From the IMG/VR virus record IMGVR_UViG_3300046535_001133, positions 1-42,326 of that record: a stretch of DNA of 42,326 nucleotides. One strand, written 5' to 3'. Source of the stretch: a virus. This document shows positions 1 through 42,326 of this stretch, piece by piece. The position numbers and the translations under genes were made by a program. The notes under the pieces are model-generated. The model was given only the letters and a program-made list of their open reading frames with translations, was not told where the DNA came from and searched no databases. Each line of letters opens with the position of its first letter. Position 1 is the first letter of the stretch.

Positions 1-312
1 ATGACGGACTGCGAGAAGTGCGGTGTGTGTCAGCGCGTAGCGCATCAGTGCAAAGTGCCCGAGCCGCCAGCGGCGAAGGCCGAGCCGCCCGAGATTGGAA
101 CGCTGTCATTGGAAGCGACAGCGAAGGCCATCATCGCGCAACAGGCCGAGCAGATCGCGGCGTTGGAAGACACGCTGAATACGTGTGAGATTCACGCGGA
201 TGTCGAGAACATTAAGCATCGAACAGCGTGTGCAGTCTGTCTGACGGAAGCTCTAGAGCAGATCGCGGCGCTGGAGGCTGAAGCAAAAGGAGGTTCCAAC
301 GAGGGGTCTTAA
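1..312 (+). CDS. Small Cys-rich, coiled-coil protein of unknown function
   Basis: This 103-residue frame opens with ATG at the first base of the window, so an upstream start cannot be excluded. The N-terminus carries C4-x2-C7-x2-C10 and later cysteines/histidines (CEIHAD around 62-67, CAVC around 77-80). These could bind a metal. The segment EQIAALE occurs twice, around residues 50 and 86, in Ala/Glu-rich helix that looks like short coiled coil. A strong SD-like AAAGGAGG sits near the 3' end (286-293), but no start codon follows at useful spacing. I do not recognise the family. A regulatory or structural small phage protein is possible. Confidence 0.55.
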   Translation: MTDCEKCGVCQRVAHQCKVPEPPAAKAEPPEIGTLSLEATAKAIIAQQAEQIAALEDTLNTCEIHADVENIKHRTACAVCLTEALEQIAALEAEAKGGSNEGS

Positions 313-321
313 AAAAGAACG

Positions 322-351
322 TTGCTTTTCACATCTCCCCTGTTATATACT
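322..351 (+). promoter_or_regulatory. Candidate sigma70 promoter
   Basis: TTGCTT (322-327) and TATACT (346-351) are separated by 18 bases in an AT-rich gap between two genes. The -10 matches consensus at five of six positions; the -35 is weaker. A transcript would start near 357-360, which puts it at the ATG of a 26-codon leader frame. It would drive the 436-801 gene up to the terminator at 812-857. Confidence 0.45.
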
Positions 352-358
352 ACACATA

Positions 359-439
359 ATGAATCACACAGATTGCGAGTGGGGAATTAACCTCCCGCAA
401 AGGTGGGAGCCGCAATTCGCTCCCGGAGAAGACAGATGA
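359..439 (+). CDS. Possible 26-residue leader peptide
   Basis: An ATG at 359 opens a 26-codon frame ending in TGA at 437-439, which overlaps the ATG of the next gene (436) as ATGA. It begins MNHTDCEWG and contains two further Trp/Arg-rich turns. If the promoter at 322-351 is used, the ATG lies at or within a few bases of the transcript start, so it would be nearly leaderless. Translation of this frame would pass through the alternative hairpins at 392-424. It may be a regulatory leader or simply chance; there is no SD. Confidence 0.3.
   Translation: MNHTDCEWGINLPQRWEPQFAPGEDR
392..428 (+). promoter_or_regulatory. Mutually exclusive hairpins next to an SD (putative attenuator)
   Basis: CTCCC (392-396) can pair with GGGAG (405-409) across an 8-base loop. 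Alternatively GGGAGC (405-410) can pair with GCTCCC (419-424), again across 8 bases. The two stems share 405-409 and cannot coexist. The second stem ends directly against the GGAG SD (425-428) of the gene starting at 436. This arrangement is typical of translational attenuators. No known riboswitch class was recognised. Confidence 0.4.
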
Positions 440-801
440 GCATCCTCGATCAGGTCAAGGCCCAGGTTTCGCAGCTCACTCCCGACCAGGTTCGCGAGCG
501 TCTCGCTGCAATGGAAGCACGGGCAGCCCAGCAGCGCGAGAAGCAGAAGGTCCGCAACGCCTCCCTCACCGACGAACAGAAGACCAAGCGGGCGGAAGCC
601 CACAAGGCGTATCGGGACAAGAATCCCGACAAGTTCAAGGCGCAGCGCGAGGCGTACAACGCGAAGCCCGAGGTCAAGGCGAAGCGCAAGGAGTACCAGA
701 AGAAGCGCAACGCCGAGATGAAGTTCCTGCGTGAACGCGCCAAGGAGCTCGGCATCACAGCGACCCCGGCTCCGACCGAAGGCGCTCCCGCTCAGGGCTA
801 G
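436..801 (+). CDS. Lys/Arg/Glu-rich small protein, unknown function
   Basis: ATG 436 is preceded by GGAG at 425-428 (7-base spacing), so I prefer it over the longer frame starting at 403. The 121-residue product is almost entirely charged helix: an N-terminal MSILDQVKAQV helix, then runs rich in Lys, Arg, Glu and Ala, with repeated KAYRDKNPDK / REAYNAKPEV-type segments. A Pro/Ala-rich tail ends the protein. It looks like a small nucleic-acid-associated or histone-like phage protein, but I recognise no family. It is the sole gene of a unit bounded by the leader promoter and the terminator at 812-857, suggesting separate, high expression. Confidence 0.7.
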   Translation: MSILDQVKAQVSQLTPDQVRERLAAMEARAAQQREKQKVRNASLTDEQKTKRAEAHKAYRDKNPDKFKAQREAYNAKPEVKAKRKEYQKKRNAEMKFLRERAKELGITATPAPTEGAPAQG

Positions 802-811
802 TCGACCAACA

Positions 812-857
812 GGCCGGGGACACGATCACTCGATCAAAGGTCCCCGGCCTCTTTTTG
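812..857 (+). terminator. Rho-independent terminator
   Basis: GGCCGGGGA (812-820) pairs perfectly with TCCCCGGCC (841-849) across a 20-base loop and is followed by a T-rich tail (850-856). It lies between the 436-801 gene and queC, so queC must be reached by read-through or by a promoter not recognised here. Confidence 0.85.
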
Positions 858-902
858 TCCTCTATGGTGAACGTTGCAGGACTCTACAAGGAGCACCGAA
901 CA

Positions 903-1598
903 ATGAAAGCAATCGTCCTCGTCTCTGGTGGGCTCGACAGCTGCACGGCGTTGGCATGGGCTCACGCCCGATTCGGCCAACAGATTCTCCCGATCAGCTT
1001 CGCCTACGGCCAACGACACAGCAGAGAGATCGCTGCGGCAGAAAGAATCTGTGAGTTCTACGGACTCCATATCCCCCGCTACATCAACCTCTCCCAGGCC
1101 TTCGTTCAAATTGGTGGGTCTTCTCTCACCTCTGGAATCCGATCCGACAATCCGTCCACTGAATCCGTCGACCGCACTGAGGACGCGTCTCTTCCCCCGA
1201 CCTTCGTCCCTGGTCGCAACCTCATCATGCTCTCGGTCGCTGCGGCAATCGGGTATGTGGAAAAAGCCTACACCATCGTCGGTGGGTGGAATGCAGTCGA
1301 CTACTCCGGCTATCCGGACTGTCGACCCGAATTCCTCAAGTCACTTCAACACACCTGCAACCTGGCTTTGGGTCTCCCAATCCAAGCCAAGTCCTACGAA
1401 GTCATCCAGATCGAAGCCCCGCTCGTCGACATGTCCAAAGCCGACATCGTGGCACTGGCACTTCACCTCTCGGCTCCGCTCCACCTCACTTGGTCGTGCT
1501 ACGCCGGAGGGACTGAGCCCTGTGGAGAGTGCGACAGTTGCAAAATCAGGGCAGGCGGCTTCGCTGCACATGGGATTCCGGACCCCGCTCTCACGTAA
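903..1598 (+). CDS. queC: 7-cyano-7-deazaguanine (preQ0) synthase QueC
   Basis: QueC uses ATP and ammonia to convert 7-carboxy-7-deazaguanine to the nitrile preQ0, the last step of preQ0 synthesis. The 231-residue protein from ATG 903 has the PP-loop ATPase motif SGGLDS at 8-13. It also has the C-terminal zinc-binding cysteines C199, C207, C210 and C213 (CGECDSC). Length and layout fit normal bacterial QueC. ATG 903 follows AAGGAG at 888-893, so the 16 extra upstream codons are unlikely to be used. It stands about 6 kb from queD, queE and folE, alone between a terminator and the strong promoter at 1622-1650. In phages this enzyme supplies preQ0 for DNA guanine modification. The identification is firm; the DNA role is inferred from the rest of the pathway and the DpdA-like gene at 12269. 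Confidence 0.95.
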   Translation: MKAIVLVSGGLDSCTALAWAHARFGQQILPISFAYGQRHSREIAAAERICEFYGLHIPRYINLSQAFVQIGGSSLTSGIRSDNPSTESVDRTEDASLPPTFVPGRNLIMLSVAAAIGYVEKAYTIVGGWNAVDYSGYPDCRPEFLKSLQHTCNLALGLPIQAKSYEVIQIEAPLVDMSKADIVALALHLSAPLHLTWSCYAGGTEPCGECDSCKIRAGGFAAHGIPDPALT

Positions 1599-1621
1599 CG
1601 TGATTCCCCAGACCCACGGGG

Positions 1622-1650
1622 TTGAAATTACTTTCATCCTGTGGTATAAT
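1622..1650 (+). promoter_or_regulatory. Strong sigma70 promoter
   Basis: TTGAAA (1622-1627) and a perfect TATAAT (1645-1650) are separated by 17 bases. This is a near-consensus host RNA-polymerase promoter. Transcription should start near 1657, just ahead of the SD AAAGGAGG (1663-1670) of the gene at 1677. It is the best early promoter in the window and probably drives the genes from 1677 to at least the terminator at 6943-6982. Confidence 0.88.
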
Positions 1651-1676
1651 GGAAATATACTGAAAGGAGGCCAATC

Positions 1677-1847
1677 ATGGCCGGACAGACAGAGAGCAGT
1701 GTGACCCTCATCAAGGACTCCGACAAGAAGCACTCGGTCCTCTTCAAGGCAACGGAGAAGGACAAGGCATTGGATTCCCTCTACCTCAAGCGCCCCTTCG
1801 CTGATGGGCTGACAGAAATCACCGTCACCGTGAAGGGAGTCAAGTAA
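1677..1847 (+). CDS. 56-residue unknown protein, first gene after promoter
   Basis: The frame starts at ATG 1677, six bases after the very strong SD AAAGGAGG. It ends at TAA 1845-1847, which overlaps the next ATG as TAATG. The product is a small charged protein beginning MAGQTESSV, with a predicted beta hairpin at the end (TEITVTVKGVK). No family is recognised. Its position directly behind a near-consensus promoter with an ideal SD predicts one of the most strongly made early proteins. It could be a small host-takeover protein, but nothing in the sequence proves that. Confidence 0.75.
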   Translation: MAGQTESSVTLIKDSDKKHSVLFKATEKDKALDSLYLKRPFADGLTEITVTVKGVK

Positions 1848-2191
1848 TGCTCGTCGACACTCGTCGCGTAGCCGATCGCCTCAAGCTCACCACTTCTGGT
1901 GTGCGTAACCTCGTGAAACGGGGACTCCTCCACGACGTTGGCCCACAGAATCCCAACGCCAAGAAACACTTCATGAAGTTCGACTCCAAGGAGATCACGG
2001 CGTTCGCCAAGGTCTACAAACCCCGGCACCACATGTCTCCGGAGGACCTCAAGCAGGAGACGCTCTCCTGGAACGTAGTCCCGATCGAGCTCCAGCCGGA
2101 ACCCCCGCTCCAGCATGGCAACGGTAGCGTCTCTTCCCGCCTCGTCCGGTTGGAAGAGAAGCTCGACCAAATCCTTTACATCCTCTCGTAG
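1847..2191 (+). CDS. Helix-turn-helix DNA-binding protein
   Basis: The 114-residue product starts with a MerR/excisionase-like helix-turn-helix: DTRRVADRLKLTTSGVRNL at about 4-22, followed by VKRGLLHDV, where the wing and specificity residues usually lie. A middle region rich in Lys, His and Pro leads to a C-terminal helix (SRLVRLEEKLDQILYIL) that resembles a short coiled-coil dimerisation segment. The start overlaps the stop of the 1677 gene (TAATG), so translation is coupled. It is probably an early transcriptional regulator. Its binding site cannot be assigned, although the promoter 200 bases upstream is an obvious candidate. Confidence 0.7.
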   Translation: MLVDTRRVADRLKLTTSGVRNLVKRGLLHDVGPQNPNAKKHFMKFDSKEITAFAKVYKPRHHMSPEDLKQETLSWNVVPIELQPEPPLQHGNGSVSSRLVRLEEKLDQILYILS

Positions 2192-2199
2192 GAGGTCAC

Positions 2200-2340
2200 A
2201 TGGGACAAATCGGCAAAGAGCTTCGTGAGGTCTACGTGGAGCCCCTGGAGAACCCGGTTCCAAAAGAAGTCCCGGTCCCGGTTCCAACCCCCCAGGAACT
2301 TCCGGTGCCACAAGAAGAGCCTGTAAAGGTTCCTGCATGA
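2200..2340 (+). CDS. 46-residue Pro/Val/Glu-repeat protein
   Basis: ATG 2200 lies just after GGAGG (2191-2195), which itself overlaps the stop of the previous gene. After a short helical start (MGQIGKELREVYVEPLE), the protein is a Pro-Val/Pro-Glu low-complexity tail with repeated EVPVP and ELPVP units. The stop TGA 2338-2340 overlaps the next ATG (2337) as ATGA. Small proteins of this style are common in phage early regions, but their role is unknown. The overlap with both neighbours argues that it is really translated. Confidence 0.65.
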   Translation: MGQIGKELREVYVEPLENPVPKEVPVPVPTPQELPVPQEEPVKVPA

Positions 2341-2825
2341 AAATCCCCGACTACTTCAACCCCATCATTTCATGGCGGGGCTGGCGTGTCGGTCCGGACG
2401 GAGGGCTCTATGGTCCCGCAAGGACCGGAGCCCTCTGGATTCCGGGAGAACCCTGCCGTGCACTCTGCGATGGGATCGGCAACAAATACCACACCAACCA
2501 CAAACACCCGACATGGACCGCTCCCCAACTGAACTGCACTTGTGGGTTCTACTCCTACAAGACGCTTCACCAGGAGCTGCTCCACCTCGTCAGCTCGCAG
2601 AACGACACAACCTACTACTCCCAAGCATCACTCGGCCAGGTTAAGATTTGGGGGCGTGTGATCGAACATGCAGACGGTTGGCGTTCTCAGTACGCGTACC
2701 CGCACGCCATCATCGTCGGTAGGGACCAAGTCAGCAAGGAACAAGTCTCAATCATCAAGGCGGAATACAAAATCGAGGTGGAAGAGGTAGCTTCAATCGC
2801 CTCCTTCCTCTCATCCATCATCTAG
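2337..2825 (+). CDS. Conserved unknown protein with CxC and WGRVIEH motif
   Basis: This 162-residue soluble protein starts ISWRGWRVGPDGGLYGPA and has C43 and C47 (EPCRALCDG), then a His-rich stretch and CTCGFYSYKTL at about 67-77. The most distinctive segment is IWGRVIEHADGWRSQYAYP at about 104-122. From memory, a similar combination (a CGIYA-like box followed by WGRVIEH and AEYAYP) recurs in small uncharacterised proteins of actinobacteria and phages. Conserved Cys and His may bind a metal. The enzymatic or binding role is unknown. The start is coupled by ATGA to the previous gene. Confidence 0.65.
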   Translation: MKIPDYFNPIISWRGWRVGPDGGLYGPARTGALWIPGEPCRALCDGIGNKYHTNHKHPTWTAPQLNCTCGFYSYKTLHQELLHLVSSQNDTTYYSQASLGQVKIWGRVIEHADGWRSQYAYPHAIIVGRDQVSKEQVSIIKAEYKIEVEEVASIASFLSSII

Positions 2826-2835
2826 GAGAACACCA

Positions 2836-3102
2836 ATGGCAGGACGCCCGGATCTACAGTTTCAAATCAAGAACCCCTTCAAGACCCCTGGATCCCAGAA
2901 GACGTGGTGGGCACCCGTCGGAGACATTAGCCTGTGGAAGAACGAGCAAGGTGTGTGGAGCGGAAGCTGCCGCATCTTCGCCTTTGGGACGGAGTTCAAG
3001 GTCTTCGAGAAGGAGCCCTACCCAGGTCCTAAGCAGCAGGCTCTGGGCACAACACGCGTGGATGCGACCCGCGGGGATGAATCCATCGATCCTCCGTTTT
3101 AG
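2836..3102 (+). CDS. 88-residue unknown protein
   Basis: ATG 2836 follows AGGAGAACACC. The product is hydrophilic and beta-rich, with several aromatic residues in the middle (TWWAPVGDISLWKNEQGVWSG) and a Pro/Asp-rich end (DESIDPPF). The central part looks like a small beta sheet. The shape resembles small phage proteins that bind nucleic acid or host factors, but I recognise no family. It lies ten bases after the previous gene in the same transcription unit. Confidence 0.6.
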   Translation: MAGRPDLQFQIKNPFKTPGSQKTWWAPVGDISLWKNEQGVWSGSCRIFAFGTEFKVFEKEPYPGPKQQALGTTRVDATRGDESIDPPF

Positions 3103-3110
3103 GCTGGCCG

Positions 3111-3938
3111 GTGAACAGAATGCAAATCTGCTGGTGGGAACACGGAGAGTTGTTGGAACACTTACGAAGCCGGCCGGATCTATGGTTGGATGATGGGCAG
3201 ATGTGGGTCAGGAAGACCTCTACGGGTACTCCTGCGTTCGCTCTGCAGCTTCTTCCACCTGAGACGGACGGTCCGTACAGGATGTATACCCTCCACACCA
3301 CACCCGTCGAGTGGGAAGAAGCATACGTCCTTGACTACCTGGACAAGCTCCTATGGTATTGGACCTCGTATTCCTCCCGACTGGAGTTTGAAGCCCTGAT
3401 GATCTCCGAGCTCAACGAACCGCCTGAGATCGCCCGGCTAATGGCCATCGCGCTGATGCGTGCAACGGTCGAACCGAAGATCGATCCGGAGAAGGCGCCG
3501 CCTGATCCCAAGCAAGAACCTCTCTGGCACTGGGACCTTCCATGGCCTCCACAAACTGGCGTTCCCACGTCTGGGGTTGTAGGACACATGAGTCTCCCCA
3601 CTCCGGGCGGCTCGATCACCATCACCCAGCACGGCGAGCTCCTCCGCGTCCGATTCGAAATCGCCACACGACGGACCGCCAACGGCTGGCACAGCATCGC
3701 CATGCAGGGCTTCTGTCGACCCTTGGGTTACTCGGTCAGCAAATTCCTGGAAATGATGCAAATCCGAAGCCAAGAACCTTTGCAGACAGATGACCCTGAC
3801 TCCCAACTCAACTTCGAGGAGATCCTACATGCCAGTGCTGGAGAAGATGATGCTGATCTTCCTGGGGATACTAGCGGGGATGTTGTTCCTCCATGTGATC
3901 CAGGTCCTACGACAACCACAGAAGGAGGACAAAATTGA
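3111..3938 (+). CDS. Unknown protein with suspicious C-terminal tail
   Basis: The frame can start at GTG 3111 or ATG 3120; neither has a strong SD. The first 235 or so residues look genuinely coding: a Trp-rich N-terminus (ICWWEHGELLEH), a helical middle (LDYLDKLLWYWTSY) and a beta-rich part. The last 35 residues (Asp, Gly, Pro and Thr-rich, ending TTTTEGGQN) do not look like protein. They coincide exactly with a membrane microprotein encoded in the +1 frame at 3829-3957. Either the tail is tolerated overlap or the reading is affected by a small error here. No known domain was recognised. Confidence 0.55.
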   Translation: MNRMQICWWEHGELLEHLRSRPDLWLDDGQMWVRKTSTGTPAFALQLLPPETDGPYRMYTLHTTPVEWEEAYVLDYLDKLLWYWTSYSSRLEFEALMISELNEPPEIARLMAIALMRATVEPKIDPEKAPPDPKQEPLWHWDLPWPPQTGVPTSGVVGHMSLPTPGGSITITQHGELLRVRFEIATRRTANGWHSIAMQGFCRPLGYSVSKFLEMMQIRSQEPLQTDDPDSQLNFEEILHASAGEDDADLPGDTSGDVVPPCDPGPTTTTEGGQN

Positions 3939-3957
3939 TCGACGTTCAGATTGGTGA
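3829..3957 (+). CDS. Overlapping 42-residue single-pass membrane microprotein
   Basis: ATG 3829 sits seven bases after a perfect GAGGAG (3816-3821). It opens a 42-codon frame in the +1 register relative to the 3111 gene, ending at TGA 3955-3957. The product has a short N-terminus (MPVLEKM), one hydrophobic helix at about 8-27 (LIFLGILAGMLFLHVIQVL) and a basic, soluble tail containing Arg, Lys and Gln. This fits a single-pass membrane peptide. It overlaps the end of the 3111 gene and the first 23 bases of the nuclease gene at 3935. Its role is unknown; membrane-acting host-takeover or superinfection-exclusion peptides are possibilities only. Confidence 0.6.
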   Translation: MPVLEKMMLIFLGILAGMLFLHVIQVLRQPQKEDKIDRRSDW

Positions 3958-4870
3958 TGATCTCCGGATCCGAATCACCGAAGGCGAATTCACCCTCCGA
4001 CAATCCTCGGAGAAATCCTTCCAACTGTGTAAGAGGTATTATGGGTGGGAACGAATCGAAAACCTGGCTCCTGTCGCGATCCAATGGAATCTCATCTTTG
4101 GCACAGCAACTCACCTCTTCCTTCAAGAGCGCGGACGGGGCGTCGACATTCCCAAAGCGCTGGCTGCCGCCGAAAAGAGTCTTTCAGATGCAGTCAAGGG
4201 CAAGCTGGTGGGAGATGACGTAGGCCTGTACGAAGAACACCTCTTCATGCTTCGCAACATCGCCCCGGTCTACGACGCGTATTGGGGCGCGGATGATGCA
4301 CACGCGTTCATCCCACTCGGCCAAGAAATCAAAGGTCGGATCCCGGTCGGTGACCCACGCCACAAGGTCTTCTTGGTGTTCAAGACCGACAAGATCGTCA
4401 ACTACCTCGGTCAGCTCTGGCTCATCGACCACAAGACCATGCGGAAGAACGACGACCGGGAGTTCGCCAAGTACGAGATGGACATCCAACCCACAGCCTA
4501 CATCTACGGAGTCTCCAAAGTTCTGGGAATCCGCGTTGCAGGCATCATCATCGACGGGATCATCAAAACGAAGGTCCCCCAGTTCAGGCGAGAATCGTTC
4601 CTCCGGTCTGACGCCGAGCTGAAGGAGTTTGAGGAGGAATTCGTGGAGATGTGCCAAGAGATTGGTTGGCGGATGAAGAGGGTCCAAAACGGCGAGAACT
4701 GGAAAACCGTCTTCTACAAAAACACCGGTTCCTGCTTCCACTGGGGCAAAGCCTGTGCCATGTTGAAGCTCTGTAGCCGGGACACACCCGTCATGCGGAT
4801 GTACTACGAGAAGCGGGAACCCGACTACATGGACAACCCAAGCCTCCTGAACCAAGAGGAACCCAAATGA
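3935..4870 (+). CDS. PD-(D/E)XK nuclease of the RecB/Cas4 type with Fe-S cysteines
   Basis: The start is TTG 3935, six bases after GGAGG (3924-3928); no ATG fits. The 311-residue protein has the PD-(D/E)XK core: GTATH at 56-60, acidic E131, D152 (FKTDK) and IDHKT at 164-168, with D165 and K167 as the catalytic pair. A Q-x-x-x-Y motif follows (QPTAYIYG, 185-192). Four cysteines, C32 near the N-terminus and C267, C274 and C280 near the C-terminus, match the iron-sulfur staple of RecB/AddB and Cas4-type nucleases. It is expected to be a DNA exonuclease or end-processing enzyme. It probably works with the Sak4-like ATPase (5609) and SSB-like protein (6440) in phage recombination. Confidence 0.85.
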   Translation: MIDVQIGDDLRIRITEGEFTLRQSSEKSFQLCKRYYGWERIENLAPVAIQWNLIFGTATHLFLQERGRGVDIPKALAAAEKSLSDAVKGKLVGDDVGLYEEHLFMLRNIAPVYDAYWGADDAHAFIPLGQEIKGRIPVGDPRHKVFLVFKTDKIVNYLGQLWLIDHKTMRKNDDREFAKYEMDIQPTAYIYGVSKVLGIRVAGIIIDGIIKTKVPQFRRESFLRSDAELKEFEEEFVEMCQEIGWRMKRVQNGENWKTVFYKNTGSCFHWGKACAMLKLCSRDTPVMRMYYEKREPDYMDNPSLLNQEEPK

Positions 4871-5181
4871 ACCTTGTTGGTGCCAAGAATTTCCAAGTCC
4901 TGTCCGGTAAAATTCTGCTGGCCCCAGACCCGGACCTCGCCTGGTCGAAGGGCGGCATTTTCTTCCCGGACTCCATGAAGAAGAAGGCCGAATCCGGCCT
5001 ATGCGTCCAACACCAACCGTTGATTCTCGAGGAGGACCTAACCGGCAGACGGCTCCTCGTCGAAAAGTGGTTGTGGACCGAAATCGAACTTGAAGGTCAG
5101 CCGTTCCTCATTCTCGACGAACGGTCGGTCTTCGCAGTGCTTGAAACGGGGGACTTAACCCCCTCTCAGGAAGGAGCCTAG
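4867..5181 (+). CDS. GroES-like co-chaperonin
   Basis: The 104-residue product follows the GroES/Cpn10 plan. KILLAPDPDLAWSKGG at 15-30 leads into a GGIFFPDS segment (29-36), the place of the GroES mobile loop (GGIVLPDSA in typical GroES). A TEIELEG strand (71-77) and FLILDERSVFAVLE (80-93) match the C-terminal LIL-x-E-x-D-I-L-A-V-L-E of GroES. The middle is diverged. The start overlaps the nuclease stop as ATGA. Phage co-chaperonins such as T4 gp31 partner host GroEL to fold capsid protein. This one is much closer in length and motif to GroES. Whether it binds GroEL is inference. Confidence 0.7.
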   Translation: MNLVGAKNFQVLSGKILLAPDPDLAWSKGGIFFPDSMKKKAESGLCVQHQPLILEEDLTGRRLLVEKWLWTEIELEGQPFLILDERSVFAVLETGDLTPSQEGA

Positions 5182-5182
5182 A

Positions 5183-5383
5183 ATGGCGACACGCGACGAA
5201 GTGAAGTCGGAACTCATGAGCAGGATCGACAACGTGTTCCCGGAGGACCGCGAACTGGATCAGGAAGGGGATGTTCCGATCCTGGCCCAGGCGATCAGCT
5301 CGACCGATGAGGACGTGGACCAGCTCATCGCCGACATCGAAGAAGCCGAAACAGGCGAAGAGAATCCCGAAGCCGAAGGGTGA
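5183..5383 (+). CDS. 66-residue acidic unknown protein
   Basis: ATG 5183 follows AAGGAG in the end of the previous gene. The product is very acidic, with an N-terminal helix (ATRDEVKSELMSRIDNVF) and a second helix (DEDVDQLIADIEEAE). It ends in a Glu-rich tail. Small acidic proteins of this kind can act as DNA mimics or bind basic partners, but no family is recognised. The stop overlaps a possible GTG start of the next gene. Confidence 0.65.
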   Translation: MATRDEVKSELMSRIDNVFPEDRELDQEGDVPILAQAISSTDEDVDQLIADIEEAETGEENPEAEG

Positions 5384-5391
5384 TCCTGTTC

Positions 5392-5640
5392 ATGCCCTGT
5401 GAACTCGAACTGAAATCCGGTGGGCGAGTGTGGGGTTTGATCAGGGCTGAGGTTTCGCCGGAGGGTGAGGTGTTGAACATCGACATCAAACCCACCGGCA
5501 AACCAACTTGGAGCCCCTTCTGTCAGGCAACAGTGATCGATGTTCCCAACGTCGGACCGCAACTTGCGTTCAGGATGTTTGGAGCAGCTGCACAGAAAGG
5601 AGAAATCGATGCCAGTGGGAACGTCACTCGGACCGCGTAA
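5392..5640 (+). CDS. Small unknown beta-rich protein
   Basis: I prefer ATG 5392 (82 residues). GTG 5380 is possible because it overlaps the previous stop, and the GAAGGGTG stretch lies ahead of either. The product starts MPCELELKSGGRVWGLI and continues with alternating hydrophobic and charged residues typical of beta strands (PEGEVLNIDIKP). No known motif is visible. Its 3' end carries the AAAGGAG SD of the Sak4-like gene, so the two are closely coupled and overlap by 32 bases. Confidence 0.6.
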   Translation: MPCELELKSGGRVWGLIRAEVSPEGEVLNIDIKPTGKPTWSPFCQATVIDVPNVGPQLAFRMFGAAAQKGEIDASGNVTRTA

Positions 5641-6433
5641 GCTTCCTGAAGTCAAGTCCACGAAGGACTACATGCGGGGAGGTTACGCAACAATCCTCCT
5701 GTACGCCATTGCGCGGTTCGGAAAGACAAACCTTCTGCGCGGACTCCTCAAAAACGGGTTCCGACCCTTGGTTCTGTCTGTTGGAGAGATGGGGGACAGC
5801 CGCGGTTTAACCACTGTGGCTGACCTCGACATCCCAGTTGTAGAAGTGGATGATTGGGATACTGCCAAACTCGTCTGCGCGGAGTTGAAGAAGGGCAAAT
5901 ATCAAGACCACACCTTCGACGTGCTCTTCAACGACTCCCTCACTGGGTTTGGAAGCGTCTGGACCGACAAGGGCTTACAGGTCCTCGGATGGGATGAAAT
6001 CGGCGTACCGGTCGGGGGAAAAGACACCCGACAAATCTACGCATACATCCCAGAGAAGGGGCGTCAAACCATGAAGATGCTCTTTGACATCCCAGCTCAC
6101 CTCGTGTGTCTCTGTCGAGAAGGTCTCGTGGAAGAAGGGCAAGGTCTGGCAAAAATCACCTACCCTGCTCCTGAACTCCCTGGCCAGAAACTCAACAGAG
6201 AGCTTCCCGGTTGGCCTGACGCAACGGTCTACGGGAAGTTTATGAACGGAGAGCGAATCTTCCTGACTGAGCCGGAAGGGAAGACAATCGCGGGAATTCG
6301 AATGCCTGAGGGCATGAGGTTCCCAAAGCGCATGAAGGCAGATCTGTCACTCCTGATTCGGGGGATGAAGGGTGACATGGACGCGATCAAGGCAAGTGAA
6401 TTGCCCGCGCCAACAACACCCCCAAAGAGGTAG
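5609..6433 (+). CDS. Sak4-like RecA-fold ATPase (AAA_24 type)
   Basis: ATG 5609 follows AAAGGAG with good spacing. The 69-base longer frame is not needed. The 274-residue protein has a Walker A-like segment IARFGKTNLL (34-43) in which the first glycine of GxxxxGK[ST] is replaced. A Walker B strand DVLFNDSL follows at 103-110. Order, size and neighbours fit Sak4, a RecA-like single-strand annealing ATPase of phages. Its usual partner is an SSB-like protein, here the very next gene. It probably anneals or pairs single-stranded DNA during replication-linked recombination. The altered Walker A deserves attention because it may reduce ATP binding. Confidence 0.75.
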   Translation: MPVGTSLGPRKLPEVKSTKDYMRGGYATILLYAIARFGKTNLLRGLLKNGFRPLVLSVGEMGDSRGLTTVADLDIPVVEVDDWDTAKLVCAELKKGKYQDHTFDVLFNDSLTGFGSVWTDKGLQVLGWDEIGVPVGGKDTRQIYAYIPEKGRQTMKMLFDIPAHLVCLCREGLVEEGQGLAKITYPAPELPGQKLNRELPGWPDATVYGKFMNGERIFLTEPEGKTIAGIRMPEGMRFPKRMKADLSLLIRGMKGDMDAIKASELPAPTTPPKR

Positions 6434-6439
6434 AAGCAC

Positions 6440-6928
6440 ATGACCGAAAACACAACGACTGCAGCCGCCGGATACGACCTCGACGAACTCCTGGGGACCA
6501 AAGTCGGGGACATGACCAAGTCGGAGCCTCTGCCGGAGGGTGTGTACCACGTTCGCATCGGCAAGGCGGTCGTGACTCACCCCAAGCAGTCGACGAAGAA
6601 GGACAAGTCCGGGCAGGATGTCCAGACCTATCCCTACGTCAACTGGGACCTGGTCGTCACGGGCGACTCTCCCGAGGAGTTCCACGGGCGGCACACCTTC
6701 GACATGGGCTCGCTGAAGCCAGGAGCCACATTCACCAACCGGCAGTACCTCGAGGCGCTGGGGTACGGAGAAGACGTGACGCTCGGCGAAGCCCTGCCCG
6801 AGATCAACGCCGGCAACTCCGAGCTGTTGGTGGGCCTCGTGGTCGAGCCCGAGGGCATCAGCCCGGCAGACAACAAGTGGTACCCGGCGCGTAACAAGAT
6901 CACGCGTCGTCTCAAGCTCGGATCCTAG
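6440..6928 (+). CDS. SSB-like protein, partner of the Sak4-like ATPase
   Basis: ATG 6440 lies six bases after the previous stop. The 162-residue protein is a single beta-rich domain: EGVYHVRIGKAVVTHPKQS at about 34-52, then YPYVNWDLVVTGDSPEEFHG. A helical region (NRQYLEALGYGEDVT) and a C-terminal YPARNKITRRLKLGS follow. This matches phage single-stranded-DNA-binding proteins (DUF669/DUF2815-like) that stand next to Sak4 genes. It lacks the acidic tail of bacterial SSB. The gene is followed directly by a terminator, so it probably ends the early transcript. Confidence 0.65.
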   Translation: MTENTTTAAAGYDLDELLGTKVGDMTKSEPLPEGVYHVRIGKAVVTHPKQSTKKDKSGQDVQTYPYVNWDLVVTGDSPEEFHGRHTFDMGSLKPGATFTNRQYLEALGYGEDVTLGEALPEINAGNSELLVGLVVEPEGISPADNKWYPARNKITRRLKLGS

Positions 6929-6942
6929 GTGAACATACGAAA

Positions 6943-6982
6943 GGTGTGGTGCTCTATGAGGGGGCGCCACACCCTCTTTCTT
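6943..6982 (+). terminator. Rho-independent terminator
   Basis: GGTGTGGTG (6943-6951) pairs with CGCCACACC (6965-6973), nine pairs with one G-T wobble, across a 13-base loop. A T-rich tail CTCTTTCTT follows. It lies just after the SSB-like gene and just before the SD of the 6996 gene. The queD-polymerase operon must therefore depend on read-through, antitermination or an unrecognised promoter. Confidence 0.65.
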
Positions 6983-6995
6983 GGAGGGCTAAGTG

Positions 6996-7601
6996 ATGCA
7001 CGTTACCCAAATGGGGGACAGGATACTGGTAGAAGAGCTCGAACGCCGCGGCTATCAGATCATTCCAGTGACAAGGGGCTCTTCACCTACTGTCCCAACT
7101 GTGGATACACCAGCCCCGGCTTCCACCACACTGGATATGCACGTCTTCGACAGTGGCGCAAAACGCTCCATGCTGAAGCCCCGCTACGATCTCGTTCCCG
7201 TGTTACCCCTCAAACGGCTTGCAGACCGGTACGCTCTTGGAGCGAAGGTGTACGGCGAATGGAACTGGCAGATGGGGCTGCCTGCTGGGGATACGTTGAA
7301 TCACATCATCGACCACTTGCTACGATGGAGCGATAATCTCAGGCACGGCAGAGCCTCAACCGACGATGACCTTGCAGCTGCAGCGTGGGGCTGCTTCACA
7401 CTCATGGCACTGGAGCCCACATATGACGCTTCACAAATGGATCGAGGCCCACGGGTTCAAGGGGGAATTGGTGCTGACCACAGTCGATCCCTGGATGCAC
7501 TCGGTGGCATCGGAAAACGAAGGCCTCCTGAACCAGTTCATGACGAACGCAGTGGATCACTTAGTGACGGATCTGGCAGTCCTAAAGGAGATGGCCGATG
7601 A
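6996..7601 (+). CDS. dATP/dGTP diphosphohydrolase-like protein (N-terminal domain type)
   Basis: ATG 6996 lies seven bases after GGAGGG (6983-6988); a GTG directly before it is less likely. Residues 51-140 or so match the phage dATP/dGTP diphosphohydrolase N-terminal family (PF18909-like). The matching segments are DSGAKRSMLKPRYDLVPV, then a YALGAKVYGEWNW segment, LNHIIDHLLRW and STDDDLAAAAWGCFTLMALE. Related MazZ-type enzymes cut (d)GTP to (d)GMP and pyrophosphate. The last 60 residues are low-complexity and coincide with a +1-frame gene at 7423-7620, so they may not be functional. The stop overlaps the queD ATG as ATGA. Its place at the head of the deazaguanine operon suggests nucleotide-pool control. 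Confidence 0.7.
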   Translation: MHVTQMGDRILVEELERRGYQIIPVTRGSSPTVPTVDTPAPASTTLDMHVFDSGAKRSMLKPRYDLVPVLPLKRLADRYALGAKVYGEWNWQMGLPAGDTLNHIIDHLLRWSDNLRHGRASTDDDLAAAAWGCFTLMALEPTYDASQMDRGPRVQGGIGADHSRSLDALGGIGKRRPPEPVHDERSGSLSDGSGSPKGDGR

Positions 7602-7620
7602 ACGTCGGAACAGAGGTTGA
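7423..7620 (+). CDS. 65-residue protein overlapping two genes in +1 frame
   Basis: ATG 7423 follows GGAG (7412-7415) with seven-base spacing. The frame runs to TGA 7618-7620, over the last third of the 6996 gene and the first 23 bases of queD. The product, starting MTLHKWIEAHGFKGE, has a balanced composition and predicted helices (NEGLLNQFMTNAVDHLVTDLAV), unlike the Gly/Ser/Arg-rich tail of the frame it overlaps. It therefore looks like the truly coding frame for this stretch. Either it is a separate overlapping gene or the C-terminal part of the 6996 product reached by a +1 frameshift. No family is recognised. Confidence 0.55.
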   Translation: MTLHKWIEAHGFKGELVLTTVDPWMHSVASENEGLLNQFMTNAVDHLVTDLAVLKEMADERRNRG

Positions 7621-7990
7621 GATTTGCATTGGGCATAGGCTGATGGACTACCTCGGCAAATGCGCCAACCCACACGGGCACAACTACCGGATCTGCGTCC
7701 AGGCGACGGGCAACATGAAGAAGCGAGACTACGGGATTCTCCTGGACTTCTCCGACTTGAAGGATGCTCTCAACAAAGTCCTCGCCCCGTTCGACCATGC
7801 GATGATGCTACGGGATGACGATCCGTTGGTCCCATTCCTCGTGGCTGAAGGCTCGAAGGTCGTGAAGATGGAACACAATCCAACCGCCGAGAACTTCGCA
7901 GAATTCATCAAGACCCAGCTCACCATGCTGCTTCCCATGGAGTGGAAGGTCCGGGTCTACGAAACCACGAAATCCTACGCAGAGGTGTAA
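7598..7990 (+). CDS. queD: 6-carboxytetrahydropterin synthase QueD
   Basis: QueD converts dihydroneopterin triphosphate (from FolE) to 6-carboxy-5,6,7,8-tetrahydropterin, step two of preQ0 synthesis. The 130-residue protein is of normal size for the PTPS/QueD fold. It shows the zinc ligands H13, H26 and H28 (HGH), catalytic C22 and the D66-H67 pair (FDHAMML). The NPTAENFAEFI helix and a C-terminal ET motif (VRVYETTKSY) are also present. AAAGGAG at 7584-7590 gives ideal spacing to ATG 7598, which overlaps the previous stop. The presence of catalytic Cys, QueE and QueC favours QueD over a biopterin-type PTPS. Confidence 0.93.
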   Translation: MNVGTEVEICIGHRLMDYLGKCANPHGHNYRICVQATGNMKKRDYGILLDFSDLKDALNKVLAPFDHAMMLRDDDPLVPFLVAEGSKVVKMEHNPTAENFAEFIKTQLTMLLPMEWKVRVYETTKSYAEV

Positions 7991-7992
7991 CA

Positions 7993-8379
7993 ATGTCTGA
8001 TGTCCAGTATCTCAACGAAGCTGACGCAATGGCCCTAGCCAACTCCCTGGGCTGCACTGCTGTCATGCCCTCCCCCTACCAGCTCCAGCTCGATCTCGAC
8101 CTCGAGAAGTTCCCCTGGGCCCTCGACCAGTACACCAAGATGCTGCCGACCGTCCAGAGCTGGCTGACGATCAAAGAGACTGATCGGTGGACCAGCAAGA
8201 GCGGAAGAGGCACCCACATCGTGCTGACTGCAGCCGAACCAATCGACTGGCACACGCGTCTCACTCTCCAAGTAATTCTGGGCAGTGACCCTGTCCGAGA
8301 GTTCCTGGCCCTCCGCACGATGCACGATCACGCCAAGGGCCTGTCCTACCTCTTCCGTCCACTGGAGCAGACAGTATGA
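7993..8379 (+). CDS. Unknown phage protein, possible primase-fold fragment
   Basis: ATG 7993 begins a 128-residue protein two bases after queD. It shows an acidic LQLDLDLEKF segment (about 33-42) and a SKSGRGTHIVLT segment (about 69-80). A RLTLQVILGSDPVREFLALRT segment and LSYLFRP near the end complete it. This order (acidic pair, SKSG-x-H-I box, LGSDP box, LFRP end) recurs in small phage proteins and loosely resembles the core of archaeo-eukaryotic primases. That relationship is a guess. It sits between queD and queE and overlaps queE by ATGA, so it is made with the pathway enzymes, but no step of the pathway is missing for it. Confidence 0.6.
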   Translation: MSDVQYLNEADAMALANSLGCTAVMPSPYQLQLDLDLEKFPWALDQYTKMLPTVQSWLTIKETDRWTSKSGRGTHIVLTAAEPIDWHTRLTLQVILGSDPVREFLALRTMHDHAKGLSYLFRPLEQTV

Positions 8380-9014
8380 ACTACCCAGTGGCAGAACGCT
8401 TCAAAGCCTTGCAAGGCGAAGGCGTCTACACAGGCGTCCCGATGGCCTTCATTCGCATGGTCGGGTGTAGCGTCGGCAAGAAGATCTGCACCTCCTGTGA
8501 CACAGACTTCGACACGATATACCCACATCTCGACGGAGGAACTTACAACCCGAAACAACTGCTTGAGTGGGTCGGGAACTACCGTCACCTCTGCGTTACT
8601 GGTGGTGAACCCATGATGCGAGACCTCATGCCATTGTGGGATGCGGCTGCAATGACTCCTGATCTCGTCTTCCACGTCGAGACCTCAGGCACGCAGGAAA
8701 ACGACCTCTTCGACTTTTCCGACTCTCCATTCCTCTGGATCTGTGTTTCACCCAAGCCCGGGTTCAAGGAAGAACTTGTCGCAAAGGCCGACGAAGTCAA
8801 AGTCATCTACGGCGGGCTCGGCAACGGTCCAGGCTGGCCAGGAATCGCAGATGCAATGAGATGGGCAGCGATGGGCAAAATCGTCTACCTCCAGCCCAGG
8901 AACAACCGAATAACACTGGACCAGAAGAACACCATGGAAGTGGTTGAGCTGGTGAAGAAGTTCCCCATGCTCCGCGCCTCGATCCAACTCCACAAAGTCC
9001 TGGGTGAAAGATGA
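8376..9014 (+). CDS. queE: 7-carboxy-7-deazaguanine synthase QueE (radical SAM)
   Basis: QueE rearranges 6-carboxytetrahydropterin to 7-carboxy-7-deazaguanine using S-adenosylmethionine and a 4Fe-4S cluster. The 212-residue protein starts with FKALQGEGVYTGVPMAFIR, a QueE hallmark. Cluster cysteines C31, C38 and C41 follow, then TGGEP at 75-79 for SAM binding. The end, SIQLHKVLG, matches the QueE C-terminus. The cluster loop is C-x6-C-x2-C rather than the usual radical SAM C-x3-C-x2-C or the long C-x14-C-x2-C loop known in some QueE. The start overlaps the previous stop as ATGA, and the end overlaps the next gene by four bases. Confidence 0.93.
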   Translation: MNYPVAERFKALQGEGVYTGVPMAFIRMVGCSVGKKICTSCDTDFDTIYPHLDGGTYNPKQLLEWVGNYRHLCVTGGEPMMRDLMPLWDAAAMTPDLVFHVETSGTQENDLFDFSDSPFLWICVSPKPGFKEELVAKADEVKVIYGGLGNGPGWPGIADAMRWAAMGKIVYLQPRNNRITLDQKNTMEVVELVKKFPMLRASIQLHKVLGER

Positions 9015-9316
9015 ACCGGCCAGTTCACGACATTCTCTACGCATTGGACCAGGGGAAGGCTCCTGGTCCATGTGCGTTCATCCAACACGGAACGGAAGAA
9101 GCCGGTTTCGAATACGAGTGCGTCTGCCCGTGGTGCGCACAGTCAGTTGGAGACCGGATCCCTTCTCCCACCCAGTTCACCTTCGGTGCGCTCCTAACCG
9201 AGCTGAAGAAGAAGATGAAAGACCACGTTCGAGTATGCACAGCAGACATGCGGAAGATGCGTGTATACGTCACCAAAACTCCGCTCGGGACGGATAGTGC
9301 CCCGAAGGTGCAATGA
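9011..9316 (+). CDS. Small putative zinc-binding protein in the preQ0 operon
   Basis: The 101-residue product contains C37-x-C39-x2-C42 (ECVCPWCAQSVG) and later H73-x3-C77 (DHVRVC), which together could form a C2HC zinc site. A Lys-rich helix (LLTELKKKMKDHVRV) lies between them. The first residues (MNRPVHDILYALDQGKAPGP) resemble no known motif. It overlaps queE by ATGA at its start and folE by four bases at its end, so it is locked between two pathway enzymes. It could help deliver the modification to DNA or be unrelated; the sequence does not decide. Confidence 0.6.
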   Translation: MNRPVHDILYALDQGKAPGPCAFIQHGTEEAGFEYECVCPWCAQSVGDRIPSPTQFTFGALLTELKKKMKDHVRVCTADMRKMRVYVTKTPLGTDSAPKVQ

Positions 9317-9855
9317 TGGACAAGAAGAAAATGGAAGCGGGAGTCAGACTTCTTCTCACAGGAATGGGAGTAGACCTTGCTGATCGTAACTACCGAGATA
9401 CGCCGGCTCGCGTTGCGAAAATGTACGTGGAACTGTTTTCTCCACGCAAGAATAACTTCGCCACATTCCCTGAAAAACACGATAGCATGGTTATCCTCCG
9501 TGGACATACAGTGCACGGTGTCTGCCCGCATCATCTCGTTCCAGTTGAAATGCGGGTGTACGTCTGTTACATTCCAGACAAAGAGATCCTTGGTCTCTCC
9601 AAGCTTGCACGAGTCGCTGAGCAGCCTCTTACCGGACCTGTCCTTCAAGAAACTTACACTGACACCGTCGCGGATATTCTCTATGCCCGAACAGGTGCAA
9701 AGGGAGTTGGTGTTGTTGTTGCAGGAAGGCATGGCTGTATGCGTCATCGTGGCATCAAATCTGAAGGAGATATTGTCACCTCTGCCATGAGAGGGCAGCT
9801 TCTCCTCAACTCTTCAGCTCGAGAGGAATTCCTTCGGTTGATCGGACGGGTTTGA
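9313..9855 (+). CDS. folE: GTP cyclohydrolase I
   Basis: FolE hydrolyses GTP to dihydroneopterin triphosphate, the first step of preQ0 (and folate) synthesis. The 180-residue protein has RDTPARVA at 28-35, and the zinc/active-site segment VCPHHLVPVEMRVYVCYIP with C71, H73 and H74. LGLSKLARVAEQPLTGPVLQ follows, then HGCMRHRGI with H140 and C142. These are all diagnostic of type I cyclohydrolase. The length is near the usual bacterial size without a regulatory N-terminus. ATG 9313 overlaps the previous stop; ATG 9316 is an alternative. Its place beside queD and queE and the absence of other folate genes point to preQ0 rather than folate. Confidence 0.95.
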   Translation: MMDKKKMEAGVRLLLTGMGVDLADRNYRDTPARVAKMYVELFSPRKNNFATFPEKHDSMVILRGHTVHGVCPHHLVPVEMRVYVCYIPDKEILGLSKLARVAEQPLTGPVLQETYTDTVADILYARTGAKGVGVVVAGRHGCMRHRGIKSEGDIVTSAMRGQLLLNSSAREEFLRLIGRV

Positions 9856-12272
9856 TGTCCGAAACCTACCCCGAAGACAACGGGAAACCCATCGAATGCA
9901 GGCTCTGTCCGCTTTACAACGCCCCAGGTATCGTTCCTGGAGAAGGCCCGAAAAATGCTAAGATCTTTCTCCTGGGAGAGGCCCCGGGTGAAACTGAAAT
10001 TCTCATCAACCGACCTTTTGTGGGCGGCGCTGGCCGCATACTTAATCGGTTGCTTGCTACTGTCAAGATTCAGCGATCCCAGACCTACATAACCAACGTC
10101 GTCAAGTGCAGACCGACGGTGATCAACCATGAAGGAAAACTCAAAGACCGGCCCCCGACGCCGACCGAGATCGAATGCTGCGCAAGGTTCCTTGTGGACG
10201 AACTTGAATCTGTCAAACCCAACGTCATCGTCGGACTTGGGGGAACAGCTCTCTTCGCTCTTAAAGACACCAACAAAATTGGACAACACCGAGGCGTCCC
10301 ATTCCCCACGTCGTTCGGCAAAGCGCTCTGTACGTATCACCCAGCCGGGCTCATGCGGCAACAGCAGCTCTTCCCACTCGCGATCCGAGACTTGGCTCTC
10401 GCGCTTAAGGAAGCAGAAAGCCCGGACCTCGTACGTCTTGAAGTCACATATAACCCTAACGCAAGCGCAGCGGGTAATGGCGTTGCTCTGCGACAGCGCG
10501 CTCGAGCTGCGGGATACGTCACCCTCGACTTGGAAACAACGGGACTCGACCCTCGCTACGATCAGATTCTCTGTTGCGGAGCTGGGACAGAACCACAAAA
10601 GGCTGAGTGTTACGCTTGGAACAGTGATAACGAGCGGCTCCTCCGAACTCTGTACGAGGATCCAACACTTGAAAAAGTCGGACAGAATTGCGAAGGTTTC
10701 GACTGGTGGTTCCTCCACGGCAAAGGCTGGCCGGAGGCTCCAGCCGGCAAGTCCTATGACACACTCCTCGCGTTTCATCTAACGAACTCCGACCTGCCGA
10801 AGGACCTTGGAACCTTGGGTGCGACGTTCACAGACATGGAGTATTGGAAGCATGAAGGGAAGAAAGCCTTCAAAGACGCGGAGCGAAGTGGAAACCTCTT
10901 CCTCTACAACTGCAAGGACATCGATGGAACAACACGATCGTACCTCTCCACAAAGAAACTCCTCCAGCAGTACGGGATGCTTGGGTTGTACTACAACAAC
11001 GTCATGCCCCTTCAACCGATTCTTCGACGAATGTCCAAAAGGGGAATCAAGAAGGATGTAGAGAAGGCCGCGAAGTGGTCTTTGGCGTTCAACATGGTGG
11101 CGGACCAGAAAGAACAGGTGCTCAGGGATGGACTCAACGCCCAAGACTTCTCCGTCAACTCCCCCAAACAGCTCATGCGACTCTTCTACGAGCAGCTTGG
11201 GCTTCCGATACAATACGTTCGTGACAAGGACAGAGGGAGCCGTCCAACCGTTAACGATGACGCAATGGAAGCGTTGGCCATCATTACCAACGACCCCATC
11301 TTTCACCTGGTTAATGAAATCAGGCAGTGCCGAAAATTTGCGTCTACTTACTGTGACGCTATCACTGATGAGGACGGTTATCTCCATCCGCGCTTTGGGT
11401 GTGCGAAGGCAGCGAACGGCCGACTCAACAGCTGGGACCCAAACGGACAGAACTGGCCCAACGACCTCCGAGAACTAGTCATCCCGGACAGTCCCGATCA
11501 CATCTTCCTAGCCTGTGACTGGAGTCAGATCGAGTGGAGGAACTCCATGATCCTCACTGCAGACCCAGCTGGGTTGGAGATGATGAAAGCAGGAGTAGAT
11601 AACCACTCCGTAACAGCTGCAGAGTGTTTCACAATCGACATCGGCCTGGTGAATGAAGAAGTTCCAGGCATCAATATGGCCTACCGACAAGCAGCAAAGT
11701 TCATCGTCTACGGACTAGGCTACGGTCGTGGGATCCGATCAATCGCAATGCAGCTGGGAAAGGATGAAGCATGGGTAGCGGCATTCGTGCAGAGGTACTT
11801 CGCGAAGTTTCACGTTTTCGCCGACGGCAGGAATCAATGGGAACAGTTCGTCCGGCACAACAACTATCTGAGAAATCCGTTCAGCCGGCGCCGGTGGTGG
11901 TACAGCATGCAGGTACCGGAGCTGTACAACTTCCTGCCCTCTTCGACCGCAGCGGACATGATGTATCTGGTCATTCCGAAAGTGGAATCCCAACTGCCCT
12001 CTGGAGCAACGCTTCGTCTGACCGTGCACGACGAGCTCGTTATTTGTTGTACTCGGGACGCGCAGACCGTCAAACAATCCGCGATGTGCTTGCAGGAAAA
12101 TATGAGTCGTATGTGGCCCGAGATCGTGGAAGCGTCCAACGACTCAGCAAAAATCAAACGGTACTACCCCCAAGGCTGGCACTGTCCTACAGACCTGTCG
12201 ATTGGTAACACCTGGAAGGACTGCAAGGATAAGAAGATCCAATACGAACTGAAGAAGGAGTACAACCTGTGA
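9855..12272 (+). CDS. Fusion of family 4-like uracil-DNA glycosylase, 3'-5' exonuclease and family A DNA polymerase
   Basis: This 805-residue replicase starts at ATG 9855, overlapping the folE stop. Residues about 14-185 form a family 4-like uracil-DNA glycosylase. It has cluster cysteines C15, C18, C85 and C108/C109, the GEAPGE motif (41-46), RPFVGGAGR and the HPAG motif (162-165). Residues about 220-370 form a DEDD exonuclease with D225 and E227 (LDLETTG), D283 and a YxxxD-like site. The polymerase has motif A (ACDWSQIEW, D555), motif B (RQAAKFIVYGLGYG, with K615 and Y619) and motif C (VHDE, 725-727). Tyr619 stands where E. coli Pol I has Phe762, as in T7 polymerase. Glycosylase-polymerase fusions are known in phage SPO1 and others. 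Both neighbours are coupled to it. Confidence 0.92.
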   Translation: MSETYPEDNGKPIECRLCPLYNAPGIVPGEGPKNAKIFLLGEAPGETEILINRPFVGGAGRILNRLLATVKIQRSQTYITNVVKCRPTVINHEGKLKDRPPTPTEIECCARFLVDELESVKPNVIVGLGGTALFALKDTNKIGQHRGVPFPTSFGKALCTYHPAGLMRQQQLFPLAIRDLALALKEAESPDLVRLEVTYNPNASAAGNGVALRQRARAAGYVTLDLETTGLDPRYDQILCCGAGTEPQKAECYAWNSDNERLLRTLYEDPTLEKVGQNCEGFDWWFLHGKGWPEAPAGKSYDTLLAFHLTNSDLPKDLGTLGATFTDMEYWKHEGKKAFKDAERSGNLFLYNCKDIDGTTRSYLSTKKLLQQYGMLGLYYNNVMPLQPILRRMSKRGIKKDVEKAAKWSLAFNMVADQKEQVLRDGLNAQDFSVNSPKQLMRLFYEQLGLPIQYVRDKDRGSRPTVNDDAMEALAIITNDPIFHLVNEIRQCRKFASTYCDAITDEDGYLHPRFGCAKAANGRLNSWDPNGQNWPNDLRELVIPDSPDHIFLACDWSQIEWRNSMILTADPAGLEMMKAGVDNHSVTAAECFTIDIGLVNEEVPGINMAYRQAAKFIVYGLGYGRGIRSIAMQLGKDEAWVAAFVQRYFAKFHVFADGRNQWEQFVRHNNYLRNPFSRRRWWYSMQVPELYNFLPSSTAADMMYLVIPKVESQLPSGATLRLTVHDELVICCTRDAQTVKQSAMCLQENMSRMWPEIVEASNDSAKIKRYYPQGWHCPTDLSIGNTWKDCKDKKIQYELKKEYNL

Positions 12273-13012
12273 AGCTCTCTGCAGAGATCCCAACGAAACA
12301 TCTGGAAGAGCTCAGCCCCTTGATGGACGCTGACTTCTCCCTTGCCCACCTGATTCTGGAGGACAAAATCTACGCCGAGTTCTACCTTCAACAGGCCAAG
12401 GCCGGCCGCATGGTGATCATGGATAACTCCATGCACGAACTCCCGGCAAGCCTCTCCGTTGGAGAGATTCTCGAGGCAGCTGACAGGACGAAGCCTTCGT
12501 TCGTCATTCCTCCTGACAAGCTCGGAGACGTGAAATTCACCTACGACCAATTCGAGATCCTCCGGAAACAAAACCTTCGGCACGGACATCGGCTCGCTGC
12601 AGTCCTCTGCGGATCAAACAGTGCTGAGCGTAGCATGTTCTTCACGAACGTCCGCGCTTACATCGACATGATCTGCTTCCCATACCGCGAGCCCCGTCTC
12701 ACCTGGTTCGATGAACTGTTGACCGCCATCCCAAAGCACGCAGGATGGCCGCCATACATCCACCTGCTCGGTGTGAACACGCTTGACGAACTCTCCGTCT
12801 GGAACTCCAAGCTCGACCTCGTCGGCTGGCCCCGGAACGGTCGAAGCGTCGACACAAACAAAATGGTCAAGTGGGGTCTGAAGAACAAACGACTGAACGC
12901 CCTGGACAGTCTCCGCGGGGCTGGCCCGTTGGACTTCAAAACCGAGATGGACCTCTCCCAGCGTCTCGACACCATCTACAACACAGCGTACATCCGGAAG
13001 TTTCTCGTTTAG
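12269..13012 (+). CDS. dpdA: DpdA-like TGT-fold DNA guanine transglycosylase (candidate)
   Basis: DpdA enzymes swap guanine in DNA for preQ0 or a relative. This 247-residue protein has the plan I associate with short phage DpdA proteins, which lack the zinc site of tRNA transglycosylases. VIMDNSMHELP (49-59) carries the likely substrate or nucleophile Asp52. PPDKLGD (81-87) has paired Asp residues, YIHLLGVNTLDEL (163-175) matches the beta strand with HLLG, and RSVDTN (192-197) has a late Asp. GTG 12269 lies after AAGGAG and overlaps the polymerase stop as GTGA. The full preQ0 pathway upstream strongly supports the call. Sequence similarity is from memory, so a different TIM-barrel enzyme is possible. 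Confidence 0.65.
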   Translation: MKLSAEIPTKHLEELSPLMDADFSLAHLILEDKIYAEFYLQQAKAGRMVIMDNSMHELPASLSVGEILEAADRTKPSFVIPPDKLGDVKFTYDQFEILRKQNLRHGHRLAAVLCGSNSAERSMFFTNVRAYIDMICFPYREPRLTWFDELLTAIPKHAGWPPYIHLLGVNTLDELSVWNSKLDLVGWPRNGRSVDTNKMVKWGLKNKRLNALDSLRGAGPLDFKTEMDLSQRLDTIYNTAYIRKFLV

Positions 13013-13024
13013 CGGGGTCATGGC

Positions 13025-14431
13025 GTGGCGGAGGACAAAAAGAAGATCGCACCCCTACAGCTAGGTCAGCAGATCAACCTGCTGATGTCTCAGCTCCAAG
13101 GGATTAGTGGGGATCGAACCCACGCATCGTACCAGCTGATTATTGACTACGTGAAGGCGATTCCGCCGGTCTCTCGGCCATCAGAACTTCACGCGTCCTT
13201 ACAGCGGGCGTTCAAACTAACGGCCAAAGAGGTCGATGCCGCGTTGGAGCATCGGAACCTGAATCTTCCCAAGGACTTCGAAACCTTCGTTCCAGAGAAC
13301 GGATGGCTCCATGACTACATCGAATACACGAGAAATACCGAGCCCCCCACTGTCTTCCACTTCTTTACTGGACTGGTCGCCATGGGGAGTGCACTGGCAC
13401 GTAATGTTAGTTTTAATCTCGGGTTCGGTCACATTTTCCCTAACATGTGCGTTATCCTGGTGGCTCCATCTGGCAAATGTCGAAAAACTTCTTGCTGTGA
13501 GCTTGGGGTTAAACTTTATCGGGCCGTTGGTGGCACTATCCTGGCTGATAAAATTACGCCAGAAGCTTTGGTCAATGCGTTCGAGGAGAAAGCAAGCGCC
13601 ACCGGCCTGATCTACGCAGGAGAACTAGCCCAGTTTCTCGGTAAACAAAAATACATGGAGGGGATGATCCCGCTGCTCACGCGGCTGTTTGATTGTCCGG
13701 ATGTATGGACAAGTGCGACGATAACGCGGAAGGAACTAACCCTGAAGAACGTTGCGTTCTCCATGCTGGGTGCATCTACCATGGACTGGCTCCGCACTGG
13801 CATCCCTGCCGACAGCTTTGGAGGCGGCTTTATGTCGAGATTCCTCTTCGTGGTGCAAGAGGAGACTCCCCGCAGCTTTCCAAGACCACCAGCTCTGCCC
13901 GATGCTTTGCGCAGCAAGCTCTTGAAGCGGCTTTTAGAGTTCTCGCACCTCAGGGGGAACTTCCAGATGACGCCCGCCGCAGGAAAATGGTACGACGAAT
14001 GGTACAATGGACAGTCCCTGAGAGGGATCGAGGAACGTCAGTTCAGTGGTTACTACGAACGGAAGCCCGCACACTTGATCCGCCTCAGCATGTTGCTGAC
14101 TCTATCCCAGCAATCCGACGCGCTGGTGATCGAGAAGACAACTCTTGAACGGGCACGAGACATCCTGGATTGGTTGGAGCTGATGCTCCCAGGCGCCTTC
14201 GAACAACTGTCCCAAACCACGATCGGAGAAGACCACGGGAGAATTCTTCGCCTGCTGAAGAAGAACAACGGCGAGATGCTACACTCGGACTTACTTCGAC
14301 GGGTCTCCGGCCGAATGAACGCACGGCAATTCAAAGACCTCATCGCAACACTCCGTGAAGCAAAACTCATCGACTTCGACACGAACAAACGCGTCTACTT
14401 CCTAACCGGAGAAGGATGGCAACATGGGTAG
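13025..14431 (+). CDS. DUF3987-like primase/helicase-associated ATPase
   Basis: The 468-residue protein uses GTG 13025 (no ATG in frame nearby; weak SD). From about 95 it follows the DUF3987 pattern. Segments in order are WLHDYIEYTRNTEPPTVFHF, an F-x-x-LVAMGSALARNV helix and HIFPNMCVILVAPSGKCRKTS, with a degenerate P-loop. DKITPEALVNAF and FCMLGASTMDWL-like strands follow, then GGGFMSRFLFVVQE. C-terminal helices (GRILRLLKKNNGEMLHSDLLRRV) look like a winged helix. DUF3987 proteins occur in phage replication modules as primase/helicase-like factors. It lies 12 bases after the DpdA-like gene and overlaps the next gene. No other helicase was found, so it may be the phage's replicative helicase or primase. 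Confidence 0.75.
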   Translation: MAEDKKKIAPLQLGQQINLLMSQLQGISGDRTHASYQLIIDYVKAIPPVSRPSELHASLQRAFKLTAKEVDAALEHRNLNLPKDFETFVPENGWLHDYIEYTRNTEPPTVFHFFTGLVAMGSALARNVSFNLGFGHIFPNMCVILVAPSGKCRKTSCCELGVKLYRAVGGTILADKITPEALVNAFEEKASATGLIYAGELAQFLGKQKYMEGMIPLLTRLFDCPDVWTSATITRKELTLKNVAFSMLGASTMDWLRTGIPADSFGGGFMSRFLFVVQEETPRSFPRPPALPDALRSKLLKRLLEFSHLRGNFQMTPAAGKWYDEWYNGQSLRGIEERQFSGYYERKPAHLIRLSMLLTLSQQSDALVIEKTTLERARDILDWLELMLPGAFEQLSQTTIGEDHGRILRLLKKNNGEMLHSDLLRRVSGRMNARQFKDLIATLREAKLIDFDTNKRVYFLTGEGWQHG

Positions 14432-15164
14432 ATTCAAACCAAAGAAACCTAGCAGGCTCGGGGCGGCCCAACGTCCACTCGACACGCGTCCCCGACCCGC
14501 CCTGGCGAAAGAACTCGACCGATTGGCCCAAGTGAACAACGAGTTGGTTAAGGCGATCGGCGGATTGGTGTTGGAGCAAGGGAGTCTGCTAATTGACCGA
14601 GACCTAGCCAACCTCTCCGCCGGGATGAAGCTGAAGGTGGACACAGACGGCGTCCACCTCCGCTTCCGCCTGGTCGAACCGGACGGCGAATTATACCGGC
14701 TGCCGGCGAGTGAAGAACTGCGAGAAGAGCGGGGAGAAGAGCGGCGTGCCTGTGATGGAGAAGAGCGGCGTGTCCACGAGCCTGCTACAGTTGGATCGAC
14801 GGTTGAAGAAAAAGGAGAAGAAAATGTCGCACGATTGGGAGGTGAAGTTCAAGGCCTTGGGGCTGCCGGACGAGAAGAGCCTCTTCGAGACCCTCTACAA
14901 AACCCAGAGCCTATCAGGCCTGTGCAAGAGCTTGGGAATCTCAGCCCATCTCGCCCGGAAGAAACTCCTGGAGCACGGCATCTTGATCCGGAAGCGCGGG
15001 GGTCCGAACAGTCTGAAGTTGGTGATGACTGCGGGCTTGATCGAAGAGATGAAAACCAAGGGGGCTGCTCAGGTGGCGTTGGAACAGAAGGTGTCGAAGT
15101 ACACCCTGTTCAAGCAGAAGGCGAAGTTCCTGAAGGAGCATCCGCCCGCTCCCACCACGAATGA
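14424..15164 (+). CDS. Basic helical protein; 3' half of the frame overlaps the next gene
   Basis: ATG 14424 lies after GAAGGA and overlaps the stop of the DUF3987-like gene. The first 95 or so residues look coding: a basic start (MGRFKPKKPSRLGAAQRPL), helix KELDRLAQVNNELVKAIGGLVLEQ, and a beta segment around DTDGVHLRFRLVEPDGELYRL. From about 14710 the frame becomes Glu/Arg/Gly-rich. The +1 frame there has a more natural codon pattern and leads into the 14824 gene. The true protein probably ends, or changes frame, near 14710. The frame as read stays open to 15164. Function unknown; the first part may bind nucleic acid. Confidence 0.5.
   Translation: MGRFKPKKPSRLGAAQRPLDTRPRPALAKELDRLAQVNNELVKAIGGLVLEQGSLLIDRDLANLSAGMKLKVDTDGVHLRFRLVEPDGELYRLPASEELREERGEERRACDGEERRVHEPATVGSTVEEKGEENVARLGGEVQGLGAAGREEPLRDPLQNPEPIRPVQELGNLSPSRPEETPGARHLDPEARGSEQSEVGDDCGLDRRDENQGGCSGGVGTEGVEVHPVQAEGEVPEGASARSHHE
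14722..14772 (+). repeat. Short direct repeats GAGAAGAGCGGCGTG
   Basis: GAGAAGAGCGGCGTG occurs at 14734-14748 and 14758-14772, with a partial copy at 14722-14732. Spacings are 24 and 12 bases, all multiples of three, so they change copy number without altering the frame. In the +1 frame they read EKSG repeated. They mark the place where the 14424 frame stops looking like protein. Confidence 0.7.
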
Positions 15165-15225
15165 ATCCCCCACGCAATCGACTGAGCCAGCCGCCGTTGC
15201 ACCGCTGGATCCGATAGAAGGGTGA
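14824..15225 (+). CDS. Putative helix-turn-helix protein, last gene of the + arm
   Basis: ATG 14824 has an excellent AAAGGAG (14811-14817). The frame is open further upstream to GTG 14710, which has no SD. The 133-residue product has FETLYKTQSLSGLCKSLGIS followed by AHLARKKLLEHGILIRKRGGP (about 21-60), a helix-turn-helix reminiscent of homing-endonuclease-associated or terminase-type DNA-binding domains. A second helical region contains VALEQKVSKYTLFKQKAKFLKEH. The tail is Pro/Thr/Ala-rich. Its last 116 bases overlap the 3' end of the amidase on the other strand. A DNA-binding role is inferred; the target is unknown. Confidence 0.65.
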   Translation: MSHDWEVKFKALGLPDEKSLFETLYKTQSLSGLCKSLGISAHLARKKLLEHGILIRKRGGPNSLKLVMTAGLIEEMKTKGAAQVALEQKVSKYTLFKQKAKFLKEHPPAPTTNESPTQSTEPAAVAPLDPIEG

Positions 15226-15706
15226 CATCGTGAGTGGAATCGACGAATCCAACTTCTATCAACACCGCTGGCATTTCGGTGTGCTTGAGTACATAGAGAT
15301 GTGTAGTGCCCCGGATTCCTCTGGACTGGGGGAGGCAGGAGCGGATAAACTTAAGGAGTTCTTCCGCAAGGACCTTCCCCTCATTACCACGGCTATCGTA
15401 CCAGACCTCAAAGCCGGAGGCCTCAGTGGTCCCTGGTCCGTCAAAGTCTGGATCGGCATTGAGATGTATGGAAACAAATACGTCTGCGTGCTTCGAGTTC
15501 GCGATGTCAGTCCGCATCGAGAGTGGAATAAAAACGTCTGTTTCTCTGGTGAGCACCGTGGGGGTCTGCTGATCATTGAGGACCAGCTGAAGTTCCTTTA
15601 CGATTGCCAGAGTCAGCTGTTTCTCTGTGAACGGACTCCGTGAGGCGCCGGTATCCAGCCCCCCATGTCCGGCGTCCAAACAAACCAGGGGTTTCCGATT
15701 CTTCAT
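15110..15706 (-). CDS. N-acetylmuramoyl-L-alanine amidase (Amidase_3), endolysin
   Basis: This 198-residue zinc amidase cuts the bond between muramic acid and the peptide stem of the cell wall. It shows LDAGHGGLDTGA (about 10-21, first zinc His), a Glu in the ASRSPFTEKQLTL segment, VSIHLNADP (second zinc His) and AVLIEVGFVDS near the end (catalytic Glu). These are hallmarks of Amidase_3. No cell-wall-binding domain and no signal peptide are visible, so it needs a holin for export. The start overlaps the stop of the giant virion gene as ATGA. It is the last late gene, and its 3' end overlaps the converging 14824 gene by 116 bases. Confidence 0.9.
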   Translation of the reverse strand: MKNRKPLVCLDAGHGGLDTGASRSPFTEKQLTLAIVKELQLVLNDQQTPTVLTRETDVFIPLSMRTDIANSKHADVFVSIHLNADPDFDGPGTTEASGFEVWYDSRGNEGKVLAEELLKFIRSCLPQSRGIRGTTHLYVLKHTEMPAVLIEVGFVDSTHDVTLLSDPAVQRRLAQSIAWGIHSWWERADAPSGTSPSA

Positions 15707-18700
15707 TTGAATGTGCCTCCAGGCTGCGCTTCTGGTTTGGTGCTCGGGAGATTTAACAGCCGCTTGATGGCCTCGCCGAACTCCTCTTCCTTCAACGCAT
15801 TGTTGATGTCCCTCGCCGCACCCATTCCCGGAATGAACTGTGTGCCCATTGTTTTGAGGAACCGTCCAGCATCTAGCTTGGTGGTCAAGTCAGACATCCC
15901 TCTTTTGTTCCCGATGATCTGCGGACCGAACTTATCTCCCGTCGGATCAAAAGACTGCGCTGTCCGACCGTAGTCAATGTCCCCCTTCAACCCCATTGAC
16001 ACCGCAGCAGCTCCCTGCTTCAGCATCTGCACAGCTGGGCCACCTTGGTAGTCCATTGGGCTGAAGAACAACCACCTGCTGAGGTCCACCCCAAAGACTT
16101 CCTTGGCTGTGTAGTACATGGCTGCGTTCGCCGCAACCCACTGCGAGGTGGTCAACAACCGGTTGGAGAAGGATCCTCTCCCCCCAATCACGGGGTTGAT
16201 ACTCTTCAAGTAGTGGAAGTAGCCCCCACTCCAGGTCCCATACTGTCCGAAGAGCCGTCCGGGAGTCGACTGGAGAATTGTCATGGCATTCTCCCGACTG
16301 TACTGGAACTGGGTAAAGCGATGGAAGTTATCCGCGATCTCGTGTGCTGCGGCGGGAAGATTCTTCTCCTCGTTCAACAACCGGTTGACCGCCCCAATCA
16401 CGGGCCCGTTCTTCTCGTCCTGCAAATCCAGCTTGGACCGACGGACAAACGTCCCGAAGTCCATCTTCCCTTCTAAGAAGTCTGCCCCCTTGTCCATCGC
16501 CCGCATGTACTGGGCTTGATACGCAAGAACCCGGTTGAAGTCGTCCGTGTACTTAAAGAGAGTTGTCCCTTTCTGCAAAAACGAAACAATGCCCTTTCTC
16601 ATCAACCCAGCATTCCCGGACTTCGTGCTGAGGATGAAGTCCTGAATATCCCCGAAGGTCTGAGATAATGCATCACGAGGGATGACCCCTCGATCAATCA
16701 TCTCTTCCTGCAGCTTGGGATCTTTCAACCACTTGACTGCATAGCTAAACGCCTTGGCGGTGTACCCCGGTCCAGCAACTGGAAACGTCGTCTGGACCGT
16801 CTGCAGGAGGTTTCGCAGGACCAACCCGGTTCGCCACGCCATGTTCGCAGCGTAGTTCAGCCCCGTAGCGAACGACACATAATCCGTAATGTGCTCCGGC
16901 TTCACACTCTCCATCCCCAGCGTCTTAAACATCTTGTTGATGGATCGGGTGATGGCGATCGCGTGTTCATCCGGCATGTATCGAATGCTGTTCAAGTGAG
17001 TCTCGAACAGCTTGAAGAGATCCGGTGGAACTGAAGTCTCCATCTTCGCGTAGGCTTCCATCACCGCGGAGACCTTATCCCACGTTGGCATCATGTATTT
17101 TTCCTGGGCCATCATCCGCATGAGCCGACGACCCAGCACAAACCCATCCGTCTCCCGATCCGTTATCCGGATGTCTCCTGACAGAAAATCCCGCTGTAAG
17201 GTCCGGAACATCTTCGGAAGGCCTTGCCGTCCTCCAATCCAGGTTTTGAAGTCTCCGTTGTTCTTCCGGAGCTGTGGGAACTCTGCGAAGAACTCCCGCA
17301 TGTCATGGTCCGTCACCCCAAGATCCCCGAGGAACGTCCGGTAGGCCTGCTCCAGTTCATCGGCCGATTTAATCAGCCGGGTCGGAGTCTTTGATCCCCG
17401 AACAAAGTCCGCCGTGTCCTTCCCAGCCATCCGGGTCTCGAACAACAGCTGCGCCTGTTCCCGCTCGGACTTGGTGTACTGGTTCTTCCACTGGTTGAGA
17501 ATCGTGTAGGGCGAAGCCAGGGCGCCTTCCACATCTGCCTTTGCGTGCTGGAGGTTCCGCCAAGAGGTCCAGAACGGGACGCCAGATGCAGCTTCGATCT
17601 TCTTGAAGATTTCGTTCGGGATCTGCAGCTTCGGCAGGAACCAGGCCGGGAAGTCCTCTCCACTCCTCTTCGGTGGTGGGACCAAGCTCGTCCCCGGACT
17701 CGGCACGTCTGTCGGCGGGATGCTTGACCCACCTCCCGCAAGATCCATCGGCTCCGCGTTCCCCGGTTCAAACGTTGAATGAGGTGCAAACTCCACATCC
17801 TCCGGCCAGTGGATATAGTCTTCCAAACTATGGTCAGTCGGATCGAAGTCTTTCGCTGCACCCATAATCCGGCTGAACAACGCCTGCTTCATCTGCGGGT
17901 CGTAGACGCGGAACCGGCCTAGTGAATCCTCCTGGAGCTTTCCAAGCTCCCACTCATCCTTCATCCGGTTCTTCCGGAGGAACGAATACACCAAAGCGCT
18001 TTCGGGGTCTCGCCCCTTCAACACATCCAACCCATTCGGCAGATCCTGGAGCTTCGAAACAAACTCTGCCGGCGTGTCTGCAGAAAGCCCTGTCGCCTCC
18101 AACCCCGGCCGGATCTGATTATAAACCTGCTTGACAGCCGTTGGGTTGTAGACTGCAACCGGCTTTCCTCCATTCGCACCAAACCCGACCTTCTCCGTCG
18201 AAAGGTCCGACATGGCGAATGTTCCTTCCGGCAAGCCTGCTTGTTTCTCCACTGCCCGAATCGTCTCGGTCAGCGCCTCAGGCTTCGAGGTCCAAACATG
18301 GACCAACGGGCGCTTTCCTCCGATCAACTCCTGCATCGCCAGGTCTTGCGCATCGACTCCCGAGAACTGGGAAGAATCGACATCCGGATCGAAGCTACGG
18401 TACCAGCCCATCTTCCAGCTGGTCTCCAACGGACTCTCCAACTTCGGTCCAACATCAGACAGGTGGATTCGGCCGAGGTGCTCTGCAGCCTCGAGTTGGT
18501 AATCAAAGTACTTCTCGACTCCCGCAACCTGATCTCGAAGGATCCCGCCCTTGCCCTGTGGGATGAAAATGAACCCCTTATCCGATGCTTCCTTCCGCAG
18601 CGCGTCCAACGGAACCATGTGGGGCTCGAACTGACTCAGTTCCCGCAGGGTCCACTCCGGCTGCACCAGATCATTGGCGGTGTGCGAGTATTCAGATGCA

Positions 18701-21432
18701 CGAACCCGAACCTTCGTTGACGGGTCGATCCCCTTCTTCAACATGATCCGGGCTGTGTCCCTTGCACTGATCAACTCCGGGATGTCCTTCGTCGCCTGGT
18801 CTAAATACAAACTGCGCGGCTGCACCAGGGACGGATTCTTCGCCGTTGAACTCGGGATTCGATACTGCGGTGTATCGATGTGTGTGAGTCCCTTTCCTTG
18901 TGTGCGCGCCTGGGCCGTAATCTCCCCATCCACCTTCACCAGCTGGATCTCGGACGCCTGCCTCGGTATCTCACGCGTCTCAAGCGTAATCGGCGTTGCG
19001 ACCTTGTCCTTCGATCCGGCCCACAACGGCGCAGCGTATTGTTCATCCCGCATCTTCTTCGGGACATACCCAGCCCCAAAGCTCAGCGGGTTGTTGTACG
19101 TCAGCTCCACCTTCGGGGATGTAACAGCAGCGTGAGTAACCGAAGAGCCTTCGCCCCCAGTCACCTCCCCCGTCCACTTATTCCGCCTGACTGGGTCCCC
19201 TTCTTCTTGCACCACTCGAACCAGTCGGGCAGTCGCTTTCGGACCCAACGACGTCTCCAACGGCTTCCCACTGGGATTCGGAGGACCATAAACCGGTTGT
19301 CCAACACGCCTTCGTTCAAGCGTCGGTTTGTCTGTAGCGCCAGCATAGCCTTCAGAGAACTTAGGACTATGCTGCCGAACCTCAACTGAGTCGATCGGAC
19401 CACCTTCCAGCCTCTGCCCAAACTGCGTTGGGGTTTGAATCCGCTGGACTTGGGGGACAGAAAGCGTCACTGACCCATCCGGATGAACAAACCCTCTTAC
19501 CGCATGTCCGAGATCCGCCTCCGGGTCGACCTTCTCAAAGAACTCGTTCCGGTAGATGTTATTATCCGCCGTTGCTCCAGACGCCTCGACCGCCAACGCG
19601 TTCTGCTGGTTATACACCAGGAACCGCCGTTCCGACCCATCCGGGTGTGGCGCGAGCACAATCCCCGTATCCGGCTTCCGGTTAACGTCAACCACATACA
19701 TCAACCGCTCACGAGGCACATGTTCGATGGTTCCAGTGGCAGTCTCGACAGGCACCGTCCCTGTCGGAAGCGGAGCTTTCACCGCAGGAGTCTTCGGAAG
19801 GCCTCGGCCCGGCAGCGGCTCCAACACATCCACTGTAGCAGGCTCGGGGTTCACCACAGATGGGTTCACCACCCTCGCCGGCAGGCCGCTCTGGAAGATC
19901 TTCTCCAACTCGGCCGGGCTTCTCTCCGAAGTGGGAATTCGAGGGGTCGGAGCTGGATTGGGAAGTGTGGTAGGAAGTGTGGTGGTAAGTGTGTTAGTCC
20001 CCTCGCCTGCTATCTTGCCCTCACGGGTAGGATTTCCATTTGCGTCGACGATCCGAACCCTCGTTCCAGCCGGTGGCGTTGTCCCCAACTCGGAGATGGA
20101 TCCAGTTGGAGCACTTCCCGGCAGATCCTTTGGATCCAGGACGATGTTTCCTTTGGCATCCTTCCCGAACATGATGTTTCGGAAGCGGTTCCAGGTTCCG
20201 ACCGAGTGGGCGTTAAACTCACCCAGCTTGATATCCGCTCCCTGCTCGGACAGTTCCACCAGCCTCGCGCGAAGCCGAATTGCCGCTTGTCCGAACTGCG
20301 CCGTTGTATCTCCCTTAACGGATCTGATTGACAGCGGGAATCGTTGGCCGTTGATCGTGGCAACCAGCTGTAGGCCGTAATTCGGATCAGTGTTGTAGAG
20401 GTGAGGGTTCCCTACGATCGGGGGCTCTTGCGGAAGCAGCTTCCCGAAGACTGACTCCAACCGCTTCTGCGCCTGGAGCACCAACGGAGTGTTCTTCAGC
20501 CCTGGGTCATCAGCTGCAGCCTTCACCACAGCTTCCGCAACGCGCGTATCCCTGTTCGAGCCCGCCCGCAGCTCCGTCAGCATCCCTTGGGCAACCTTTG
20601 GATGCACGCCGAGCGTATCAGCCAGGGTCGTCTGCATCTTATTCGAGGCAGCTACCCCAAGCTCATCTTTCCAGCTCCGAAGAAACAGCGGCGCTGTAAT
20701 CAGCGCAGTAGCTCCAGCGATCGTCGCGTTCTGTGCGACCATTGCCGCTCGGCTCTGTCCAGGTTCCAAATGGGCAAACGCCGACATCCCACCACCAGCG
20801 ACAGTATTCGCGGTCAGCTCCCGGAGCGTCCTGCTCGACAGGGTCATCCCCTTCGTGGCAGAAATAATCGCTGGACCCTCTGCAGCTCCGACCTTCGTCA
20901 ACCCAGCCAGCGCAGAACCGGCCTTTTGAAACGGAATCGAGGAGACGGCAGACCCAGCCATCGTCGCGCCTGTTTCCGCAGCCCCAACCACCGCATCCGG
21001 TTGGATCTGCTTCGAGGCGATCCGGATCATCTCCCCAGGAGCAGTCGGCAGAAGATCAGCTACACCAGCCATGGTGTTCCGAATCATATCTGCAGCCCGG
21101 AACGTCGAAGGACGACGGGCAAGATTCGCGCGGGCCTGAGCCAGTGTCTTGTCCTCCATGTCCTTCAGATCGTCGGACAAAAACATGCTCATCGGAGAAG
21201 TAAGGCCTTTGGCGATACTCACCGCGAAGAGATGGGCCCAGCCCATATCCTCGTCCATGTCCTTCACCTGCTGCTGAGGAGTCTTCTTCGGTGGAGGAGG
21301 AGGCTTCTCTGGACCAGTCGATCCTTCCAGTTGAGCAAGCAGACTCTCAGCAGACGGTGGACCAGGTGGCGGTGCTGCCGTTGGAGAAGGCGTCTCCAAC
21401 TGACGTAGAAGATCCGCGGCGTTTTGCTGCAT
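15703..21432 (-). CDS. Giant (1909-residue) internal virion / DNA-ejection protein
   Basis: This is the largest gene of the window. The N-terminus is Pro-rich (SPTAAPPPGPPSAESLLAQLE, then a run of prolines), followed by Ala/Gly-rich helices with hydrophobic stretches around 200-260. The middle third is rich in Thr, Pro and Gly with beta-like segments. The C-terminal 700 residues are long helical segments (for example LLQTVQTTFPVAGPGYTAK and WLKDPKLQEEMIDRGVI) and aromatic patches (QFQYSRENAMTILQS). The size, lack of enzymatic motif and place just before the lysin and after two other large virion genes fit the ejection proteins that podoviruses carry inside the capsid. A hidden enzymatic domain cannot be excluded. 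Confidence 0.75.
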   Translation of the reverse strand: MQQNAADLLRQLETPSPTAAPPPGPPSAESLLAQLEGSTGPEKPPPPPKKTPQQQVKDMDEDMGWAHLFAVSIAKGLTSPMSMFLSDDLKDMEDKTLAQARANLARRPSTFRAADMIRNTMAGVADLLPTAPGEMIRIASKQIQPDAVVGAAETGATMAGSAVSSIPFQKAGSALAGLTKVGAAEGPAIISATKGMTLSSRTLRELTANTVAGGGMSAFAHLEPGQSRAAMVAQNATIAGATALITAPLFLRSWKDELGVAASNKMQTTLADTLGVHPKVAQGMLTELRAGSNRDTRVAEAVVKAAADDPGLKNTPLVLQAQKRLESVFGKLLPQEPPIVGNPHLYNTDPNYGLQLVATINGQRFPLSIRSVKGDTTAQFGQAAIRLRARLVELSEQGADIKLGEFNAHSVGTWNRFRNIMFGKDAKGNIVLDPKDLPGSAPTGSISELGTTPPAGTRVRIVDANGNPTREGKIAGEGTNTLTTTLPTTLPNPAPTPRIPTSERSPAELEKIFQSGLPARVVNPSVVNPEPATVDVLEPLPGRGLPKTPAVKAPLPTGTVPVETATGTIEHVPRERLMYVVDVNRKPDTGIVLAPHPDGSERRFLVYNQQNALAVEASGATADNNIYRNEFFEKVDPEADLGHAVRGFVHPDGSVTLSVPQVQRIQTPTQFGQRLEGGPIDSVEVRQHSPKFSEGYAGATDKPTLERRRVGQPVYGPPNPSGKPLETSLGPKATARLVRVVQEEGDPVRRNKWTGEVTGGEGSSVTHAAVTSPKVELTYNNPLSFGAGYVPKKMRDEQYAAPLWAGSKDKVATPITLETREIPRQASEIQLVKVDGEITAQARTQGKGLTHIDTPQYRIPSSTAKNPSLVQPRSLYLDQATKDIPELISARDTARIMLKKGIDPSTKVRVRASEYSHTANDLVQPEWTLRELSQFEPHMVPLDALRKEASDKGFIFIPQGKGGILRDQVAGVEKYFDYQLEAAEHLGRIHLSDVGPKLESPLETSWKMGWYRSFDPDVDSSQFSGVDAQDLAMQELIGGKRPLVHVWTSKPEALTETIRAVEKQAGLPEGTFAMSDLSTEKVGFGANGGKPVAVYNPTAVKQVYNQIRPGLEATGLSADTPAEFVSKLQDLPNGLDVLKGRDPESALVYSFLRKNRMKDEWELGKLQEDSLGRFRVYDPQMKQALFSRIMGAAKDFDPTDHSLEDYIHWPEDVEFAPHSTFEPGNAEPMDLAGGGSSIPPTDVPSPGTSLVPPPKRSGEDFPAWFLPKLQIPNEIFKKIEAASGVPFWTSWRNLQHAKADVEGALASPYTILNQWKNQYTKSEREQAQLLFETRMAGKDTADFVRGSKTPTRLIKSADELEQAYRTFLGDLGVTDHDMREFFAEFPQLRKNNGDFKTWIGGRQGLPKMFRTLQRDFLSGDIRITDRETDGFVLGRRLMRMMAQEKYMMPTWDKVSAVMEAYAKMETSVPPDLFKLFETHLNSIRYMPDEHAIAITRSINKMFKTLGMESVKPEHITDYVSFATGLNYAANMAWRTGLVLRNLLQTVQTTFPVAGPGYTAKAFSYAVKWLKDPKLQEEMIDRGVIPRDALSQTFGDIQDFILSTKSGNAGLMRKGIVSFLQKGTTLFKYTDDFNRVLAYQAQYMRAMDKGADFLEGKMDFGTFVRRSKLDLQDEKNGPVIGAVNRLLNEEKNLPAAAHEIADNFHRFTQFQYSRENAMTILQSTPGRLFGQYGTWSGGYFHYLKSINPVIGGRGSFSNRLLTTSQWVAANAAMYYTAKEVFGVDLSRWLFFSPMDYQGGPAVQMLKQGAAAVSMGLKGDIDYGRTAQSFDPTGDKFGPQIIGNKRGMSDLTTKLDAGRFLKTMGTQFIPGMGAARDINNALKEEEFGEAIKRLLNLPSTKPEAQPGGTFK

Positions 21433-22992
21433 TTACTTCCCCATCAAAGCGGCACGGACCGCTGCTTCGTCTCCCGCACGCATTGCGGCGGACAACTTTG
21501 CGCGTTGTTCGCTAATGTGTCGGAGAACACCTTCGTCCTGAGTCTGTTGTTCTAGCTGGGTCCAAGCCGCCTGGGTTGCGGAGATTGCCTGAAGCACATC
21601 CGGAGAAAGCTTCTTTAGCATCTCTGGATCGGGTGGAGGAAGTTTCGGCGCACCGGTCTTCGAGTCCTTCAAGCTCGGGGTGGGCGTAGCTACCGAAGCT
21701 GGCGGAGCTGTTCCTCCAGGAGCTGCCGGAGAGACGCCTGAACCCGGAATCTTCGAAAGGAGCCAAGTCCCAGCATCACCTAAACTCTTCCAACCAGACT
21801 GCTTGACTGCTGAGGTCTCGTATTTGAGTCCCGCCAGCGCGTAAATCTTCTGCAGCTCCGGTTCGATGTTTGGGGCCGTCCCTGAAATCGCGCCAGCCGA
21901 CAACCGGGCACGAAGTCCCTGGAATAACACGCCAATCTCCGGTTTATTGATCGCTGCTTCCTGCAGCTTCGCCTTTTCCACATCTAGCCGTGCAGCCTGC
22001 AGCTTCTGATCCGTATCTTCTTTCTTGCTGGCAGTGATGTTCAGGTTCTCAGGGAGTGCACCAGCCTGCAACGAAGCTGCGGCGGTCTTGTTGGCTTCAC
22101 CGGCCGGCACGCCCGCATCAATCAACGCCTGAGCCAAATCCAAATGTGCCTTCGCCTGGGCTCGAGCGGATTCAACCCGGGACAACCCCAGCTGCTCCTC
22201 CGCGATCCCGATACGACGACTCTCCATTTGATTGCGCTCACGTTCTGCACTCAGTGGTAGTCCCGCAGGCATCGATGTCGACAGACCGTACATATAATTG
22301 GCAGCTGCCTTCAGTTGGTCCACTTCCTTCTGATTCTTCGGTTGGTACTGCGTGATCATCCGCTGAAGCTCATCCTCGCTCTGCTTGGTCTTATTCTCGA
22401 CCGATCCAACCAGATTCTGCTTCATGCTCGTCACCACGTCCTTATCAGACATGATAAACGCTTCGAGCTCCTGCGGCGTTGGATTCTTGTTGTACTTCGC
22501 GAAGAACTGGTCCGCGTAGCCTGATGGGTTCTTCAATGCATCCAACCGCATCTGCTGGTTCAGCTCTGCAGTGTTCGCTGCAGCCTCTGACGACCGTGCT
22601 TCAGATCCAGCCTTCGCTGCCTCTGAAACCTTCTGGCTCGCAAAGGCCTCTTCGAGATCCGTGCGGTTCCGAACCGTTGGAAGCTGTGGCGTGTAGTCCT
22701 TCGGGACTTTCTTCCCCTGCATCCGTAGAATCCGCGAATCATCGTACAACGCCAACACGTTCTTTGGATCCGACTGGATCATCTCCTGCTGCTTCTTCGG
22801 ATCCATATCCTCAAACGCCTGGCGTCGTCTCTGAATATCCTCGATCGTGTTCTGGTTCTGCGTTGCCTCGAGCCGCTTCCGTTCCTGCTCCTTCATGAAC
22901 GTATTCGCAAACGCCTCCATGAACGACCCAAAATTCTCCATCTTGGTCGGTTCAATGATGAACGCGCCTTGGTCTTTTCGAATGTTAGGCAC
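21433..22992 (-). CDS. Helical internal virion protein
   Basis: The 519-residue product is almost wholly alpha-helical and coiled-coil prone: MEAFANTFMKEQERKRLEAT near the N-terminus, then long Ala/Glu/Gln/Lys helices (for example RVESARAQAKAHLDLAQALI and KLQAARLDVEKAKLQEAA). The C-terminal region is Pro/Ala-rich before a final helix. Its start lies inside the end of the 22985 gene and its stop touches the start of the giant gene. By position and composition it is a second ejection/internal protein. No enzymatic motif is visible. Confidence 0.7.
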   Translation of the reverse strand: MPNIRKDQGAFIIEPTKMENFGSFMEAFANTFMKEQERKRLEATQNQNTIEDIQRRRQAFEDMDPKKQQEMIQSDPKNVLALYDDSRILRMQGKKVPKDYTPQLPTVRNRTDLEEAFASQKVSEAAKAGSEARSSEAAANTAELNQQMRLDALKNPSGYADQFFAKYNKNPTPQELEAFIMSDKDVVTSMKQNLVGSVENKTKQSEDELQRMITQYQPKNQKEVDQLKAAANYMYGLSTSMPAGLPLSAERERNQMESRRIGIAEEQLGLSRVESARAQAKAHLDLAQALIDAGVPAGEANKTAAASLQAGALPENLNITASKKEDTDQKLQAARLDVEKAKLQEAAINKPEIGVLFQGLRARLSAGAISGTAPNIEPELQKIYALAGLKYETSAVKQSGWKSLGDAGTWLLSKIPGSGVSPAAPGGTAPPASVATPTPSLKDSKTGAPKLPPPDPEMLKKLSPDVLQAISATQAAWTQLEQQTQDEGVLRHISEQRAKLSAAMRAGDEAAVRAALMGK

Positions 22993-25126
22993 TGGCAGTC
23001 TCCTTCATCACGCCAAGCATCACGTTCAGCAGGTCAGGGATGAAGATCGTGTGTCCGTCACCGATCCCAAACACCTTTTGCATGTCCTGGGCCATCGGCC
23101 CCACGTGCCGGACCGAATCCCCTTTGTACTTCCAGGTCTTGATCGGAAGCTGCTTCAACCGCTTTGTAAACGGCTTCTTCGGCTCTTCCAACTCCCGGAT
23201 GTCTTCCTTCATCGTTTCATCCGATAGCATACCTAGATACGGTAGCGCAGCTGCTCCAAGCGTACCAAGTGCGCCCCACATGGGATTTGCGCCACTCACA
23301 GTCGGGCCAGTCGGTGGGAAGCCGGTCGCGTAGCCCGCAGCAGTTCCAAGATACGGGTTGGTTGTCGCCCTGACGAAGTCCTGATAGTTCATGTTAATGT
23401 TGTTGCCTTGGCGGTTCATGTCCATCCCAGCCAGGTTCGCCAGAAGCTGCGCAGCATTCAACTGGCCGCTTGAAGCCCCCTGACTGTACCCCGGCAGCAT
23501 GCCCGCTGCACCACTCCGGATTCCCGCAGAGGCAAGAGCCATCTGGGCGGGGTTGTTCAGGATGTTCTGACCGACCGGGAGACTCTGCAGGATTCGATTC
23601 AGCGCATCGTTATTCAACCCAGCCTGGCCCATCAAGCTCTGTAGGTTCAAACCACCAGCTGCGCCATACGCTCCGGACTGTCCGAGAATCCCCTGTCCTG
23701 ATTGATTGCTCAGGTTCCCGACATTCTGGGCAAGTCCACCGTAGGCACTTCCGATCTGTTGGTTCATCCCGGCTCCGCCCAGGATGGATTGCATCATCCG
23801 ATCAGCGGCCGAATTTCCAATCGAGGCAGTCAATGCCCCTTGCTGGGAGTTAATATCCGCAATCCCTCTGCTCGAACCTCTCGCAAGAGCCTCTGCAACG
23901 TCCGAGCCCGCGCCCAGCCCCTGCGCTCCGTACTGCTCCTTGATCTGGGCGAGCTGGTCCTGGATGTCCATCATCCCCTTATTGCGGATGTTGTCCAACT
24001 GGGACTGAATTGCAGGCGCGCCTCCCGTTGTCGAAAGACCGGTTGTATTCAGCAGGTTCGCCATTCCACCGGCGTTCTGCATGTATGGGCTGGCAAGGTC
24101 GAGTCCGTGCACCCCGTAGCCCACGCCCTGATCGAAGTAGTTCTGGGAAGCAGCTGCGGACCGGGTTGACGCGTCAGCATTCCCGAAGACGCGACTTGGG
24201 TCGAAGTTGGCACCCTGCCCACTCATCATCTGCTGGAGTGGCCCCATCAACGAGCTGAGGTCGGATGACGTGTTGAAATCGAGCAGACCGTTCATGGTCC
24301 CTCGACCCATATTCATCCAATCCGTTCCAGCGTTTCCCGCATCAGTAGCCATTCCGGCGGCTTGCTGTGCCCAGGGGCTCAAGCCAACATTCAGGGTCCC
24401 GTTGTACTTGGGGTTGTAGTTGTTGAAGTTCTGCTGAAGCCAGCTGCCCAACGCCCCACGCAGCCCACGCAAGTCCGCCGGGATCGTGGAGTCGTTATAC
24501 GGCCCGAAGCCACCGGCGTTTCCTACCTTGTCTGGAGGCGGTGGAGTCGTTCCACCTCCCCCGTTGTCTCCGCCGTCTCCTTCACCTGAACCATTGGCAA
24601 TGCACTTCTCTCCATCGTAGTGCTGCCCATTCGGACAAAACTGTCCGTCAGGAGTCCCTTCAGGAGGGACGTAGTTATTTGGAGCCGGTCCAGAGTCCAG
24701 CCTCTGGTAGTTCATGATCGGGCCGTTCATCTGCGGCCCGGATGGAGTCGTGCCAGGTCGCCCGACTCCCGTCATCCCGGGATTGTATCCACCACCGCCA
24801 CCACGCGTCATGAACATCCGGGCCAGCTGGCTCATCAGATCGCCAGAAGCCCCACCAGGCATAGGACCGCCACCATTACTACGCGTGGTGTTTGGGTCAA
24901 ATCCGTAGTTGGGTCCTGCGGCAGGCGTGAATGATTGGGGCTGACCTTGGGGCTGATTCACCCCGGTCCTTCGCCCGATTGGATTCTGCAGCGTTTGACC
25001 ACCAGACGCTTGTCCCTGCAGAATCTGATCCATCTGCTGGAACCTAGACAGCTTGTTCGCCATCTGCTGATGGTAGGGGTCCGCCCCCAGATTATTCAGA
25101 CCAAAGAAGTCTTCAATAGCGGCCAC
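22985..25126 (-). CDS. Virion protein with C-terminal S74 auto-cleaving chaperone domain
   Basis: The 713-residue protein is rich in Gly, Gln, Asn and Met. A low-complexity N-terminal third includes a short Cys-containing loop (FCPNGQHYDGEKC), and helical repeats follow. The last 80 residues are a peptidase S74 intramolecular chaperone domain: LSDETMKEDI at 634-643, with Ser635 and Lys640 as the expected dyad, then LKQLPIKTWKYKGD, HVGPMAQDMQKVFG and IFIPDLLNVMLGVMKE. S74 domains help trimerise fibres and then cut themselves off. Here the carrier looks more like an internal or tail-needle protein than a fibre. The start overlaps the GNAT gene end. Confidence 0.75.
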   Translation of the reverse strand: MAAIEDFFGLNNLGADPYHQQMANKLSRFQQMDQILQGQASGGQTLQNPIGRRTGVNQPQGQPQSFTPAAGPNYGFDPNTTRSNGGGPMPGGASGDLMSQLARMFMTRGGGGGYNPGMTGVGRPGTTPSGPQMNGPIMNYQRLDSGPAPNNYVPPEGTPDGQFCPNGQHYDGEKCIANGSGEGDGGDNGGGGTTPPPPDKVGNAGGFGPYNDSTIPADLRGLRGALGSWLQQNFNNYNPKYNGTLNVGLSPWAQQAAGMATDAGNAGTDWMNMGRGTMNGLLDFNTSSDLSSLMGPLQQMMSGQGANFDPSRVFGNADASTRSAAASQNYFDQGVGYGVHGLDLASPYMQNAGGMANLLNTTGLSTTGGAPAIQSQLDNIRNKGMMDIQDQLAQIKEQYGAQGLGAGSDVAEALARGSSRGIADINSQQGALTASIGNSAADRMMQSILGGAGMNQQIGSAYGGLAQNVGNLSNQSGQGILGQSGAYGAAGGLNLQSLMGQAGLNNDALNRILQSLPVGQNILNNPAQMALASAGIRSGAAGMLPGYSQGASSGQLNAAQLLANLAGMDMNRQGNNINMNYQDFVRATTNPYLGTAAGYATGFPPTGPTVSGANPMWGALGTLGAAALPYLGMLSDETMKEDIRELEEPKKPFTKRLKQLPIKTWKYKGDSVRHVGPMAQDMQKVFGIGDGHTIFIPDLLNVMLGVMKETASA

Positions 25127-25677
25127 GTCATCTCCTCATTCAGCAGCCCGTAGTAGTGAGCATCTTCGAAGTGATCCCCAACTACCCGAGACTGTCTGAT
25201 GCATCCTTCGGCGGTGAAGCCAATTTTCTGGAGCGTTTTACGAAGTGGCTTGTTTGATTCCACAGCCATGGCGGATACGCGGCGGAGCTTGAAAAGAGAG
25301 GCAGCAGCGTGAAGCGCCAGCTTTGCGGCCTCCCGTCGATCACCAGTTAACCGGCGATCCCAAAAGAGCATGTTGAACACCGCGTCGACTCGCGGGGTGA
25401 TGTTTGTGAAGTAGAAGAGGCCCAGGTCTCCCGCCTCCACAAACCAGCTGTCTCGTCGCTGGACCAGGTGGGCCATGAAATCAATCACACTCTCGCGTGG
25501 GAGATCCAGCGAGTTGTACTTCAACAGCATGGCTTCGACTTGTTGCGGATCCGACAGACGCAGTTCCCGGAGCTCCTCCGGCCGTAGTATTACTGCGCCT
25601 CCGGACCCAACAAGATGAAGATCAGGCATGTCGTGCTCGCGATTGAGCACTTCAGATAGATCGTGGTTGTCGTCCAT
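25096..25677 (-). CDS. GNAT-family acetyltransferase
   Basis: ATG 25677 follows AAAGGA with eight-base spacing, so the 193-residue form is preferred. Around 80-190 the protein shows the GNAT fold: FVEAGDLGLFYFTNI, a helix with RREAAKLALHAAASLFKLRRVSA in the place of the acetyl-CoA loop, and ESNKPLRKTLQKIGFTAEG. The last segment is a classic GNAT motif B. The end (RQSRVVGDHFEDAHYYGLL) matches GNATs that modify protein N-termini or sugars. In this phage it may acetylate a virion protein or a host target. It overlaps both neighbours in other frames. Confidence 0.75.
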   Translation of the reverse strand: MDDNHDLSEVLNREHDMPDLHLVGSGGAVILRPEELRELRLSDPQQVEAMLLKYNSLDLPRESVIDFMAHLVQRRDSWFVEAGDLGLFYFTNITPRVDAVFNMLFWDRRLTGDRREAAKLALHAAASLFKLRRVSAMAVESNKPLRKTLQKIGFTAEGCIRQSRVVGDHFEDAHYYGLLNEEMTWPLLKTSLV

Positions 25678-25982
25678 GCTGTCGTTCCTTTGTAGAGAAC
25701 TCCCGCTTTGTCCTTGGTCCCAACATCAATATAACCCACAGGGATCTGCCCTAGATCATGGGTTACAGCGAACTCTGTGTTCGCAACTGCGTGCGATTCG
25801 AATGACGCCCACTTCCCCTTGATATTATCAATGTCGACCCCATCTCCGAAGGTCAGTCGGCCATTGATAGCCGTTTGCGCCAGCTGGAAAAACTCCCAGA
25901 CCGCATTCAACAGTCGTCGACCCCACTTCTGGTCAATCGGGTCGGTCGGCGCTGGAAAGACGAACGAGGGGCTAATCCTCAT
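25590..25982 (-). CDS. Small tail/virion protein
   Basis: The 130-residue protein begins with an aromatic, helical N-terminus (RLLNAVWEFFQLAQTAI). A beta-rich domain follows with the segment FAVTHDLGQIPVGYIDVGTKDK and a hydrophobic end (LKCSIASTTCLIFILL). The FAVTHDLG-x-x-P-VGY motif is common in small phage proteins next to tail hub genes, where it may form a beta sandwich at the tail tip. The ATG overlaps the stop of the 25979 gene. The role is inferred from place. Confidence 0.6.
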   Translation of the reverse strand: MRISPSFVFPAPTDPIDQKWGRRLLNAVWEFFQLAQTAINGRLTFGDGVDIDNIKGKWASFESHAVANTEFAVTHDLGQIPVGYIDVGTKDKAGVLYKGTTAWTTTTIYLKCSIASTTCLIFILLGPEAQ

Positions 25983-27559
25983 GAGTACAACGGAGCCTCA
26001 ATCGCTTCCAGATCGACGTGGAAGGATGAAAGCGCGAATACCTCAGAGTCGGACTCATGGAGTATTCGGAATCTCACCCTATTGCCTGTCACCTGGTGCG
26101 TGACCAACTGGTCCAGCATTCTCGATGTGGAACCCGTCGAAGTGAACACCACAGAGTCAGTCGGTGTCCAACTTGCCCCGCCGTCCGTGCTATATTGGAA
26201 CTGTAGTGTGAAACTTGCTCCTTTGTCCTGATACGACACTACCAGATTCTTCAGTGTGACCTTCTTGTTCGCCAGACTCGGATCGATGTCCCGTGCGGTG
26301 AAGTCTTTGGAGGTCCACCGACAGGAGATGATCGCTCCGTTGTCCGTCCTGTATTGATTACTCCAAATGTACACCTTCCCGTCTATATGTCCAGTCAACA
26401 TCACCGGAAACTGGGATTCGAGATCCCTTGTATCAAACTCCCAGTCCTGCTCGTCAATCGTCCCAATCAACTCATCAATCGTCTGGGTGTTGTCGAGCCG
26501 GTGCTCACAGCCGCACCGAGCAGTCGAGACGGTCCACGGATACCAGATGCCCCGTTCCTTGTTGTAAACCCAAGCGATGTTAGGTGTTGTGCTCGCCGTA
26601 GTACACAGGAACGAGATGTACTCCTTGGTGTCATATCGTACAAGGGCGAAGTTGCGGAAGAGTGCACCTGGGTTGATCGTGTCGAAGATGGTGTCCCGAA
26701 CCGGCAGACTCAGCTCTTGGGGTTGCGTCCCGCTCCAGCTGTAGAAGTCATCCGTTCCCATGAAGATGTGTTCGTCTCTCCAACCCTGCAAAGTAAAGGG
26801 CGAGTAGTTTCCCACATCACAAATCGTCAAGTCGAACCGGGCAGGCGCGGCAGCAATTTCGGTGCGAGTCGCTAGAATCAACGACCGTTCTGTGTAGACC
26901 CCCAACCGAGTTCCCAGCTTCTTCAGATTCCGGATCTGGTAGGGGAACTCATCCAGATCAGTAAACCCACTTCCAATCCCGACCCAGTCCGTATGATCCG
27001 ATGCAACAGACCGCCTGACCCGAAACGGCTTCGTGGCGCCACCTTCAATGGTGAATCCCGCATACACCCTGTTGGCAAACCGAGTAATATACCGGCAGAT
27101 TGGGGCATTCGCATTCAGCGTCGCGTAGGTCCCGCCGGCAAAATCGATCCGTTGGATCTTATCGACGCCGTTGGCAAAGATCACCGAGTTCTGGGAATTC
27201 TCGAACGAAACCATGTTGAGCGAGCCACCAGCCAGGCCCGCCCCAGTGATCTCATCCCACACTTCCGTCACCGAATTGTACCGGTACACCTTTGTGTGGG
27301 TAACCGCATACAGATACGTGTTGTTCTCCGTATCCTGCGTACTGTATACCCCGATGACTTCCGTCGCGAAGGCAGAGCCCCCAGCCGGCAGCTGTGCATA
27401 TCCTGGCCGCTTCAGCAACAGGCCGCTCCGCACTGTCAGATTCGCCATGTCCGGACTCTGGGCGGGATTCAGCTCCTCAGCCGGGTCATGGTTGTTCTGG
27501 CCTCCGATCGGCCGGAGGTGAATCGTACGCAGAAACGGAACAGCCTGTGCTAGTGGCAT
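25979..27559 (-). CDS. Podovirus-type tail hub/stabilisation protein
   Basis: The 526-residue product is beta-rich throughout with repeated blades such as TYLYAVTHTKVYRYNSVTEV, MVSFENSQNSVIFANGVDKI, RIVYAGF-type strands and HIDGKVYIWSNQYRTD. The N-terminus (FLRTIHLRPIGGQNNHDPAE, NPAQSPDMANLTVR) resembles tail proteins that wrap the portal exit, such as P22 gp10 or the tubular protein B group. No catalytic motif is seen. It lies between the adaptor/fibre block and the small tail protein. Confidence 0.65.
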   Translation of the reverse strand: MPLAQAVPFLRTIHLRPIGGQNNHDPAEELNPAQSPDMANLTVRSGLLLKRPGYAQLPAGGSAFATEVIGVYSTQDTENNTYLYAVTHTKVYRYNSVTEVWDEITGAGLAGGSLNMVSFENSQNSVIFANGVDKIQRIDFAGGTYATLNANAPICRYITRFANRVYAGFTIEGGATKPFRVRRSVASDHTDWVGIGSGFTDLDEFPYQIRNLKKLGTRLGVYTERSLILATRTEIAAAPARFDLTICDVGNYSPFTLQGWRDEHIFMGTDDFYSWSGTQPQELSLPVRDTIFDTINPGALFRNFALVRYDTKEYISFLCTTASTTPNIAWVYNKERGIWYPWTVSTARCGCEHRLDNTQTIDELIGTIDEQDWEFDTRDLESQFPVMLTGHIDGKVYIWSNQYRTDNGAIISCRWTSKDFTARDIDPSLANKKVTLKNLVVSYQDKGASFTLQFQYSTDGGASWTPTDSVVFTSTGSTSRMLDQLVTHQVTGNRVRFRILHESDSEVFALSSFHVDLEAIEAPLYS

Positions 27560-27937
27560 CTACTCGTCCTTCTTCTCCGCTGCCCCAATCCAATCAATCA
27601 CCTCGAACGCCACATCCGCGTGCTCGGGCATCCACTCGGCCTCTTCCATCGTCTTGGTCAACAGTTCGTGTTCGGACTGGGCCAGTGATAGAGTAGGCGC
27701 GTCTGCTATGGAAAGGTCCCGATAGAAGATGTCCCCCACAATCCTGCGCTTCGACTCTACCGAGATCGCCTTGAGCTTCCTGGTGATCTTGGCGCGCTTC
27801 CGCGCCTTCTCTACGTCCGGCCCTTGCCGGCGCTGTTGTTCGGATCGGGTCCCGAAGAGATGTCCCTCCCAGACCTTGTCGAAGTAAACTTGAGGGTCTT
27901 TCGCCTCACTGAAATCCACCACTCGAAGCATTTTCAC
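27560..27937 (-). CDS. 125-residue unknown, highly charged protein
   Basis: The protein starts MKMLRVVDFSEAKDPQVYFDKV and continues with a strongly basic helix (ARKRAKITRKLKAISVESKRRI). An acidic, Trp-containing helix (KTMEEAEWMPEHADVAFEVI) ends it. This charge pattern fits a small scaffolding, chaperone or tail-assembly protein. It lies between the tail hub and the fibre with a one-base gap to the hub gene. No family is recognised. Confidence 0.65.
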   Translation of the reverse strand: MKMLRVVDFSEAKDPQVYFDKVWEGHLFGTRSEQQRRQGPDVEKARKRAKITRKLKAISVESKRRIVGDIFYRDLSIADAPTLSLAQSEHELLTKTMEEAEWMPEHADVAFEVIDWIGAAEKKDE

Positions 27938-27946
27938 TTCTCCTTC

Positions 27947-29275
27947 TTACGTTTGCGTACCGACAACCGTTCCGCTTTGATCCGAAGAACCCTGTACTGG
28001 TGCTGCTGTCCCAATTCGTAGCTTACCCAGACTATCCACCCACAAAGCCCAGGAATTTGAAGCTTTATCTAGTAAGCGCAGTGATCCTGGAGCACCACCG
28101 CCGTGTGTATTGTTTCCTATGATTAGATATGCACCGTCGATGTTTGCGCCGTAGTCAGCGCCACCGCAGCTGATGAACGCCGCGTTACTTCCTACATAAC
28201 CTGTATAGAATTCCATCGCAACAGCTTCGGTGCGGTCACGCAGGAAGATTACACTACCTTGTCCATCAGTCCCCACATCCATTGTCCTCACGGATCCTGT
28301 ATAAAATAGGATTCCGTCGGATGCTGCATCTGCTGCCTGAAGCACAAGGCCGCCAGTTGAATGGAGTCGACCGTACGCTGCGATTGCAGACCCGCTCGTC
28401 GTCCAGCCCTGGCTGAACGCTTCCAGCACAAACGTCGTCGTCCCGGAAGTGGCGTTGATGATGCAGTAGTTCGCAACACCAGACGTCGTATTCTCCACCG
28501 TAAACTCGAGTGTGCCAGCGCCAGTCCCAGTGATCTTGTGTTCGCCAACCCCTAGGCCGTTCACCGACCACACACCGGTCGTACTCAGTGCCATGTTCGG
28601 AGAAACCGCTGCAGCTACTGTCCACTTGTGTCCGTCGTTCGCCCAGTAGTTCAAGGAGTTATCGCCGACCCCTCCGTTGATGGCGTTCCAGTACCCGATG
28701 CCTGCCGTGATGTTTGCCGGTACGCCATTTCGTGCGAACCACAGCACAGCACCAAACCCGTTGGCGTCGGTTCCGTTGAGGGTCAGCTGGGCGTTGTTGG
28801 CTGCAGTGGATCCACCCAGGCCGACCGTGAGGTTGTCAAACCCAGAGATTGTGCCACCACCCGCCGCGTTGAAGGCGACTGACCCGTCCTTGCGGACACT
28901 GAACTTGCTGACGCCTCCAACCTGGAGATCCAACAGCAGGCTCGCGGCGTCACTCGACGTGTCCGTGACGTTGATTTTCAACGCCGTAGGCGCACCGGTC
29001 GTATTCCAGGTTGCACCGAGGTTGACTACCCCAACTGCAGAGGTCCCGGTGATTGATTGGTTCGAGACTGTCTTCAGCAGCTCGGTGTTTGTTGTGGCCG
29101 GCGTGATGGTGATTTCTTTGTGCAGACCATCTGTGGAGATGCCAGCATTCCAGTAGTGCTCCAGCGCAAGCCGCTCCCGGATATCCAGCTTCATCTGCCG
29201 CATCTGGTTGTCGATGGTCGAAGCCAGATCCGATCCTGCCGGCTTCGTCTCGTCCCATGCATTTGTTGCTGGCAT
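27947..29275 (-). CDS. Tail fibre protein
   Basis: The 442-residue product has the typical fibre make-up: a conserved adapter-like start (MPATNAWDETKPAGSDLAST, then a helix with RQMKLDIRERLALEHYW). Gly/Thr/Asn/Ser-rich beta repeats follow (for example LDLQVGGVSKFSVRKDGSVA). The end, LRIGTAAPVQGSSDQSG then GTVVGTQT, is shared in part with the small protein at 34778-35011. A glycan-binding or host-contact role is likely. It lies one base from the small membrane gene at 29277. Confidence 0.8.
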   Translation of the reverse strand: MPATNAWDETKPAGSDLASTIDNQMRQMKLDIRERLALEHYWNAGISTDGLHKEITITPATTNTELLKTVSNQSITGTSAVGVVNLGATWNTTGAPTALKINVTDTSSDAASLLLDLQVGGVSKFSVRKDGSVAFNAAGGGTISGFDNLTVGLGGSTAANNAQLTLNGTDANGFGAVLWFARNGVPANITAGIGYWNAINGGVGDNSLNYWANDGHKWTVAAAVSPNMALSTTGVWSVNGLGVGEHKITGTGAGTLEFTVENTTSGVANYCIINATSGTTTFVLEAFSQGWTTSGSAIAAYGRLHSTGGLVLQAADAASDGILFYTGSVRTMDVGTDGQGSVIFLRDRTEAVAMEFYTGYVGSNAAFISCGGADYGANIDGAYLIIGNNTHGGGAPGSLRLLDKASNSWALWVDSLGKLRIGTAAPVQGSSDQSGTVVGTQT

Positions 29276-29276
29276 C

Positions 29277-29456
29277 TTACGCTCCCTGCTGTAGCTGCGC
29301 GATCTCTTCCGAGTGGGTCTCGACTTCTCTTTCCACGTGTTTTAACCGGGCCCGGAAGTCGCCGAGGTGAAACGCGATTTCAAACGTCAACGTGACTCCC
29401 CCGACGATCATTGATCCGAGTACAAAGAGGTTCTCAAGACTGAGGTTGAGTTGCAT
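29277..29456 (-). CDS. Small membrane-anchored coiled-coil protein
   Basis: A 59-residue frame, not previously long enough to be obvious, runs from ATG 29456 to TAA 29277-29279. The N-terminal half has one membrane helix (LFVLGSMIVGGVTLTFEIAF) and the C-terminal half a charged coiled coil (RARLKHVEREVETHSEEIAQ). This matches small lysis-region proteins such as XhlA-like or antiholin-like proteins in form. It overlaps the previous gene by 23 bases and stops one base before the fibre start. Confidence 0.65.
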   Translation of the reverse strand: MQLNLSLENLFVLGSMIVGGVTLTFEIAFHLGDFRARLKHVEREVETHSEEIAQLQQGA

Positions 29457-29625
29457 TCAGCTTCCCCGCGTCGTGAGCCTCGATGATCTTCTTCGCGGCG
29501 CCGCTCGCAGCTTGGTCAATCACATCGATTGGGATTCCCTTGATTTTGGGAAGTGGGACGCCTGCCGCTTCGACTTGATGGAGAGTGCGGTACCCGATCT
29601 TCAGTGCGTGCCAAAACTTATTCAT
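29434..29625 (-). CDS. 63-residue unknown small protein
   Basis: I take ATG 29625 as the start because the longer frame's extra N-terminus is Arg/Ser-rich and overlaps the holin candidate. The product starts MNKFWHALKIGYRTLHQVEA and continues with a Pro/Ile-rich turn (PLPKIKGIPIDVIDQAA). An amphipathic helix (SGAAKKIIEAHDAG) follows. No membrane helix is seen. It lies in a tight cluster of three small genes that may form a lysis cassette. Confidence 0.6.
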   Translation of the reverse strand: MNKFWHALKIGYRTLHQVEAAGVPLPKIKGIPIDVIDQAASGAAKKIIEAHDAGKLNATQPQS

Positions 29626-29875
29626 GTGCCTGCTCCGCGAGTGAAGTCGCCGATGTACGTTCCGGCGGGAAAAGGTTTCGTGCTCCGACAACTGAGACGA
29701 TCCACCCAGCAACCTTACCCAGGGCGAAGATCAGGATTTGTGGTTTCCCGATCAAATCTCCCCAAGTGTGGTCTGCTTGGATCTCCCCTGACAGAGCCAT
29801 GAAGAAGATTGCTGCGCCGATCACTACGTAGGTGATTGCCCGTTTTTGTTGCGCTGGGTCAAACTCAATGGTCAT
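29618..29875 (-). CDS. Holin candidate, two membrane helices
   Basis: From ATG 29875 the product is 85 residues: a soluble acidic start (MTIEFDPAQQKR), helix one (AITYVVIGAAIFFMALSG), a short charged loop (EIQADHTWGDLIGKP) and helix two (QILIFALGKVAGWIVSVVGA). A polar tail ends it. Two helices and small size fit class II holins. The 51 extra residues upstream in the frame are Arg/Asp-rich and lie inside the adaptor gene, so they are not used. The endolysin is 14 kb away, so the pairing is by exclusion: no other two-helix candidate is seen. Confidence 0.6.
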   Translation of the reverse strand: MTIEFDPAQQKRAITYVVIGAAIFFMALSGEIQADHTWGDLIGKPQILIFALGKVAGWIVSVVGARNLFPPERTSATSLAEQAHE

Positions 29876-30486
29876 CGGAACCTCGCTACAAGATGGGAAT
29901 CGATGTCGTTCAGTTTCTGCTTCCGGATTGGGAATTTCATCCCTGAAACAAACATCCCGATCTGTTTCCCGACCAGGTCTGCGGCTTCGAGATCCCGGAC
30001 TGTCTCCATCCCCATCTTGTGGGCCCACATCAGAATCAACATGTCGAATGTCTCATCAAACGGGGCTGCGCCAGTGCTCCACTGTGTGGGTTTCTTGACA
30101 TACCGGACGTCGTACGATTTCGCAGTATCGACGATTGTGTCCGTGTAGATCGTGCTGCCTCTGGTATAGTATTGGCTCGGGGGACCGGTTCGCTTTGCGC
30201 GGGACTCCAGCTTGTCCATGTCTCCAAGCGTGACCGGCCGATTGTCTGTCGTGCACCGAATCCACTCCACCCACCAAAGATCTGCATCAATGATGGTGAA
30301 GGTATCCGTGGTGATCAATTGAGTCTCAGTCGATGTCTTCTGCAGCTGGGTGTGATCGTACATCGATCCAACCTTGAACATCGCATCGTTCAGGAGATAC
30401 CCGCGCATGGCTGCCGTGATATCAGTTCGGTTGGCGAGCCTGACTGCCAGCTCTGCGTCGAATGCGGCGAAGTCTCTCCTGGCCAT
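29872..30486 (-). CDS. Head-tail adaptor protein
   Basis: The 204-residue protein (MARRDFAAFDAELAVRLANR start) has helical DDMFKVGSMYDHTQLQKTSTE-like and beta segments, SKYDVRYVKKPTQW and a helix-rich end. The order of features matches adaptor proteins that sit under the portal in short-tailed phages (P22 gp4-type without lysozyme). Place, between structural genes and fibres, agrees. The start overlaps the next upstream gene stop by one base and the stop overlaps the holin candidate start as ATGA. Confidence 0.65.
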   Translation of the reverse strand: MARRDFAAFDAELAVRLANRTDITAAMRGYLLNDAMFKVGSMYDHTQLQKTSTETQLITTDTFTIIDADLWWVEWIRCTTDNRPVTLGDMDKLESRAKRTGPPSQYYTRGSTIYTDTIVDTAKSYDVRYVKKPTQWSTGAAPFDETFDMLILMWAHKMGMETVRDLEAADLVGKQIGMFVSGMKFPIRKQKLNDIDSHLVARFR

Positions 30487-30719
30487 TACAGGTCCTCAAC
30501 CCGCTGCGGAAGCGGTGTAATCGGGAGTTCTTTCGGAAGCGGGTTCTTGTAGAACGCGTTTCGGCCGGGTTGGTCCACACACTTGAACGTGCCGGGCCCT
30601 TGACAGAGCACCAACCCATTCTGGACAACCATCTTCGAACGGTTGTACGAGACGCCACATCGGGCACACTCGTACCACTCTTCAGATTTCTTCCGGTTGG
30701 TCTGGCGTCCTTCAATCAT
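30486..30719 (-). CDS. Small zinc-ribbon-like protein
   Basis: The 77-residue product shows YECARCGVSYNRSKM (C18-x2-C21) and LVLCQGPGTFKCVD (C39, C47), a four-cysteine pattern typical of a zinc ribbon. A Pro-rich C-terminus follows (NPLPKELPITPLPQRVEDL). Such proteins occur in phage head-tail regions and may stabilise the connector. The role is not known. Confidence 0.6.
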   Translation of the reverse strand: MIEGRQTNRKKSEEWYECARCGVSYNRSKMVVQNGLVLCQGPGTFKCVDQPGRNAFYKNPLPKELPITPLPQRVEDL

Positions 30720-30720
30720 G

Positions 30721-31803
30721 TTACATCTCGTGCGCGGAACAGCTGATGCTTTTTACTGTGGACGTTGCAGTGGCGGTGATGTCCGCGAGTTGCAGGTCGA
30801 ACCAGACCGCCGTGTTCAGCGCATTACCCGTGGACGAACCGACGATCGAGAACGGAACCTGAAGCATCCCGGTGAGCGACGTCCAGCTGCGCGTTGCACC
30901 AATTACTGTACCTGATGCGGCCGCCCCATTAGCTGGAGGCGTGCCCGTCCCAAACGCAAGTTTCCACTGTGTGTTGTTTGCAGTGACGGTGTTTGCGACA
31001 TCACCGGTGATTTCGAAGATGATGCGGCCAGTTGCTACAGGTGTGATGACGCAGGGAGAGGCTGCAGCACCAAGCCCGTTCATCTTGAACGTGGCAGTCG
31101 CATTGCCGGTCTGGTCGGCGGGATTCGCTTGGACTAGCGCCGGCGCTACCGCAATCACAGCGTTCGTTGTCGTTGAGATCAGATACTGTCCGGCGGATGA
31201 CGTCGTTGGATACGTCGCAGTCGTGCCGATGTAATTCGTGCCATTCCCACGCAGGATCGTCCCGGTTGTAGCAACTCCGTTTATCTGTACTCCGGTCGTT
31301 GCATTTACTACAGGTGAAATAACCGAGGTGCCGAAATACCCAGTTCTGATTAGGTTGCTGACACCTCCGAGATCCTGCGTGTTCGTTGTGCCGTGCGGAT
31401 ACAAGTTGAAGTTCGTTCCGTCGATGCCCCAATCATGCGTTGGAATACCGAATAGGAACAGACCAGTGCTGATGTACACACCGGCACTAGCTGCTTGGAT
31501 GTACAACGATGAAACTGTAGCACAGTCAGTCCTACACGCATAGATTTCAGAGTCATTCGCATCAGCGTAGGTCTGCCCGGCGGTAATCCCATCCATGGAG
31601 AAGGTAGGAATTCCGCCTGCCCCAAGAAATAAGCCAGTATCAGTCGCTGAAGTGAATGCGTAACTAGGTGCCGCTTTTGTGCCGTCGCCAGCGGTGAAAA
31701 CAGAAGTTGAACTTGTTGGCGGCGTCACTACAATTGGAGGCTGAGCAAGCACCATCGCACTAGCGGCTAAAAGCGCGATGAGTAGCGCGAGAATCCTATT
31801 CAT
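30721..31803 (-). CDS. Fibre-like protein with a Sec signal peptide
   Basis: The 360-residue product starts with a clear signal sequence: MNRI, hydrophobic core LALLIALLAASAMVL, and a likely cut after the alanine of VLAQ near residue 20. The rest is Gly/Thr/Ser/Ala-rich beta structure (SYAFTSATDTGLFLGAGGI, TGVQINGVATTGTILRG) ending in a beta sandwich with two cysteines. The body looks like a fibre, but an export signal is unusual for a virion protein. It may be secreted to the periplasm or the leader may be cut during host export. It overlaps the 31796 gene by eight bases. Confidence 0.65.
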   Translation of the reverse strand: MNRILALLIALLAASAMVLAQPPIVVTPPTSSTSVFTAGDGTKAAPSYAFTSATDTGLFLGAGGIPTFSMDGITAGQTYADANDSEIYACRTDCATVSSLYIQAASAGVYISTGLFLFGIPTHDWGIDGTNFNLYPHGTTNTQDLGGVSNLIRTGYFGTSVISPVVNATTGVQINGVATTGTILRGNGTNYIGTTATYPTTSSAGQYLISTTTNAVIAVAPALVQANPADQTGNATATFKMNGLGAAASPCVITPVATGRIIFEITGDVANTVTANNTQWKLAFGTGTPPANGAAASGTVIGATRSWTSLTGMLQVPFSIVGSSTGNALNTAVWFDLQLADITATATSTVKSISCSAHEM

Positions 31804-32143
31804 AGTAGAACACCTTCAGGGTGGAGTCAGCACCAGTGGCAATGAATGCCGCCTGGGACAGGTTGTTATGCCCATCGATGGAGATTGAGGATCCAGCAGG
31901 GACAATGGGACCAGCATTGGCGCCAGCAGCAGAAGTCGAAGCGGCAGATAACGGATCGTTTCTGTACCGGACGTCTGTGGCCGTGACAAACACAATCGCG
32001 CCGGTCCGCTTTCTCTTTCCTGTCGGCTGAATCTTCGTCGCAGTAAGATTCACCACGGCACCTGAGGTAACCGTCAAGGACTCAAAATCAACGATGTCCC
32101 TTGCAATGTTGATGTTCGACGAAATGTACGGTCTAACTGCCAT
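31796..32143 (-). CDS. Small beta-rich virion/decoration protein
   Basis: The 115-residue product (MAVRPYISSNINIARDIVDF start) contains FESLTVTSGAVVNLTATKIQ and RTGAIVFVTATDVRYRNDP. The end is TLKVFYYE. From memory this pattern recurs in small virion proteins of many short-tailed phages, where it forms a beta sandwich. No catalytic residues are seen. It overlaps the glycosyltransferase gene by eleven bases. Confidence 0.65.
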   Translation of the reverse strand: MAVRPYISSNINIARDIVDFESLTVTSGAVVNLTATKIQPTGKRKRTGAIVFVTATDVRYRNDPLSAASTSAAGANAGPIVPAGSSISIDGHNNLSQAAFIATGADSTLKVFYYE

Positions 32144-33113
32144 GGGCTACTTCCTTCTCCACATACTGGCCTTCGGCTACTCGCCTAAGCCACAGTTTTG
32201 CCTTGGCCCAGACCGCTTTCGGGTCAAGCCACTTACTCGGAACGTAGAACCCGTTTGCGAGCAACTCCGGATCAACCCATGAGGTGCTAAGTGGCTGCTC
32301 ATGGTCCGGCCACAACATGAACACTGGAGTTCCGCAACAGTGAGCCGCAACGTGGCCCAGTCCGCTACTGAATCCAATGTACCCATCCAGCCCGCGAAGA
32401 ACCTCAACCGCTCCTCCGAACGAGGTGGTACCCACGGGCGGAATCCCCCGTCGGTCAACCATCCAACGGAGCGGTCCGTCTGGATTGTAAACGGCGGAAG
32501 TAAGATCGTCCCAGGACCCGCCGAGTAGGGCGAATCGAACATTGGGAAACTCCGCAGCTGCTAGTTGGAGGAACTCAGTCCACTCATCAGCTCCCCAGGT
32601 TCTCCAGGCTGCAGCACCTCTGTAGGATGCACAAGAGATGCCAAGCAGGAGATCTCCCGGTTCAGCACTCGCCAAGACCGAATTGGCCTGTCGCCTGTGG
32701 TCAGCATTCGTGTGAAGCGGATACCGATAAGTAGTCGGCAGATCAGGAAGCCAATCAGCCAGAGGACGTCCAGCCTCGAGGTGTGGGTTGCAGGCGAGCA
32801 TGCAGATCTGACCGGGTCCGAACTGAGAAGTAACATCGGCCCAGTTGTTGAGTCGGTGTTCTTGCATCCAGTGTCGGATTGTACTGTACTCATACCCGAT
32901 ATATCCGAACGCCTCAATGGCTGGATGTAGCTCACAAAATTGGTGGAGCCGTCGGGGTGCTCCATCCAGACCGAGTATGGCAAAGCGCTCTCCAGTATTG
33001 GCGTACTTTGTCCAAGACCACTGAAACTCGCCAATTCCGGATGGGACAACGAGAGTTCGAAGTCCATTGAGGACCTCCGGGGGGATTGATCCTGCCTGAC
33101 CGAAGTATTTCAC
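32133..33113 (-). CDS. Glycosyltransferase, GT9/heptosyltransferase-like
   Basis: GTG 33113 follows GGAG with nine-base spacing. The 326-residue protein has the two-domain GT-B layout of ADP-heptose transferases. LLLGISCASYRGAAAWRTWG (about 155-174) parallels the GISAGSxxxxKxWP box. VRFALLGGSWD (about 193-203) is the nucleotide-side strand. DGYIGFSSGLGHVAAHCCGTPVF (about 244-266) matches the DSGLGHLAAALGTP box, in which an initial Asp-Ser pair is expected. It probably transfers a sugar to a glycan or virion protein. With the methyltransferase and GT2 directly upstream it forms a sugar-modifying trio. Confidence 0.8.
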   Translation of the reverse strand: MKYFGQAGSIPPEVLNGLRTLVVPSGIGEFQWSWTKYANTGERFAILGLDGAPRRLHQFCELHPAIEAFGYIGYEYSTIRHWMQEHRLNNWADVTSQFGPGQICMLACNPHLEAGRPLADWLPDLPTTYRYPLHTNADHRRQANSVLASAEPGDLLLGISCASYRGAAAWRTWGADEWTEFLQLAAAEFPNVRFALLGGSWDDLTSAVYNPDGPLRWMVDRRGIPPVGTTSFGGAVEVLRGLDGYIGFSSGLGHVAAHCCGTPVFMLWPDHEQPLSTSWVDPELLANGFYVPSKWLDPKAVWAKAKLWLRRVAEGQYVEKEVAHGS

Positions 33114-33114
33114 T

Positions 33115-33753
33115 TCAAAACTCCTTCGGCGGTTTCACGCCGATAACAAAGTTCCAGCCCTGCCACTTGGGTTTCTCGCAGAATTCGGACTGAAGGAAGA
33201 ACTCCCGCTCCACATCAAACAGTCCTTGGAGGATCCACAGCCGGAGCTCTTCTCTACTGACTCGTCGAACGTGGAACTCACCGTCGAGCGCGTCGACTTC
33301 TTCCGGACAGGAAAAGATGGCAAAGCCGCCTGGCCGAAGATGGGTGTAGACGTTCTTGATAACCTGCATGGGGTCTGGAACGTGTTCGATGATCTCCATG
33401 CACAAGGCCAGGTCGAATCGCTCGTTCAGGAGGAAGAGTTCCGATGCGTTATGGCACCAGGCTTCATCATACCCCATCTGCTCTTTGGCGTGCTTGCAGC
33501 TGAGCCGGCTGATATCGATCCCCACCACGCGTTTGACCGAGCCGTGCCCCAGGCGAATCAACGAGCCGAAGAGGCCTCTGTTGCATCCAACATCCAGGAC
33601 TGAGACTGGCGCGATCTCTCGCACCAAACTGCATACGGTGTGGATCCGGTCGACGTGTTCTCGCAGGCCGTTGATCAGAGTCGGGAAGGAGTTGTAGAGC
33701 TCAAAATCATGCTCTTCATACAACTGCTGGATCGACTCAGAAGTAACTCGCAC
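33115..33753 (-). CDS. Class I SAM-dependent methyltransferase
   Basis: GTG 33753 has a perfect GAGGAG (33761-33766). The 212-residue protein has the Methyltransf_11-type core: SVLDVGCNRGLFGSLI (51-66, SAM motif I), VVGIDIS (76-82, motif II) and FDLALCMEIIEHVPDP (motif IV). HLRPGGFAIFSCPEEV (post-motif) follows. It is of the small-molecule or sugar methyltransferase type, not a DNA methyltransferase (no NPPY or PC motif). It lies between two glycosyltransferases and overlaps the GT2 gene by 17 bases, so a methylated sugar is the likely product. Confidence 0.85.
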   Translation of the reverse strand: MRVTSESIQQLYEEHDFELYNSFPTLINGLREHVDRIHTVCSLVREIAPVSVLDVGCNRGLFGSLIRLGHGSVKRVVGIDISRLSCKHAKEQMGYDEAWCHNASELFLLNERFDLALCMEIIEHVPDPMQVIKNVYTHLRPGGFAIFSCPEEVDALDGEFHVRRVSREELRLWILQGLFDVEREFFLQSEFCEKPKWQGWNFVIGVKPPKEF

Positions 33754-34624
33754 GACGCATCTCCTCGTTGATCCGGTCGGACCGTTGGAACATCACTTCG
33801 TATGAGAGGCGCCCGGCCTCCTTCTTACTCATCTTCATCCCCCGGACCCAGGCTGCTTCAGTATCAAGATCGTGAGGTGGGGGTGCCGAGAGCGAAGCTC
33901 CTGCAAAGTAGTGGACGAGTGGGGGTCCCGGGAGACATACAACTCCCCTTTCGGACCTGAGCCACACACGGACACTAATGCACTCGTCGATGCACCAGGT
34001 GTCCCTGCTGAACCCCCCAATCGCTTCCCATGTTCTCGCGTGAGCTGCGAAGCCAACGCCATTGACGTTGATGTAGGGACGGGCATAGCCTTCTCCGTTC
34101 CAGTGGGGGTTGTTCGGGACCTGGTCCAACCAGGAGAGGTCCTTTGTGTACATCTCCTCTTTCGTCCGAAGGAGGGAAGGACCTCGGTATTCCGCTTTCA
34201 CTGGGTTGACCGTCAAGTCGCTGGCGTTCCAGTATGGGAACTGCACAAGCCCGACTGTTTCCAGTTCGTTCTTCTGCAGAAACCACAGCATGTTGGTCAA
34301 CGCGAACGGGGTAACCAGAACATCATCTCCCAGATACACAATCCAATCGGATTTCGCACACACAGCTTCAAACGCCGCTTGTGCCGCACCGTGCAGGTTG
34401 GACCATCTTGGCAGGTGAGTGACTTCAATTCCAGGAAACTGCTTTGGCAATCTTGCATAGCCTTCCCGGACTTCTTTTCTCCCGCATGGGTCCTCGAAGA
34501 TCCTGACCATCTCCAACACAGACGGATCATTCTCCTCGATTGACCGGAGCAAAGCTGCAAGGCGTAACAGGCCGTTGAAACTCGGAACAACAAAAGAGGT
34601 GCGGACAGGCGATCCAATCCGCAC
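33737..34624 (-). CDS. Glycosyltransferase family 2-like protein
   Basis: I place the start at GTG 34624 because GGAGG (34633-34637) lies eight bases ahead and the fold begins at once (VRTSFVVPSFNGLLRLAALL). The frame is open to TTG 34768, but those 48 codons look noncoding and have no SD. The 295-residue protein has the GT-A pattern: VVPSFNG, LGDDVLVTP-type Asp pair (WIVYLGDDVL), and NGVGFAAHARTWEAIGGFS with a later Asp-Glu (CIDECISVRVW). It probably transfers a sugar from a nucleotide donor. It is the first gene of the trio lying between the capsid and fibre genes. Confidence 0.8.
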   Translation of the reverse strand: MRIGSPVRTSFVVPSFNGLLRLAALLRSIEENDPSVLEMVRIFEDPCGRKEVREGYARLPKQFPGIEVTHLPRWSNLHGAAQAAFEAVCAKSDWIVYLGDDVLVTPFALTNMLWFLQKNELETVGLVQFPYWNASDLTVNPVKAEYRGPSLLRTKEEMYTKDLSWLDQVPNNPHWNGEGYARPYINVNGVGFAAHARTWEAIGGFSRDTWCIDECISVRVWLRSERGVVCLPGPPLVHYFAGASLSAPPPHDLDTEAAWVRGMKMSKKEAGRLSYEVMFQRSDRINEEMRRASYF

Positions 34625-34777
34625 CCCCCTTTCCTCCATCAACACATCGCCCAAGGTACGCGTTCGCTCCTCCCGGCCAGGAGAAGAGACGGACCCACCG
34701 ACGGCTTGTTCTGCCATCGGGATCGATGGATCCGAGCACGTACCTGCTAGCGTTGGGTCCTGTGTCAACGTCAGAAC

Positions 34778-35011
34778 CTATGACTGTGTTCCGACCACGG
34801 TGCCACCCGAGTTCCAGGCAAAGCCTGGCGCCTCGGCTGTCGCTGCTTCGGTGGTGCGCCACTTGCCGTCGCTGCCCACCCAGAGGTACCAGTCGTTCCC
34901 CGCAGTGTCCTGGATGACGAAGCCGCCGGGGGAAGTTTTCGTTCCCCCGACGTCACTCGGTCCAGTCAAGCGGGTAAACCCTGGAAGTGTGCCCGTTGAC
35001 TTGCTGGCCAT
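34778..35011 (-). CDS. Small decoration/fibre-tip-like protein
   Basis: The 77-residue product, starting MASKSTGTLPGFTRLTGPSD, is a small beta-rich protein (FVIQDTAGNDWYLWVGSDGK). It ends GGTVVGTQS, nearly the same as the end of the tail fibre at 27947 (GTVVGTQT). It directly follows the capsid gene in the late direction, where decoration or head-fibre proteins usually lie. The role is inferred. Confidence 0.65.
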   Translation of the reverse strand: MASKSTGTLPGFTRLTGPSDVGGTKTSPGGFVIQDTAGNDWYLWVGSDGKWRTTEAATAEAPGFAWNSGGTVVGTQS

Positions 35012-35014
35012 GGG

Positions 35015-35941
35015 TTAACCTCCGCTGCTCCCGTACACTCCTCTCCACTCCGAGAAGCCCATGCTGTATCGGGTGAAGATTTTGTACAGGGCGTCCCCGG
35101 ACAGGAAGTCATCGGCGTTGGCCATTTCAGGCTTCGTGCGCCAGATGAACCGCATGTCGTGCCCACCGCTCTTCTTCGTCTTCTTGGGCGGTGAACAGAG
35201 GAACCAGGAGTCGGCGTCGGTGAGGTACCGGCAGGTGAGGAAGCCGTTCTCGTCGATCTCGCCTTTCAGCGGATTGATCTCGTTGTTCGCGGTGTACGGC
35301 TTGTACTCCGAGCCCAGGACTTCCTTCGCGATCCACTTGAACGTCGGATCGATGATCAACAGCGCCGGAGACATGATCTGGGGGCGACCCCGATCGTCCT
35401 TCAGTGTGTTGTAGAAGTCCAACGCGGACTGATACGCGGTGTAGCCGAAGTCGACGTCCGAGCTCGGCTTGTTGGCGATGACCGTGCCACCGTCCAATCG
35501 GGTGTGCGCCGTGTTGCAGAGGGACAGCGCATCCCACCCTGTGAAGGACGAAGAGAACGCGTTGTTCAGCGTGCTCCAGGCGTCCACCTCGATCTTGTAC
35601 GCCGCAGCCCTTCCGAGCTCCGACGACATCTGGTTCATGATCGAGTACAGGTCATCATCGTACATCTCACGAGTGATGCGGAAACCCAGACCATACGAGG
35701 CGTGGGTGTAGCGCTTCGAATCCCCGATCAGTGGATCGTCGAAGCTCGTGTTCGTGCCTTCCGGCTTGGGCACCATGCTGCCCAGTCCTGCGACCTTCAG
35801 GTCCTCCTCGTACGCACGCTCACTGGTATCGGTGTTGAACACCGACGGCCACTGAGGCTGCTGCGCGTCAATCTCATTGAACGCAACATCCATGAGACCG
35901 GGCGCGAGGAGGGCTGAAAATCCACCAGTGGTGGTTGTCAT
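35015..35941 (-). CDS. Major capsid protein
   Basis: ATG 35941 has GGAG eight bases ahead. The 308-residue protein starts MTTTTGGFSALLAPGLMDVA. A region follows with FRITREMYDDDLYSIMNQMS (spine helix-like), then beta and helix segments including LLIIDPTFKWIAKEVLGSEY. The end is KIFTRYSMGFSEWRGVYGSS. The order fits HK97-fold capsid proteins with no visible protease-cut propeptide. Its place between the decoration genes and the portal/scaffold block supports the call. Folding may use the GroES-like protein. Confidence 0.85.
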   Translation of the reverse strand: MTTTTGGFSALLAPGLMDVAFNEIDAQQPQWPSVFNTDTSERAYEEDLKVAGLGSMVPKPEGTNTSFDDPLIGDSKRYTHASYGLGFRITREMYDDDLYSIMNQMSSELGRAAAYKIEVDAWSTLNNAFSSSFTGWDALSLCNTAHTRLDGGTVIANKPSSDVDFGYTAYQSALDFYNTLKDDRGRPQIMSPALLIIDPTFKWIAKEVLGSEYKPYTANNEINPLKGEIDENGFLTCRYLTDADSWFLCSPPKKTKKSGGHDMRFIWRTKPEMANADDFLSGDALYKIFTRYSMGFSEWRGVYGSSGG

Positions 35942-35952
35942 TTTTCAGTCTC

Positions 35953-36477
35953 CTACGAAGTTTTCTGACCCTGGAAGAATGACGGGTCGAAGCTGAATAC
36001 GACCCACCCCAGAGTATCCCCGATTGCCTGATTGGCGCCGTCCTGCGCGTTCAGCCAGAAGTTCCACACAATGACGCGTGTCTTCTGGGCTGCGGTGGTC
36101 TTCGCGTTGTCGACGGTCCACTTGCCGCTGCCGGCGTGTTTCGTGATCCCGTACATCTTGCCGCGGTCAGTCGCTGCGGTCGTGCCGCTGCCTGCCGCCG
36201 AAGCGTCGATGTTGCCGATGAAGAGTGTGTCGGGGTGAGCAAGGTCCACTGTCTGCGTCTTCGCGCCGGCAGTTGAACCTGACTGGCCATCCCTCGTTGC
36301 GATACCCATGATGAGAGGCGGATCCGTTGGACACTCGTTCAAGTATCCAGCCGTGAGGTAGACGGGAGCGCCTTTCTTGAACGTCTGAGTGGCGGCCTCG
36401 GGGAAATCTTCCCGAGGGATCGACAGACCAGACAGGGTTCGCACCGAGCGGAAGGCAATGCGAGGCTGTGTTGCCAC
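35953..36477 (-). CDS. Capsid decoration-like protein
   Basis: The 174-residue protein (MATQPRIAFRSVRTLSGLSI start) is beta-rich with KKGAPVYLTAGYLNECPTD, LIMGIATRDGQSGSTAG and DTLFIGNIDASAAGSG. These segments resemble head-stabilising proteins that lie just before the major capsid gene. The end (LGWVVFSFDPSFFQG) is aromatic. No enzyme motif is seen. It lies 11 bases upstream of the capsid gene in the late direction. Confidence 0.65.
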   Translation of the reverse strand: MATQPRIAFRSVRTLSGLSIPREDFPEAATQTFKKGAPVYLTAGYLNECPTDPPLIMGIATRDGQSGSTAGAKTQTVDLAHPDTLFIGNIDASAAGSGTTAATDRGKMYGITKHAGSGKWTVDNAKTTAAQKTRVIVWNFWLNAQDGANQAIGDTLGWVVFSFDPSFFQGQKTS

Positions 36478-36492
36478 GTTTGACTCCTTCTG

Positions 36493-36912
36493 CTACGATT
36501 TGAACGGGCCAGCAGTGTCCTTGAAAACGAGCGGACCGGATGAACTGGGGCTCAGACCCGCAGCTCTCACCGCCCGCTCCGCGTTCTCTTTGGCCGCTGC
36601 GACCATGTTGTCGATTGCCCCCGCATGCCGCTCTCGGGCGTCGCGCCTTTTGCTTTCGATGTTTTCCTCGAAGGCACGCTTGCTGATCTTGCAGAGAATC
36701 AGATCAGTTCCCCGCCGCCTGGCTACTCCACCAGCCGCAGGGACGATATCCGGCTTGAGTTCCGCCGGGAGTTCAGGGGAGTCGAACTTACATACGACGT
36801 ACCCCTGGTCGATTCGCATGAGCATTGCACGCTCGTCGGTGTTACACCACCGATAAACATGCTCTTTGTCTTCCTGTGCTTCTGGGACGAAAAACTTGTC
36901 ACGCACGATCAA
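36493..36912 (-). CDS. 139-residue unknown virion-region protein
   Basis: The protein starts MIVRDKFFVPEAQEDKEHVY and contains RWCNTDERAMLMRIDQGYVV. A middle helix is rich in Arg, Glu and Lys (FEENIESKRRDARERHAGAI), followed by AKENAERAVRAAGL. The first part could be a small beta fold; the second is charged helix. It overlaps the scaffold candidate by 14 bases. Position suggests a head-assembly protein. No family is recognised. Confidence 0.65.
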   Translation of the reverse strand: MIVRDKFFVPEAQEDKEHVYRWCNTDERAMLMRIDQGYVVCKFDSPELPAELKPDIVPAAGGVARRRGTDLILCKISKRAFEENIESKRRDARERHAGAIDNMVAAAKENAERAVRAAGLSPSSSGPLVFKDTAGPFKS

Positions 36913-37693
36913 ACACCGTTGTCCTTCTGCCTGGCTGACCAGCCTTACGGTTGATCGTCATGGCGTCGAGTTGTTCTTGGGAAGTGCCGTTCTCTTCCAG
37001 CTTCAACAGATACGCGTTGTGCTCGAAGCCCATAGCCCTGGCAGCAGCCTCTGTCTTGTGATTCCCCACAAGCTTAGGGCCCTTCTTCGCTGCAGCAGGC
37101 GTCGCTGCTCGCGAAGCAGGTGTGGGAACCGCTGCAACCGGCTTGGGCTTCGGAGGAGTAGCTGGCACTACCGGTTCCTCGGGTGGCGCTGGCTCCGCTT
37201 GCTCGCCTGCTACGACTTCCGGTTCGGCCGGTGGCTGGTTGAAGATTCGGGCTTGCGTGTCCGGATCCTGCATCTTCACCATCATGTACAACTGCCGGTG
37301 GATCCCCTTCTGGATCCGCTGCGTCGGATGCATCGACTGCTTCAATTGGTTGACCAGAGCACGAACCGTCTTCTTCGTATCCCGGAAGACTGTGTCGTAG
37401 TCCGGGACGGTCGCGGAGAAGGCGGCTTCGTCGTCCTGCTCGAACCGGGCGTTCTGCGCCTCGATTGACGCAGTCAATCCACCAGTTCGCTCCGTAACCT
37501 TCTCATCCAGTAACTGCTCTGGAGTCTTCTCCGCGGCTGGGATGACCGGTTCAGCTGCGGCGGGTTTCGTTGCCGCCTGAGCTGCACGCGTCTCCAGAAA
37601 CTCCAGGACCTCATCAATGTGATGACCGGCATACGGGCCAGCAGTCACCATCCCTGTGTCCTTATCAATATCCTGTTGTCTTACTGCGGCCAT
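36899..37693 (-). CDS. Scaffolding protein candidate
   Basis: The 264-residue product is rich in Ala, Pro, Glu, Gln and Lys with long disordered stretches (EPEVVAGEQAEPAPPEEP). Helical parts include VRALVNQLKQSMHPTQRIQ. The C-terminus is basic and helical (NHKTEAAARAMGFEHNAYLL). This make-up, and its place between portal and capsid genes, fits a phage scaffold whose C-terminus binds the capsid shell. No protease motif is seen, so it probably leaves without being cut. Confidence 0.65.
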   Translation of the reverse strand: MAAVRQQDIDKDTGMVTAGPYAGHHIDEVLEFLETRAAQAATKPAAAEPVIPAAEKTPEQLLDEKVTERTGGLTASIEAQNARFEQDDEAAFSATVPDYDTVFRDTKKTVRALVNQLKQSMHPTQRIQKGIHRQLYMMVKMQDPDTQARIFNQPPAEPEVVAGEQAEPAPPEEPVVPATPPKPKPVAAVPTPASRAATPAAAKKGPKLVGNHKTEAAARAMGFEHNAYLLKLEENGTSQEQLDAMTINRKAGQPGRRTTVFDRA

Positions 37694-37913
37694 CTTTCAG
37701 CTCCGGTTTCTTTTTGGACATGTTTTCAAGGTCCAGCAGATTCTGGTCAATGAACTGCAGTCGGCCCTGAACCTGTAAGAGGGCTTCAGCATTTTCTGCA
37801 CGCTTAAGCAGGTCCAGGCAGTCCTGGCGGCATTCCTTGAGGTGGTCCAGGAACAGGTCCTGCACCGCCTGGGGCTGGCGGAGCCATTTGTCCTTGTCCA
37901 ACCATTCCTCCAA
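37665..37913 (-). CDS. Small helical protein overlapping the portal gene end
   Basis: A TTG at 37913 opens an 82-residue frame overlapping the last 110 bases of the portal gene. The product is helical and charged: WLRQPQAVQDLFLDHLKECR, then LLKRAENAEALLQVQGRLQF and IDQNLLDLENMSKKKPELKD. Small helical proteins with a similar LRVQGRLEALD-type segment follow portal genes in other short-tailed phages, so the frame is probably real despite the weak start. The role is unknown. Confidence 0.55.
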   Translation of the reverse strand: MEEWLDKDKWLRQPQAVQDLFLDHLKECRQDCLDLLKRAENAEALLQVQGRLQFIDQNLLDLENMSKKKPELKDGRSKTTGY

Positions 37914-39687
37914 TCATGCTTGTTGCCTGCATGATGCCGGGCACCAACTCATCCACGTTTTCCACATCGAACCGTTCGACGAACCGCTTGACGAGGTTCT
38001 GCGCAGCAGTCATCACCTGCATCGCCAGCTGCTTCTGTTGGGGCGGGAACTGTGGGTTCAACAGCATTCCACCCATCTGCATGACCCTGGCGTAGTAGTC
38101 GTTCAAGACCGCGATCAACATCTGGAAGTTCTGGATCTCGATGTCCTTGTTGACCTTCTCCGACGTGATGGCCAGAGTCAACCCGATTGTTTCACGGGGA
38201 TCACCAGGAGGCCAAACGATCTGTCGATCAACTGCAAATGGAGTGCCTTCTGGGCGCATCTGCTGCTCGAGTCCGATGGTGAGGTACAGCAGCTCCTCGA
38301 GCGCATACCGCATGTCATCGATCGAAACCCAGAACCTGGTATTGCCTTCGGAGATGAGGGCGGTCGTGCCGGTTGCTGTGGCCCGGCTTCCTGCGATGGG
38401 TGATTCAACCCCCATGTTGTAGGCGGAAACGCCGGTACGCTTTTCATTCCAAAACGCCGCCTGTTGCTCGACTTGGGGGAGAGTCGAGTTGCCCATGCTA
38501 AGGTGGATGATCTTGATGTCGTCGTCCGGTTCGTCCGCCACAATCTGTTTGCCAGGGAAGATGTCTTCCTGAGCACCCATGTTGACTGAAGACTTTCGGA
38601 CGACGATTCCTGCGATCGAGGCAGTGGCAGCGTCGATCGTTTGGTTGTGTGCAGTTGAGGCTTCCATCTGGAACGGGATCGATTGTTCTGCAACCCCCAT
38701 TCCATCGAGCTCGTGTGGCTGGTGCAGGAAGGGGATACGCACGATGTATCGCGCCTTCGTTGAGAAGGGATTGTAGATAGCTCTCCCAAGCACATTGTGT
38801 TCGAAGTCGTAGGTGAGAATGCACTCCTCGACTACTAGACCGAGTTCGTCGGGCGTGCGGCCAGAGTCTGTACTCTCCGGCGGGACTTCGAACTTTCCCC
38901 AGACCTCTATGAAGGTGAAGAATTTGCCGTGGGACTCTGCTGACCCATCCTTCCCTTCCTGCTCGGCTTTGTACCGCTCGTCGGTACGTTCTGTCGCTTG
39001 GTCTTTCTTCAGCTCTTTCAACACCTCGGGCCGGAGGTACCCCGAATCCACCATCTCACGGATCTCAGTCCACGTCCAACGGAGACGTTCACCGATCCAG
39101 GGGAGCTTGGCCCAGTCGTCATATCCATCCGGACGGATGACATCGGCAGATGGGATGGAGTTCCAGACCGGCCCGAGATATTCTGTCTTGGTTACGGTGT
39201 AGACCGCACCGTCACTGCCGCGGCTTCGGAAGAGCCGGGTCTGATCGGCCCAACCGCATTTGATGAAGGCGTCTCCATCCACAGCCATGTCGTGGAACAT
39301 CGTGCGGGCGGTGTCTCTGGCTCCGGACTTCAGGAAAAACATGTTCGCCCAGTCCCGAATATCCTTCTCCATGGCTTCGGCTTGGCCTGAGAGGATTCGC
39401 GCTTCGACGAGATCAGGCGCACCAAGAAATGCTTTCATCAGCCGTGCGACGATTGCGTCGACGGTGATGGCTACGATTGGGATGACAACGTTGGAACAGT
39501 TCGGCCAGGGGAAGTTCTTGATCGCGTGCTCGGGCTTGGCCTTGTACGCCTTCTTGTACTCCGCGAGCCGCTTCTCTCTGTGCTCGTGCGCCTGCAGAGC
39601 TGGACCAAGCTGGGCGCGTAGCTGCTTCTTCAGCTCGGTCGCTTGCTCGTCAGACAGATCGATGTCTACAGAGGTGAGTTGTGCCAT
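37804..39687 (-). CDS. Portal protein
   Basis: The 627-residue protein has the features of podovirus-type portals. An N-terminal helical part (RLAEYKKAYKAKPEHAIKNF) leads to WPNCSNVVIPIVAITVDAIV, WANMFFLKSGARDTARTMFH, and a middle region with YNPFSTKARYIVRIPFLHQP and GMGVAEQSIPFQMEASTAHN. The segment NTRFWVSIDDMRYALEELLY follows. A Pro/Gly/Met-rich tail ends it. The WPNCSNVVIP segment is a recurrent portal signature. It forms the dodecameric ring through which DNA enters and leaves the head. The start overlaps the stop of the small basic gene by one base. Confidence 0.88.
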   Translation of the reverse strand: MAQLTSVDIDLSDEQATELKKQLRAQLGPALQAHEHREKRLAEYKKAYKAKPEHAIKNFPWPNCSNVVIPIVAITVDAIVARLMKAFLGAPDLVEARILSGQAEAMEKDIRDWANMFFLKSGARDTARTMFHDMAVDGDAFIKCGWADQTRLFRSRGSDGAVYTVTKTEYLGPVWNSIPSADVIRPDGYDDWAKLPWIGERLRWTWTEIREMVDSGYLRPEVLKELKKDQATERTDERYKAEQEGKDGSAESHGKFFTFIEVWGKFEVPPESTDSGRTPDELGLVVEECILTYDFEHNVLGRAIYNPFSTKARYIVRIPFLHQPHELDGMGVAEQSIPFQMEASTAHNQTIDAATASIAGIVVRKSSVNMGAQEDIFPGKQIVADEPDDDIKIIHLSMGNSTLPQVEQQAAFWNEKRTGVSAYNMGVESPIAGSRATATGTTALISEGNTRFWVSIDDMRYALEELLYLTIGLEQQMRPEGTPFAVDRQIVWPPGDPRETIGLTLAITSEKVNKDIEIQNFQMLIAVLNDYYARVMQMGGMLLNPQFPPQQKQLAMQVMTAAQNLVKRFVERFDVENVDELVPGIMQATSMIGGMVGQGQMAPPAPGGAGPVPGPPQGMPPGLPGPA

Positions 39688-39980
39688 TAGCCAAGCACCT
39701 TACCGTGTCTGGGTTGCCCGGTGGGGTTCAGCACGCACTTGCCCTGGTAGCCGATTGCGGGCTTTGCGGGCCTGGTCAGTACCGGTCTCCGTCGCGATCC
39801 TTCATCACTGCTCCGCCCACCATCTGCTTTCGGCCTTTCCCGCTTCCCACCGTCGGCCTTGTCCCGCCGCTTCGATTCGAGCTGTGGCCTTTTGGATTGC
39901 TGCTGCTTCCCCTTTTCATCCCCCGCATGTCCAGCTTCTTGCAGATGCTCATCGACCTTCTCCGGTTTCTTCTTCGCCAT
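39687..39980 (-). CDS. 97-residue Lys/Arg-rich unknown protein
   Basis: ATG 39980 follows AGGAG. The product is strongly basic and disordered-looking: MAKKKPEKVDEHLQEAGHAG, then ESKRRDKADGGKRERPKADG. A Pro/Arg-rich part with one cysteine follows, ending GQPRHGKVLG. It lies between terL and the portal gene. It could bind DNA during packaging, but no family is recognised. Confidence 0.6.
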   Translation of the reverse strand: MAKKKPEKVDEHLQEAGHAGDEKGKQQQSKRPQLESKRRDKADGGKRERPKADGGRSSDEGSRRRPVLTRPAKPAIGYQGKCVLNPTGQPRHGKVLG

Positions 39981-39993
39981 TTCAGGCTCCTGT

Positions 39994-41673
39994 TCAGTAT
40001 CCAGTCAACGCGCTTCGCGTTGCCAGGTTCAATTGCTGCCGGGTGTGCGCTTTGCGGATCTGCGCCTCGGATTGGACCTCGCCCATGCCGAAGAGTGGGA
40101 GACAAGCTGCAGCCGCGTCCAAGACATCCTTCTTCGGGAAGATGGGAAAGCCCTTGAGCTCCTCCATAAACGTCGTAGGATACGGGTTTTTGCAGACAAA
40201 GAGGAGGTGGCTCTCTGCATACGGGATCATCGAACGGATTCTTGCGTCCTTTGACCCGATTGGAGACTCTTCCCGGACGTGAAACACGTGGTTCAACCGC
40301 TTCATCTCGAAGAAGAGGGGGTATTTCAGGGTCCGCTGGAACCCAACATCCTCAATGTTGGCGACGTGGATCTGATGGCGCTGGTGCATCCCGACAAACT
40401 TGCTGAAAAGCATGGTTGGGTTCTTATACTCGGCGTAGGTCTCTGCGAGGAACAACCGACCTTTGGAGTCTTTGTACATTGCGACGAGGGCATTCCGGCT
40501 GTTCTTCTTCTGCTCGGACTCACTCATCGCTGGATCCCAGTGCAACACCCGCTTCAACGCGTCAAAGGGGATGATTTCTCGGATGTCATCCTCGATCTGG
40601 GCGACGATGTTCCCTTCATCATCATACCAAAACCACCGGAGATCCTCAGTCTTGAATTCCGCAAGACTGGGATCCTTCGGATTGTTCTGGTAGAGCATGC
40701 TGTACATGAAGTTTCCCTGCTTCGCACGGATCCTTCTGCAGCTGATTTCGGGGAAGAGCTTAGGGAAGAGGAAGTATTTCTTGCCGGCGTCCGGAGCAAA
40801 GGTGTCCGGATCCATGTTCCAGACCGGGGGAAGATTGGAGTCGTGGGCCTCTTTGAGATCGTTCTCCAGGTCTTCTCTGGTCCACTCCAGCGGTCGTGCG
40901 TAGAAGTCGTAGTAGGCTGCTTCATTCTCCATGATCTGGGCGTAGAGATCATCATGACCCCAACGAGTCCCGATTAGAAGATGGTATGCCGTCTGCTCGT
41001 CTACGAACAACGCTTCGGAGGATTGGTAGAAAGTCTTGACCTTTTCACGGACAGAGGGCTGCTCGAAGCTTTTCTTGTCTTCCAGATCATCCCCGATCTG
41101 GACGGTGTAATGCCTGGACACCAACGCAGTGTCAACACCACCGGCTTCGATTGTGTCCTCACCATACATCCCTTGCCGGGGGAAGAGTAGGTTCGAGTCT
41201 GTCCATGTCGTCTTTGCGATGTCAGGGATGATTTCCGGGTAGAGCCACCGGAGCACATCATTACGCTCGATCTGTTGACGGAGCGACTTGATCTGCTTCT
41301 TGGCGTTTTCGGAACTGTGAGATTGAAGAGAGATCCGGTGCTCGAGTCCTGGCAGGCCCATGAACTCGTCCTGAATCAAAATCCACAAGGGTAGACTCTT
41401 GCTTCCAACCGTGGACTTGTAGCAGTCTCGGGGAATCAACAGGACTTTCCGGCTCTTGGGGATCGTCTGGATAAAGTTGCAGAGCGGCAGGTGCGGGTCA
41501 GGCTGGATCTTGGTCCACTTCAAAATGGCGGTGGAGAAGTAGTACAAGCTCTTGCGGCCGTTCGCGCGAAGCGTCTCCCGAAACTCATCAGCCTGGGAGT
41601 CAGTCGGGACAGCAGGCTGACCGAGCAGGTCCTTGAACACGTGCTCCCGAGCGCTACTTCCCAGAATGTCCAA
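39994..41673 (-). CDS. terL: Terminase large subunit (TerL)
   Basis: TTG 41673 lies after GGGAGAAG and inside the terS end. The 559-residue packaging motor has a Walker A-like LLIPRDCYKSTVGSK (78-92), with PRDCYKST in place of the usual GK[ST] loop. YTVQIGDDLEDKKS follows at 189-202 (Walker B, with acidic DD/ED). A coupling segment LLIGTRWGHDDLYAQI comes next. The nuclease domain begins around VLHWDPAMSESEQKK (first metal Asp) and has IEDVGFQRTLKYPLF later. It cuts concatemers and drives DNA into the head through the portal. Confidence 0.9.
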   Translation of the reverse strand: MDILGSSAREHVFKDLLGQPAVPTDSQADEFRETLRANGRKSLYYFSTAILKWTKIQPDPHLPLCNFIQTIPKSRKVLLIPRDCYKSTVGSKSLPLWILIQDEFMGLPGLEHRISLQSHSSENAKKQIKSLRQQIERNDVLRWLYPEIIPDIAKTTWTDSNLLFPRQGMYGEDTIEAGGVDTALVSRHYTVQIGDDLEDKKSFEQPSVREKVKTFYQSSEALFVDEQTAYHLLIGTRWGHDDLYAQIMENEAAYYDFYARPLEWTREDLENDLKEAHDSNLPPVWNMDPDTFAPDAGKKYFLFPKLFPEISCRRIRAKQGNFMYSMLYQNNPKDPSLAEFKTEDLRWFWYDDEGNIVAQIEDDIREIIPFDALKRVLHWDPAMSESEQKKNSRNALVAMYKDSKGRLFLAETYAEYKNPTMLFSKFVGMHQRHQIHVANIEDVGFQRTLKYPLFFEMKRLNHVFHVREESPIGSKDARIRSMIPYAESHLLFVCKNPYPTTFMEELKGFPIFPKKDVLDAAAACLPLFGMGEVQSEAQIRKAHTRQQLNLATRSALTGY

Positions 41674-42238
41674 GGACTTCTCCCTCTACGGCTTCCACAT
41701 GGACGAGTGATCGAGTAGAGTGGTGAGTAGACGAGCCTGCTACTTCACGAAGGATCCCAGCTTCGGTCGCACGGCTCATGAACTCCGCCATGGCTTCAGC
41801 TGTAATCAACAGAGGCTGTTGTCGACTCTGTTCCTTCTTCGAGACGAACCCGACCCGATCGTAGACATCATGGATGATCTCGACTTGCAGCTTCTCCGAC
41901 TCGGTCGTCTGCAGGATCGTCATTAGCCGGTCTTCCATCTCGTCCAGATACGTCTCGAACCGTTCCCGGACCTTCAGGAGGACGTCTTTCTTCTCCTGCG
42001 GAATCAAGCTTCGTGTTTCCGGTGGTAGGCGCTGCAGGACCCAATTCTCGTACTGCTGGTACTCATAGGTCTTCCGCCAACCCATGATCGTCTGGTGGTT
42101 GACCCCGAGCTCCTTGGCTAACTCCTTGTTCGTGATCCCTGGGTTCTGCAGCAACAGATCCGCACACCGCTTCCACCCAATCGGAATAGGTGGACCCGGA
42201 TATACTTCAGGCGGAGCTGCAGGCGGTTGTTTCTCCAT
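41654..42238 (-). CDS. terS: Terminase small subunit (TerS) candidate
   Basis: ATG 42238 is the first gene of the late arm and overlaps terL by 20 bases. The 194-residue product has a Pro-rich start and a helix-turn-helix at about 33-55 (NPGITNKELAKELGVNHQTI then MGWRKTYEY). A long helical oligomerisation part follows (VRERFETYLDEMEDRLMTIL). This fits a small terminase that recognises the packaging site. There is no good SD; the start lies directly after tandem repeats (42239-42261). Confidence 0.8.
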   Translation of the reverse strand: MEKQPPAAPPEVYPGPPIPIGWKRCADLLLQNPGITNKELAKELGVNHQTIMGWRKTYEYQQYENWVLQRLPPETRSLIPQEKKDVLLKVRERFETYLDEMEDRLMTILQTTESEKLQVEIIHDVYDRVGFVSKKEQSRQQPLLITAEAMAEFMSRATEAGILREVAGSSTHHSTRSLVHVEAVEGEVLGHSGK

Positions 42239-42261
42239 GATCTAACTGGTGATCTAACTGG
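42239..42261 (-). repeat. Tandem GATCTAACTGG repeat before terS
   Basis: GATCTAACTGG occurs at 42239-42249 and 42251-42261 (12-base period) on the + strand. On the terS strand this reads as two CCAGTTAGATC units, the last abutting the ATG. They lie in the leader between promoter and start. They could be an operator or a binding site for the terminase or another regulator. Confidence 0.6.
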
Positions 42262-42271
42262 CTACAGATGG

Positions 42272-42301
42272 ATTATAACATGGGCCCGAGGGGCTTAGCA
42301 A
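42272..42301 (-). promoter_or_regulatory. Sigma70-type promoter of the late arm
   Basis: On the minus strand TTGCTA (42301-42296) and a perfect TATAAT (42277-42272) are separated by 18 bases. The transcript would start near 42265, just before the tandem repeats, about 27 bases from the terS ATG. It is the only recognisable promoter for the 27-kb late arm. Confidence 0.7.
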
Positions 42302-42326
42302 CGTCTGCATTTTGCTTGACACCGGG

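Follow-up and report, generated by a model that had tools for sequence, protein, structure and literature searches.

Phages that carry a DpdA enzyme have 7-deazaguanine bases in their DNA, and dPreQ0 has been found in phages CAjan and Rosebush (PMC6884629). In the Campylobacter phages CP220 and CPt10, 100% of dG was reported to be replaced by dADG (PMC8306585). We analyzed a window of 42,326 bases, the whole stretch of a virus record (IMGVR_UViG_3300046535_001133) from an uncultivated bacteriophage, which encodes the enzymes of the preQ0 pathway together with a putative transglycosylase of the DpdA type.

The structural module of the window (terminase, portal, and major capsid protein) reads leftward, and a replication and metabolism module at positions 1–15,643 reads rightward. 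Megablast of the window against phages returned no match, and a host search in which GTDB genomes were scanned with the transglycosylase and with the major capsid protein yielded no relatives. Palindrome counts in the window, examined for restriction avoidance, showed weak deviations only. Among the relatives found in IMG/VR by their terminase, which is 56–62% identical to that of the window, three have records of 47–50 kb and are used here for comparison. Because these records are longer and have additional small genes in the interval from terS to queC, the window is probably ~5–7 kb short of full length at this position. In the relatives, the terS–queC stretches matching this gap hold small genes of unknown function; further modifying genes may be absent from the window record owing to its probable incompleteness.

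All four enzymes of the preQ0 pathway are encoded on the forward strand, as are all the genes described below. The 231-aa QueC, 7-cyano-7-deazaguanine synthase (903..1598; PF06508, E 5e-63; TIGR00364, 189 bits against a cut-off of 150), retains the SGGLDS PP-loop and the four zinc cysteines C199/C207/C210/C213, and is 34–62% identical to its counterparts in the three relatives. QueD, 6-carboxytetrahydropterin synthase (7598..7990; PF01242, E 7.5e-27; TIGR03367, 79 bits against a cut-off of 89), retains H13, C22, H26, H28, D66/H67, and E122. QueE, the radical SAM 7-carboxy-7-deazaguanine synthase (8376..9014; phrog_2076, E 1e-21), has TIGR04508 as its best NCBIfam match, at 70 bits and below the cut-off. 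The cluster motif of QueE is usually CX3CX2C; here the cluster cysteines C31/C38/C41 show an atypical CX6CX2C spacing, which recurs in all three relatives. FolE, GTP cyclohydrolase I (9313..9855; PF01227, E 1e-41), retains C71/H73/H74/C142. Some curated NCBIfam equivalog cut-offs are not reached by QueD, QueE, and FolE, whose Pfam or PHROG matches are clear; as judged from sequence, the family matches of the four proteins (E 1e-21 to 1e-63) are beyond chance. An earlier sequence-only reading had proposed a complete preQ0 gene set at 903–9855 and listed its key residues, and our searches bore out the enzyme assignments, the residues, and the coordinates alike.

Three of these genes belong to a single run extending from 6993 to 13012, whereas queC lies separately, ~5.4 kb upstream. 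Within the run, the end of one gene and the start of the next mostly share a few bases, namely at the junctions of the dGTPase-like gene with queD (4 bases), queE with the small genes on either side, folE with the gene before it, folE with polA, and polA with the gene starting at 12269; these overlaps suggest that the run is co-expressed. Its first gene encodes a dATP/dGTP diphosphohydrolase-like protein (6993..7601; PF18909, E 4e-12), a possible dGTP-pool partner whose domain is kept in the three relatives. Between queD and queE lies a gene for a small protein of unknown function (7990..8379) with a weak match to phrog_12608; its reading frame opens at 7942, the later start is the one drawn, and matches occur in two of the three relatives. 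A 101-aa cysteine-containing protein of unknown function (9011..9316) follows queE, with no Pfam match and 35–38% identity to proteins in all three relatives. Downstream of folE, the DNA polymerase gene (9852..12272) encodes a uracil-DNA-glycosylase domain (PF03167, E 1e-30) fused to an exonuclease and a family-A polymerase (PF00476, E 1e-44). Beyond the run, a DUF3987 primase/helicase-type protein (13025..14431; PF13148, E 2e-15; phrog_14296, DNA primase) is a replication neighbor and not a cassette enzyme.

The last gene of the run (12269..13012) has a GTG start that overlaps the polymerase stop and encodes a 247-aa protein, which we assign as a short DpdA-type DNA-guanine transglycosylase. 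Searches of this protein in Pfam, in NCBIfam, and, as a single sequence, in the PDB (phmmer) returned no match. However, tblastn against annotated phages matched it (4e-8) to a protein of Flavobacterium phage immuto that is annotated as DpdA. Campylobacter phages CP220/CPt10 and their relatives gave matches of 3e-6 or weaker, and Weizmannia phage Youna2 and Bacillus phage BSP7 also encode matching proteins. The immuto, Youna2, and BSP7 genes each lie within a few kb of queD, queE, folE, and a family-A polymerase gene, and in Youna2 and BSP7 queC is similarly close. The AlphaFold2 model is a TIM barrel (pLDDT 90.7, pTM 0.88) whose best fold match among 350,542 PDB chains is 7ui4, the DNA preQ0 insertase DpdA (E 7.8e-5, TM 0.55). 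The same entry is the best profile match among 177,635 PDB sequences (E 0.025), both scores being modest. Matches in the viral fold library (BFVD) included phiST gp042, the DpdA2 of Vibrio phage nt-1 (R9TGF0), and several phage queuine tRNA-ribosyltransferases.

The motifs of the window enzyme comprise D52, D83, H165–G168, and D195, with invariant TGT-like Asp and His residues. In an alignment of 55 transglycosylase sequences, D52, N53, E57, D83, H165, G168, D195, and N238 are invariant, and a 26-sequence set of greater diversity likewise retains D52, N53, D83, H165, G168, and D195; these residues correspond to the DSG, HGFG-like, and CDSSS motifs readable in 9g DpdA and nt-1 DpdA2. Each of these lines of sequence and model evidence is modest singly, and jointly they make a firm assignment to the DpdA type at the superfamily level. 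As a DpdA1 of the 9g type, the enzyme was rejected (hhalign probability 0.3% against 9g DpdA), as it was for DpdA2 of the nt-1 type (hhalign probability 1–8%, motifs not aligned). A tRNA-guanine transglycosylase was likewise rejected: PF01702 is absent from the window and the three relatives, and matches in all 14 control genomes. The sequence-only reading had reported no transglycosylase, which holds for the tRNA type but not for the DpdA-type protein at 12269–13012.

The cassette is conserved among the related phages. All three relatives keep queC, queD, queE, folE, the glycosylase–polymerase fusion, the DUF3987 protein, and the transglycosylase (41–46% identical to that of the window), which marks it as a stable trait of the phage group. 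When the window DpdA, FolE, or polymerase was used singly to scan viral contigs, no relatives were found; transglycosylase relatives were retrieved with an alignment query. All four preQ0 genes lie within the fetched flanks in 47 of 85 transglycosylase-family loci (the window included), and at least three in 58, many of the remaining loci being cut by contig ends. In a tree, the window enzyme and those of the three relatives form a long-branched clade of their own, outside a supported 54-row clade containing the CP220 and immuto proteins, from which the window enzyme differs at ~25% identity; owing to the long branches, the exact placement of its clade is unsure.

Taken together, DNA modification is the best-supported function of the cassette, and we consider it very likely that a 7-deazaguanine is placed in the phage DNA. 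The sequence-only reading had already linked the pathway to DNA modification, and this link is now better supported because the gene run also encodes the insertion enzyme that this reading had overlooked. FolE, QueD, QueE, and QueC, assigned by homology and residues, would convert GTP to preQ0 by the steps known from the established pathway. In phage DNA, the 247-aa enzyme would then swap guanine for a preQ0-type base and, like TGT and DpdA, would do so by way of a covalent glycosyl-enzyme step; by motif equivalence, D195 would act as the nucleophile, and D52 and D83 would hold the base. Replacement could affect many or all G sites. As in published phages, the modified DNA would be protected from host nucleases, and by this analogy the modification probably shields the phage DNA from attack, including by restriction.

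We lean toward dPreQ0 as the product, because QueC yields preQ0 and no further enzyme was seen. QueF (PF14489) and GATase_6 (PF13522) have no match in the window or the three relatives, confirming the earlier report that the reductase and the amidotransferase are absent from the window. Two sub-threshold QueF matches, in two relatives, were rejected because they are located on FolE, which belongs to the same T-fold superfamily. The absence of QueF, GATase_6, and a tRNA transglycosylase from the relatives matters because of the probable gap in the window. The earlier choice of dPreQ0 as the simplest product thus agrees with the end product of QueC and with these absences, but dADG is a real alternative. 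Because CP220 and CPt10, with their reported 100% dADG, carry a homologous short DpdA, dADG and extensive replacement are also possible for the window phage. That the same cassette leads to dADG (7-amido-7-deazaguanine) and, as in CP220, replaces almost all G nevertheless seems to us the less probable outcome: the CP220 protein lies in another clade than the window enzyme, no dedicated amide-forming enzyme was identified, and dPreQ0, the direct product of QueC, is the base found in CAjan and Rosebush (PMC6884629). The amide could tentatively be ascribed, for example, to QueC releasing an amide intermediate or to another gene hydrating the nitrile.

Less probable still is that the short transglycosylase acts on the nucleotide pool, exchanging the guanine of dGMP or dGTP for preQ0 (or ADG). 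After phosphorylation, the product would be built into DNA by the phage polymerase, and dGTP would be removed by the PF18909 protein, giving complete replacement, a scheme that we find doubtful. In its most general form, which we also rate as a long shot, all short single-barrel DpdAs, including that of the window, would be deoxyguanylate-pool enzymes whose 7-deazaguanine deoxynucleotide is incorporated wholesale; if true, dNMP kinases and dGTP pyrophosphohydrolases would be their partners, and the scheme would parallel Z-genome synthesis with an enzyme of the TGT fold. Gene neighborhoods of isolate phages favor the idea, as dNMP-kinase-like genes adjoin the short DpdA in CP220 (AAA_28), immuto (AAA_28), D479 (DNMK), and phiST (AAA_18), and the short DpdAs of Youna2 and BSP7 adjoin P-loop genes with a kinase-like motif, as read from motif and sequence only. 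Kinase-type domains also recur in IMG/VR, where Pfam searches of 62 dereplicated downstream neighbors gave AAA_28 (11), AAA_18 (4), dNK (2), formyltransferases (12), and QueC (11), one protein possibly matching more than one of these domains; pyrophosphohydrolases recur upstream. By contrast, the long DpdA1 genes of 9g, CAjan, RHEph06, MS1, VpKK5, ART, and phiSM lie near a sliding-clamp gene without annotated kinases, although several of these seven phages are related and thus not independent cases. This contrast in kinase neighbors suggests that short DpdAs could act on nucleotides, and the single small barrel of the family (247–290 aa) is a further point in favor. On the other hand, the kinase is missing from the cassette in the window lineage, kinase matches occur in only 27 of the 85 loci, and neighbor genes are phylogenetically correlated. 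In addition, we know of no TGT-fold enzyme that acts on nucleotides, and Cui et al. 2023, who are said to have named a DpdA3 subfamily that allows complete replacement, reportedly argued for post-replicative insertion. As the window lineage has the PF18909 gene but no kinase, it does not decide the matter alone. The occurrence of kinases beside short DpdAs and of sliding clamps beside long DpdA1s makes it a testable question whether the exchange of guanine takes place in the nucleotide pool or in DNA already synthesized.

A role of the preQ0 genes in raising queuosine in host tRNA without action on phage DNA, which Hutinet et al. considered possible in phages that have preQ0 genes and lack DpdA (PMC6884629), is highly improbable here, since a DpdA-type enzyme is present and is kept with the pathway in the relatives and most other loci, and QueF, TGT, and a tRNA gene are all unseen in the phage.

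Modification of the phage DNA, the reading we prefer, supplies an insertion step for a pathway that had been left without one, and adds a divergent transglycosylase clade from a little-sampled phage group. Because the enzyme escapes searches of Pfam, of NCBIfam, and, as a single sequence, of the PDB, such phages are easily misread as boosters of tRNA precursors; the Campylobacter phages were classed as lacking DpdA by Hutinet et al. (PMC6884629).

Finally, we compared the locus with known systems. Like the CAjan-type system, it combines FolE, QueD, QueE, and QueC with a DpdA-type enzyme beside the replicative polymerase and has no amidotransferase (PMC6884629). The CAjan-type DpdA1 (~306–317 aa) has its gene next to that of the sliding clamp. 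By contrast, the window enzyme has 247 aa, shows no detectable sequence similarity to DpdA1, and is encoded between the glycosylase-fused polymerase and the DUF3987 protein. The absence of QueF and of a Gat-type amidotransferase, which sets preQ0-type systems apart from the dPreQ1 and dG+ types, is seen in both the window and its relatives. With nt-1 DpdA2, the enzyme shares the superfamily by fold, and preQ0 genes lie alongside in both cases, but nt-1 DpdA2 is longer (464 aa) and gives no usable profile similarity. The bacterial DpdA 7ui4, the best solved-structure match by fold and profile, has corresponding HLLG and S-D motifs, yet is a 436-aa protein with ~11% identity in the structural alignment. 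The short DpdAs of CP220, CPt10, and immuto, reportedly the DpdA3 type of Cui et al. 2023, share full-length homology, size class, and motifs with the window enzyme, and in immuto the preQ0 genes are also nearby. The window enzyme nonetheless stands apart from the CP220/immuto clade, and, as a further difference, its cassette is without a dNMP kinase, QueF, or formyltransferase. On sequence grounds, the overall system is of a known kind, and its transglycosylase is a deeply divergent short DpdA that forms a new deep branch.

The window (ends at 1 and 42326) is probably about 5–7 kb short of a full genome, because its three relatives, phage records in IMG/VR, span 47–50 kb and carry extra small genes separating terS from queC. 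A minus-strand stretch at 30721–34768, which separates the capsid from the tail genes, gave no match in these relatives; it encodes a methyltransferase-like protein (33115–33753, −) and two proteins judged by eye to be glycosyltransferase-like (32133–33113 and 33737–34768, both −). The 1909-aa structural-side protein (15703–21432, −) yielded zero PHROG matches, and its counterparts in the relatives showed 27–30% identity. Two structural-region proteins (27947–29275 and 34778–35011, both −) end in the C-terminal motifs GTVVGTQT and GTVVGTQS, and the near match between these motifs suggests that they may act as an attachment signal common to both proteins.

Homologues of the short DpdA, a DNA-guanine transglycosylase-type protein, are annotated as hypothetical proteins in Campylobacter phage CP220 (gp056, L003:5001–5777) and Vibrio D479 (L119:3971–4828), and those of Bacillus phages BSTP5, BSTP8, BSTP10 and BSTP12 are recorded under the unrelated names NADR, integrase and polynucleotide kinase. 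Two further short-DpdA loci differ in gene structure: one contains a tandem overlapping gene pair (L027:6572–8231), and in the other the gene is broken across two frames (L078:3210–4288).

Within the window, the gene at 4867–5181 (+) gave a weak match to the GroES co-chaperonin, narrowly short of the PF00166 cut-off (E = 4 × 10⁻⁴). In the DNA polymerase (9852–12272, +), a fused N-terminal domain of the uracil-DNA-glycosylase superfamily precedes the exonuclease and family-A polymerase domains, an architecture retained in all three relatives. QueE (8376–9014, +) has the cluster motif spacing CX6CX2C, which all three relatives in this phage group share, whereas QueE of Flavobacterium phage immuto and of many marine loci has CX3CX7C.

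Follow-up and report, generated by a model that had tools for sequence, protein, structure and literature searches.

Known Guanine Transglycosylases

The enzymes closest to the protein described here are DpdA1, represented by Enterobacteria phage 9g (317 aa), DpdA2, represented by Vibrio phage nt-1 (464 aa), the bacterial DNA preQ0 insertase DpdA (PDB 7ui4, 436 residues), and TGT. Cui et al. 2023 (NAR 51:9214; reference 13 of PMC12783734) are said to have named a further type, DpdA3, that permits complete replacement of dG, and the abstract of that work reportedly argues for insertion after replication. FolE, QueD, QueE, QueC, and DpdA were described as the minimal gene set for dPreQ0, and Campylobacter phages were placed among the modified phages without a DpdA (Hutinet 2019, PMC6884629). 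Replacement of dG by dADG is reported to reach 100% in the Campylobacter phages CP220 and CPt10 (PMC8306585). The TGT of Z. mobilis uses Asp280 as its nucleophile and Asp102 as its base (PMC6165067), and the exchanged base is contacted by Asp102, Asp156, Gln203, Gly230, and Leu231 (PMC5395182).

The Transglycosylase Gene and Its Locus

The window analyzed here is the whole stretch of 42,326 nucleotides of the IMG/VR virus record IMGVR_UViG_3300046535_001133. An ORF at 12269–13012 (+) encodes a 247 aa protein, most likely a DpdA-like DNA-guanine transglycosylase, a reading that draws on the ORF, an AlphaFold2 model, Foldseek and VIA-align matches, and a family alignment. The ORF is real and intact, and the features that the first-pass annotation observed in it are confirmed. 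Its GTG start codon (12269–12271) shares bases with the TGA stop codon of the preceding polymerase gene (12270–12272), giving a GTGA overlap, and the sequence reads a good Shine-Dalgarno motif, AAGGAG (12255–12260, +), within the 3′-end of polA at a spacing of 8 nt from the GTG. The polymerase is a family A DNA polymerase with an N-terminal UDG-superfamily domain (9852–12272, +; Pfam DNA_pol_A 1.4e-44, UDG 1.2e-30). The next downstream gene in the replication operon encodes a DUF3987/phage primase-helicase-like protein (13025–14431, +; PF13148 1.7e-15; phrog_14296 DNA primase 1.4e-38).

The same record carries a complete set of preQ0 genes, all on the plus strand: FolE (GTP cyclohydrolase I, the first step of preQ0 synthesis; 9313–9855, Pfam PF01227 1.3e-41), QueD (6-carboxytetrahydropterin synthase; 7598–7990, Pfam PF01242 7.5e-27, PHROG QueD-like 5.9e-24), QueE (8376–9014, PHROG 2076 QueE-like radical SAM 1.1e-21), and QueC (preQ0 synthase; 855–1598, Pfam PF06508 5.3e-63, PHROG 1550 6.7e-62). 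QueF, amidotransferase, and formyltransferase genes were not seen among the window ORFs scanned. The DpdA1, DpdA2, and short-family profiles described below revealed no second transglycosylase over the record.

Several other genes of the window were recorded. Just upstream of QueD, 6993–7601 encodes a dATP/dGTP diphosphohydrolase N-terminal domain (PF18909, 4e-12; phrog_801), and its product could act on dGTP pools. A small GroES-like protein (4867–5181; phrog_3188, E 3e-4) is encoded amid replication and recombination genes. On the structural strand, a 1909-aa ORF (15703–21432, −) had no Pfam or PHROG match, and it is followed by an S74-peptidase-bearing protein at 22985–25126.

Predicted Structure

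The AlphaFold2 model of the window protein, built with the family alignment, had a pLDDT of 90.8 and a pTM of 0.89. A best match to a TGT barrel was taken as the mark of the TGT/DpdA superfamily fold, and this is what the model gave. In Foldseek against the PDB, the first two ranks were TGTs (E 3.6e-6 and 6.3e-6), the third was the bacterial DpdA 7ui4 (E 8e-6), and all of the first five were TGT or DpdA. A best match to some other TIM barrel, which would have contradicted the first-pass annotation by its own standard, was thus not what the search gave. A second look at the Foldseek matches with VIA-align placed TGTs exclusively in the top 50 (Z 16.6–17.5, rmsd about 3, about 220 residues), the best match reaching Z 17.5 with 219 of the 247 residues aligned. 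Matches of the model in BFVD included Cellulophaga phage phiST, other phage proteins, and the DpdA2 of Vibrio phage nt-1 (E 1.3e-4). Non-TGT TIM barrels (KGPDC and pyruvate kinase) ranked below TGT and DpdA in Foldseek, and such an assignment would leave the company of preQ0 genes unexplained.

Among sequence searches, the family profile found 7ui4 alone below E 0.01 in the PDB sequences (E 0.0023 and 4e-4), with HLLG and SxD aligned. The window protein by itself gave no match in Pfam and NCBIfam or in a phmmer search of the PDB sequences. Two PHROG families of unknown function matched it weakly, and one of them, phrog_19058, matched all 44 members of the aligned short family. The structure matches, the profile match to 7ui4, and FolE, QueD, QueE, and QueC in the record together bear out the earlier reading of a DpdA-like transglycosylase with a TGT fold.

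Active Site and the Position of Cys114

The four Asp-containing boxes that had been pointed out in the protein are VIMDNS (49–54), PPDKLGD (81–87), HLLG (165–168), and RSVDTN (192–197). They did not arise by chance, as D52, N53, P82, D83, V112, H165–G168, D195, and T196 are invariant in an alignment of 44 sequences, in which the relatives share 23–28% identity with the window protein. The order of D52, D83, and D195 is that of the E. coli TGT motifs. Residues were mapped to TGT by motif order, strand ends of the model, and profile alignments, not by superposed coordinates; on this basis D195 corresponds to Asp280, D52 to Asp102, D83 to Asp156, and C114 to Gln203, with the HLLG loop as a further equivalent. 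The protein thus has counterparts of the two catalytic Asp residues and of a base-reading Asp, and from the aligned sequences we assign D195 as the putative nucleophile, D52 as the putative general acid/base, and D83 as the putative base-reading residue.

The base-reading Gln is replaced. Among 81 aligned proteins, 75 have Gln at this position, five have His (Bacillus and Weizmannia phages among them), and the window protein alone has Cys (codon 12608–12610). The equivalent of Gln203 is a specificity residue and not a defining catalytic one; Cys at 114 may shift activity or base specificity.

C114 and C136 are the only cysteines of the window protein, and a motif check found no C-x-C-x2-C...H zinc site in it. 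The first-pass annotation was right about this absence, which is however not distinctive: the E. coli TGT has the motif after the nucleophile, whereas none of the 44 aligned family members and none of the nine DpdA1/DpdA2 proteins checked has it. Phage DpdAs generally share this lack of a zinc site.

A Widespread Family of Short Phage DpdAs

A tblastn search against deposited phages gave 24 records, all below 60% identity to the window protein. Among them were Flavobacterium phage immuto (E 3e-8), whose protein is deposited as DNA guanine transglycosylase DpdA, and the Campylobacter CP220-type phages (CP220 gp056, E 8e-6); others were Weizmannia phage Youna2 and Bacillus phages. LDNS, PD, HLLG, and SxDT were common to all tblastn relatives compared. 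In IMG/VR, pattern scans with the window protein alone or with its PolA found no close relative, and a scan with a five-sequence alignment confirmed at least 450 relatives. The family looks viral, because no more than nine loci turned up among about 85,000 prokaryote genomes scanned, most of them on short contigs that belong to metagenome-assembled genomes. In the fetched set, complete members mostly measure about 250–280 aa, which puts the window protein at the short end of the range.

The preQ0 genes almost always accompany the family. In the fetched DNA of 82 family loci, many of them truncated, QueC was found in 64, QueD in 60, QueE in 58, and FolE in 49. About 20 of the 82 loci have a formyltransferase-like gene (e.g., L001:8948–9475) and QueF together with the transglycosylase, which suggests preQ1-derived or formylated bases in those phages. 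DUF6610 (PF20314) matched 15 of the 44 family members weakly in Pfam (best E 5e-5) and may be a further DpdA-like family. Homologues in the Bacillus phages BSTP5, BSTP10, and BSTP12 are deposited as integrase/recombinase, polynucleotide kinase, or NadR, labels that look like misannotations.

No relative of the window protein exceeds 29–30% identity. The tree gives the window protein a long branch (length 4.1) and places it outside a core clade (support 98/98) whose 43 sequences include those of CP220 and immuto. We are unsure of its exact position among the outer lineages, because long branches meet there. The window protein is a real, very divergent, and probably active member of a widespread family of short phage DpdAs. 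Three features make it of modest interest: Cys in place of Gln where the base would be read, the overlap with polA, and the connection of the family with complete guanine replacement.

Relation to DpdA1, DpdA2, Bacterial DpdA, and TGT

Three profiles were compared: DpdA1 (9g and five others), DpdA2 (nt-1 and four others), and the short family. As controls, the DpdA1 profile recovered 9g at 2e-134 and the DpdA2 profile nt-1 at 5e-179. Neither matched the proteins of the window, immuto, CP220, Youna2, BSP7, or StAshley. The short-family profile matched all six and neither 9g nor nt-1; its E values were about 1e-59 to 5e-59 for the window protein (positions 1–260 of 262), which is itself included in the profile, 1e-90 for CP220, and 1e-115 for immuto. 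The tblastn matches to immuto and CP220 are independent of the profile. Because the three profiles separate it from DpdA1 and DpdA2, the short family is a sequence family of its own. In profile–profile comparison, DpdA2 reached a probability of 77%, an improvement on hhalign alignments of the family to single TGT, DpdA1, and DpdA2 sequences, and the DpdA1 scores were weak.

Each described system shares some traits with the window protein and differs in others. The DpdA1 of 9g has the same order of D, H-x-x-G, and D-S/T motifs, no zinc site, and adjoining replication genes, but it is larger and its profile does not detect the window protein. The DpdA2 of nt-1 resembles it in the profile–profile comparison and in the fold match in BFVD, but belongs to a class of about 400–460 aa, is nearly twice as long, and has a profile that misses it. 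The bacterial DpdA 7ui4 is the third-best Foldseek match with HLLG...SxD aligned, but it has 436 residues against 247 and 11% identity. TGT has the barrel over about 220 residues and the two catalytic Asp residues, whereas the window protein is without the zinc domain, has 13% identity, and stands in a phage replication context. The nearest likeness is to CP220 gp056 and the immuto DpdA, with which it shares one profile family, size class, invariant residues, and the company of preQ0 genes; it differs from them by its place outside the core clade, by C for Q at 114, by being the shortest of the near-full-length members, and by lying directly downstream of PolA.

The enzyme is therefore not a new kind, as the short phage DpdA family is already known from other phages. 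The suggestion that the 247-residue form might be a distinct subfamily holds for the short family, which is separate in sequence from DpdA1 and DpdA2; the 247-residue form itself is not a new subfamily, since the family is uniformly short (about 250–280 aa), has hundreds of members, and includes one deposited as DpdA. We take the short family, including the window protein, probably to be the DpdA3 of Cui et al. 2023.

Association with PolA

The distance between PolA and the transglycosylase is bimodal where PolA was seen. The genes overlap or lie within 27 nt in the window, Youna2, BSP7, StAshley, L111, and L112, whereas PolA is about 550 nt away in L080 and L105 and 2–4 kb away in the Flavobacterium type. 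In the core clade, PolA is kilobases off or there is none nearby. In the window and in L080 the transglycosylase gene follows PolA, whereas in the others, including the Bacillus, Weizmannia, and Brevundimonas phages, it lies upstream. In 9g, the DpdA1 gene also adjoins clamp and polymerase genes. PolAs with an N-terminal UDG-superfamily domain occur next to the transglycosylase in divergent lineages (the window, L080:6776–9430, L111:6705–9419, and L099:6765–9341), and the PolAs of the Bacillus and Weizmannia phages are shorter (about 670 aa).

Recurring proximity to PolA with changing order would fit shared expression and perhaps functional coupling. The first-pass annotation called the enzyme coupled to the polymerase; of this, the gene order and the stop/start overlap are confirmed, and any coupling to replication beyond them is one that we infer. 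Insertion of the modified base during or right after replication is a guess from gene order.

Proposed Mechanism and Alternatives

Most likely, the product of the gene is a minimal TGT barrel without zinc that replaces guanine in phage DNA with a free 7-deazaguanine base. FolE, QueD, QueE, and QueC of the same virus would make preQ0 from GTP, and the enzyme would be translated with and after PolA. It would flip out a dG, presumably in DNA and not in tRNA, and D195 would attack C1′ to form a covalent enzyme–DNA intermediate with release of guanine. PreQ0, deprotonated by D52 and read by D83 and the HLLG loop, would then re-form the glycosidic bond. The product would be dPreQ0 in phage DNA, protecting it against host restriction enzymes. 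As no gene for QueF, an amidotransferase, or a formyltransferase appeared, dPreQ0 and not a later derivative is the predicted base; the record may be a fragment, from which later pathway enzymes may be missing.

The exchange might instead take place at the nucleotide level, where the enzyme would swap the base in dGMP or in some other free deoxynucleotide, a kinase would make the triphosphate, and the adjacent PolA would incorporate it. This would explain the complete replacement of dG in CP220. Also in its favor are the neighboring PolA genes of divergent lineages, the modeled structure, which consists of the barrel without a zinc domain, and an earlier proposal of a polymerase route in Campylobacter phages (PMC6884629). 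In 10 of the 54 non-redundant loci (L002, L003, L004, L010, L016, L034, L049, L080, L111, and L112), CP220 included, the gene directly next to the transglycosylase is thymidylate/deoxynucleoside-kinase-like, with weak and diverse Pfam matches, which keeps the hypothesis alive for some members. However, no kinase gene was found in the window, and the abutting kinases may serve dTMP only. To our knowledge, all characterized TGT and DpdA enzymes act on polynucleotides, and the insertion after replication that Cui et al. 2023 reportedly argue for speaks against this route as well. The DpdA of phage 9g modifies plasmid DNA (PMC6884629), and we regard the nucleotide-level route as very unlikely. A wider proposal, to which we give a small chance, is that the short-family members next to PolA, including that of the window, exchange G at the fork or make a modified deoxynucleotide for PolA, so that all dG is replaced, and that the C114 variant takes a base other than preQ0.

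Since the structures most similar to the model are tRNA TGTs and preQ0 feeds queuosine, the enzyme could modify tRNA as TGT does, with phage-made preQ0 tuning host translation. We consider this highly improbable: the gene sits in a replication operon, and the DNA of CP220, in which the three profiles detected the short-family member as the only TGT-like protein, is fully modified. In TGTs, moreover, the zinc site and the barrel scaffold tRNA binding (PMC6165067), and the window protein is without that site. The long branch and the Cys at 114, unique among the aligned proteins, could also mean that the protein is a degenerate or respecified paralogue and has lost guanine exchange. Little credence can be given to this, because it retains every catalytic Asp as well as HLLG and SxDT, the ORF is intact with a strong Shine-Dalgarno motif, and no other short-family member was found in the record, where an intact preQ0 gene set accompanies the gene; the Bacillus and Weizmannia phages with His also vary at this position. 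Exchange of guanine in DNA by a TGT-barrel enzyme is thus the reading that we prefer.

Implications

In an uncharacterized virus with a complete preQ0 pathway, the window enzyme would perform the step of insertion into DNA. Most family loci in deposited phage records are labeled "hypothetical protein". CP220 and CPt10 both encode short-family members, and the short family is a candidate enzyme for the Campylobacter phages that were listed without a DpdA. With its 247 residues, the window protein comes near the minimum for the fold and would be a useful subject for structural and biochemical work. With hundreds of loci carrying it, the compact zinc-free transglycosylase barrel appears to be a common viral means of guanine modification.
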